NCBI GenBank assembly: GCA_031266075.1
Contig: JAISBS010000104.1
Coordinates: forward strand, 1-38,501
DNA: 38,501 bases
Source of the DNA: Treponema sp.
GTDB taxonomy: Bacteria > Spirochaetota > Spirochaetia > Treponematales > Breznakiellaceae
Direction of reading: 5' to 3'
Below, piece after piece: positions 1 through 38,501 of this stretch. Below the pieces are notes generated by a model. It searched no databases. It was not told the DNA's origin and saw only the letters and a program-made list of their open reading frames with translations. Each line of letters opens with the position of its first letter. The first letter of the stretch is position 1. The translations under genes were made by a program, and so were the position numbers.

Positions 1-330
1 TCTCCTAATCCACATTTTATAATTTTGTTTCCATGTTTATTATCAAAACAGAAACATACATCTCCTCCATCAGTTCCAAAACCATAACAATTCTTTCCTA
101 AATAAATTTGTATTTTATAGTCTTTATTAAATTGTTCTATGTCTTCTATGTCTCCATAAATACAAATAATTTTCTCCAATATATCCTTCCCCACAATTAT
201 TTGACTCAATAAACTCTAAATAATCATGGGGAAAATTGTATAATTCCTTTATTTTCCCCATGGAATGATTGTTCTTGTGTTCATATTTATACCATTTGTT
301 CCTGTTCAATATTTCATAAATTTTATCCAT
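1..330 (-). pseudogene. SMI1/KNR4 (SUKH) family immunity-like protein, frameshifted and cut by window edge
   Basis: Reading leftward from an ATG at 330 (preceded by AAGGTGG with 8 nt spacing), the product starts MDKIYEILNRNKWYKYE and reaches CGEGYIGENYLYLW. This is the typical first half of a SUKH domain. The frame then hits a TAA at 127-129. A second frame, open to the window edge, continues with DIEDIEQFNKDYKIQIYLG and then GFGTDGGDV, the typical second half. One frameshift at about 145-156, close to a GACATAGAA duplication, would rejoin them. SUKH proteins are often immunity partners of contact-dependent or polymorphic toxins; no toxin is visible here. The gene is far more AT-rich than the rest of the window, which suggests recent transfer. 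Either a real pseudogene or a sequencing error. The 3' end lies outside the window. Confidence 0.75.
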
Positions 331-352
331 AATAATTACCACCTTTTTAACG

Positions 353-391
353 AGATTGTTCCAAAAACTGAAGTTTTTAAACAACTCTATT
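353..391. repeat. Palindromic intergenic repeat, copy A
   Basis: The core AAAAACT-GA-AGTTTTT is at 363-378. It is followed by AAACAACTCTATT, identical to the copies near 9916 and 24198. The left arm (gagattgttcc) only roughly matches the right arm. The last bases of the repeat overlap the TAA stop (390-392) of the neighbouring gene, so the element sits exactly at a gene end. Confidence 0.7.
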
Positions 392-998
392 AAGTGTACG
401 ACAGGAGATAAAGGACAAGGACAGCCAATAAGTCTAAACTTATCCCCACTTTAAATTCATTTCGCATGGTATATTCCGAAAATACATTGACCAGATGGGA
501 TGTATACTTAGAGGAATTTGATTGTATGGGAATAAATCCAATCTTAAATCCAAGGGCGCCGAAAAAGGCGCCGGGCATTTTATTGAGATCACCCATATCC
601 TTCACATATTCAATTTCCCATGCCGCCCTGCCGTATAACGAGATATGGGCATATTCCCATTTAAAAGGAGTATATGCGAGTTCCAGGGGCAAAAATGACA
701 TATAAAGTATTTCTTTCCTGTTACGATTATAACTAGTGGTAGACGCAAAAACCGAAGGACTAATCATAAAATTTATTCTTTCAAAAGACACATTGAATTT
801 CACGGCTCTTAAATCTAGAATGCTGCCTTTTTCAATGAAATTATAACTCCAGCCAAAATCGCCCAGGGACCAGCCAAATTTTACTTCCTGGGAATTTGCG
901 TTGGCAAGGGCCGACATAAACAGCGCGCATACCAGGGAAGCTCTAAAAATCCAACCGGGGTTTCCAAAAGTTCCCGCTGTTCTTTTTTCCCTTTTCAT
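390..998 (-). CDS. Secreted or outer-membrane hypothetical protein
   Basis: This 202-residue protein has an N-terminal signal peptide: a basic start MKREKR, a hydrophobic stretch around residues 17-32 and a likely cleavage site near ANANSQ. The rest alternates polar and aromatic residues (FGWSLGDFGWSYNF, LYGRAAWEIEY), as in small beta-barrel or periplasmic beta-rich proteins. I do not recognise a family. The ATG at 998 has GAGGAG 8 nt upstream. The C-terminus (LLAVLVLYLLSYT) runs into repeat copy A, whose edge supplies part of the stop codon, so the original 3' end may have been altered by the repeat. It lacks the terminal aromatic residue usual in outer-membrane barrels. Base composition is AT-richer than the genes from 1.3 kb onward. 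Confidence 0.7.
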   Translation of the reverse strand: MKREKRTAGTFGNPGWIFRASLVCALFMSALANANSQEVKFGWSLGDFGWSYNFIEKGSILDLRAVKFNVSFERINFMISPSVFASTTSYNRNRKEILYMSFLPLELAYTPFKWEYAHISLYGRAAWEIEYVKDMGDLNKMPGAFFGALGFKIGFIPIQSNSSKYTSHLVNVFSEYTMRNEFKVGISLDLLAVLVLYLLSYT

Positions 999-1033
999 TT
1001 TTCACGCTCCTCTGTGTCCCTGACCGCAGGGCC

Positions 1034-1252
1034 TCAGTTTTTTGGCGGCGCCCCTTTCATCTGTTCGTGTTCCTGCCGGACTTCCCGGATCAGGTCTTTC
1101 ATCTTCCAGTTCAGATTCGTGGGGGTGGAGGACGCAAAGGCGATATGTCCCGGATCGGCTCCCGTCTTTCGGGCGGCGTCTTTTACCGCCGCAATCAGAT
1201 CAAAAAGAACCTTTTCCGAAAAGCCGTGCAGAAAAACAACGGGCCCGTCCAT
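1034..1252 (-). CDS. DUF3783 family small protein
   Basis: A 72-residue soluble protein starting MDGPVVFLHGF and containing IAFASSTPTNLNWKMKDLI, which I recognise as the DUF3783 signature. Its function is unknown. An in-frame ATG lies nine codons upstream (1279), but the ATG at 1252 has a strong GGAGG with 8 nt spacing and begins right at the conserved region, so it is preferred. The gene is transcribed away from the ComM gene and toward the secreted protein gene, with which it may form a small operon. Proteins of this family are often encoded as single short genes in Firmicutes and spirochaetes. Confidence 0.7.
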   Translation of the reverse strand: MDGPVVFLHGFSEKVLFDLIAAVKDAARKTGADPGHIAFASSTPTNLNWKMKDLIREVRQEHEQMKGAPPKN

Positions 1253-1348
1253 ACCTTCTTCCTCCGTACTATCTTTCATTTTTTACGAATTTTGACAAAA
1301 AGTAAAGCGTCCTGCATCCCCGTGCCATTATAGTCCATGGAGGATTTT

Positions 1349-3049
1349 ATGTATGTTATGGCTTATGCCCCTTATGGGGCCGGGGGAATCATTATCCGGG
1401 TGGAAGCGGACATACGCCGGGGAATTCCGGGAATCGACATCAGCGGCCTGGCGGACGGGGCGGTGAAGGAGGCCCGGGAACGGGTCCGGGCGGCGTTCAG
1501 GAATTCGGGCTTTGCTTTTCCGGCGGACCGGATTCTGATCAACCTGGCGCCCGCGGGACTGCGGAAAGAAGGGGCGTCTCTGGATTTGCCCATCGCCCTT
1601 TCGGTGATGGCCGCCGCCGGGCTGGCCCCTTCGCCGGACAATGTGCTGGTTATGGGGGAACTGGAGCTTTCCGGGCGGATCCGTCCGGTTCGGGGAGTGC
1701 TGGCAGCGGCGGCGGCGGGGCTGGCCGCAGGGATTCGGGACTTTATCGTGCCGGCGGAAAATGCCGGAGAAGCGGCGATCCTGACGGAGGGGCGTTTTGC
1801 CGCGGTCTCCACTCTGGGGGAAGCGGCCCACGCCCTGGTCGTCCGGGACAAAACCGGGGCCCTGCCCCAGACAACGCCGCCCCCGGCGGAAGCGGGGCCC
1901 CCGGTCTTTACCGGCGATTTTGCCGAGGTCCGGGGCCAGGGCCGGTACAAACGGGTCCTGGAAATCGCCGCCGCGGGGGGCCATAATGTGCTGGCCTTCG
2001 GGCCGCCGGGGGCGGGGAAAACCATGCTGGCCCGGCGGATTCCGTCGATCATGGCCCCCCTAAGCCCCCGGGAGGCGGTGGAAGTAACCCGGCTCCACAG
2101 CCTGGCCGGACGGATCGGGCCGGAGCGGGACGATGCGAAAGACGGGGACGCCGCGGGGTCTTTGAGCCCCGGTCTGATCATCCGGCCCCCGTTTCGGACG
2201 CCCCACCATTCGGCCAGCGCCGAAGGGATTCTGGGGGGCGGCAAGACCGTGCGGCCCGGGGAGATCAGCCTGGCCCACTACGGGGCGCTTTTTCTTGACG
2301 AGGCCCCGGAATTCCGGGCCAATGTGCTTCAGGCCCTGCGGGAACCGTTGGAAGACCGGGTGATCACCATTTCCCGTGCCGAGGGGCCGGTACGGCTCCC
2401 CGCGGATTTTCAACTGCTGCTGGCCGCCAACGCCTGTCCCTGCGGCAGGCTTGGCGTCCGGGACCGGGCCGCCGGTTTTTCGGAGACCCTGTCCGCCCTG
2501 GCCGGGGATTCCGGCGGGACGGCGGCAAAACCGGCGCTTTCCGGCCCGGAAACGGGCTTTTCCGGTTTCTCCGGTCTCCTAGCCGGGGCCGCCTGCTTCT
2601 GCAGCTCCGAGGAAATTTCCCGGTACTGGCGGAAATTTGGCGGCGCCCTGCTGGACCGGGTGGAACTCCGGGCCGCCCTGCTGCCGCCAAAGATTGGCGC
2701 CATGGTTCAGGCCGGGGAGGAGGACAGCGCGGCGATTCGGGGCCGGGTAACAGGGGCGGTGGAAATACAGCGGGCCCGGTTTGCGGGAATGGAAATTCGC
2801 CGGAACGCGCGGCTTCCCGCGGGGATGATCGAGGCTGCCTGTCCCTTGACGGATCGGGGGGCGGTGGCATTCCGGCAGGCTATGGCAAAACTGGGACTTT
2901 CCGGCAGGGCCTTTCACGGCATCCTGCGGGTGGCCCGGACTATCGCCGATCTGGAGGGCCGGGACGCCATTGATACGCCCCATATCCTTGAAGCCATCCA
3001 GCACCGCCGCCAGGGAGACGATCCCTACGATATTTTAAGCGCGGAGTGA
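1349..3049 (+). CDS. comM: ComM/YifB-family AAA+ ATPase (Mg-chelatase-like)
   Basis: A 566-residue protein with the ComM/YifB layout: an N-terminal Lon-S16-like domain (about 1-165), a Mg-chelatase-type AAA+ core, and a C-terminal helical domain (LGLSGRAFHGILRVARTIAD). Walker A is GPPGAGKT at 218-225 and Walker B is ALFLDEAPEF. RTPHHSASAEGI and LLDRVEL are also typical. In some bacteria ComM is a branch-migration helicase that aids integration of imported DNA. The ATG at 1349 is chosen over the one at 1337 because GGAGG lies 5 nt upstream of it. An oddity is the distance between the two Cys pairs (NACPCG and ACFCSS): about 45 residues of Gly/Ala/Ser-rich sequence, where relatives have a short loop. 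The 3' end overlaps the convergent PHP gene by 25 bp. Confidence 0.9.
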   Translation: MYVMAYAPYGAGGIIIRVEADIRRGIPGIDISGLADGAVKEARERVRAAFRNSGFAFPADRILINLAPAGLRKEGASLDLPIALSVMAAAGLAPSPDNVLVMGELELSGRIRPVRGVLAAAAAGLAAGIRDFIVPAENAGEAAILTEGRFAAVSTLGEAAHALVVRDKTGALPQTTPPPAEAGPPVFTGDFAEVRGQGRYKRVLEIAAAGGHNVLAFGPPGAGKTMLARRIPSIMAPLSPREAVEVTRLHSLAGRIGPERDDAKDGDAAGSLSPGLIIRPPFRTPHHSASAEGILGGGKTVRPGEISLAHYGALFLDEAPEFRANVLQALREPLEDRVITISRAEGPVRLPADFQLLLAANACPCGRLGVRDRAAGFSETLSALAGDSGGTAAKPALSGPETGFSGFSGLLAGAACFCSSEEISRYWRKFGGALLDRVELRAALLPPKIGAMVQAGEEDSAAIRGRVTGAVEIQRARFAGMEIRRNARLPAGMIEAACPLTDRGAVAFRQAMAKLGLSGRAFHGILRVARTIADLEGRDAIDTPHILEAIQHRRQGDDPYDILSAE

Positions 3050-3936
3050 GCAGCGGGAAGCGGCGTATCCGCCAAAAGCGGGCCGATAGCTTCCAGCACC
3101 GCCTCGCCGATTTTCCGGCCCGCCGCGCTGTAACCGAGTTGCCGTCCGGGCCGGAACAGGGGGCCGTGAAAATCGCTGCCTTCGGTAACGTACAAACCCA
3201 GTGAACGGGCCAGATCCTCCAGGCGGCGGCAGGATCGGACTTTGGCGCTGGGGTGCCAGGCCTCCAGTCCCGCCAGACCCCGGTCCCGAAGTTCCCGGAT
3301 CAAGTCAGGGAGACGGCCCCAGGCGACAAACAGGGACATGGGATGGGCCAGCACGGGAATGCCCCCGGCCTCCCGGATAACCACCGCGGCCCGGTCGAAA
3401 TTCAGGCCCCCCTTGGGAACGTAGAGGGGCTTTCCCGGAACCAGATACCGTTCAAAGGCCTGTTCCCTGGTTTTGACGATTTTCCGGTTCACCAGAAGCC
3501 CCGCAAAGTGGGGGCGTCCGATGGAATGGCCGCCGGAGAGGGCCTTGAGCTCGTCATAGGAGACGTCCATACCCAGTTTGTTCATCCGGCCCAGCATTTC
3601 CCGGTTCCGCGCCTCCCGGAGCCGGGACAATTCGGCCAGGGCATCCCGGAAGGCGGGGCTGGGCCGGCTGATTCCCAGCCCCAGAAGGTGGAATTCCCCG
3701 CCGGGGCCGGTTCCGCTGACGCCCGGCGGCGGCAGCCAGCTAATTTCAAGCTCTACCCCCGGAATAAGGCGGATTCCCCGCGTTTCGGCTTCCTTTCTTG
3801 CAATTTCAAGGCCGGCAATGGTATCATGATCCGTCAGGGCGATGGCGGAGATTCCGGCCCGGGCCGCCTCCTGGACAAGCCGTTCCGGGGGAAACTCGCC
3901 GTCAGAGGCGGTCGAGTGGGTGTGAAGATCAATCAT
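3025..3936 (-). CDS. PHP-domain phosphoesterase (YciV/RNase AM-like)
   Basis: The protein begins MIDLHTHSTASDGEF and carries the PHP metal-binding set: H5 and H7, D12, TDHD at 35-38, GVELE near 60, FHLLG, GRPHF, LAHP and SDFHG. The 303-residue length fits the YciV/TrpH group, whose characterised members are 3',5'-nucleotide phosphatases or 5'-3' exonucleases acting on short RNA. The frame is open upstream to 4059, but family alignment puts the start at the MIDLHTHS methionine (3936). No clear Shine-Dalgarno is seen there; a TAAAAT box about 8 nt upstream hints at a very short leader. The gene is divergent from the amidohydrolase operon and convergent with comM. Confidence 0.85.
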   Translation of the reverse strand: MIDLHTHSTASDGEFPPERLVQEAARAGISAIALTDHDTIAGLEIARKEAETRGIRLIPGVELEISWLPPPGVSGTGPGGEFHLLGLGISRPSPAFRDALAELSRLREARNREMLGRMNKLGMDVSYDELKALSGGHSIGRPHFAGLLVNRKIVKTREQAFERYLVPGKPLYVPKGGLNFDRAAVVIREAGGIPVLAHPMSLFVAWGRLPDLIRELRDRGLAGLEAWHPSAKVRSCRRLEDLARSLGLYVTEGSDFHGPLFRPGRQLGYSAAGRKIGEAVLEAIGPLLADTPLPAAHSALKIS

Positions 3937-4012
3937 GGGTGGACATTTTACCATATTTCGATAAAATAATCCGGGTTTTTGCCGATAATAGATAGATAGA
4001 GGACTCAGATCG

Positions 4013-4041
4013 TTGACGAGCCCGGTTTGTGATCCTAAAAT
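4013..4041 (+). promoter_or_regulatory. Sigma70-like promoter of the amidohydrolase/cNMP operon
   Basis: TTGACG (4013-4018), a 17 bp spacer and TAAAAT (4036-4041) match the sigma70 consensus at five of six positions in each box. Transcription would start near 4048, leaving a leader of about 26 nt before the GTG at 4074. Confidence 0.65.
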
Positions 4042-4073
4042 AAGAGAACCTATGCACAAAGGACGGTTCGCAG

Positions 4074-5327
4074 GTGTTTAACTATGCTTTGAAAAACGGT
4101 GTGTTGGTAACGCCGGGAAAAGAGATACATTCCGGCGTTTTGAAGGTACATGAAGGAAAGCTCGTTTCCCGGGACAGCGCCGTGGCGATTGATTTAGGCG
4201 GGCAATCCTGTGTGTATCCTTCCCTCATCAACACCCACGACCACCTCCAGGGTAACTATCTGCCTCCGGTAGGGCCCAAGCCGGGCTCCTATTACCTGAC
4301 CTGGCTTCCCTGGGACAACGACCTCAAGGCATCCAAAACCTTTGCCGAGCGGTCAAACCTTTCCCGGGAAGACCTGTATAACCTGAGCGGCTACAAGTGC
4401 CTGTTTTCCGGAGTTACTACGGTAAACGACCATTTCCCCCAAAAGCTCAACGGGCAGATTCTGCCTACCCTGCCGATCCGGGCCATCCTGGAATACGGCC
4501 TGGCCCACGAGACCTCTTCCTACGACCTCAAATGGGGGGACGGGGTGGAAGTGGAACACGAGCGGGCGGTCAAAAACAAGTGGCCCTTTATCACCCACCT
4601 GGCAGAGGGCTTTGACGAAGAGTCTATGCACGGCGTGGCGAACCTCGAAAAAATGGGGATCCTGGACAGCCACTGCCTTTTTATCCACTGCATCGGCTTT
4701 AGCGATGCGGATATTCAAAAGGTCGCCAAAGCGGGGGCCAGCGTCTCCTGGTGCGGCTTCTCCAACAAATTCATGTTTAACGTAACCTGCAAGATCCGCA
4801 AGCTCCTCCGGGCGGGGGTGAACGTAAGCATCGGCACCGATTCTTCCGCTACCGGATCCTATAATTTCCTTGAAGAAATAAAATACGACCGGGAACTGTA
4901 CCGGAATATGTACGGTGAAGATCTGTCCGCCAAAACCATGTTTGAAATGATCACGATCAACGCGGCAAAAGCTTTCTGGATGCAGGACCGGATCGGCTCT
5001 CTGGACGAGGGCAAACTGGCGGATCTGCTGGTTCTCAAGGGCCGCAGGGATGACCCTTACGAAAACCTGATAGCCGCCTCTATGGAGGACATTGAACTTT
5101 TGGTTCTGGCGGGAACGCCCATTTACGGGGAACTCCGGTTTCTGGATATTTTTGGCGGCAGCGCACCCGGGGACTATACCCATATACATGTGGGCGGCAG
5201 GCCCATGTTTGTAAAAGGCGATCCGGCGGGTCTTTACCGGGAAGCCCGGCGGAAAATCGGATTCAAAAAAACACTGGATTACCTACCCTTCGATCCGGAT
5301 CCAGAGACGCCATCAAAAAACACGTAG
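4074..5327 (+). CDS. Amidohydrolase superfamily metal-dependent hydrolase
   Basis: A 417-residue cytosolic enzyme of the ATZ/TRZ-type amidohydrolases (TIM barrel with a small flanking beta domain). Visible metal and active-site motifs are NTHDHLQGN (H55, H57), FITHLAEG, LFIHCIGFSD and IGTDSSATGS. The C-terminus carries the usual GSLDEGKLADLLVL segment. Relatives deaminate or dechlorinate N-heterocycles or hydrolyse cyclic amides; the substrate cannot be read from the sequence. The start is a GTG with AAGGA about 10 nt upstream. It is first in an operon with two cyclic-nucleotide-fold proteins (gap 11 bp to the next gene), so its expression may be tied to that signalling pair. Confidence 0.85.
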   Translation: MFNYALKNGVLVTPGKEIHSGVLKVHEGKLVSRDSAVAIDLGGQSCVYPSLINTHDHLQGNYLPPVGPKPGSYYLTWLPWDNDLKASKTFAERSNLSREDLYNLSGYKCLFSGVTTVNDHFPQKLNGQILPTLPIRAILEYGLAHETSSYDLKWGDGVEVEHERAVKNKWPFITHLAEGFDEESMHGVANLEKMGILDSHCLFIHCIGFSDADIQKVAKAGASVSWCGFSNKFMFNVTCKIRKLLRAGVNVSIGTDSSATGSYNFLEEIKYDRELYRNMYGEDLSAKTMFEMITINAAKAFWMQDRIGSLDEGKLADLLVLKGRRDDPYENLIAASMEDIELLVLAGTPIYGELRFLDIFGGSAPGDYTHIHVGGRPMFVKGDPAGLYREARRKIGFKKTLDYLPFDPDPETPSKNT

Positions 5328-5338
5328 GAAGGAACTGA

Positions 5339-6367
5339 ATGCCCAAGCCCCTGCAATACCGCTCCGGTTCACTCATTTATTTTCAGGGCGATCCTGCGGA
5401 AAAGGTGTTTATCCTCCAGGCCGGAAAGGTGAATTTGGTCTACCAGGACATTGAAACCGGACAGGATGTGCATGATACGGTTCAACCCGGAGAATTCTTC
5501 GGGGTCAAGTCCGCCCTGGGCCGGTATCCCCGGGAGGAAAATGCCGTGGCCCTCCAGGATACGACCATCATGGCCTTTACGGTTCCCGAATTCGAGGCCC
5601 TGGCCATGGCGAACACCCGGATTGTGGTGAAGATGCTCACGGTCTTTTCCAACCAAATGCGGCGGCTCCACAAACAGGTTTCCAGCCTGATGGAAACAGA
5701 AGAAGTGAACCCCGACGCGGGCCTCTTCAACGTGGGGGAATATTATCTCAAGAACAAACGGTTCACCCAGGCGAAATATGTATTTGGGCGTTACCTGACC
5801 TATTACCCGTCAGGGCGAAACGCCGCCCAGGCCGCCAAAAATCTGGAACTGGCGGAAACCACCCTGTCCCGTTACGGAGACGGCAAGGGGCCGGGGGTGG
5901 CGCCTTCCGGCGCGCCGTCTCCCGGTTCCGCGCCGGCCCCCGCGCCGGACAGCTTTGGTCCCGGCGCCGCTCCCGTTGTGTCGATTGATTCGGCCAAGGC
6001 CTATTATGACGCGGTAAGCCTGATCTCCCAGGAACAGTACCAAAAGGCCTATGTTGACTTCAAAAAAATCGTAGACGCCAATGCGGATCCCGAATATGTG
6101 GCGAAGAGTTCCTACGAAATGGGCCGCTGCCTCTTTCTCCTCAACAGATACCCCGACTGCGTCAAATATTTTACGGGGCTGCTTACCAAATATCCCCGGC
6201 ATCCGGATCTGCGGGATGCCATTTTCTTTATCGGCCAGTCCTATGAAAGAGTGGGCCGGAAAGAACAGGCGGCGGCTTTTTACAAAAAGATTTTGTCCAT
6301 GTCTTCCGATGAGGATGACGGAACTACCATAAAGGCCAAACGGGCCCTCAAGTCGCTGGAGGTTTAA
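5339..6367 (+). CDS. Cyclic-nucleotide-binding-fold protein with C-terminal TPR repeats
   Basis: Residues 1-115 form a Crp/cNMP-binding beta-roll (SGSLIYFQGDPAEKVFILQAG, VQPGEFFGVKSALG). A linking helix follows, then a TPR-like unit (NVGEYYLKNKRFTQAKYVFG), a Pro/Ala/Gly-rich linker (about 185-210), and further TPR units resembling the YbgF/CpoB type (AKSSYEMGRCLFLLNRYPD). The phosphate-binding cassette is degenerate: the usual GE...RSA pattern is replaced by GVKSALGRYPREENA. Classical cAMP binding is therefore doubtful. No DNA-binding domain and no signal peptide are present, which suggests a cytosolic scaffold. The ATG at 5339 is preceded by GAAGGAACTGA. The stop is 1 bp before the next gene, so the pair is probably translationally coupled. 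Confidence 0.8.
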   Translation: MPKPLQYRSGSLIYFQGDPAEKVFILQAGKVNLVYQDIETGQDVHDTVQPGEFFGVKSALGRYPREENAVALQDTTIMAFTVPEFEALAMANTRIVVKMLTVFSNQMRRLHKQVSSLMETEEVNPDAGLFNVGEYYLKNKRFTQAKYVFGRYLTYYPSGRNAAQAAKNLELAETTLSRYGDGKGPGVAPSGAPSPGSAPAPAPDSFGPGAAPVVSIDSAKAYYDAVSLISQEQYQKAYVDFKKIVDANADPEYVAKSSYEMGRCLFLLNRYPDCVKYFTGLLTKYPRHPDLRDAIFFIGQSYERVGRKEQAAAFYKKILSMSSDEDDGTTIKAKRALKSLEV

Positions 6368-6368
6368 G

Positions 6369-7010
6369 GTGGCGATGGATTTGGCGGCCTTTGGCCGTTT
6401 TGCCCGGACCTTTCAACCGGGAGAACTGATCTTTTCGGAATTTGAACCGGGAGACACCTTTTATCTGATTCAGTCAGGCCGGGTGGAGCTGGTAAAGATC
6501 ATCGGGGACATTGAAAAAACCCTGGACATTCTCCAGCCCTCGGAAATGTTCGGCGAAATGGCGATTCTGGAAAACTCCCCCCGGTCCGCCACCGCCATCG
6601 CTCTGGATGTGGTAAAGGTGTTGGAATTCAACGCCCAAAATTTTGAAATCCTCATGCTGGGAAACCCCCAGATCGCCCTGAAGCTTCTGCGAATGTTCAC
6701 CAAGCGGATCTACGATTCCAAACGGCGCTTCATGATTCTGACCCTGGACGAACCCCAGGCGAAAATCGCCGACGTGTTCCTTATGCTGAACGAAACCCAG
6801 GCCAACATTGACCGGTCTACGGAACGGCGGGAATTCAAAACCACCGTAGATGACATTGCCCACTGGGCGGGAATGAGCATCGCCGAGACCAGGGAAACCC
6901 TGGGTCACTTTGTTACCCAGCGGCGCATGGAAATGTACCCCGACCGGATCGTCGTCAAGAACATTAACGACTTCTCCCGGTTTGTCAATTCCCGGCGCAA
7001 GCGGGAATAG
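6369..7010 (+). CDS. Crp/Fnr-family transcriptional regulator
   Basis: A 213-residue protein with an N-terminal cNMP-binding domain and a C-terminal Crp-type winged helix (TTVDDIAHWAGMSIAETRETLGH). Unlike its upstream neighbour, it has an intact phosphate-binding cassette, FGEMAILENSPRSATAIA, so cyclic-nucleotide binding is plausible. No Cys cluster of the Fnr type is visible. The start is a GTG at 6369 with GGAGG 6 nt upstream; an ATG two codons later is an alternative. It is the last gene of the operon and ends 11 bp before the convergent histidine kinase gene. The target genes are unknown. Confidence 0.85.
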   Translation: MAMDLAAFGRFARTFQPGELIFSEFEPGDTFYLIQSGRVELVKIIGDIEKTLDILQPSEMFGEMAILENSPRSATAIALDVVKVLEFNAQNFEILMLGNPQIALKLLRMFTKRIYDSKRRFMILTLDEPQAKIADVFLMLNETQANIDRSTERREFKTTVDDIAHWAGMSIAETRETLGHFVTQRRMEMYPDRIVVKNINDFSRFVNSRRKRE

Positions 7011-7021
7011 TTCCGGGTTTT

Positions 7022-9799
7022 TCAGAAGCCGCCGTTTTCCAGCCGTTCCTGTATCGCGTTGTATCCCAGCTTATTCACCTGTTCCCGCAGCCACGGAACA
7101 AGCTCGCCGTCGGCGTCGTAGTCAAATTGTTCTATTTCCAGCAGCGCTTCTTCCATAAGGGGAAGGTCGTGCTGTTTGCAGGCATCAAGGATCCGTATCA
7201 TCAGATCCCGGTCGGGAGCGGAGGCCCGGGGTTTTTGTTTTTTCTTTTTTTCAAGCTCAAACAAAATACCGTTGAGGATTTTCAGAAGATCTTCCGTTTC
7301 TTCGACAAGTCCGCTGTTTTTTGCGTTGATCGTTTCAATGTCCCCGGCCTTGGCAGCCATTTCCAGGGCTTCCGCATATTTGCCGATTTTTTCCGCACTG
7401 ATGCCGTAGCTGGCCCCCTTGAGCCCGTGAACGGTTATGATATACTGCTGCATCTCGTCTATGGAAAAATTCCGTATTTTTTCCAGCAGCTCAGGCGCAT
7501 GATCGCAGTAGGACTTGATGATCCGCAGATAGGCGGCGTCGTTGTTGTACCGGTTCCTGCCCGCCGCAAGATCGATCCCGTCCATCTGTAGTCCCTCAAA
7601 CAGTCCCGAGAAAGAAAACGCTTCGGCGGCAGCCTTGGCGATTTTTTCGTATTCCGCTTTTCTCAGCGTTTCTTCGGTTTGTTTGTTTCGCACCCAGGTG
7701 TTCAGCGCCAGATCCATCTGCATAATGTCAATAGGCTTGGAAATGTAGGAGGTAAACCCCCTGGTTAAAAACATCTCCTCGTTTCCCGACAGGGCGTTGG
7801 CCGTCAGCGCAATGATCGGCACGGTTCTAGCATATTCATCGTCAATTTCGCTGCGGATTATTCTGACCGCCTCCACGCCGTCCATTTCGGGCATCATGTG
7901 ATCCATAAAGATCACATCGTATTTCTGGGCCTGGGGATTTTCCGTCATGGCCTGGACTTTTTCTATCGCCTCCCGCCCGCTGGAAACACAGTCGATTATC
8001 AGGCCGTAGGGCAGCATTAAGCCTTTTACCACGTCCAGATTGGTTTCCACATCGTCAACAATCAGCACCTTGCCGTAGGGCATATAGGAACGAATAAGGT
8101 TTTTTATCCGGCTCAGGATTTTGTTTTTGATAAAGCGGTACTGCCGCAGATTTTCGGCGGCCTCAAGTCCAATGGGCGCCGGATCGATGATTTCCTGCCG
8201 GATCCGCACCGTAAAGGTACTGCCCTTGCCGTATTCGCTTTCTACCGAAATGGAACCGTCCATCCGCGCCACGAGGTTTTTTGTTATGGAAAGGCCAAGC
8301 CCCGTTCCTTCAATATTGCGGTTCGCCCGGGCGTCGACCTGGGCGTATTGGGAAAACAGCTTGTCCATGTTTTCCCGTTTAATGCCATGGCCCGTATCGC
8401 TGATCGTAAATGTCAGCCATGCGTCGTTGTCCCGTTTCCCCCAGTCTACCCGCAGGCTTATCGTGCCCCGGTCGGTGTACTTAAAGGCATTGGATAACAG
8501 GTTGTTGAGAATCTGCTTTACCCGCAGTTCGTCTCCGTAGAGTTTTGAAGGCAGGGTTTCGTCAACGATCAGTTCAAATTCGATCTTCTTTGCCCCGATT
8601 CGCACGACATTCATCTGAACTGCGTCGTTGATAAGGCTCGTTATTTCGTAGACATCCATGACAAATTCAAAGCTGCCCGCTTCGATCTTTGAAATGTCCA
8701 GAATATCGTTGATGATGCCCAGCAGGTTCGAACCCGAATTATACACCTTTTCCAGATTGGTGTAGGTTTCTTCGGGCAGTTTTTTTTGCAGTTCTATTTC
8801 GGAAAGGCCGATGATTGCGTTTAAGGGGGTGCGGATTTCATGGCTCATGGTGGCCAGAAAGGCGCTTTTGGACGCCGAGGCTGCTTCCGCTTCGGACTTT
8901 GCGATCATTTCGCACGTTACGTCGATCATGTTGATTTGGCTGCCCCCGATCTTGCCGTCCAGCCTTCCCGATATAATTCTGAAATACCGCTGCTGTCCGT
9001 CCAGCATTATTCGGGTGATATCCTCGTAACGCCCTTCGTGCTTCAGTATTTTGATAAAGAGATTTTTGACTTCCTCGTTGTCGTGAAACAGATCAAGCAG
9101 GGGTTTGCCAACGGCCGCCCGGGAATCTTTCAGGTGAATCATCTCCGCAAAAACCCGGCTCATGTGCGTTACCCGGCGGGAGGAATCCAGCAGGACGACC
9201 TGGGTCGGCATGGTCGCCAGCAGCATGGAAAGATGATCCCGCGTATTGGCGGTCCTGCCTGTTTTTTGGGATACCGCCCTGGTTACCATAAAAATAAAGA
9301 CCGATCCGGCAACCATGAGGAACCATTTTACCAGACCCTCGGAGAGGGGAACCTCCCCGGCTGAATTTTTTAGGGGTATGTCCAACATGACAAGGATCAG
9401 GGAAATAAGGCTGGAGCAGACAATATACCACAGCAATTTTTTGCTGTTCAGGTACAGGGCGGCGATGCCGCAGATAGCCAGACACATTTCAAAAAAGAAG
9501 ACAAAGCTGTTCTGTATCAGTGAAGCCGCGATGTAAAAAGCAAACAGCATCATGGGTTCGACAAATGCGGGAGTAAATTTTCGGCTGAAAAAACGGAACA
9601 TCAGAACCAGAACCAGGGCTGCGGCGGTGAACCACCCGGCGATCGTGGCCTGTCTGAATTCTTCCACGCTGATTGCATGGATAAACCGGAAAATTCCGTA
9701 AAACAAAATGGAAAGCGGAACAACAACATCGGGCAATTCAGAGTACCGCGGATCATTTTCTTTTTTCACGTACATCTTTCCTTGAGTATACAGAAGCAT
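7022..9799 (-). CDS. Membrane-bound hybrid sensor histidine kinase with REC and Hpt domains
   Basis: A 925-residue multi-domain phosphorelay protein. Residues 25-178 contain about six hydrophobic segments. A PAS-like region follows (about 190-300). The HisKA motif is SHEIRTPLNAII, with phospho-acceptor H320. The ATPase domain has LLSNAFKYTDRG, SDTGHGI and EGTGLGL. The REC domain (about 577-705) has phospho-acceptor D633 in FMDHMMPEMDG and a conserved Lys in SKPID. The C-terminal Hpt domain has H791 in VHGLKGAS. The chain thus holds every relay step except an output regulator, which must be encoded elsewhere. The first ATG (9799) has no clear ribosome site; an ATG at 9775 follows AAGGAAAG closely, so the exact start is uncertain. 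The 475 bp upstream hold structured repeats. Confidence 0.9.
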   Translation of the reverse strand: MLLYTQGKMYVKKENDPRYSELPDVVVPLSILFYGIFRFIHAISVEEFRQATIAGWFTAAALVLVLMFRFFSRKFTPAFVEPMMLFAFYIAASLIQNSFVFFFEMCLAICGIAALYLNSKKLLWYIVCSSLISLILVMLDIPLKNSAGEVPLSEGLVKWFLMVAGSVFIFMVTRAVSQKTGRTANTRDHLSMLLATMPTQVVLLDSSRRVTHMSRVFAEMIHLKDSRAAVGKPLLDLFHDNEEVKNLFIKILKHEGRYEDITRIMLDGQQRYFRIISGRLDGKIGGSQINMIDVTCEMIAKSEAEAASASKSAFLATMSHEIRTPLNAIIGLSEIELQKKLPEETYTNLEKVYNSGSNLLGIINDILDISKIEAGSFEFVMDVYEITSLINDAVQMNVVRIGAKKIEFELIVDETLPSKLYGDELRVKQILNNLLSNAFKYTDRGTISLRVDWGKRDNDAWLTFTISDTGHGIKRENMDKLFSQYAQVDARANRNIEGTGLGLSITKNLVARMDGSISVESEYGKGSTFTVRIRQEIIDPAPIGLEAAENLRQYRFIKNKILSRIKNLIRSYMPYGKVLIVDDVETNLDVVKGLMLPYGLIIDCVSSGREAIEKVQAMTENPQAQKYDVIFMDHMMPEMDGVEAVRIIRSEIDDEYARTVPIIALTANALSGNEEMFLTRGFTSYISKPIDIMQMDLALNTWVRNKQTEETLRKAEYEKIAKAAAEAFSFSGLFEGLQMDGIDLAAGRNRYNNDAAYLRIIKSYCDHAPELLEKIRNFSIDEMQQYIITVHGLKGASYGISAEKIGKYAEALEMAAKAGDIETINAKNSGLVEETEDLLKILNGILFELEKKKKQKPRASAPDRDLMIRILDACKQHDLPLMEEALLEIEQFDYDADGELVPWLREQVNKLGYNAIQERLENGGF

Positions 9800-9809
9800 T
9801 GGACTTGTT

Positions 9810-9923
9810 CAATAACCCGGTTGGTTATCGCGGACTAAAGTCCGACACAAGTCTCGCAAAATGCTCCGCATTTTTGCTGCTTTTAAGCTGAAGTTGTTCA
9901 AAAACTGAAGTTTTTAAACAACT
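9810..9923. repeat. Structured intergenic element, tandem copy 1 (ends in palindromic repeat copy B)
   Basis: This element has three successive inverted repeats. They are ATAACC/GGTTAT around 9812-9828, GCAAAATGC-tcc-GCATTTTTGC around 9856-9877, and the long palindrome at 9892-9923 (15 bp arms with one mismatch around the GA centre). It aligns along its length with the element at 9946-10056. The left edge GACTTGTTCAATA (9803-9815) is the reverse complement of the right edge of repeat copy E (24207-24219). Confidence 0.6.
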
Positions 9924-9945
9924 CTATTTGGTTGGTGGCCATATT

Positions 9946-10056
9946 CGATAACCCCGCCGGCTATCGAATGCGTCGCGCAAAACGATTCGCATTTTGCTGC
10001 TTTTTAATATTTTTTGTTCAGAAACATTAAACTTTTTTTAGTTTACTGTTTCTGAA
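9946..10056. repeat. Structured intergenic element, tandem copy 2
   Basis: A diverged second copy of the 9810-9923 element. It shares CGATAACCCCG...TATCG, CGCAAAACG..TCGCATTTTGCTGCTTTTTAA and GTTCAGAAAC in the same order. Its terminal palindrome is TTCAGAAACA-tt-AAACT against AGTTT-ac-TGTTTCTGAA (10017-10056). Sequence differs from copy 1 but the hairpins are kept. The remaining gap down to the CapA stop (10057-10274) is AT-rich with several A/T runs and a CGGCGCCG palindrome next to an A-run; I see no gene in it. Confidence 0.55.
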
Positions 10057-10274
10057 TAACTCCAGCATAGATTCAGTGGCGTGGTTTGTCAATTATTTTT
10101 ACGCTTTTTTGTAATTTTTTTTGATGCGTGGAATATGGCGCGAATTCCCGCCAGCGTTATTTCGTTTGTAATAACAATTAGTTCCTAATAGAGTTTCTCT
10201 ATCGGAAAAAAAACGGCGCCGAACAAGAGGGCAATTTGCGCACTTATCAAAAAAAAACTGTGGGCGAAAAAAAA

Positions 10275-11411
10275 TCATCTTTCCGGCGTAAAGGGATTTG
10301 CGGTGAACCGGTTTCCTTTGCCGGTAACACGTTCCACCTGTGAATGAAGCCAGCGGAGGCTGAACTCCTGGCCCCGGAGACGGAGGAGATGTTTTTCCGC
10401 CAGGGCTTCGGTGTAGCGGTAGAGAGGGTAAACCCGGAAGCGGGTCAAACCCTGTTCGTAGTGATTCACCACGGGGATGATCCCTTCCGCATCAATTTCC
10501 ACGACATTATTGATTTTTTTTATCCGCACATAGGCCAGGGCCCCCAGTTGAGTAATGTTGGTTTGCTGGCCGGATAAAAAATTTCCCAGCGAATAAAAGC
10601 AGAGCGTCCTGCCGCCGCCGGGGCGATCCAGATACTCATAGGGTTCCAGCACGTGGGGGTGATGGCCGAGGATCAGGTCTACATTCCGGGCGGCGAGAAA
10701 ACGGGCCAGCCGCTGCTGCTCTTTTGTCACGCTCTCCCGGTACTCTTCCCCCCAGTGCATGGACACGACCAGAAAATCGCAGAGAGGGCGGAGGGCGGCG
10801 ATTTCCTTTTCCATAACCGGCTCGTCGATGAGGGAAACAAGGTAGGGTTTGTCCCGGGGAACGGGGATGCCGTTGGTACCGTAGGTATAGGCGAGAAAAC
10901 CCACCGTGATGTTGTTTTTTTCGATGATGACTTTTTTGGCCCCCCGCGCTTCCTGGGACCGGTGGATCCCCAGATATGCAATGCCGGGCCGGGCGTCCCA
11001 AAAATCCATGGTCGAAAAAACCGCCCGTTCCCCCTTGTCCATGATGTGATTGGTGGCGTGGTTTACCACGTCAAAGCCCGCGGCAGCCAGTGCGGCCCCC
11101 GCTTCCTGGGGGGTGTTGAATTGGGGATAACCGGAAAAACCGAAGGCTTCGCCGGCCAGCAGCGTTTCCTGATTGATAAAGGCGATGTCCGCCGCTTCGA
11201 TGAGGGGTTTTATTTCCCCATAATATTCATCGAAGCTATAGGCCCTGGTTTTGCCGTCCCGCCGGATCATGAATTCATGGAGCAGGTTGTCCCCCGCGGC
11301 CAGAAGGGTGAGACTGCCGGGCCGGGCCCCGCGATTTTTTTTGGTTAAGGTATCCAGTGTGCAGGAAAAAAAGATCAGGGGGATGAGAAAAAGAAACCAT
11401 GATTTTTTCAT
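10275..11411 (-). CDS. CapA-family lipoprotein (metallophosphatase-like fold)
   Basis: A 378-residue predicted lipoprotein: MKKSWFLFLIPLIFFSCTL has a lipobox with Cys17. The mature part is a CapA/PgsA-type domain with a calcineurin-like fold. Its motifs are LLAAGDNLLH, INQETLL, NHATNHIMDKGE, VVSMHWGEEY, ILGHHPHVLEP and FYSLGNFLSG. In Bacillus, CapA relatives take part in poly-gamma-glutamate export, but no capB or capC is nearby, so only the family can be stated. The start has GAGGCAGACA upstream. The gene is last in the order prfA-prmC-rel-capA; 56 bp separate it from rel, and this gap holds palindromic repeat copy C. Confidence 0.85.
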   Translation of the reverse strand: MKKSWFLFLIPLIFFSCTLDTLTKKNRGARPGSLTLLAAGDNLLHEFMIRRDGKTRAYSFDEYYGEIKPLIEAADIAFINQETLLAGEAFGFSGYPQFNTPQEAGAALAAAGFDVVNHATNHIMDKGERAVFSTMDFWDARPGIAYLGIHRSQEARGAKKVIIEKNNITVGFLAYTYGTNGIPVPRDKPYLVSLIDEPVMEKEIAALRPLCDFLVVSMHWGEEYRESVTKEQQRLARFLAARNVDLILGHHPHVLEPYEYLDRPGGGRTLCFYSLGNFLSGQQTNITQLGALAYVRIKKINNVVEIDAEGIIPVVNHYEQGLTRFRVYPLYRYTEALAEKHLLRLRGQEFSLRWLHSQVERVTGKGNRFTANPFTPER

Positions 11412-11438
11412 TGTCTGCCTCTTTTTTCAAAAGCCTTA

Positions 11439-11460
11439 TCTGAAAACTGAAGTTTTCAGA
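11439..11460. repeat. Palindromic intergenic repeat, copy C
   Basis: A perfect inverted repeat, TCTGAAAACT-GA-AGTTTTCAGA, with 10 bp arms and a 2 nt centre. It lies between the rel stop and the capA start and is followed by GCTTCCCT, resembling GATTCCCT after copy D. As RNA it would form a hairpin without a clear U-tract. Confidence 0.7.
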
Positions 11461-11467
11461 GCTTCCC

Positions 11468-13600
11468 TTAATTGAGAATCTGGACACGGTACATTCCGGG
11501 AACGCCCTGGATGTTTTTGACGACCCGTTTGAGAGTGGCGGCTGATTCAAGCTGCATGGTGAAAAACCCGGTGAGCCGGTTCGGCGCGGTTTCTTCAAGC
11601 CGCCCTTCGATAAGGTGCCCCTGGTGTTTCCGCACGGCCCCCTCGATTTCGGAAAAGAGATCCGCGGAAAGGCGGGCCTCGATTTTGAAATGTTTGACCA
11701 GTGCCGAACCGGCGTTTTCCCACTCGGCCTCGATCTTCCGTTCCTCAAAGTCGGGAATATTGGCCAGGTTGCTGCAGTTTCTCCGGTGGATGATAATGCC
11801 CCGGCCGCGGGACACGTAGCCGATGATGGGATCGCCGGTTACCGGACGGCAGCAGCGGGCAAAACGAATCATCAGGTTTTTTTCGTCCTCCACCCGGACA
11901 TGAAGAATACTGGCGGCGGCATCCTGCTGGATCACCCGCTGAACCGGGGAGAAGTCTTTTGCCGGAGCCGGCGCGGGTTCCGGGGCGGAGGGTTTCTTTT
12001 TGGCCACCACGTTTTTTTCGATGATGATCGAGTCGTCGTTTTGTTCCAGCCAGGAACGGATCTTGCTCCGGGCTCTGGCGGTTTTCACCAGCCGCAGCCA
12101 GTTCAGGTGGGGATGGGCGGATGGGCTGGTGAGAATTTCCACCACCTGGGTGTTCCGCAGTTCGGAACTCAGGGGAATAATGGAACCATCGGCTTTGGCC
12201 CCCACGCAATGTTCCCCAACCGCCGAATGGATGCTGTAGGCGAAATCAATGGGGGTCGCCCCGGCGGGAAGCTCTATCACCTTTCCCTGGGGGGTGAAGA
12301 CATAAATCGAATCGCCCAGCAGTTCCCGCTTGATGTCTTCGAGAAAAGAACCGGAGCCCGGCGGCGCTTCCGTTTCGTTTCCGCTTTTCCAGTCCCGCAG
12401 ACGGTTGACAATGGAAATATCCACGGGCCGCACCAGGTCTTTGGCCGCCCCCTGTTTGTAGAGCCAGTGGCTGGCGATTCCGTTCTCGGCGATGTGGTGC
12501 ATCTCCCTGGTGCGGATCTGGATTTCCAGCATCCGCCCCCCGGAGGGCGCCAGGCTTTCGCCGGAAGACTGAAGCTGCCTGCCGCCGGATTCGCCCGCCG
12601 CTTCATCGTCCGGGCCGGAAGACATTACCGTAGTGTGGAGGCTCTGGTAGCCGTTGGATTTGGGCATGGCGATATAATCCTTAAAACGGCCCTCCAGCGG
12701 CTTCCAGAGCCGGTGAACCAGCCCCAGCAGGGTATAACAGTTTTCGATGCTGTCGCAGAGGATTCTGATGCCAAAAAGATCGTAGACATCCCCGGCGTTT
12801 TTGTTCCGCTTTCGCATCTTCTGGTAAATCGAATAAAAATGTTTGGCCCGGCTGTTTACTTCGATGGTGATCCCCGCAGCGGCGGCCTCCCGCCGGATTT
12901 CCTCCTGGGCCCGGCTGAGAAATTCCTGCCGTTCTCCCCGTTTTTCGGCGACGATTTTTTTTATCTGTTGGTAGGTCTCCCGGTTCAGGTATTTGAGAGA
13001 CAGATCTTCCAGTTCGTCCTTGATCCAGGAGATGCCCAGCCGGTCCGCCAGGGGCGCGTAAATATCAAGACATTCCTGAGCGGCGGGCTTCTGCTCCTCA
13101 ACGGGAACGGAATCCAGGGACCGCAGGACGCAGAGCTTTTCCGCCAGTTTGATAAAAATTACCCGAATGTCCTGGGCCATGGCGAAAAGCATCTTCCTGA
13201 TATTTTCCGCCTCCCGGATCGTTTTGTTTTTTGCCTGAATGTCGGCGATTTTTGCGGCCCCTTCGGCCAGAAGCGCGGTTCGGGGGCCGAATTGCTCCGC
13301 GATCAGGCCGGGCTCCAGGCTTTTGGCTGTCGCCCCGCAGTTCAGAATCAGGGCGGCGATGAGGGTGTCGGAGTCAAGGTTCAGGCTGGTCAGGATGCCG
13401 GTGATTTCCAGGCTCCGGCGGAGGCGGGCGGCGTCCTGACCGGCGCTTTTTTCGCCGGGACTGCCGGGACTGCCGGAGCCGCCGGGGGTTTCAGCGGGCG
13501 GAGGACCCGGCTCCCCGTACAGGGCGCGCAGGATCCGCGCCTGATCCCGCGCTTCGTAGATCGCTATTTTTTTCTTAAACGCGGAAAGCCCCGCTTCCAT
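11468..13600 (-). CDS. rel: RelA/SpoT-family (p)ppGpp synthetase with degenerate hydrolase domain
   Basis: A 710-residue long RSH protein. The synthetase domain is intact (YDLFGIRILCD, GRFKDYIAMPKSNGYQSLHT, ENGIASHWLYKQG). It is followed by a TGS domain (SIYVFTPQGKVIELPAGAT), a Cys-containing region (FARCCRPVTGDP) and a C-terminal ACT-like domain. The N-terminal HD hydrolase domain keeps its fold (AENIRKMLFAMAQDIRVIFIK) but all four expected metal ligands appear changed: the first His to Arg62, the HD pair to Asn87-Cys88 (LILNCGAT), and the later Asp to Glu154 (KLAEKL). This predicts a synthetase-only enzyme like E. coli RelA. The frame opens with a TTG at 13612, but ATG 13600 has GGAGG 5 nt upstream and is preferred. 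It overlaps the 3' end of prmC by 26 bp. Confidence 0.9.
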   Translation of the reverse strand: MEAGLSAFKKKIAIYEARDQARILRALYGEPGPPPAETPGGSGSPGSPGEKSAGQDAARLRRSLEITGILTSLNLDSDTLIAALILNCGATAKSLEPGLIAEQFGPRTALLAEGAAKIADIQAKNKTIREAENIRKMLFAMAQDIRVIFIKLAEKLCVLRSLDSVPVEEQKPAAQECLDIYAPLADRLGISWIKDELEDLSLKYLNRETYQQIKKIVAEKRGERQEFLSRAQEEIRREAAAAGITIEVNSRAKHFYSIYQKMRKRNKNAGDVYDLFGIRILCDSIENCYTLLGLVHRLWKPLEGRFKDYIAMPKSNGYQSLHTTVMSSGPDDEAAGESGGRQLQSSGESLAPSGGRMLEIQIRTREMHHIAENGIASHWLYKQGAAKDLVRPVDISIVNRLRDWKSGNETEAPPGSGSFLEDIKRELLGDSIYVFTPQGKVIELPAGATPIDFAYSIHSAVGEHCVGAKADGSIIPLSSELRNTQVVEILTSPSAHPHLNWLRLVKTARARSKIRSWLEQNDDSIIIEKNVVAKKKPSAPEPAPAPAKDFSPVQRVIQQDAAASILHVRVEDEKNLMIRFARCCRPVTGDPIIGYVSRGRGIIIHRRNCSNLANIPDFEERKIEAEWENAGSALVKHFKIEARLSADLFSEIEGAVRKHQGHLIEGRLEETAPNRLTGFFTMQLESAATLKRVVKNIQGVPGMYRVQILN

Positions 13601-14567
13601 GGGTGCCTCCAATGCGGGCCGGATTTTCCCCCGGGGTTCTGCCCCGGATCACCCGTTCCGCGCCGGACAGATCTCTGGAGCTTTGTATATCCAGAAAGCC
13701 CTGCTGTTCAAGCAGGGAAACGATGCGGGACATTTGCCGGGGGTCCGCCTCCAGCAGAAGCGCGCCGCCGGGGAACAGATGTTCCGGCGCCCCGGCAATA
13801 ATGACCCGGATAAGATCAAGACCGTCCGCCCCGCCGTCCAGCGCCAGCCGGGGTTCCCGCCGGACTTCAGGCGAAAGCCCGTCAATGCTGCCGCTCTCTA
13901 CATAGGGCGGATTGGCGGTGATCAGGTGGAAGCGGCGGGAGATCCGGTCAAAAAGATCGCTTTGAACAAAAGAAAGGTTTGAAAATTCCGGCTGGATTTT
14001 CGGCGCTTCCGGGCCTGCCGGCGCTTCGGACACTGCCCCCAAAAGCCGGGCGGCGTTGAGCCGGGCCGTTTCCAGCGCTTCGGGAGAAATATCCGCGGCG
14101 AAAACCTCAAGCGCCGGCCATTCGTGTTTCAGGGCGACAGCCACGGCCCCCGATCCGGTACACAAATCCAGGAGAGAGGCGGGCGGCGGCGGGGGGAACA
14201 GGCCGCTTGCGCTTCCGGTGTTTTCAACCGTGCGCCTCACTTCCAATTCGGCCAAGGCCGCTTCTACCAGCGTTTCGGTGTCGGGGCGGGGGACGAGGAC
14301 GCCGGGGTTCACGAGAAAATCGAGGCCCCGGAATTCCTTGCGGCCCAGAATATAGGCGGTACATTCCCCGGCGATCCGGCGGTCTATGAACTGAAAAAAA
14401 CGGCGGCTGGCCGTTTCGGGCAGGGGGCCGGGGCCCCGGAGAATAAGCTGTTCCCGGCTGAGACCCAGGGTTTCGGCCAGAAACAGGGTGGCATCAAGGC
14501 CGGGGCTGTCAATTCGCGCCATGTTCAGGCGGGCGGTTCCGGCGGCAAGGGTTTCCGTAATGGTCAT
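13575..14567 (-). CDS. prmC: Release factor glutamine methyltransferase
   Basis: A 330-residue class I SAM-dependent methyltransferase of the PrmC/HemK group. It N5-methylates the glutamine of the GGQ motif in release factors. The N-terminal helical substrate domain leads to YILGRKEFRGLDFLV and VLVPRPDTETLV. The SAM motif is LLDLCTGSGAVAVAL and the catalytic motif is NPPYVESGSI. A short insertion (about 15 residues, FSNLSF region preceded by APAGPEAPK) lies before the catalytic motif. The start at 14567 lies 18 nt after the prfA stop. No clear ribosome site is seen, so coupling to prfA is likely. The prfA-prmC order is the common bacterial arrangement. Confidence 0.93.
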   Translation of the reverse strand: MTITETLAAGTARLNMARIDSPGLDATLFLAETLGLSREQLILRGPGPLPETASRRFFQFIDRRIAGECTAYILGRKEFRGLDFLVNPGVLVPRPDTETLVEAALAELEVRRTVENTGSASGLFPPPPPASLLDLCTGSGAVAVALKHEWPALEVFAADISPEALETARLNAARLLGAVSEAPAGPEAPKIQPEFSNLSFVQSDLFDRISRRFHLITANPPYVESGSIDGLSPEVRREPRLALDGGADGLDLIRVIIAGAPEHLFPGGALLLEADPRQMSRIVSLLEQQGFLDIQSSRDLSGAERVIRGRTPGENPARIGGTHGSGAFRV

Positions 14568-14585
14568 GGCGCGGGGACGGGCGGG

Positions 14586-15671
14586 CTAACTGGCGGTGGC
14601 GGCGGAACTGCTGGCCTGGAGCAGCTCTTCCCTGGCGGAAAGCTTCAGGGCGTCAAACAATTCCGCCACATCTCCCTGCATGATCAAGTCCAGCTTGTAG
14701 AGGGTCAGGTTGATCCGGTGATCCGTCAGGCGGTTTTGGGGGAAGTTGTAGGTTCGGATCCGCTCGGACCGGTCGCCGGAACCGACCTGGCTTTTCCGGG
14801 CCTCCGCCCGCTCCGACGCCGCCTTTGCCGCTTCCATTTCGTAAATCCGGGCCCGGAGGATCCGCATGGCCTTGGCCTTGTTTTTAATCTGGCTTTTTTC
14901 ATCCTGGCAGTGGACGGTGATCCCCGACGGCAGGTGGGTGATCCTGACCGCCGAGTCCGTGGTGTTGACGCACTGGCCGCCGGGACCGCCGGCCCGCATC
15001 ACATCGATTCGGAGGTCATCCGGCTTGATGTCGATTTCCGTTTCGTCCGCTTCGGGAAGCACCGCCACCGTAACCGCCGAGGTGTGAATCCGGCCCGAGG
15101 CTTCGGTGGCGGGAACCCGTTGCACCCGGTGAACCCCGGACTCGTAGCGGAGGTTTTCGTACACATTGCCGCCGCTGACGGAGAAGACGATTTCCTTAAA
15201 GCCCCCCAGCTCAGTTTCGTTGGAATTCATGATTTCGAATTTCCAGCCCCTGGTTTCGGCAAACCGGGAGTACATACGGTAGAGGTCCGCGGCGAAAAGG
15301 GCCGCCTCTTCCCCGCCGGTTCCCGCCCGGATCTCCATGATGATGTTTTTTTCATCCAGCGGGTCTCTGGGTATGAGGAGGAATTTAAGCCGGTCTTCCG
15401 CATCGGCGATCCGGGTTTCCAGTTCCCGCAGTTCCTCCCGGGCAAGCTCCCGCATATCCTGATCTTTTTCGTCCTGCGCCAGCGTCCGGGCTTCTTCAAG
15501 CTGGCCGGAAAGGGCGGTGATTTCGTTTTGCGCGGCGGCGATTTCGCTTACATGAGCGTATTCTTTCATTAAATCCCGGTATCTGTTCTGGTTTTTTACC
15601 AGTTCAGGATCCTGAATCAAAAGAGACAATTCATCATAGCGGCGGAGCAGAGAGGTCAGCCGTTCATTCAC
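14586..15671 (-). CDS. prfA: Peptide chain release factor 1
   Basis: A 361-residue class I release factor that reads UAA/UAG. The GGQ peptidyl-hydrolysis motif is in [18 protein letters not shown]. The stop-codon-reading PAT tripeptide is in [16 protein letters not shown], which marks RF1 rather than RF2. The frame extends to a TTG at 15689, but the GTG at 15671 has GGAG 7 nt upstream and gives the standard N-terminus [14 protein letters not shown], so it is preferred. It heads the operon prfA-prmC-rel-capA. Palindromic repeat copy D lies just upstream. Confidence 0.95.
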
Positions 15672-15706
15672 GTTATTTCTCCATATCAACCTTCATGGGA
15701 TACGAA

Positions 15707-15736
15707 AATCTCTAAAAACTGAAGTTTTCAGAGATT
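15707..15736. repeat. Palindromic intergenic repeat, copy D
   Basis: AATCTCTAAAAACT-GA-AGTTTTCAGAGATT forms 14 bp arms with a single mismatch and a 2 nt centre. It is preceded by ATACGAAA, as copy E is by GTACGAAA, and followed by CCCT. It lies 35 bp upstream of the prfA start. Confidence 0.7.
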
Positions 15737-15862
15737 CCCTATGGAAGCTTTGGAAACTCTGGTTGAGTTTTCCGCGCTTCCCGGTATGATAAAAGGATAG
15801 CAAAAAACGAGGGCTTTCGCCAGTGGGGTCAGCAAGGACGCCGCTGTTTCCAGGCTCAGGCA

Positions 15863-15917
15863 GAGTTTGCGGAGCAAACTCGCAGCCATAAATCCGGCAG
15901 GGACGCCGGATTTATGG
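15863..15917. repeat. Two adjacent perfect hairpins between divergent genes
   Basis: The first hairpin is GAGTTTG-cggag-CAAACTC (15863-15881). The second has 13 bp perfect arms, CCATAAATCCGGC and GCCGGATTTATGG, around a 6 nt loop agggac (15886-15917). A weaker upstream pair, CAGC-aaggacgcc-GCTG, shares the sequence GGACGCCG with the second hairpin. They lie between the divergent prfA and membrane-protein genes, where a terminator would not be needed. A TATACT box at about 15945 sits between the hairpins and the next ATG. The remainder of the gap 15737-15955 shows nothing else I can name. Confidence 0.6.
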
Positions 15918-15955
15918 CGGTTTTCCTGCCGCAATTTTCCTGTTATACTGATAAT

Positions 15956-16435
15956 ATGCCGGATCTGCTGACAAAGCTGAAAAAGACGGGAGCCGCCCTG
16001 GGGGATTTTTTCAGGGCGCTGCCCGGCAGATTTTCTTCCCTCCCGGCGCGGATCCGGGAAGCGGGAGCCGTTTCCGGCGGATTGCTCCGGGGGAAGCGGA
16101 AATGGCTGCTGATTGGCCTTGGGGCCGCGGTGGTTCTGCTGTTTTTTTCGCTGGCGGCGATCTTCGCGGCAGTGAACCGGAACCCCGGCGCCGGGCCGCT
16201 CCCCGCCGGGGAACTGACCGGGCCGGTTCAGGACAACAGGATTCCCCCGGAGGAACTGTTCCTTCCCGATGAGCCCGATTTTATTCCCGGCGTTCTGCTG
16301 GAACGGGAGCGGCGGGAGACATGGACCGCCGGGGATGCGGCGCCCTACTGGCAGGACCCGCTGAAAAACGGGGAAGAACCCTGGCGGGAACAGGCGGAAT
16401 TGATAATTGATGAACTTTTGGAGCGAGTGCCATGA
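15956..16435 (+). CDS. Single-pass membrane protein of unknown function
   Basis: A 160-residue protein with a basic N-terminal part, one transmembrane helix at about residues 50-73 (WLLIGLGAAVVLLFF...), and a C-terminal, acidic and Pro-rich segment likely outside the inner membrane. No family is recognised. The frame is open from 15914, but that ATG lies inside a perfect hairpin arm. ATG 15956 is preferred although no ribosome site is visible; TATACTGATAATATG directly upstream suggests a very short or absent leader. The stop overlaps the next gene's ATG as ATGA, so the two are translationally coupled and probably act together in the envelope. Confidence 0.65.
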   Translation: MPDLLTKLKKTGAALGDFFRALPGRFSSLPARIREAGAVSGGLLRGKRKWLLIGLGAAVVLLFFSLAAIFAAVNRNPGAGPLPAGELTGPVQDNRIPPEELFLPDEPDFIPGVLLERERRETWTAGDAAPYWQDPLKNGEEPWREQAELIIDELLERVP

Positions 16436-17961
16436 AGAAACCGGGCTTTTTCGTGTTGTTAATCCTCTCCCTGCTGATCCCGGCCTGTAAAAGCTCCCCC
16501 CCGGCGGGGGAAGATCCGGGACCGGAACTGGCCGGAGCCGCCGAAGTCTCCCATGAAACCGCGGAAGCCGGAACCGCCGAAACCGGGGCCGCCCCGCCGG
16601 CAGACGGCTTCTCCGGTGAAGCCGTCCCCCCGGTATCTGCCGTGACGGAACCGGGGCCGGAACTGGCCGAGACCGCCGCCGGGGCCCTGCCTCCGAAAAA
16701 CGAGCCCTCCCCGGCCCTCCCCGAACCGGAGGCCCCCCCGCTTCCTCCGGCAGCCCCGTCACCCGCCGGGCCGGAAGCCGAAGCCGAAAGCCCATCGGAG
16801 CCCCCGCCCCCCGCCGGGCCGGAAGCAGGGGCCGGGAGCCCGCCGGAGCCACCGCCAGCCCCGCCGCCCGAAGAAGATGCCCGGCCCTCCCGTCTGCCGC
16901 CCGCAGACGAAGACGCTTCCGGGATAATCCGGGAGCCGGAGCCCCGGCCAGTCCAGCCTCCCCCGGCGGCGGAACCGGAATTCCTCCCCCTGGCCCCGCC
17001 GCCCGCCGAGGCCGATGAAGGCATGGTTTTTTCCCGGATAGTCCGGGCCACTGTGGGGCAGTTGGTGGAGATTCCCTTCCGGGGAACCGGATGGACCTAT
17101 TTGGGGGAACTGGGGGCCCGGCGGGGCGTAGCCTACGATTCCCGGCGGATCGATCCCGAGGGGCAGAGTTTTGTTTTCCGGGCCGAAGCCGTGGGAATTT
17201 ACGCCCTGAAATTCTACAGACAGGATTTTATCCGGGATTATATCCTCAACGACTATGTCCAGGTAATTGTGGGCGAGACCCCGGAAAGTTCCGCCGGCTG
17301 GTTTAACTCCCCCACCGACCGGGGACGGGTCAGTGCGGAACGGTGGCCCAGTTCCCTTGAAGAAGCGGACGCCGCCGTCCGGAACCGGGCCGGAGCCGCG
17401 GCAGCCCCGCCCGCCACAACGGGCCCGGCTCCCCAGCCAGGCTCCGCGCCCACGGCAGAATCCGCCGGTTCCCGCCCCGGAGCAGAAGCGCCGCCCACAA
17501 CCCGGCCTGCCGCCACCGGAACCCCGCCCCCGGCGGGCCCCGGCGACGAGGGGATAATTCCTGTACGGCCCCCGGTTGCGGCGGGACAGCCGGGAGCGGC
17601 GGAAGTGGAAACAGCGCCGGTTTCGCGGGAATCCCCCGCCAGTGCCAACAGTGGGCTTTTCCTGCCGGAAGAAAGCCTTCCGGAGGACTATATACAGAAG
17701 GCTCAGGAAGAATTTGACGCGGGCCGGGTGGCGGGGGCCCTGGCAGTGCTGGACCGGTTTCGGGAACGCTTTCCCCAGGGAAACGATGAGGTGTGGTGGC
17801 TCTACGGCCAGTTCTACGAAGCAAACAGCCCCAGCCGGGACATCCGCACGGCCCTGGACTATTACCGCCGCCTGATTCGGGAATACCCCCAAAGCCGCCG
17901 CTATACCGATGCGCGGCGGCGGATAGCGTATCTGGAACGGTATTATATCAACATACAGTAG
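16432..17961 (+). CDS. TPR-containing lipoprotein with Pro/Ala/Glu-rich region
   Basis: A 509-residue predicted lipoprotein (lipobox LIPAC, Cys19). Residues 25-195 are a low-complexity Pro/Ala/Glu/Gly tract with near-repeats such as PPPAGPEA, typical of a flexible tether. A compact beta-rich domain follows (about 195-285; VGQLVEIPFRGTGW, VGIYALKFYRQDF). Then comes a second Pro/Ala-rich linker (about 300-400), and finally YbgF/BamD-like TPR units (AQEEFDAGRVAGALAVLDRF, ALDYYRRLIREYPQS). I infer a periplasmic or surface scaffold; the function is unknown. It overlaps the upstream membrane-protein gene by 4 bp. A 7 bp-arm inverted repeat (TTCAGGG-tc-CCCTGAA, 17969-17984) lies just after the stop without a T-run. 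Confidence 0.8.
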   Translation: MKKPGFFVLLILSLLIPACKSSPPAGEDPGPELAGAAEVSHETAEAGTAETGAAPPADGFSGEAVPPVSAVTEPGPELAETAAGALPPKNEPSPALPEPEAPPLPPAAPSPAGPEAEAESPSEPPPPAGPEAGAGSPPEPPPAPPPEEDARPSRLPPADEDASGIIREPEPRPVQPPPAAEPEFLPLAPPPAEADEGMVFSRIVRATVGQLVEIPFRGTGWTYLGELGARRGVAYDSRRIDPEGQSFVFRAEAVGIYALKFYRQDFIRDYILNDYVQVIVGETPESSAGWFNSPTDRGRVSAERWPSSLEEADAAVRNRAGAAAAPPATTGPAPQPGSAPTAESAGSRPGAEAPPTTRPAATGTPPPAGPGDEGIIPVRPPVAAGQPGAAEVETAPVSRESPASANSGLFLPEESLPEDYIQKAQEEFDAGRVAGALAVLDRFRERFPQGNDEVWWLYGQFYEANSPSRDIRTALDYYRRLIREYPQSRRYTDARRRIAYLERYYINIQ

Positions 17962-18031
17962 CGGCGGTTTCAGGGTCCCCTGAATTGAAGCGTTCAAAAA
18001 TTCCCGTATCAAAACTTCCCGTAAAATGAAA

Positions 18032-18067
18032 GAACCTCTGAAAATCCCGATGGGTTTCCAGAGGTTC
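18032..18067. terminator. Possible bidirectional terminator hairpin between convergent genes
   Basis: GAACCTCTG (18032-18040) and CAGAGGTTC (18059-18067) are perfect 9 bp arms, with further pairing of AAA.TCCC to GGGTTT inside. It lies between the convergent lipoprotein and catechol dioxygenase genes. There is no strong U-tract on either side, so termination is inferred from position. The left arm, AACCTCTGAAAA, is the same as the left arm of repeat copy E. A 12 bp palindrome CGGCAATTGCCG follows at 18081-18092. Confidence 0.4.
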
Positions 18068-18095
18068 CGAAGGACGAAAACGGCAATTGCCGCCG

Positions 18096-18121
18096 CCGTT
18101 AAAAATCGAAGTTTTTAGCGG
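18096..18121. repeat. Palindromic repeat, diverged relative (copy F)
   Basis: CCGTTAAAAAT-CGA-AGTTTTTAGCGG resembles the AAAAACT-GA-AGTTTTT core with the centre changed from CTGA to TCGA. It is followed by TTTCC, comparable to the TTCCCT after copies C and D. It lies downstream of the catechol dioxygenase stop. Confidence 0.45.
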
Positions 18122-18174
18122 TTTCCAAAGTGGAGCCCCGGCGGAATGACACGCGCCGGAACTCTCCCCTGGAT

Positions 18175-19095
18175 TTAGCTAACGACTTCCAGGAAGCTGG
18201 GAATTACTTCCCCGGAGAAATAGAACAGGCCCTTGCCGAGCTGATCCGCATCCCACACCCGCTGGGGGTTGTCCGGGTAGGCGGTATAGCCCGCGCAGTA
18301 GGTTTCGATCCGGTTGCCCGAGGGCTCCCAGAAGTAGATCGAAAGGCCGCGGGTTATGGCGTGCCGGGTGGGACCAATGTCCAGTTTCAGCTTGTTGATG
18401 GCGATATGATCCGCCGCATTCAGCACGTCTTCCCAGGTCTGGAGGTAGAAACCCACATGGTGGAGCTTTCCGGGCTTGGGATATTCCACGAAGGCCAGGT
18501 CGTGCGGCTTGTTGGAACTGGTGATCCAGGCCGCCAGCCGTTTGCCGTCGGGGGTGTTGCAGACCTCGGGCACATACATATCGAACACTTCCTTGCAATA
18601 GCGTTCCGCTTCGGCGATGCCCGGCCCGAAGAGAAGGAAGTGGTCAAGCCGGGTGGCCCTCATGCCCCGGGGCGGCTCGGTCCAGATGTCGGGATTCTTG
18701 ATCTGGGGGGTCTTTTTGGCCAGTTCCACATCGTAGTAAATCTGGAACTGGTGGCCCGTGCAGATAGTGTAGACATACCGTTTGCCAAAACCGGGCTGAT
18801 CGTCGCTGGCTTCGCTTACCTTGTAGCCGAATTTTTCAGTCTTCTGTTTCAGATCTTCCAGTTTTTCCGGGCTGTCAACCTTGAAGGCAACAAAATCAAG
18901 ACCCGCCTCGTTGGTTTTTCGGAGTACGACGCTGTGGTGATCAAATTCGTCATACGCTTTGAGCATGACCCGCCCATCGTTGGTGCGGCCCACCTCATCC
19001 AGACCAAGGATGTTTTTGTAAAAGTCAAGTGTTTTGTCTAAATCCAGCACCCGCAGCTGGATAAGACCCGGGCGAAGTGTACCATGAAATCCCAT
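18175..19095 (-). CDS. xylE: Catechol 2,3-dioxygenase (extradiol, XylE/DmpB type)
   Basis: A 306-residue two-domain vicinal-oxygen-chelate dioxygenase. It cleaves catechol next to the hydroxyls with O2 to give 2-hydroxymuconic semialdehyde. The Fe(II) ligands are all present: H152 (RLDHF), H213 (KLHHVGF) and E264 (NRIETYC). The XylE second-shell residues His199, His246 and Tyr255 have counterparts at H198, H245 and Y254, each exactly one position lower, so the fold is collinear with the Pseudomonas enzyme. GGAGGAGAATT precedes the ATG. It is last in a six-gene minus-strand operon, directly after its likely repair ferredoxin (gap 29 bp). An O2-requiring enzyme is remarkable in what seems to be a fermentative spirochaete. 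Confidence 0.95.
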   Translation of the reverse strand: MGFHGTLRPGLIQLRVLDLDKTLDFYKNILGLDEVGRTNDGRVMLKAYDEFDHHSVVLRKTNEAGLDFVAFKVDSPEKLEDLKQKTEKFGYKVSEASDDQPGFGKRYVYTICTGHQFQIYYDVELAKKTPQIKNPDIWTEPPRGMRATRLDHFLLFGPGIAEAERYCKEVFDMYVPEVCNTPDGKRLAAWITSSNKPHDLAFVEYPKPGKLHHVGFYLQTWEDVLNAADHIAINKLKLDIGPTRHAITRGLSIYFWEPSGNRIETYCAGYTAYPDNPQRVWDADQLGKGLFYFSGEVIPSFLEVVS

Positions 19096-19124
19096 AATTC
19101 TCCTCCATCATCAAAAAATATTTG

Positions 19125-19409
19125 TTACACCCGGGCGATAATCATATCGCTCCGGGGTTGAACACAACACAACAGGGCTATGCCCTCCTCCAGATCCGTT
19201 TCGCTTACATGGGCCCGGCTCATGGGCCGGAACAGGTCCCAGTCGCCGGACACGATCCGCATCCGGCAGACCCCGCAGCCCCCGTTACAGCAGCCGTAGT
19301 CCAGCGGCCCCCGGCGGGACCGGATCATCGCCGCCAGAACCGCCTGATCCCCGGCGCAGGGAAAGCTTTCCCCCGTATCCCGCACCGTAATCCGGTAGTG
19401 CTGCTCCAT
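19125..19409 (-). CDS. xylT: XylT-type [2Fe-2S] ferredoxin
   Basis: A 94-residue plant-type ferredoxin. The cluster cysteines fit C40-x4-C45-x2-C48 (GCCNGGCGVC), plus C81 or C82 (LLCCVQP). Extra cysteines (C41, and the second of C81/C82) lie beside the ligands. In aromatic degraders XylT/DmpQ re-reduces the active-site iron of catechol 2,3-dioxygenase after oxidative inactivation. Position immediately upstream of the dioxygenase supports that role. The ATG has GGGAGG 6 nt upstream. No dedicated ferredoxin reductase is visible in the window. Confidence 0.88.
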   Translation of the reverse strand: MEQHYRITVRDTGESFPCAGDQAVLAAMIRSRRGPLDYGCCNGGCGVCRMRIVSGDWDLFRPMSRAHVSETDLEEGIALLCCVQPRSDMIIARV

Positions 19410-19430
19410 GCCGGCCCTCCCGCCGCGGCC

Positions 19431-20438
19431 CTAGGCCTTCTGCTTGAGCTGGTACGCCACATCGACGATCATGTCTTCCTGACCGCCCACCATGCGCCGC
19501 TTCCCCAGTTCCACCAGAATGTCCCGGGGGGAAAGGCCGAATTTTTCCGCGGCCCGGCGGGTGTGGAGCAGGAAACTGGAATAGACCCCCGCGTAGCCCA
19601 GCATGAGGGAATCGGTTCTGATGGCCTGGGGCCGGTGCATCATGGGCTCCACCACATTCTCCGCCAGATCCATGAGGGCGTAGGTGTCTATGCCGGTGTT
19701 ATAGCCCAGCCGCTGGAGTACCGCGCAGAACACCTCGGTCTGGGTATTCCCCGAACCGGCCCCCAGGCCCCGGCAGGTGGCGTCAACATAGGAAGCCCCC
19801 GCCTCCACCGCGGCCAGGGAATTGGCCACCGCCAGCCCCAAATTGTTGTGGGCGTGAAAACCTGCCGGCAGTTTGGAGGCCGCCTTTAGGGCGCTGATCC
19901 GGGCCGTTACATCAGCGGGGGTCATATAGCCTGAGGAATCCGCCAGATTAATGTAATCCGCCCCGGCGTCCTCAAAAATTTTCGCCTGCTCCACGATTTT
20001 TTCCGGGCTGGCCATGTGGCTCATCATCAGAAAGCCAACGGTGAACATACCGTTCTGTTTGGCCCACTGGATATGCTGGATGGCAATATCCGCCTCGGTA
20101 ACATGGGTGGCGACCCGCACCGCGTTGGCCCCCCGGGCTTTGGCCTCTTTCAGGTCCTCAATAGTGCCGATGCCCGGCAGGAGGAGAACCCCCAGCTTCG
20201 CCTTTTTAACCACCTTTCCCGCGGCCTCGATCAGATCAAGCTCCGGGCAGCCGGAAAAGCCGTAATTGATGGAAGAACCGGCAATGCCGTCTCCGTGGCT
20301 GATCTCGATAAGCTCTACTCCCGCCTTGTCCAGCCCCCCGGCAATGGCAACCGCCTGTTCCACGGTAAAGCTGTGGCTTACCGCATGGCTGCCGTCCCGA
20401 AGCGTCGTATCTACAATATGTATCTTGTCTTCCCGCAT
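19431..20438 (-). CDS. dmpG: 4-hydroxy-2-oxovalerate aldolase
   Basis: A 335-residue DmpG/MhpE-type aldolase that splits 4-hydroxy-2-oxovalerate into pyruvate and acetaldehyde. The N-terminal barrel shows VDTTLRDGSHAVSHSF, ISHGDG, NLADSSGYMTP and the metal motif GFHAHNNLGLA. The C-terminal helical communication domain begins around CRGLGAGSGNTQTEV and has TDSLMLGYAGVYSSF. The frame is open to 20567, but ATG 20438 has GGGAGG upstream and matches family N-termini. One nucleotide separates it from the dehydrogenase stop (TAAGATG), consistent with the two subunits forming the usual channelling complex. Confidence 0.95.
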   Translation of the reverse strand: MREDKIHIVDTTLRDGSHAVSHSFTVEQAVAIAGGLDKAGVELIEISHGDGIAGSSINYGFSGCPELDLIEAAGKVVKKAKLGVLLLPGIGTIEDLKEAKARGANAVRVATHVTEADIAIQHIQWAKQNGMFTVGFLMMSHMASPEKIVEQAKIFEDAGADYINLADSSGYMTPADVTARISALKAASKLPAGFHAHNNLGLAVANSLAAVEAGASYVDATCRGLGAGSGNTQTEVFCAVLQRLGYNTGIDTYALMDLAENVVEPMMHRPQAIRTDSLMLGYAGVYSSFLLHTRRAAEKFGLSPRDILVELGKRRMVGGQEDMIVDVAYQLKQKA

Positions 20439-20439
20439 C

Positions 20440-21312
20440 TTAGTTCCCTCCCGAAGAGAGCATTTTTGCCGCCAGCCTGTCCGCCACCGCCACCGCGGCC
20501 TGATTGATAATGTCAAGATTTCCCGCGTAGGAGGGCAGGAAATCCCCGGCCCCTTCGACCTCGACAATCACCGTAACTTTGTTGCCGTCGATCACCGGCG
20601 GAACCCGCAGACGGTAACCGGGGACATAACCCTGAACCTCCCGGATAATATCGTTCACCGATTCAACGATCTTTTTTTCGTCCGGCTTCTTCACCAGGGC
20701 GTAGACCGTGTTGGTCATCATCAGGGGCGGTTCCGCGGGGTTGAGGACGATAATCGCCTTGCCGCGATCCGCGCCGCCCACTACGCGGAGGGCCCTGGCG
20801 GTGGTTTCGGTAAATTCGTCAATGTTGGCCCGGGTGCCGGGGCCGGCGCTCTTGCTGGATATACAGGAAACGATCTCGCCGTATTCCACATCCGCCGCCC
20901 GGTTGATGGCGTACATGATGGGCACCGTAGCCTGGCCCCCACAGGTAACCATGTTGAAATCCACTTCGTCGGTGAGCTTGTCCAGATTCACGCAGGGAAC
21001 CACATAGGGCCCCACCGCTGCGGGGGTCATGTCGATGGCGATTTTTCCCGCCGCCTTGAGGATCGGGGAATTGTGCAGGTGGGCCTTGGCGCTGGTGGCG
21101 TCAAAGACGATCCGCACGTCCGGGTCTTCCGCCACAGCATCCACCCCCCGGGTGGAGGTTTTGAAACCCAGCCCCGCGGCCCGCTTGATCCCCTCGGACT
21201 CCACAATCCCCGCCATCATGTGCATCTGGAGATTCTTGCTCTTCATCACCTTATACATCAGGTCGCTGCCGATATTTCCCGGCCCGATAATGCCTACTTT
21301 TACCTTCTCCAT
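20440..21312 (-). CDS. dmpF: Acetaldehyde dehydrogenase (acylating)
   Basis: A 290-residue DmpF/MhpF-type enzyme converting acetaldehyde, NAD+ and CoA to acetyl-CoA. The Rossmann motif is IIGPGNIG (residues 8-15). The catalytic cysteine is C124 in [11 protein letters not shown], and downstream [16 protein letters not shown] is typical. Partnership with the adjoining aldolase is the rule in this family and lets toxic acetaldehyde pass directly between active sites. The start has GGCGG about 6 nt upstream. An 83 bp gap to the hydratase gene holds a hairpin. Confidence 0.95.
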
Positions 21313-21346
21313 AATAGCCGCCTTTTTTGTCAGGCATTAAGGAAGC

Positions 21347-21378
21347 TGTCCGGACAAGTTTTTCAAACTTTTCGGACA
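21347..21378 (-). repeat. Hairpin inside the meta-cleavage operon
   Basis: Nested arms TGTCCG/CGGACA and AAGTTT/AAACTT form an imperfect hairpin in the only sizeable gap (83 bp) of the operon, between the hydratase and dehydrogenase genes. It has no following U-tract. It could stabilise or process the transcript, or be a remnant of the palindromic repeats. Confidence 0.45.
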
Positions 21379-21395
21379 GATCCGCCTGAGCGTTA

Positions 21396-22184
21396 TTAAA
21401 CAAACTGAGCTTCCACCATTCCAAAGGAAGAAAATTCCGCCCGGAAGGCGTCGCCTTTTTTCGCCAGGGGTGCTGCGGAAAAAGCCCCCGAAAGGATTAC
21501 TTCCCCAGCCTTGAGCGTTACGCCATAGGACCAGAGCCGGTTGGCAAGCCATGCCACCGACACGCAGGGGTCTCCCAGCACGGCGGCCCCGGTGCCTTCG
21601 CCCGCAAGTTCGCCGTTTTTGTATAGCTTCATGGACACCGAGGGGAGATCAACCTCGTTCAATGCAAGGCGCTTTGATCCCAGCACATAGCGTCCCGAAG
21701 ACGCATTGTCCGACACGGTGTCCACAAGCTTTATCTTCCAGTCCGCCACCCGGCTGTCCACAATCTCGAAGGCCGCCACGACATAATCGGTGGCCGCCCG
21801 GACATCGTCCCGGCTGACTTTGCCCCCCGCCAGATCCGCCTTGAGGATAAAGGCGATTTCTCCCTCGATCTTAGGCTGGAGCAGGGCGTCCGTGTTCAGT
21901 CTGCCGTCTTTGCAGTCCATGGCGGCAAAGAGGTGGCCGTAATCCGGCTCGCTGACCCCAAACTGCTTCTGAATCCCCTCGGAGGTGAGGCCGATTTTTT
22001 TCCCGGAAATGACATGGCCCATCTTCAACACCCGCTCCACATTGGCAAGCTGGATATGATAGGCATCGTCAATATTGAGGGAGGGGTCCTGATCCGTCAG
22101 GGGCGGAATGGCCTGCCGGTTCCGCTCCGCGTTAAAAAGCTGTTCCGCATACGCGGCAATCCGTTTTTCGTCCATACGCCCCAT
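21396..22184 (-). CDS. dmpE: 2-oxopent-4-enoate hydratase (2-hydroxypentadienoate hydratase)
   Basis: A 262-residue member of the FAH-related hydratase/decarboxylase family. It adds water to 2-hydroxypenta-2,4-dienoate to give 4-hydroxy-2-oxovalerate. Visible signatures are GKKIGLTS, the metal-site segment PKIEGEIAFIL, AAFEIVDSR and VSDNASSGRYVLG. The hydratase (DmpE/MhpD) and decarboxylase (DmpH) are related; its placement between hydrolase and aldolase/dehydrogenase genes and the lack of a DmpI tautomerase favour hydratase. The first ATG (22184) lies 5 nt after the hydrolase stop, close to AGGACGG. An ATG three codons later is possible. Confidence 0.9.
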   Translation of the reverse strand: MGRMDEKRIAAYAEQLFNAERNRQAIPPLTDQDPSLNIDDAYHIQLANVERVLKMGHVISGKKIGLTSEGIQKQFGVSEPDYGHLFAAMDCKDGRLNTDALLQPKIEGEIAFILKADLAGGKVSRDDVRAATDYVVAAFEIVDSRVADWKIKLVDTVSDNASSGRYVLGSKRLALNEVDLPSVSMKLYKNGELAGEGTGAAVLGDPCVSVAWLANRLWSYGVTLKAGEVILSGAFSAAPLAKKGDAFRAEFSSFGMVEAQFV

Positions 22185-22189
22185 CCGTC

Positions 22190-23014
22190 CTAGCGTTTGA
22201 AGAACGGGCGGATCAGATCCGCAAATTCCTGGGTATGTTCAATCTGGGTCCAGTGGCCGCATTTGCCGAACACATGGAGCTGGGCATTGTTGATAAGCTG
22301 GAGAAGCCGGTATGAATTCTCCAGCGGGATAACCCGGTCTTCCCGGCCATGGACAATAAGGGTCTCGTGGGGGATATTGCGGATATACTGCTGATTCCCC
22401 GCCATAGACTCCACCCCTTTCTGCCGGGGCTCCGGGAACAGGGCGTGGAAGCTCTCCTGAAAACCCGGCTGGATGCTGGACTCGTAGCGGGTCTTAATCA
22501 GGTCTTTGGTGGCAAAACCGTGGTCATAGGTGAAAATTTCCAGCAGTTCCTCCATATTTTCCAGGGAAGGCTCGTAGCCCCAGACCTGATCCAGCCCGTA
22601 GGTGATGGGGAAACTGACTCCCATGGCTCCCATGAGGACCAGCTTGTTTATCCGCTGGGGGTATTTGATCGCCAGGGACAGGGCCAGCGCGCCGCCAAAG
22701 GAGTTGCCCACCAGGTTGGTTTTTTCGATTTTCAGCGCGTCCAAAAGGTCGATGGTCTGCTCCACCCAGCCGTTCATGGTCTCTTTTCTGCCGGGAACCC
22801 GCTCGGTAAAGCCAAAACCGGACATATCCGGGGCGATTACACGAAAATCGTCCTTGATAAGGGGGAAAAGCCGTCCCCAGTTTGCCCAGGCGGTTACGCC
22901 CGGCCCGGATCCGTGGAGCAGCGTTACGGGAAAACCCTGGCCCAGGTCGTGATAATTGGTCTTGAAGGCCCCGGTTTGAATACTGTTGGCAATTTCAGGT
23001 CTCTGTTCAGCCAT
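22190..23014 (-). CDS. dmpD: 2-hydroxymuconic semialdehyde hydrolase
   Basis: A 274-residue alpha/beta hydrolase of the meta-cleavage-product group (DmpD/XylF/TodF). The oxyanion segment is LLHGSGPGVTAWANW, the nucleophile elbow is GNSFGG (S105), and the remaining triad residues are D226 (HGREDRVIP) and H254 (GHWTQIEH). It hydrolyses the C-C bond of the ring-fission product, releasing 2-hydroxypenta-2,4-dienoate and a carboxylic acid: formate from catechol, acetate from 3-methylcatechol. AGGAG lies 6-7 nt before the ATG. It is the first gene of the operon, and the promoter at 23061-23089 lies just upstream. The dehydrogenase branch (XylG/H/I) is absent, so this hydrolytic route is the only one encoded here. 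Confidence 0.93.
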   Translation of the reverse strand: MAEQRPEIANSIQTGAFKTNYHDLGQGFPVTLLHGSGPGVTAWANWGRLFPLIKDDFRVIAPDMSGFGFTERVPGRKETMNGWVEQTIDLLDALKIEKTNLVGNSFGGALALSLAIKYPQRINKLVLMGAMGVSFPITYGLDQVWGYEPSLENMEELLEIFTYDHGFATKDLIKTRYESSIQPGFQESFHALFPEPRQKGVESMAGNQQYIRNIPHETLIVHGREDRVIPLENSYRLLQLINNAQLHVFGKCGHWTQIEHTQEFADLIRPFFKR

Positions 23015-23060
23015 AAAAAAACTCCTAAAAATTTAAAGATATCCCAAAGTGGTGAATATC

Positions 23061-23089
23061 ATTGTGCTACCGAATTTTTCGCTTGTCAA
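23061..23089 (-). promoter_or_regulatory. Promoter of the meta-cleavage operon
   Basis: On the minus strand, a perfect TTGACA (23089-23084) is followed after 17 bp by CACAAT (23066-23061), a 4/6 match to the -10 consensus. Transcription would begin near 23054, giving a leader of about 40 nt before the hydrolase ATG. A perfect 10 bp palindrome, TTCAATTGAA (23121-23130), lies about 30 bp upstream of the -35 box and could be an activator half of the control region. Confidence 0.6.
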
Positions 23090-23204
23090 CAAAAATCTGA
23101 TAAAAAAAATCGGCTATTCATTCAATTGAAAGATATGCGAAAAAATAGAAATAAATAAATTTTTATCGAATTAACAACCGCGCGGCATTTTGGAGCAGCC
23201 TCTC

Positions 23205-23233
23205 TTGACAAAACATTTTTTTGGGGGAAAAAT
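23205..23233 (+). promoter_or_regulatory. Promoter of the ABC transporter/reductase operon
   Basis: A perfect TTGACA (23205-23210), a 17 bp spacer and AAAAAT (23228-23233, 4/6 match). It mirrors the divergent promoter on the other strand: both have an ideal -35 box, 17 bp spacing and a weak -10. About 115 bp of AT-rich DNA separates the two -35 boxes. The leader to the ATG at 23381 would be about 140 nt. Confidence 0.45.
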
Positions 23234-23380
23234 CTATATTAATTTGATACAAATTATAGGATATATGCTTGACCGGCGCTCTGCCGCAGGATCACGCCCG
23301 TTTCAGTCCCTTTGACGGGAATGGCCCGGCGCTTCCGTTGCGGGGCAGGTAGAATTGAGAGAACCAGGAGTGTGTACCGT

Positions 23381-24166
23381 ATGGAATTGAGGAAAAAGGC
23401 CAGGGGAAAAACCCGGCCCTTTTGGGTTTTGCCGGCCCAGCTGGCCCTTCTTGTACTGATTCTGGGAGGAGTGGAAATCGCAGTTTCCCGGAATTATATC
23501 AACCGCATTTTTCTTGCGTCTCCGACGCAGATAGTAGATGAATTGCTTTATATCCTGGGCGAAAATATCCTCTGGGAACATTTGAGCATTTCCCTGCAGG
23601 AATTTTTTGTGGGATACCTGCTTGCGGCAGCTGCCGGATGCGCCATCGGCGTCCTGTTTGTCGTATTCCCCCGGCTTGAAATGTTTTTGAATCCCTATGT
23701 GGCCGCGGTTATGGCGGTGCCCAAAATCGCCATTATGCCCCTCCTGCTTATCTGGTTCGGCATTGGTTTTACCAGCAAAATCGTACTGGTTTTTCTGTTT
23801 TGCGTCTTTACTATCCTCTTTAATACCATCACGGGCGCCAAGGAAACGCCGGCAGGATTTCTCAAGGTTGCCGGAATTTTCAAGGCCACCAGGACCCAGA
23901 CGGTTTTCAAAGTGCTGCTGCCCGCCGCGCTGCCCGGTATTTTTGCGGGGCTGCGGATTACCGCGGGTACGGCCCTGACGGGGGTGTTGTTCGCCGAAAT
24001 GCAGGTCTCCAAAAAAGGACTGGGCTACCTTTTGGTAGAGTCCCAGGCGGTGCTGAACACTCCCCGGATTTTTTTAGTGATCATTTTAATTACTATTTTG
24101 GCGGTACTTTTTGTCGGTATTGTCAATATGAGCGAACGGCTTATCTGCCACCGCTGGAAAGCATAG
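23381..24166 (+). CDS. ABC transporter permease (SsuC/TauC/ThiX-like)
   Basis: A 261-residue inner-membrane permease with about six hydrophobic helices. The cytoplasmic loop that contacts the ATPase reads GIFKATRTQTVFKVLLPAAL, the EAA-loop pattern ending in I/V-x-LP. It belongs to the sulfonate/nitrate/taurine/pyrimidine-precursor importer group. The frame is open from a TTG at 23312; ATG 23381 with AGGAG 10 nt upstream is chosen because the earlier part is Arg-rich and unlike family N-termini. ATG 23321 is an alternative. It is the first gene of the rightward operon, divergent from the ring-cleavage genes. Confidence 0.88.
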   Translation: MELRKKARGKTRPFWVLPAQLALLVLILGGVEIAVSRNYINRIFLASPTQIVDELLYILGENILWEHLSISLQEFFVGYLLAAAAGCAIGVLFVVFPRLEMFLNPYVAAVMAVPKIAIMPLLLIWFGIGFTSKIVLVFLFCVFTILFNTITGAKETPAGFLKVAGIFKATRTQTVFKVLLPAALPGIFAGLRITAGTALTGVLFAEMQVSKKGLGYLLVESQAVLNTPRIFLVIILITILAVLFVGIVNMSERLICHRWKA

Positions 24167-24174
24167 GGTACGAA

Positions 24175-24219
24175 AACCTCTGAAAACTGAAGTTTTTAAA
24201 CAACTCTATTGAACAAGTC
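24175..24219. repeat. Palindromic intergenic repeat, copy E (hybrid arms)
   Basis: The left arm AACCTCTGAAAACT matches the C/D/18032 subfamily. The right half AGTTTTTAAACAACTCTATT matches copies A and B. The inner core still pairs (AAAACT-GA-AGTTTT) but the outer arms do not. It ends with GAACAAGTC, whose reverse complement marks the left edge of the element near 9803. It lies between the permease and binding-protein genes. Confidence 0.65.
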
Positions 24220-24245
24220 GAATACACATTGCAAGGAGGATGAAC

Positions 24246-25355
24246 ATGAATGTTTCATCATTGTTTTTTCGGGCCATAAAGCGCATTGCTGTTGGCGTAT
24301 CCCTGGCCGCCGCGCTTGCCGCCTGCTCAAAGGCCGCTCCCGGAGCCGCCGCGCCGGCGGCCCCGTCTACGGTTGTTTCGTCTCCCAATATGTCCATTGC
24401 CGGCGGCATTCCGCCCTGGGAGGGCTACAATGGGCCGCGCACCAAAATCCGCGATGTCTTTGCCCTGGGGATGACCGGGATCGGCAACCAGTTTGCGATT
24501 GCCAAAGGCTGGTATAAGGACGCCGGCTTCGATCTGGAACACACCGAAGCCAGCGCAATTACCTCCAATGCGGTGGAGGTCTTTGCCGCCGGGGAGGGGG
24601 ATATTGCCGATGGCGACCCCGGCACGTATATCCCCGCCATTGTAAACGGGGTGCCGATCAAAATCGTTGGCAATATGTGGCGTAACCGGGGGGCGTTCTG
24701 GATCATCGCGCAGCCGGGAATCAAAACATTTGAGGATCTCCGGGGGAAAAAAATTGGCACCGGATCGCCCACCGGGGGAATGCGTACCACGACCATGGAA
24801 ACCCTCCGCCTCAACGGTATCGACCCGGAGAAGGATGTGGAACTGGTGGCCGCCGGGTTCTACCAGACCGCCTATGCGGCGCTGATCAGCGGGGCGGTGG
24901 ATGCGACCATTATTCACCAGCCCTTCGCAACCATGGCGCAGCGGGAAGGGAACGGCAATATTCTGGCAAAAACCTGGGAGTACCTGCCGGCATATCATAC
25001 CGGGGTTATCGTTATTTCACAGAAACTGATCGACGAGCAGCCCGATGTGGTAGAACGCCTGCTGCAGGTTTACTATTACGGGAATGAATACGCGCGAACC
25101 CATCTGGATGAATTTTTCCCCTGGGCGGCGAAATACCTCAACCTTCCCGAAGATGTGGCCCGGGAAGCGATAACTGCCGAGATTGAACTTTGGGAAAACG
25201 ATCCCATTGTAGATATTGGCCGCCTCCAGGTAACCCAGAATATGCTTGCCCAATACAAGATGCAGCGCAGCGCTTTGCCGGTGGATAATGTAGTGGATAA
25301 CACCTTTGCGGAACGGGTCGCGCAGACCCTCAAGCTGGGAAAATACCGGGAGTAA
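24246..25355 (+). CDS. ABC transporter substrate-binding lipoprotein (NMT1/SsuA-like)
   Basis: A 369-residue periplasmic-binding-protein type II lipoprotein. The signal sequence ends in LAAALAAC (Cys27), followed by an Ala/Pro-rich tether. The mature domain has features of the NMT1/SsuA/TauA group: FAIAKGWYKDAGFDLEHTEA, VFAAGEGDIADGDPGTYIPA, IKTFEDLRGKKIGTGSPTGG and ALISGAVDATIIHQP. Such proteins bind sulfonates, nitrate, thiamine precursors or aromatic acids; the ligand cannot be told from sequence. AAGGAGG overlaps an earlier in-frame ATG (24240), so ATG 24246, with 6 nt spacing, is the start. Confidence 0.88.
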   Translation: MNVSSLFFRAIKRIAVGVSLAAALAACSKAAPGAAAPAAPSTVVSSPNMSIAGGIPPWEGYNGPRTKIRDVFALGMTGIGNQFAIAKGWYKDAGFDLEHTEASAITSNAVEVFAAGEGDIADGDPGTYIPAIVNGVPIKIVGNMWRNRGAFWIIAQPGIKTFEDLRGKKIGTGSPTGGMRTTTMETLRLNGIDPEKDVELVAAGFYQTAYAALISGAVDATIIHQPFATMAQREGNGNILAKTWEYLPAYHTGVIVISQKLIDEQPDVVERLLQVYYYGNEYARTHLDEFFPWAAKYLNLPEDVAREAITAEIELWENDPIVDIGRLQVTQNMLAQYKMQRSALPVDNVVDNTFAERVAQTLKLGKYRE

Positions 25356-25360
25356 GCGGA

Positions 25361-26140
25361 ATGCCTTCGATAGAAATCCGTCACATTTCCAAGCGGTATC
25401 CGGTTCTGGATACGGAACAGATCCATGCGCTGGAAGATATTAACCTGACGGTCAGGAACGGGGAATTTGTCTGCATCCTGGGCCCCAGCGGATGCGGGAA
25501 AAGCACCCTGCTGGAAATTGTGGCGGGCCTGCTGCCCCCTTCCGATGGGGAAATACTGCTGGACAATCAGGTTCAGGCCGGCACAAACCCGGCTATCGGG
25601 GTGGTGTTTCAGGACGCGGCCCTTTTCCCCTGGCGGAATATCCGCGGCAATGTGGGGTTTGGCCTGGAACTGATGGGACGCAGCCGGGCGGAACGGAAGA
25701 AAAAGGCGGACGCCGCCATTGAGATGGTGGGGCTTGCGGGTATGGGCGACAAATATCCCCACCAGCTTTCCGGCGGTATGCGCCAGCGGGCCGGCCTTGC
25801 CCGGACTCTGGCGGCGGATCCGCAGGTCATTTTGATGGATGAACCCTTTAGCGCGGTGGATCATTTGACCCGGCTCAGCCTGCAGGAGGAAATAATCCGC
25901 ATCTGGCAGAAACAGGGGAAAACCATATTTTTTGTAACCCACGATGTGGGAGAGGCGGTTTATCTGGCAACCAGGGTGATCCTGTTAAGCTCCCGGCCCG
26001 GGAAGATTCAGCAAATTTTTGAAGTGCCCTTTGCCCACCCCCGGGACCGGAACAGTCAGGGCCTCCTCACGATTGTTGAGCGGATTTATATGGGGATAAA
26101 CAATCCCCTGGCATCCGGCGATATCGAATACAACCTGTAA
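25361..26140 (+). CDS. ABC transporter ATP-binding protein (SsuB/TauB-like)
   Basis: A 259-residue ATPase that powers the importer. Walker A is GPSGCGKST (41-49), the Q-loop is VFQDAALFPW, the signature is LSGGMRQRAGLARTL, Walker B with D-loop is VILMDEPFSAVD, and the H-loop is VTHDVGEA. The stop of the binding-protein gene lies 5 bp upstream and contributes to a GGGAG ribosome site. All catalytic motifs are intact. Confidence 0.93.
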   Translation: MPSIEIRHISKRYPVLDTEQIHALEDINLTVRNGEFVCILGPSGCGKSTLLEIVAGLLPPSDGEILLDNQVQAGTNPAIGVVFQDAALFPWRNIRGNVGFGLELMGRSRAERKKKADAAIEMVGLAGMGDKYPHQLSGGMRQRAGLARTLAADPQVILMDEPFSAVDHLTRLSLQEEIIRIWQKQGKTIFFVTHDVGEAVYLATRVILLSSRPGKIQQIFEVPFAHPRDRNSQGLLTIVERIYMGINNPLASGDIEYNL

Positions 26141-26151
26141 AGGAGCGTGTT

Positions 26152-27012
26152 ATGGCGGCAAACGATCAAGATATTCAAAAAATTCTTGCGTCCTTTAATC
26201 TGGCCGATGAAGAATACCTTGCCCTGGATGAAACCGAATTCCGGGCGCGGTTCCGGGAACGGATTCATCATACCCTGGAAATTCAGGTCTACGCTAACGC
26301 ATACCGCGGCGGGAAACCTCTGGGGGACAAGCAGGCGGATACGGTAAAACGGCTTGTTGCCCTTTGGGAAAAACGGGGGCTTTCCCGCGAGCTGCCTGAA
26401 TACGGGTACGCGCAAAAACTGCTGGGCTTTGCCGGCGCCAGGGCCGCGGGGGAACCGGTTGATTTATCTCCCTTTGCGCCCCGGCCTCTTGGCGATACCG
26501 AACGGGAAGCGTTTTTTACTATTGTAAAAGAGCGCCGTTCTGTCCGGGAGTTCACCAGCCGGCGGGTGCCCGATGCATTGATAGACCGGATTCTGGAGGC
26601 GGGTCTTTGGGCGGCCCACTCCTGCAACCTCCAGTCGATCCGTTACCTGGTGGTCCGGGAAGAAGTGAGCCCCGGTCTTTTCCGGGGAAGCGATGTTCCC
26701 GGCGGGCCGGTGCATCTGGTGATTCTCCAGGATGAGCGGGTGTACCGGGCCAATCCCCTGAACCCGGTCCGGAACCGCCTGCTTGACGCCGGGGCGGCGG
26801 CGCAGAATATTGCCCTGGCAGCCCACGCCATCGGCCTGGAAGGGGTGTGGCTTACTTTTAATGACGAGATCGCCGGGCGCCTTCGCAAACACTACCGGAT
26901 TGACGGCCACATTAGCCTGGTTACCTATGTAGATGTCGGTTATGGCGATCAGACCCCCTGCCCCATCCCCCGGCTCCCGGTGGATGAAGCAGTGCTGGGC
27001 CGGGACCGGTAA
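26152..27012 (+). CDS. Nitroreductase-family protein with N-terminal extension
   Basis: A 286-residue protein. Residues 115-280 form a nitroreductase-type FMN fold. FMN-contact motifs include ERRSVREF (about 127-134), HSCNLQSIRYLVV in place of the common SxxNxQPW, and the C-terminal AHAIGLEGVWLTF. The first ~110 residues are helical and lack the cysteines of the ferredoxin-fused nitroreductases; I do not recognise them. The family reduces nitro groups, quinones, enones or flavins with NAD(P)H, so a reductive step on the imported substrate is plausible. AGGAG lies 6 nt before the ATG, 11 bp after the ATPase stop. Confidence 0.8.
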   Translation: MAANDQDIQKILASFNLADEEYLALDETEFRARFRERIHHTLEIQVYANAYRGGKPLGDKQADTVKRLVALWEKRGLSRELPEYGYAQKLLGFAGARAAGEPVDLSPFAPRPLGDTEREAFFTIVKERRSVREFTSRRVPDALIDRILEAGLWAAHSCNLQSIRYLVVREEVSPGLFRGSDVPGGPVHLVILQDERVYRANPLNPVRNRLLDAGAAAQNIALAAHAIGLEGVWLTFNDEIAGRLRKHYRIDGHISLVTYVDVGYGDQTPCPIPRLPVDEAVLGRDR

Positions 27013-27040
27013 TCCGGGTGTGTAAAAAGGAGCGGTTCTG

Positions 27041-28855
27041 ATGGGACATATCAGCAGGGTAATTGAAAGCGATGTACTGGTGATCGGCGGCGCCGGAGCG
27101 GCGGCGATGAGCGCGGTACGGGCAAGCCGGGAAGGAGTCTCCGTGGTGGCGGTCTCCAAGGGCAAGGCGGGAAAAAGCGGCAACACTATCATGATAGGGG
27201 GCGGCTTTGGCGTTGACGGCGAAGGGGCCAGGGAAATATGCGGCGAAGCGGCGGCCAACCCGGAATATACCCGGGAAAAATCTTTCAAAAAACTTGCGGC
27301 CAGCGGCTTCTACCTTGGGGATCAGCGGCTGCAAAAAATTTATGTGGATGCCGGGCCGCCGGCGGTAAAGGAATGTCTTGACTGGGCAAAAGCGGCGGGA
27401 CAGTTGTTTTGCTTTAACCCTGCCGGATGCAGCTGGCTTACCTCCGGGGCCGCCTTTGGCAGGACCGTGGCCGGGGGGCTGGCGGCGCAGCCGGGCATCA
27501 GTGTCCATGAAGATGTGTTTATTGCCGAGCTTTTAAGCAGAGACGGCCAGGTGTGCGGCGCTTTGGGGATCGATATTTATTCCGGCGAATTTGTTCAATA
27601 CAATGCCGGGGCGGTTATCCTGGCCACCGGGGGGTATCAGCCTTTTTCGATAAAAAATTCCCACAGCGATATGACCGGGGACGGCATTGCCCTGGCCCTG
27701 CGAGCGGGATGCCGGATTGTAGATATGGAATTCCTCCTGTTTATCGGCACTATTCTGGAACCGCTCTGGGCCAGGGGTTCCCTGATTCCGTTTTTGTTTA
27801 CCATCCCCGGATTTTTCCCCCTGCGGGCCCGGATGACGGATCTTGACGGTGTTGAATTGTCATTCCCGCCGGATCCCCGGTACCGGGTGGGGCCCACCAG
27901 CAGCAAGGTCAATAAACTGCTGATGGCCGAATTTTATGGCCGGGGGATCTTTGAAAAAATCGATACCCATGGCAATGCCTTTTATTATGATTATTCCGCC
28001 TATCGTGATGAAGAAATCCGGGATGCCTTTCGGGCCTTTGCGGGCCGGGAAAAAACCTGGCACCGGGAGGGCTTTTATAACGGCATCGATCTTTCCCGGC
28101 TGGCGGAAGATATTATCCGGAACGGGAAACGGATGAAAGCCGCCTTTGGTAACGAGTACAGCATGGGCGGCGTGGTGGTAGAACCGGATTTTTCCACCGG
28201 TGTTCCCGGCCTCTACGCGGCGGGGGAGGTAACCGGCGGCGCCTTTGGAGCCTTCCGCTCGGGAGACGGACTTACGGAGATGCTGGCCCACGGCTATATC
28301 GCCGGGGTTTCCGCGGCGGCTTTCGCAAAATCGGCGAAGCATCATCCGGTTCCCGCCGATGCGGAAGAAAAGGCCGGGGAACTATTGGCCCCCTTTTCCC
28401 GCCCCAATGGATTGAGCCCCGCCGGGGCCCGGGCCGAACTTGAACGGATCTGCGACGAAGGCTTTGATTTTTTCCGGGAGGGAAAGCGGCTGGAAAAGGC
28501 ATACGGGGAAATTACGGAACTGCGGAAAAATCTTGACGGATTGTCTATCCCCGAAAAAGACCGGCGTTATAACCTGGAATGGCTGAATGCGGTGATGGCC
28601 CGCAATCTGGCCCTCTGCGCCGAAAGCGGCATTTACGGGGCCCTGAACCGGAAGGAAAGCCGGGGTACTCATCTGCGGGCCGATTACCCGGAGCTGAACA
28701 ACCGGGACTTTCTGTTCAGTTTCAACGCCGCCCTGAAAGACGGCAGGCTGGTCTATTCCCGGGAGCGGCCCCGGGCCTGGTATCTGCCCCTTTGTGAATC
28801 CAACTATCCGTCAACAGCCGAGTACCTGGCGGATCAGGTTTTGCGGGAGGTGTGA
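27041..28855 (+). CDS. FAD-dependent fumarate-reductase/SdhA-like flavoprotein
   Basis: A 604-residue flavoprotein. The FAD motif is VLVIGGAGAAAMSA near the N-terminus. The succinate-dehydrogenase-like architecture shows in GVPGLYAAGEVTGGAFG, SGDGLTEMLAHGYIAG and the C-terminal RKESRGTHLRADYP. Two departures from true fumarate reductases are visible. The covalent-FAD histidine of RSHT is Asn48 (KSGNT), so FAD is probably non-covalent. The substrate histidine of HYTMGG is replaced (EYSMGG). It may therefore reduce an enoate other than fumarate, or oxidise another acid. AAGGAG precedes the ATG. Its stop is followed at once by the [2Fe-2S] gene, which probably delivers electrons to it. Confidence 0.85.
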   Translation: MGHISRVIESDVLVIGGAGAAAMSAVRASREGVSVVAVSKGKAGKSGNTIMIGGGFGVDGEGAREICGEAAANPEYTREKSFKKLAASGFYLGDQRLQKIYVDAGPPAVKECLDWAKAAGQLFCFNPAGCSWLTSGAAFGRTVAGGLAAQPGISVHEDVFIAELLSRDGQVCGALGIDIYSGEFVQYNAGAVILATGGYQPFSIKNSHSDMTGDGIALALRAGCRIVDMEFLLFIGTILEPLWARGSLIPFLFTIPGFFPLRARMTDLDGVELSFPPDPRYRVGPTSSKVNKLLMAEFYGRGIFEKIDTHGNAFYYDYSAYRDEEIRDAFRAFAGREKTWHREGFYNGIDLSRLAEDIIRNGKRMKAAFGNEYSMGGVVVEPDFSTGVPGLYAAGEVTGGAFGAFRSGDGLTEMLAHGYIAGVSAAAFAKSAKHHPVPADAEEKAGELLAPFSRPNGLSPAGARAELERICDEGFDFFREGKRLEKAYGEITELRKNLDGLSIPEKDRRYNLEWLNAVMARNLALCAESGIYGALNRKESRGTHLRADYPELNNRDFLFSFNAALKDGRLVYSRERPRAWYLPLCESNYPSTAEYLADQVLREV

Positions 28856-28857
28856 TT

Positions 28858-29148
28858 ATGCAGGTAGCTGTTAAACGCGGCGGAGCGGTGTCCCGTTATG
28901 AGGTGCCGGATTCCGATCAGGCCCGGACTCTGATGCAGATTCTGGATTATATTTATCTGAACCTGGATCACAGCCTGGCCTACTACCGGCACAGCGCCTG
29001 CGGTCAGGGGATCTGCGGACGCTGCGTCGTCCGGGCAAACGGGAAGAATGTACTGGCCTGTGTAGAAAAACTGGAACCCGGAGCCGAGCCCCTGCTTCTT
29101 GAGCCTGCGGGGAAAAATGTGGTCAGGGATTTGGTAACCAGCAATTAG
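28858..29148 (+). CDS. Stand-alone [2Fe-2S] protein like the SdhB/FrdB N-terminal domain
   Basis: A 96-residue protein with C48-x4-C53-x2-C56-x11-C68 (ACGQGICGRC and NVLAC), exactly the spacing of the [2Fe-2S] domain of SdhB/FrdB. The second SdhB domain, which holds the 4Fe-4S and 3Fe-4S clusters, is missing, and no further cysteines follow. The start is ATG 28858, 7 nt after GGAGG; a GTG at 28852 overlaps the flavoprotein stop and is less likely. I infer a minimal electron-transfer subunit for the preceding flavoprotein, without a membrane anchor or quinone site. Confidence 0.85.
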   Translation: MQVAVKRGGAVSRYEVPDSDQARTLMQILDYIYLNLDHSLAYYRHSACGQGICGRCVVRANGKNVLACVEKLEPGAEPLLLEPAGKNVVRDLVTSN

Positions 29149-29153
29149 TGTCC

Positions 29154-29196
29154 GTCCACAAAGTGCGAACTTTCGGTTCGAGGTTACTTTGTGGAC
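29154..29196. repeat. Large cruciform-like inverted repeat
   Basis: Perfect 11 bp arms GTCCACAAAGT (29154-29164) and ACTTTGTGGAC (29186-29196) enclose a second hairpin, CGAAC-tttcg-GTTCG (29166-29180). The outer arms extend a few bases with one mismatch. It sits in the 78 bp gap between the [2Fe-2S] and M20 genes, with no U-tract. Confidence 0.6.
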
Positions 29197-29226
29197 AGAC
29201 TCTGATTAAAATGCAAGGAAAAAATT

Positions 29227-30570
29227 ATGGATCATATTGAAGAACGGATCATCCGGCGGATAGCGGAAAACCGGGAACGGATTATTCAGTTTGCCCGGGA
29301 CATATACCGTCATGCGGAACTGGGGTTTAAGGAAACCCGGACCGCCGCACAATTTGAAGGGCTGCTGCGCGGACTGAAACTGCCGCGCATTGATACGGGG
29401 CTGGCGCTTACCGGGGTCAAGGGTTCCCTCAAGCCGCAGGAGGCGGCGGGTCCCCGGCTGGCCCTTATCGGCGAACTGGACGCCCTGCGGATACCCGCCC
29501 ATCCCTATGCCAACCCCGAAACCCAGGGAGCCCATTGCTGCGGGCACCATGCCCAGCTTGCCGGGATCGCGGGCGCCGCCATTGCCCTGGCGGATCCCGA
29601 AACGGCGGCGGCGCTGGACGGCAACGTGGTGTTTTTTGCGGTTCCCGCGGAGGAGTACGGGGAAATCGCCTTCAAAAACCAACTTCGGGAAGCGGGGAAA
29701 ATCCGGTACGGCGGCGGTAAATGCGAACTCATCCGCACCGGCGCTTTTGACGACATAGACCTCAGCATCTGCCACCACAGCAGTAACGAGGGAATATCGG
29801 TGGGGAACGGCAGCAGCAACGGTTTTGTGTCCAAGGTAATCCGCATTTTGGGCCGGTCGGCCCACGCGGCGGCGGCGCCCCACCTGGGGATCAACGCCCT
29901 GAACGCTGCGGCTCTGGGCCATGCGGCTTTACAGTTCCACCGGGAAACTTTCCGGGATGAGGATTCGATCCGCATACACCCCATCATCACCAAAGGCGGC
30001 GACCTGGTAAATGTGATCCCCGACGAAGTAGTGCTGGAAGCCCTGGTTCGGGGGAAAACCAAGGAGGCCATTCTGGACGCGAATTTCAAAACCGACCGTT
30101 CCTACCGGGCCGGAGCCGAAGCCCTGGGCGCGGGGTATGAAATTGAAACCATGCCGGGTTATCTCCCCATGATCCCCACACCGGCCCATCCGGCGCTGGT
30201 GGAAGCGGCCCGGCTGGCGGCTCCCGGAGCCGAAGTGGTTTTGACAGACCCCCAAAAACACGGCAGCGCCTCTACCGATGTGGGAGACCTGCAGCATATC
30301 CAGCCGGTTTTGAATTTTAATACCGGGGGTACCAGAGGGGCCTATCATTCCCCCATGTTTGAAATCGTGGATGAAGAAGAAGCGTATATTACCACCGCCA
30401 AAATTTTTGCCCTGGGAGCTTACCGGCTCCTGCGGGACAAGGCCGCGGCGGCCAGGGAAATCATCGAAGCGTATCATCCTGAGTTTACCAGAGACGGGTA
30501 TACCGCCTTTATGGAATCCCTGATAAAAAAAGAGCGGAAGGAGGCGCGGGGGAATGAGCGGGAATCATAA
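29227..30570 (+). CDS. M20D-family amidohydrolase/peptidase
   Basis: A 447-residue zinc-dependent hydrolase of the M20D group (AbgB, hippurate and N-acyl amino acid hydrolases). Motifs: GELDAL (82-87), AHCCGHHAQLAG (Cys105/His107 as likely ligands), PAEEYGE, CHHSSNEG, the dimerisation-domain segment GRSAHAAAAPHLGINAL, and the final histidine in YHSPMFEI. The CGHHAQ version resembles AbgB-type CGHN more than the usual CGHDxH. Likely reaction: cleavage of an amide or carbamoyl bond in a small, probably imported, molecule. AAGGA lies 7 nt before the ATG. The 3' end overlaps the next gene by 17 bp, so the two are coupled. Confidence 0.85.
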   Translation: MDHIEERIIRRIAENRERIIQFARDIYRHAELGFKETRTAAQFEGLLRGLKLPRIDTGLALTGVKGSLKPQEAAGPRLALIGELDALRIPAHPYANPETQGAHCCGHHAQLAGIAGAAIALADPETAAALDGNVVFFAVPAEEYGEIAFKNQLREAGKIRYGGGKCELIRTGAFDDIDLSICHHSSNEGISVGNGSSNGFVSKVIRILGRSAHAAAAPHLGINALNAAALGHAALQFHRETFRDEDSIRIHPIITKGGDLVNVIPDEVVLEALVRGKTKEAILDANFKTDRSYRAGAEALGAGYEIETMPGYLPMIPTPAHPALVEAARLAAPGAEVVLTDPQKHGSASTDVGDLQHIQPVLNFNTGGTRGAYHSPMFEIVDEEEAYITTAKIFALGAYRLLRDKAAAAREIIEAYHPEFTRDGYTAFMESLIKKERKEARGNERES

Positions 30571-31093
30571 AAACGCGGATATCAGCGGGATCAGGCTGGC
30601 GTGCCGCCAGTTTGCCATGCTGTATTTTCAGTTTTGCAGAACCCTGGTGGAATCAAACGGCGAGGCGGCGGCCCTGGAGCTGGTACAAAAAACCATTTTC
30701 CGCCTGGCCCTGGACCGGACCGACCGGATCCGGGCAAAGGCGGACGCGGAAGGGCTGACCCCTACGGCAGAAAACTTTATGCGGGTGAACGACCTGCCCT
30801 TTACCGCCTGGAAGGACTGGGAACCGGATATGGGCGGCCTCCGCTGCCCCTACGCCGAAGCCTGGCGGGAATATTATGCGGAGTACCCCTGGTTCAAACG
30901 CTTTGCGTCCCTGTATTGCGATGTGATCGACACTACCAATATTGAAAATTTTTCCCGGACTACTTCCCACCGGATCACCGCCAACCTTATATGGGGAGAC
31001 CCGGCCTGTGAGCGGGAATATTTTGAAAGCGAAGCGGTCAAACGCGGTGTATTTACCTACGGGAAGCGGGACGAACCGGCGGAGCGGCGCTAA
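30554..31093 (+). CDS. L-2-amino-thiazoline-4-carboxylic acid hydrolase-like protein
   Basis: A 179-residue soluble protein. GLRCPYAEAWREYYAEYPWF, LYCDVIDTTNIENFS and SHRITANLIWGDPACEREYF look like the ATC_hydrolase family. Its founding member opens the thiazoline ring of 2-amino-thiazoline-4-carboxylate. Three cysteines lie in conserved-looking positions. In the known Pseudomonas pathway the next step is an M20-type N-carbamoyl-cysteine hydrolase, and here the overlapping upstream gene is also an M20 enzyme. Assignment is from memory of the family and the true substrate may differ. AAGGAGG lies 9 nt before the ATG. The stop overlaps the convergent transketolase stop by 4 bp. Confidence 0.6.
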   Translation: MSGNHKNADISGIRLACRQFAMLYFQFCRTLVESNGEAAALELVQKTIFRLALDRTDRIRAKADAEGLTPTAENFMRVNDLPFTAWKDWEPDMGGLRCPYAEAWREYYAEYPWFKRFASLYCDVIDTTNIENFSRTTSHRITANLIWGDPACEREYFESEAVKRGVFTYGKRDEPAERR

Positions 31094-33054
31094 CGGCTGA
31101 TGATCGCCGCCAGCGCCCCGGCGGTAAAGCCCAGGGCTTCGGCCACCCGGCCCGCGGGGCCTGACTCGCCGAAGCGGTCGATGGAAAGAATGTCCGCCGG
31201 CTGCGCCCAGCGCTCCCATCCGCTTCGCACGCCCGCTTCGCAGCAGATCACCCGGACGCCGGGGGGGATGATGCGCTCCTGAATGGCTGCGGGCTGGGCT
31301 TCAAACAGTTCCCGGCTGGGCATGGACACAACCTGAACCTGCTTCCCCGCGGTCATGGCCGCCGCTTCCAGCGCGAGCCCTACTTCGGAACCGGTGGCGA
31401 TAATTACCAGATCCGGTTTGCCGCCGGGCTTTTTCACGATGTAGGCCCCGGTGCGGATCGTGTTTTTCCACTCCGGGTCTTCCTTGGGAAAAACCGTGAG
31501 TTCCTGGCGGCTCAGAGCAAGCACGGTGGGGCCATCCCGGCGATCCATGGCCATGGCCCAGGCTTCCGCGGTTTCCTCCGCGTCCGCGGGGCGGAGCAGG
31601 CGGACATTGGGAATCACCCGCAGGCTGGCCAGATGTTCCACCGGCTGGTGGGTAGGGCCGTCTTCGCCGACAAAAATCGAGTCGTGGGTCAGGACGTAGA
31701 TCACCGGCTGTTTCATCAGGGCCGAAAGCCGGAGGGCCGGGCGGAGGTAATCGGCAAAGGCCAGAAAGGTGGCGCAGAAGGCCCGCAGGCCCCCATGCAG
31801 CTGGATGCCGTTGCAGACGGCGGCCATGGCGAATTCCCGGATACCGAAGTGAATGTAGCGGCCCGCCCGGTCCGCCGCCGAATAGACCCCCACGTCCGGG
31901 GGAAGAGCGGCCCCGTTGGGGCCCGTGAGGTCCGCCGAGCCACCGGTCAGGTTTCCGTTGGCCGCGGCCAGGGCCCCCAGCGCCCTGTTTCCGGCGTTCC
32001 GGGTGGCGACTTTGTCCCCCACGGCAAAGACGGGGAGCGCCGCCGGCAGAGCCCTGCCGGAATGGAAGGCATCCCAGTCCTTCCGTTTTTCGGGATTTTC
32101 TTTTGACCATGCCTCAAATTCGGCCAGCCAGGTTTCCCGGTTTTTTTTCCATACCGCCCGCCTGGCCGCAAAATAATCCAGCGCCTCCGGGGCAATATAA
32201 AAATCGCCGGGAATGCCCAGCGCCTGTTTTGCCGCTGCCGCTTCCCCGGCCCCCAGCGGCGCGCCGTGGGCGCCGGCGGTATTTTGCTTGTTGGGGGCCC
32301 CCTTGCCGATAATCGAACCCAGGATAATCAGGCTCGGTTTTTTGGCTTCTCCCTTGGCCTGGGAGACCAGGCGGCTTATCTCCTCAAAGTCGTACATGGA
32401 GCCCCGGAGAACCTGCCAGCCATAGGCTTCGTACCGTTTTGCCACATCTTCGGTAAAGGCCAGATCCGTGCTGCCGTCGATAGTGATCCGGTTGGAATCG
32501 TAAAAGACGATGAGCTTCCCAAGTCCCTGATGGCCCGCAAAGGAACCGGCCTCCGCGGAGACCCCCTCCTGCAGACAGCCGTCCCCCACCAGCGCGTAGG
32601 TGTAGTGATCGACAATGGTACGGGCGGCGGTGTTAAAGCGGGCGGCCAGCATGGTCTCGGCAACGGCGAGGCCCGTAGCCATGGCGACGCCCTGTCCCAG
32701 CGGGCCGCTGGTGGCTTCAATGCCGCCGGCCAGTCCGTACTCAGGATGGCCCGCGGCCCGGGAACCAGGCTGACGAAAGGTCTTAATGTCCTCAAGGCTC
32801 ATGTCCGGATAACCCGCCAGATGGAGCAGGGAATAGAGGAACATGGAGCCGTGGCCCGCGGACAATACAAAACGATCCCGGTCAGGCCAGTGAGGATCCG
32901 CGGGGTCGTGGCGCAGCAGTTCCCCGTAGAGGATCGCCCCCAGTTCCGCAGCCCCCAGCGGGAGGCCCGGATGCCCCGAATTGGCCTTTTGAATGGCGTC
33001 GATGCTCAGGGCCCGTACGCTTAACGCGATCTTTTCCAGCGCCGCAATATTCAT
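31090..33054 (-). CDS. tkt: Transketolase
   Basis: A 654-residue thiamine-diphosphate enzyme of the non-oxidative pentose phosphate pathway. The N-terminal domain has ANSGHPGLPLGAAELG and SAGHGSMFLYSLLHLAGY. The ThDP motif starts GDGCLQEGVSAEAGS and ends FYDSNRITIDG (the usual DDN is DSN). The second domain has HFGIREFAMAAVCNGI and THDSIFVGEDGPTHQPVEHL, and the C-terminal domain has IIATGSEV. All parts and full length are present. AAGGAG lies 6 nt before the ATG. It follows the pRiA4b-domain gene by 16 bp on the same strand and may be co-transcribed with it. Confidence 0.96.
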   Translation of the reverse strand: MNIAALEKIALSVRALSIDAIQKANSGHPGLPLGAAELGAILYGELLRHDPADPHWPDRDRFVLSAGHGSMFLYSLLHLAGYPDMSLEDIKTFRQPGSRAAGHPEYGLAGGIEATSGPLGQGVAMATGLAVAETMLAARFNTAARTIVDHYTYALVGDGCLQEGVSAEAGSFAGHQGLGKLIVFYDSNRITIDGSTDLAFTEDVAKRYEAYGWQVLRGSMYDFEEISRLVSQAKGEAKKPSLIILGSIIGKGAPNKQNTAGAHGAPLGAGEAAAAKQALGIPGDFYIAPEALDYFAARRAVWKKNRETWLAEFEAWSKENPEKRKDWDAFHSGRALPAALPVFAVGDKVATRNAGNRALGALAAANGNLTGGSADLTGPNGAALPPDVGVYSAADRAGRYIHFGIREFAMAAVCNGIQLHGGLRAFCATFLAFADYLRPALRLSALMKQPVIYVLTHDSIFVGEDGPTHQPVEHLASLRVIPNVRLLRPADAEETAEAWAMAMDRRDGPTVLALSRQELTVFPKEDPEWKNTIRTGAYIVKKPGGKPDLVIIATGSEVGLALEAAAMTAGKQVQVVSMPSRELFEAQPAAIQERIIPPGVRVICCEAGVRSGWERWAQPADILSIDRFGESGPAGRVAEALGFTAGALAAIISR

Positions 33055-33070
33055 CCCATACTCCTTTGGT

Positions 33071-35104
33071 TTACTGGTCTATTTTGACCGGGCCCGGGCC
33101 GGAACCCGGCGCCGCGCAGACCGGCCCCAGATTCCGGTTGCACCGTTCAAGATCAAAATGGCCGGGTTCAAAACCGGGGCCCAGCTCGTGCCGGGCGGCT
33201 TCCCGTTCCGCTTCATTGGCAGCTTCCAGCGAGGCCAGCAGCTTCCTGAACCGCAGGGGCCCTTCGATATGTTCCGGCGGCGCCGCCCCCGCCCCGGCCA
33301 CACAGCGGATCGCCTCCCCCTTTTGGGCTTCGTAAGGGGTCATCAGAATAACCTTGATCGTCCATTTGGTTCCGTATTCATACAACAGTTCCGAAATGCC
33401 CTGGGCGGAAAGCTCCTCCAGCCGCAGTTTGCGATCCAGTGTTTTCCGCCCCGGCGATCCGTCAGGCGGTTCAATGCTGAACCGGAATATCAGACTGTCC
33501 GTCCAGTCCAGGCAGGACTGGATGATCCGGTGAAGTTCCCCCAGGCGGCAGGAGCCGGGAACCGCCATCCGCCGCCACACTTCAATGCCCCCCACGCTAA
33601 TCTGGACAGTCCGCCAGCCGCCGTTCCCGTTGTCTTCGGCCCGGCCCCGGACCACCGAAAGCCGGGTCCGCCGAAAATTGTTCATGGCGTCGCCGATCAG
33701 TTCCTTGATGTCTTCGTAGGTTTCGATCATGCTGTCCAGGGTGTTGTCTATGGCTTCCAGTTCCATTTCGGGCAGCGGCTCATCGGTGTCCAGATCCTCC
33801 AGCAGCCCCGCGGCGTGCCCCTGAATCTGGGAAAGCACAATGAAGGTGTGTTTGGGCAGCCAGGAAGCGTCAACATCCCCGTCCCGGAGCCGGGCGGAAA
33901 GGTCGATCACCGCGGTGTGCAATTCTCCCACCCGCTGGCGAGTGGGGCCGACACGCTGATCGGTAAAGAGGCTGTAGGTTTCCCGGTTTTCTTCCAGCGC
34001 TTCTTCCAGATAGTTCGCCAGAATGATCCGCTCCTCTTCCTCAAGCTGAACCGCCGGGGGGGCGATCCGGTTGACCAGGTGAAGAACGTCCTCATCCCCC
34101 CGGTACAGGGCGTCCAGCACATAGGACTGAATCGCAAATTCAGAAACGGAAATTTTCCGCCGAAAGAGAATGTCTTCCACCACCGTCTGATCCGGCAGGG
34201 CCTGAATATTCCCAATGTCCCGGTTATCGGGAATCTCCTTGCCCGCATACCAGAACCGGGTTTCAATGCCATAGGGCACGGTTTCAATCCGGTCGGTTTT
34301 TTCATAGAGAAAATCTTCCAGCGCATAGGCGGGCACGTCCCGCATCCGTTTGCCGCCGCACCAGTAGGCGTAGGTGATCTGTTCTTCCGTAGAAGAACCG
34401 GGGCCCAGCAGGGCCATACTGTCCTCAAAACCGCTTTCGGCGGCCTCAAGCCAGGCGTACAATTCAGCCTGGGGCCATTCATCCTTGCCCACCCGTTCCA
34501 GTTCAAAGACCCCTTTCTTCCAGTCTTTGGTCCGGGCCACAAAACGGTCGCCGGGGACAAAGCCGCTCTCCCGGTAAATGTTCCGCATATCCAGGGTGCC
34601 GATGGAAACTTCCGGCGGGTCTTCATAGGGGTCGCTGTTAAAGGCCGATTCATTGCCGGGGTTGTCCCGGGCCACATACTGGGGGGCGTACTCCTCCCCA
34701 AAAAGACAATAGTAGGGATAAAATTCTTCCGGGGGGCCCTCGGTGGTTCCCATGGGGATGGGGGCGCCCTTCCAGTAAAACGTATACTCCTGGGGCATCA
34801 AGCCGGGGTTGGCAAAGGGGATGCAGCGATGGCCGGGGATGAGGATGCCGTTAAGGAGTTCCAGCCGGGTGGGGTTGATGACAAAGGGCACAGGCTCGAA
34901 ACAGCCCCGCCGGGAAACCCAGCGCCGGTCGTCCAGACGAAAGGCGATGTTCCGGGAATCAATCAGGGCAGCGATTTCCATACCCAGCCGGGCGTCTCTT
35001 TTCGGCTCGATCAGGCGGATAAAAGCCGATATATCCTCCAGCGTAAAGGGCTCGGTTACATTTTCGAGAAATTCAAAGAGTGCGTCTTCCTGATTCGCGG
35101 TCAT
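33071..35104 (-). CDS. Large protein with C-terminal plasmid pRiA4b ORF-3-like domain
   Basis: A 677-residue soluble protein. The last ~170 residues match the pRiA4b ORF-3/IS1096 TnpR-type domain: VWRRMAVPGSCRLGELHRIIQ, CLDWTDSLIFRFSIEP, and a terminal FDLERCNRNLG. The long N-terminal part (about 1-500) is acidic and not recognised; it starts with a helical region (FTLEDISAFIRLIEP) resembling a winged-helix or R-domain and later contains a helical, Glu-rich segment (QLEEEERIILANYLEEALEE). No transposase or plasmid gene is nearby, so the domain name should not be read as mobility. ATG 35104 (AAGGC just upstream) is preferred to the upstream start at 35152. Confidence 0.65.
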   Translation of the reverse strand: MTANQEDALFEFLENVTEPFTLEDISAFIRLIEPKRDARLGMEIAALIDSRNIAFRLDDRRWVSRRGCFEPVPFVINPTRLELLNGILIPGHRCIPFANPGLMPQEYTFYWKGAPIPMGTTEGPPEEFYPYYCLFGEEYAPQYVARDNPGNESAFNSDPYEDPPEVSIGTLDMRNIYRESGFVPGDRFVARTKDWKKGVFELERVGKDEWPQAELYAWLEAAESGFEDSMALLGPGSSTEEQITYAYWCGGKRMRDVPAYALEDFLYEKTDRIETVPYGIETRFWYAGKEIPDNRDIGNIQALPDQTVVEDILFRRKISVSEFAIQSYVLDALYRGDEDVLHLVNRIAPPAVQLEEEERIILANYLEEALEENRETYSLFTDQRVGPTRQRVGELHTAVIDLSARLRDGDVDASWLPKHTFIVLSQIQGHAAGLLEDLDTDEPLPEMELEAIDNTLDSMIETYEDIKELIGDAMNNFRRTRLSVVRGRAEDNGNGGWRTVQISVGGIEVWRRMAVPGSCRLGELHRIIQSCLDWTDSLIFRFSIEPPDGSPGRKTLDRKLRLEELSAQGISELLYEYGTKWTIKVILMTPYEAQKGEAIRCVAGAGAAPPEHIEGPLRFRKLLASLEAANEAEREAARHELGPGFEPGHFDLERCNRNLGPVCAAPGSGPGPVKIDQ

Positions 35105-35177
35105 TGATGCCTTATCATGCCCTAAAACGGGAAAACCCGCAAGGCATCGCATACCGGAAGATTCGGAAATCCCACCC

Positions 35178-36554
35178 CTAAAACCGGAAGACCCCTTTGA
35201 GCCACAGGCAGCTTAAATTTTTGTAGGCCCCATAGTCCCCCCGGTTTTCAATACCTCCGGTGAACACATCGCTTCCCAGTGAAAGGCTTAAGGAATCGGT
35301 GAGGGCCCAGGCGGCGGACGCGCCGAGGGTGCTGTCAAAATCCCGCAGGTCCAGATAGCACCAGGCCGAAAGGTTGAGCAGTTCCCGGAAAAAGCTCCGG
35401 CCAATACGCAGGGTCAGGGCGTATTTCCGCCAGGGCCGCGCGGTTCCGCCCCCGTATGCGTCCGGGAGCAGGTCTTCGTAATACTGGGCGGAAAGCGTCC
35501 AACCCGAAGGGTTCCAGTCAAGCCCCGCCAGCACTTTGAGATTGTGTTTTTCAACCGGCTCATCAGCCCGTCCCGCCGAAAGGGCCGCCGCCGTTTCCCC
35601 GGCGCTCCGGTCATAATAGCCGCCGCCGGTCCAGGCGGCCTCCAGCCGCAGGAGGAATTCCCCCAGGGGCACACTGGCGTCCGCCCCGGCCATGAGGGTT
35701 CGCCCGTAGTCAGGCACAAGTTCAAGCCCCTCCGGAACCGCTCCTTCAGGAATCAGATTTTTTGTGAAATGGGGAATATCGTTCCAGCCGTAAAAGGCGG
35801 CAAATGAAAAATCCAGCGCCGGGGTATACGCGGAAACGCGGAGGCCGTATTCTCCATCACCGATAGTCCGCGGGGGGATGTCATCCAAAACCGACACTGG
35901 CAGAACCGCGCCGCCCATCTCAACAGAAGCAGGATAAAGAACATTGTACAGGGGATTTTGCCCGCCTGGGAGCCGGGCGGGGGTAAAGAGGGGAAGCCAC
36001 AGGGCCTCCACCGCCAGAAACGGGAAAACATACCGCAGTTTCAGGCCCTCTACCGCCAGGCGGCTCCCGGCAAAATCAAGCCCCGCATAGGCGGTCAGAT
36101 TCTCCGGGCACACCACATCGGTCAGAACTATGCCGCCGGCGGCGCCCCAGGACACCAACTGCCGCCCCAGCCGGAGTTGAAAGTCCCCGCTGTTCCAGTC
36201 CATCCATGCCTCCCCCAGCAAAAAGCCCGTCCGGCCCGGGCTTACGCCGTTGTATTCGGCGGACAGGGAAACAAAGGCCGAAACTTCCCCGGCATAGACC
36301 CGCAAGTCCCCGGTAAAGGCGGTCCGGGAATCGGTTAAATTCAGATCCTTTGAAAACGGCAGAGCCTGAATGTTTTCCGCTGCCCCGTGGAACTCAAGAT
36401 CAACCTGGGCCGCCAACGGAAAGCGGCTGAAGGCGCAAAAAAAGACCGCCAAAAGTTTTTTGCGCCGCAGAATACGCTGCATCAAACGCCCCATCCCGGA
36501 AACGCCGGGCCGGACAGGACCGCAGCCGCCGGCGGAAACCCGGCGGGCTTTCAC
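35178..36554 (-). CDS. Predicted outer-membrane beta-barrel protein of an RND-associated cassette
   Basis: A protein of up to 458 residues with a signal sequence (RRKKLLAVFFCAFSRFPLAAQ) and many amphipathic strands rich in Tyr/Trp/Gly (SAEYNGVSPG, LRLGRQLVSWG, AFYGWNDIP). It ends in LKGVFRF, a terminal Phe as expected for BAM-inserted barrels. The layout resembles DUF1302-like proteins that accompany MMPL/RND pumps and LolA-like proteins, as here. The frame starts with a GTG that overlaps the upstream gene's TGA by 4 bp (GTGA). This adds ~24 residues before the basic signal start, so ATG 36482 is a real alternative. Substrate unknown. Confidence 0.7.
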   Translation of the reverse strand: MKARRVSAGGCGPVRPGVSGMGRLMQRILRRKKLLAVFFCAFSRFPLAAQVDLEFHGAAENIQALPFSKDLNLTDSRTAFTGDLRVYAGEVSAFVSLSAEYNGVSPGRTGFLLGEAWMDWNSGDFQLRLGRQLVSWGAAGGIVLTDVVCPENLTAYAGLDFAGSRLAVEGLKLRYVFPFLAVEALWLPLFTPARLPGGQNPLYNVLYPASVEMGGAVLPVSVLDDIPPRTIGDGEYGLRVSAYTPALDFSFAAFYGWNDIPHFTKNLIPEGAVPEGLELVPDYGRTLMAGADASVPLGEFLLRLEAAWTGGGYYDRSAGETAAALSAGRADEPVEKHNLKVLAGLDWNPSGWTLSAQYYEDLLPDAYGGGTARPWRKYALTLRIGRSFFRELLNLSAWCYLDLRDFDSTLGASAAWALTDSLSLSLGSDVFTGGIENRGDYGAYKNLSCLWLKGVFRF

Positions 36555-37351
36555 CGGGCATCCCCCCGTTCCAGACTGGTAACCGCAAAGAGGTTGTCGT
36601 CCAGCGGGACGTTGAACCGGATTTCAGACATCTCGATCACCGTGGAATGTTTGTCCTGCACGTTGGTCATTTCCATTTTTTGGGCGGTCCAGATACCGCT
36701 GATCTGGCGGATCTCCGGCACCCGCAGCGTTTTCAGCAGCCGGTCCTGACGGTCGTAATAATCCACCGCCCGGAACATATATGAATCCTTGTGAACCCAT
36801 ATAAGCCGCCGGCCATAGGGATCCCTGCCGTCTTTCGGTTTCGCCTCCACCACCCAGCAGAGATCGCCCTCAAGGGCTTCTTCCCCCCGGAAGCTGAACT
36901 CGTCCTTGTCAAGGCTCCGGCTCCCCATGTCCTCGTAGGTAAAATCGGTGCCCATAAAACGGTCGTTTTTCCCCGATCCGGTGATGCGCCTGACACGCTT
37001 CATCGCCGGGAGGTAGAGCCATATATCATCGTCCCGTGATTCATCATCATAGGAGAAGGAAAGGTAGCCCGTACCCGCCACATCCCGGGGGCTGTTAAAG
37101 ACCATGAGAATCTTTTCCGTATCCCCATAGTCCTTAAAATAATACGAAACTTCCCGCACCCTCGGCGCGCCCCTGCCGCTGATCAAGGTCATGACCAGCC
37201 GGTACTGCGCCGTATCCCCGGTGTAACGCTCATCGGCCCGCTTCATAATGTCGTAGCCGGTCAATGTCTGGCCAGGCAGCCCCGGTGTTCCCGCCAGCAG
37301 CAAAAAAGCCGCGGCCAGCGCCGCACACGTCAATTTATTTGTTCCTTTCAT
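36551..37351 (-). CDS. LolA-like outer-membrane lipoprotein-sorting family protein
   Basis: A 266-residue exported protein with signal peptide (LTCAALAAAFLLLAG, cleavage near LPGQ). The mature part is the LolA-like fold found beside MMPL/RND transporters: GYDIMKRADERYTGDTAQYR, VSYYFKDYGDTEKILMVF, DIWLYLPAMKRVRRI, FMGTDFTYEDM and VHKDSYMFRAVDYYD. Proteins of this type are thought to carry or bind a lipid-like ligand in the periplasm. AAGGAG lies 6 nt before the ATG. It is 19 bp downstream of the transporter gene and overlaps the barrel gene by 4 bp, so the three form one operon. Confidence 0.85.
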   Translation of the reverse strand: MKGTNKLTCAALAAAFLLLAGTPGLPGQTLTGYDIMKRADERYTGDTAQYRLVMTLISGRGAPRVREVSYYFKDYGDTEKILMVFNSPRDVAGTGYLSFSYDDESRDDDIWLYLPAMKRVRRITGSGKNDRFMGTDFTYEDMGSRSLDKDEFSFRGEEALEGDLCWVVEAKPKDGRDPYGRRLIWVHKDSYMFRAVDYYDRQDRLLKTLRVPEIRQISGIWTAQKMEMTNVQDKHSTVIEMSEIRFNVPLDDNLFAVTSLERGDAR

Positions 37352-37370
37352 TTTCTTCTCCTTTGTATAT

Positions 37371-38501
37371 TCAAGATTGGCCTGCGGCCTTTTGCGGGCG
37401 ACCGGATGGTTCCCCTTCCCTGCCGAGCGGTTTCAGGCTGTAGATCAACAGGGGGGTAACGGTGTAATCGGCCAGCAGCGCCGCGACCATGCCAATGATG
37501 GTCAGAACCCCCACATGGAACAACATGGCCATAGGGCTCAGGGCATAGACAAAAAACATGGCGCAGAGGATCACCGTGGTGGTCCCCAGAGTCTTGCCGA
37601 TCTTTCCAAAGGAATCCAATACGCCCTGCCGGTAGGAACCGGTCTTTTCCAGTTCCAGCCTGATGTGGGTGATAAAATGGATCGTATCGTCCACGGCGAT
37701 CCCCAGCAGCATGGGCATAATGGTCATGGTGAGCATATCCAGCGGTATCTTTGCATAGCCCATAACCCCCCCGATGATGATCACCGGGGCGATATTGGGG
37801 ATCATGCCGATCAGGGCCACCCGGATGCTGCCGAAAACCAGGGCCAGCAGGATAAAGATGATGAGGAAGGAACCGGCAAAGGATTTTAATTCCCCGTAGA
37901 CGATCTTGTTGTTCATCTCAGCGAAGCTGGCTACCATTCCCACCACCGCCGTGTTCCCATTGGGGAACCGGGCCCGGGCCGCAGCCTCGGCGTTTTTGAT
38001 GGTCGCGCTTATCCTGTTGGCGTCATAGCCCGAAAGCTCCACCGTTACGGCGGCGGCGGAAAAATCTTCGCTGATCCGGTTGAACAAATCCCCGCCGCCT
38101 GAAATTTCATAGAGAAACAAAAGCTGGGCCAACAGGTCCGGTTCGTCGGGGATGGCGTAAAAGGCCGGATCATCCCCGTTCAGGGTGCGGTTCATCTCCT
38201 TGACAATTTCCGTTACCGAAGATACCCGGGGCCGGTCCCCGGAAATTTTGGTAAAGTCCAGGGCCCCCAGGTCTTCACAGAGGGCGTCCAGATTCCGCAT
38301 CTGCCGGGGGTCCTTGAAAACATCGCTTTCGTCGTACCGGATCATCACCGAATAGGTGTAGAGGGAGCTGATTTTCGCCTCCAGCATATTCGCCAGCCGG
38401 GCGATGTAGGGAACCTTTGTCCCCATGGCCGAAAAGTAGTCCATATTTACGCTCATCCCGAAAAGGCCGGGAATAAAAGCGGCGATGACCACAAAGGAAA
38501 A
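37371..38501 (-). CDS. MMPL/RND-family transporter, 3' part (5' end outside window)
   Basis: The frame is open to the window edge, so only the last ~377 residues are seen. They comprise the end of a transmembrane helix (FVVIAAFIPGLFG), a periplasmic porter loop (about 20-200), and the second block of five helices. That block includes FLIIFILLALVFGSIRVALIG, MPMLLGIAVDDTIHFITHI, ILCAMFFVYALSPMAMLFHV and VTPLLIYSL. GIAVDDTIHF is the typical helix motif of the hydrophobe/amphiphile RND group with proton-relay acidic residues. With the LolA-like and barrel proteins it probably moves a lipid or hydrophobic compound across the envelope. It is first of the three-gene cassette as far as visible. Confidence 0.88.
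   Translation of the reverse strand, partial: FSFVVIAAFIPGLFGMSVNMDYFSAMGTKVPYIARLANMLEAKISSLYTYSVMIRYDESDVFKDPRQMRNLDALCEDLGALDFTKISGDRPRVSSVTEIVKEMNRTLNGDDPAFYAIPDEPDLLAQLLFLYEISGGGDLFNRISEDFSAAAVTVELSGYDANRISATIKNAEAAARARFPNGNTAVVGMVASFAEMNNKIVYGELKSFAGSFLIIFILLALVFGSIRVALIGMIPNIAPVIIIGGVMGYAKIPLDMLTMTIMPMLLGIAVDDTIHFITHIRLELEKTGSYRQGVLDSFGKIGKTLGTTTVILCAMFFVYALSPMAMLFHVGVLTIIGMVAALLADYTVTPLLIYSLKPLGREGEPSGRPQKAAGQS

Follow-up and report, generated by a model that had tools for sequence, protein, structure and literature searches.

The window, by which we mean the whole stretch of 38,501 nucleotides analyzed here, is contig 19 of an assembly that is 70% complete and whose closest relatives include Treponema and Spirochaetaceae MAGs. 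It carries a tight run of plus-strand genes from an ABC permease gene (23312) to a PF14196 gene (31093); the gaps between them measure about 2 to 78 bases (Table 1). Within this run, a flavoprotein gene is followed by the gene for a short [2Fe-2S] protein. An earlier note had read the two as a flavoprotein/[2Fe-2S] module, and both open reading frames were recovered at the same positions and match the corresponding Pfam families. The start of the PF14196 gene overlaps the end of the M20 gene. Upstream of the pair, the nitroreductase-family protein has an N-terminal extension of ∼115 residues (26152-26520) with no Pfam match, as does its counterpart in locus L002, and orthologues of this protein lie near the pair in L002 and L025. 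A strong hairpin (29150-29200, -26.7 kcal/mol, z -4.1) lies between the [2Fe-2S] and M20 genes; its sequence was sought in the loci of other genomes and was not found. The window gave no Rfam match at all, and so no riboswitch.

Table 1. Features of the operon and of the two proteins of the pair
Feature	Position	Strand	Basis
ABC permease, SsuC/TauC/SaoP type	23312..24166	+	family models
Substrate-binding protein, NMT1/SsuA type	24240..25355	+	family models
ABC ATPase, TauB/SaoA type	25361..26140	+	family models
Nitroreductase-family FMN protein	26152..27012	+	family models
Flavoprotein, 604 aa, SdhA/FrdA/NadB superfamily	27041..28855	+	ORF, Pfam, closest solved structures
Asn48 codon, covalent-FAD His position	27182..27184	+	alignment with SdhA H45, FrdA H45, NadB S45
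Ser288-Lys292 region, where FrdA has catalytic Arg288	27902..27916	+	alignments
Glu372 codon, in place of the HYTMGG substrate His	28154..28156	+	alignment
Arg406 codon, equivalent to FrdA Arg391, retained substrate-carboxylate Arg	28256..28258	+	alignment
[2Fe-2S] protein, 96 aa, SdhB N-terminal domain only	28858..29148	+	Fer2_3; alignment with FrdB/SdhB and 21 short relatives
Four cluster cysteines of the [2Fe-2S] protein, C-x4-C-x2-C-x11-C	28999..29061	+	alignment
M20 amidohydrolase, N-acyl-amino-acid type	29227..30570	+	TIGR01891 above cut-off
PF14196 family protein (L-2-amino-thiazoline-4-carboxylate hydrolase family)	30554..31093	+	34.3 bits, cut-off 28.1

A divergent minus-strand operon (18175-23014) encodes meta-cleavage enzymes: a catechol 2,3-dioxygenase-like protein, a DmpG-type aldolase, an acetaldehyde dehydrogenase, a 2-oxopent-4-enoate hydratase, and an HsaD/BphD-like hydrolase. 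It represents an oxygen-using ring-cleavage route in a gut spirochaete that is probably anaerobic, and such a route has been discussed earlier for Treponema primitia and termite-gut spirochaetes. This operon was not seen next to the pair at any orthologous locus that was examined, and we regard its proximity as incidental.

The flavoprotein and its short partner

The flavoprotein matches FAD_binding_2 and Succ_DH_flav_C (Pfam; E 2.9e-26 and 1.3e-21), the former with 93 bits against a gathering cut-off of 20.4, and has no apparent signal peptide. Its best solved relative is the SdhA subunit of M. smegmatis Sdh1, both by sequence (7d6v) and by fold (7d6x/7d6v; Foldseek E 5.5e-26 against 7d6x_A). 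The mean pLDDT of the structure model is only 62.7; the fold is clear and the pocket has low confidence, so the residue roles discussed below are based on sequence alignment alone. No NCBIfam equivalog model reached its cut-off with either protein of the pair. The fumarate reductase, succinate dehydrogenase, and L-aspartate oxidase models all fall far short with the flavoprotein, the best at 194.9 against 819 bits, and the second-best match is TfrA (192.3 against 718). A search of the 70% complete assembly for further copies of the flavoprotein gave none.

The partner matches Fer2_3 (Pfam; E 6.7e-17, 61.9 bits, gathering cut-off 27). Its start is most likely ATG 28858 rather than the overlapping GTG 28852, because GGGAGG lies upstream and relatives use the same start. 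All 22 aligned short partners stop at the SdhB domain boundary, shortly past an [RK]D[LV]-type motif (RDLV), whereas SdhB runs on at this motif into a second domain, and the short form is therefore a stable feature of the lineage. A one-off truncation can be set aside, since the 22 proteins share this boundary and the pairing recurs; the term "cut-down" in the earlier note presupposes an evolutionary direction. The cysteine spacing and the end point both agree with the earlier proposal that only the N-terminal domain of SdhB is present. That proposal also held that the 4Fe-4S/3Fe-4S half and the membrane anchors are missing; the partner alignment and the recurrent pairing support such an apparently soluble two-subunit form, and no membrane-anchor-like gene occurs among the operon genes. 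When the window's own 70% complete genome was searched with the dhsB model for a full SdhB, or for its C-terminal half encoded elsewhere, nothing scored above the cut-off; the search returned the [2Fe-2S] gene itself and two weak fragments.

An adjacent Fer2_3 gene accompanies the flavoprotein gene at 27 of 27 loci in Spirochaetota and Bacillota, downstream in 26 and upstream in one. Five related spirochaete genomes contain orthologues with 61-70% identity, and a sixth contains a relative with 30%; the Bacillota members share 55%, 40%, and about 30% identity, and one partial member shares 57%. The pair is rare (7 of 199 relatives and 4 of 393 genomes in a phylum sample), order-level searches near G465 and G592 yielded no additional members, and no virus-borne copies of the pair were found. 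Plasmid relatives share 28-29% identity; two of the three loci examined have no short partner, and at the third (Nocardia) a weak match, perhaps to an ordinary SdhB, lies 228 bases downstream. For both genes pN/pS is 0.20-0.35, indicative of purifying selection, and this, with the 61-70% orthologues and the recurrent adjacency, rules out a chance arrangement or a pseudogene.

Phylogenetic analysis places 12 flavoproteins in one clade (support 100/99), which includes the window clade, L047, L077, L078, and L029. The same group alone has two extra residues ahead of the first cluster cysteine in the partner protein (RHSAC in the window, SHSVC or DHAAC in others), so both proteins share this signal. 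In L003 (10137-11234), where the flavoprotein and [2Fe-2S] genes are intact, the M20 gene is in two pieces and PF14196 is a 46-residue remnant, which looks like decay or an assembly error.

Residues of the substrate site

The flavoprotein was aligned with E. coli FrdA, SdhA, and NadB, in which the roles of the corresponding residues are textbook knowledge (FrdA numbering includes Met1). As the earlier note had claimed, Asn takes the place of the His that binds FAD covalently: Asn48 lies at or beside this column, a one-residue gap leaving the exact column slightly ambiguous. This residue is Asn in the window clade and Ala or Thr in other pair members, and the alignment suggests that the FAD is probably noncovalent. 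The first substrate His (FrdA H233) is also missing from the pair members. The claimed absence of the substrate His from the HYTMGG motif was likewise confirmed; Glu372 replaces it in the motif NEYSMGG and is invariant in the window clade. Members of this clade (NEY[ST]xGG) are additionally without equivalents of Thr245-Glu246 and of the catalytic Arg288. No Arg is present in the region aligned with FrdA Arg288, where the register is ambiguous by at most one helical turn, and the near-invariant or invariant Lys289 and Lys292 of the clade could, from their position in the alignment, stand in for it. Among FrdA H233, T245-E246, R288, H356, and R391, only the R391 equivalent is retained (the R288 column being ambiguous, with Lys nearby), and this Arg is present throughout the pair members aligned.

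The replacement of the dicarboxylate and catalytic residues makes fumarate chemistry unlikely, in keeping with the earlier suggestion of a substrate other than fumarate. More distant relatives (L048-L060) still have the second substrate His and the catalytic Arg, which sets the Glu form apart as a branch of its own that probably acts on a different substrate. If the flavoprotein were simply a sequence-divergent member of a familiar class (soluble fumarate reductase, succinate dehydrogenase, or L-aspartate oxidase), this would account for the overall fold and for the closest solved structures, which are complex II and L-aspartate oxidase. We consider this very improbable, given NCBIfam scores so far below the cut-offs and the replacement of the residues that bind and protonate the dicarboxylate.

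Comparison with individual known systems leads to the same distinction. With complex II (7d6v Sdh1, E. coli FrdABCD), the flavoprotein shares the SdhA fold over its full length and the C-terminal RxESRGxH motif, and homology links the partner to the N-terminal [2Fe-2S] domain of SdhB, whereas the window pair has no covalent-FAD His, no dicarboxylate site, no C-terminal SdhB clusters, and no anchors in its operon. NadB is a soluble enzyme with noncovalent FAD and an amino-acid substrate, and its fold is that of the window flavoprotein, but it works without an iron-sulfur partner and still has the dicarboxylate and catalytic residues, and its model gives the window flavoprotein 111 bits against a cut-off of 452.75. 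The thiol:fumarate reductase of methanogens, TfrA/TfrB, is likewise a soluble two-gene combination of a flavoprotein and an SdhB-type protein; TfrB (46.5 against 385 bits) is long and has further clusters (488-position model), unlike the 96-aa window partner. Judged by these sequence tests, the pair is a member of the SdhA superfamily but is not complex II, NadB, or TfrAB.

The superfamily of SdhA and FrdA contains many enoate-type reductases, and the pair could take electrons from ferredoxin and reduce an enoate or another activated C=C bond, with a monocarboxylate (acrylate, cinnamate, urocanate, or a dehydro-amino acid) as substrate and electrons passing from the [2Fe-2S] protein to FAD. 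The flavoprotein still has one carboxylate Arg, more distant relatives keep both the catalytic Arg and the His, and the host, probably fermentative, could use an electron sink. We nevertheless think such a reductase rather unlikely, as the simultaneous replacement of the catalytic Arg and the HYTMGG His in the window clade would remove the known proton-donor system, and the neighbors (hydrolases and an uptake system) indicate a catabolic setting with no export or respiratory context.

Neighboring genes in relatives

All 10 assessable clade genomes have a PF14196 gene on the contig and strand of the pair and no more than 9 kb away from it, against 0 of 12 outgroup genomes (one further clade contig is cut and was not counted); five outgroup genomes have PF14196 elsewhere. 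The difference gives a Fisher p of 1.5e-6, which ignores shared ancestry and thus overstates the real weight. That weight lies in the retention of the linkage across Spirochaetota and Bacillota while the transporters change. The transporters differ among loci (SsuABC-like, Dpp, MFS, and TAXI-TRAP), so the substrate is not fixed by them. The window PF14196 member is divergent and barely exceeds the cut-off, and several orthologues fall below it. M20 amidohydrolases adjoin the pair in most clade loci.

Homologues of the L-cysteine desulfidase CyuA lie beside the pair in four genomes from two phyla (L080, L046, L077, and L078). The three full-length ones share 35-40% identity with E. coli CyuA, with the cysteines aligned, versus 14-19% with TdcG. 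The window operon itself has no CyuA gene, and a search of the incomplete genome to which the window belongs found none either. It is present in 69 of 199 related genomes, so genome-wide co-occurrence is uninformative and adjacency alone counts. The L046 locus also encodes a pyruvate-type 2-oxoacid:ferredoxin oxidoreductase and an acyl-CoA synthetase. L080, a 99% complete spirochaete genome, offers the clearest locus for experiments; there, at 11082-12983, a CyuA homologue directly precedes a PF14196 protein and an SsuABC-like transporter, and the pair comes after them.

A sister branch from Bacillota (L052-L056) shows a second recurrent setting, in which the pair adjoins an M24 creatinase/prolidase-like gene and, where checked, a gene for a PLP-dependent lyase (PALP). 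Other sister loci have an arginase-family gene (L048) or RidA (L059), and the outgroup locus L060 has, next to the flavoprotein gene, an MmgE/PrpD gene and two hydrolase genes of M20 length. These sister loci favor amino-acid derivatives over enoates as substrates. The M24 and PLP-lyase genes (L052), the arginase family, and RidA would also suit a reading in which the PF14196, M20, and CyuA linkage marks a pathway for a derivative of a non-sulfur amino acid (for example N-acylated or ring-closed, of the serine family), in which the pair would still be an imino- or amino-acid redox enzyme, and the SDH_alpha family spans more than one β-eliminating enzyme. We find this unlikely, because the CyuA homologues resemble CyuA, which acts on cysteine, more closely than TdcG, which acts on serine.

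The MmgE/PrpD gene of L060 has a parallel in the yxe operon, whose YxeQ is an MmgE/PrpD protein. The nearest solved relative of the window M20 protein is YxeP, which deacetylates N-acetylcysteine in the S-(2-succino)cysteine route (PMC9706529, PMC12757645), where the YxeK step requires oxygen (PMC9706529). An oxygen-independent cleavage of S-alkylated cysteines such as S-(2-succino)cysteine might thus be envisaged, with the succinyl arm dehydrogenated by the SdhA-like enzyme to give a keto acid and N-acyl-cysteine, which the M20 enzyme would deacylate. Such a cleavage is improbable in our judgment: the dicarboxylate site, which a succinyl substrate should preserve, has been lost, the operon shows no acetyltransferase gene, and the likeness to YxeP is only at the family level (E 2.1e-18).

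A candidate redox step for cysteine-like substrates

The missing catalytic Arg, the Glu in place of His, and the PF14196, M20, and CyuA neighbors point to an amino- or imino-acid-like substrate. They lead away from the enoates put forward in the earlier note (urocanate, cinnamate, and muconate), for which we found no support. Its inflow of electrons from a ferredoxin-like donor fared no better; with an amino- or imino-acid-like substrate, oxidation is at least as likely as reduction. That the pair is a soluble, non-fumarate enzyme with an amino-acid-like substrate seems to us fairly probable. Our best explanation as a whole, held tentatively and with somewhat less than even confidence, is a soluble pair that oxidizes a cysteine-like imino or amino acid in N-acylated or ring-closed form and feeds a PF14196/M20/CyuA route. 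A cysteine-derivative route in particular is possible, if doubtful.

From the observed gene content, pairing, residue changes, and conserved linkage, we infer a cofactor binding mode, a docking site, a direction, and a substrate as follows. The pair would be a soluble cytosolic two-subunit oxidoreductase in which the SdhA-fold flavoprotein holds FAD noncovalently, and the 96-aa protein would dock at the site of the SdhB N-terminal domain and shuttle single electrons between FAD and a soluble carrier. In the pocket, Arg406 would bind one carboxylate and Glu372 would suit an ammonium or imino nitrogen, and a dicarboxylate would no longer fit. An imino- or amino-acid-like cysteine derivative, for example thiazolidine-4-carboxylate (from cysteine and an aldehyde), could be oxidized to the thiazoline; the PF14196 protein would open the ring to N-acyl-cysteine, the M20 amidohydrolase would strip the acyl group, and CyuA in relatives would convert cysteine to pyruvate, H2S, and ammonia. 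The most specific form, an oxygen-independent imino-acid dehydrogenase of SdhA fold for cysteine-derived S,N-rings (thiazolidine carboxylates) that hands its electrons to a free-standing [2Fe-2S] protein of SdhB type and feeds anaerobic ring opening, deacylation, and desulfuration, is quite unlikely to be right in every part.

PF14196 is named after the enzyme that opens 2-aminothiazoline-4-carboxylate en route to cysteine. In Pseudomonas, ATC is converted to carbamoyl-cysteine and, by carbamoyl-cysteine amidohydrolase, to cysteine, which is then desulfhydrated (PMC10821248). Thiazolidine-4-carboxylate is converted to N-formylcysteine in bacteria and mitochondria (PMC9814826), and this source cites E. 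coli proline dehydrogenase for the oxidation. This literature on ring opening and thiazolidine oxidation makes a path of dehydrogenase, hydrolase, deacylase, and desulfidase coherent. The Pseudomonas ATC pathway likewise joins PF14196 to an amidohydrolase, with a cysteine-splitting enzyme next, as in some loci of relatives, whereas the published route (PMC10821248) includes neither a flavoprotein nor a [2Fe-2S] protein, and the window M20 protein is assigned at the level of the M20 amidohydrolase family. Proline dehydrogenase performs, according to PMC9814826 and the references in it, the FAD-dependent oxidation of the cysteine-aldehyde ring to N-formylcysteine, a reaction comparable to the one proposed here, but its fold is unrelated to that of the window flavoprotein, and no proline dehydrogenase was found in the operon. 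The M20 and PF14196 families both contain members of unknown substrate, which counts against our explanation. Riboflavin degradation (preprint PMC12934955) was considered and is unrelated to the pair. In the literature covered, mostly outside subscription journals, we found no description of an FAD and short [2Fe-2S] pair of this kind.

These findings suggest that the pair probably serves a redox step in a little-known anaerobic pathway for amino acids rather than acting as a fumarate reductase. Generic fumarate reductase and succinate dehydrogenase models match such genes and can give a false hint of fumarate respiration in anaerobes that lack complex II. Together, the conserved pairing, the altered pocket, and the tight linkage with PF14196, M20, and CyuA genes offer a cheaply testable entry to an undescribed anaerobic amino-acid pathway, probably for a cysteine derivative, in gut spirochaetes and Bacillota.
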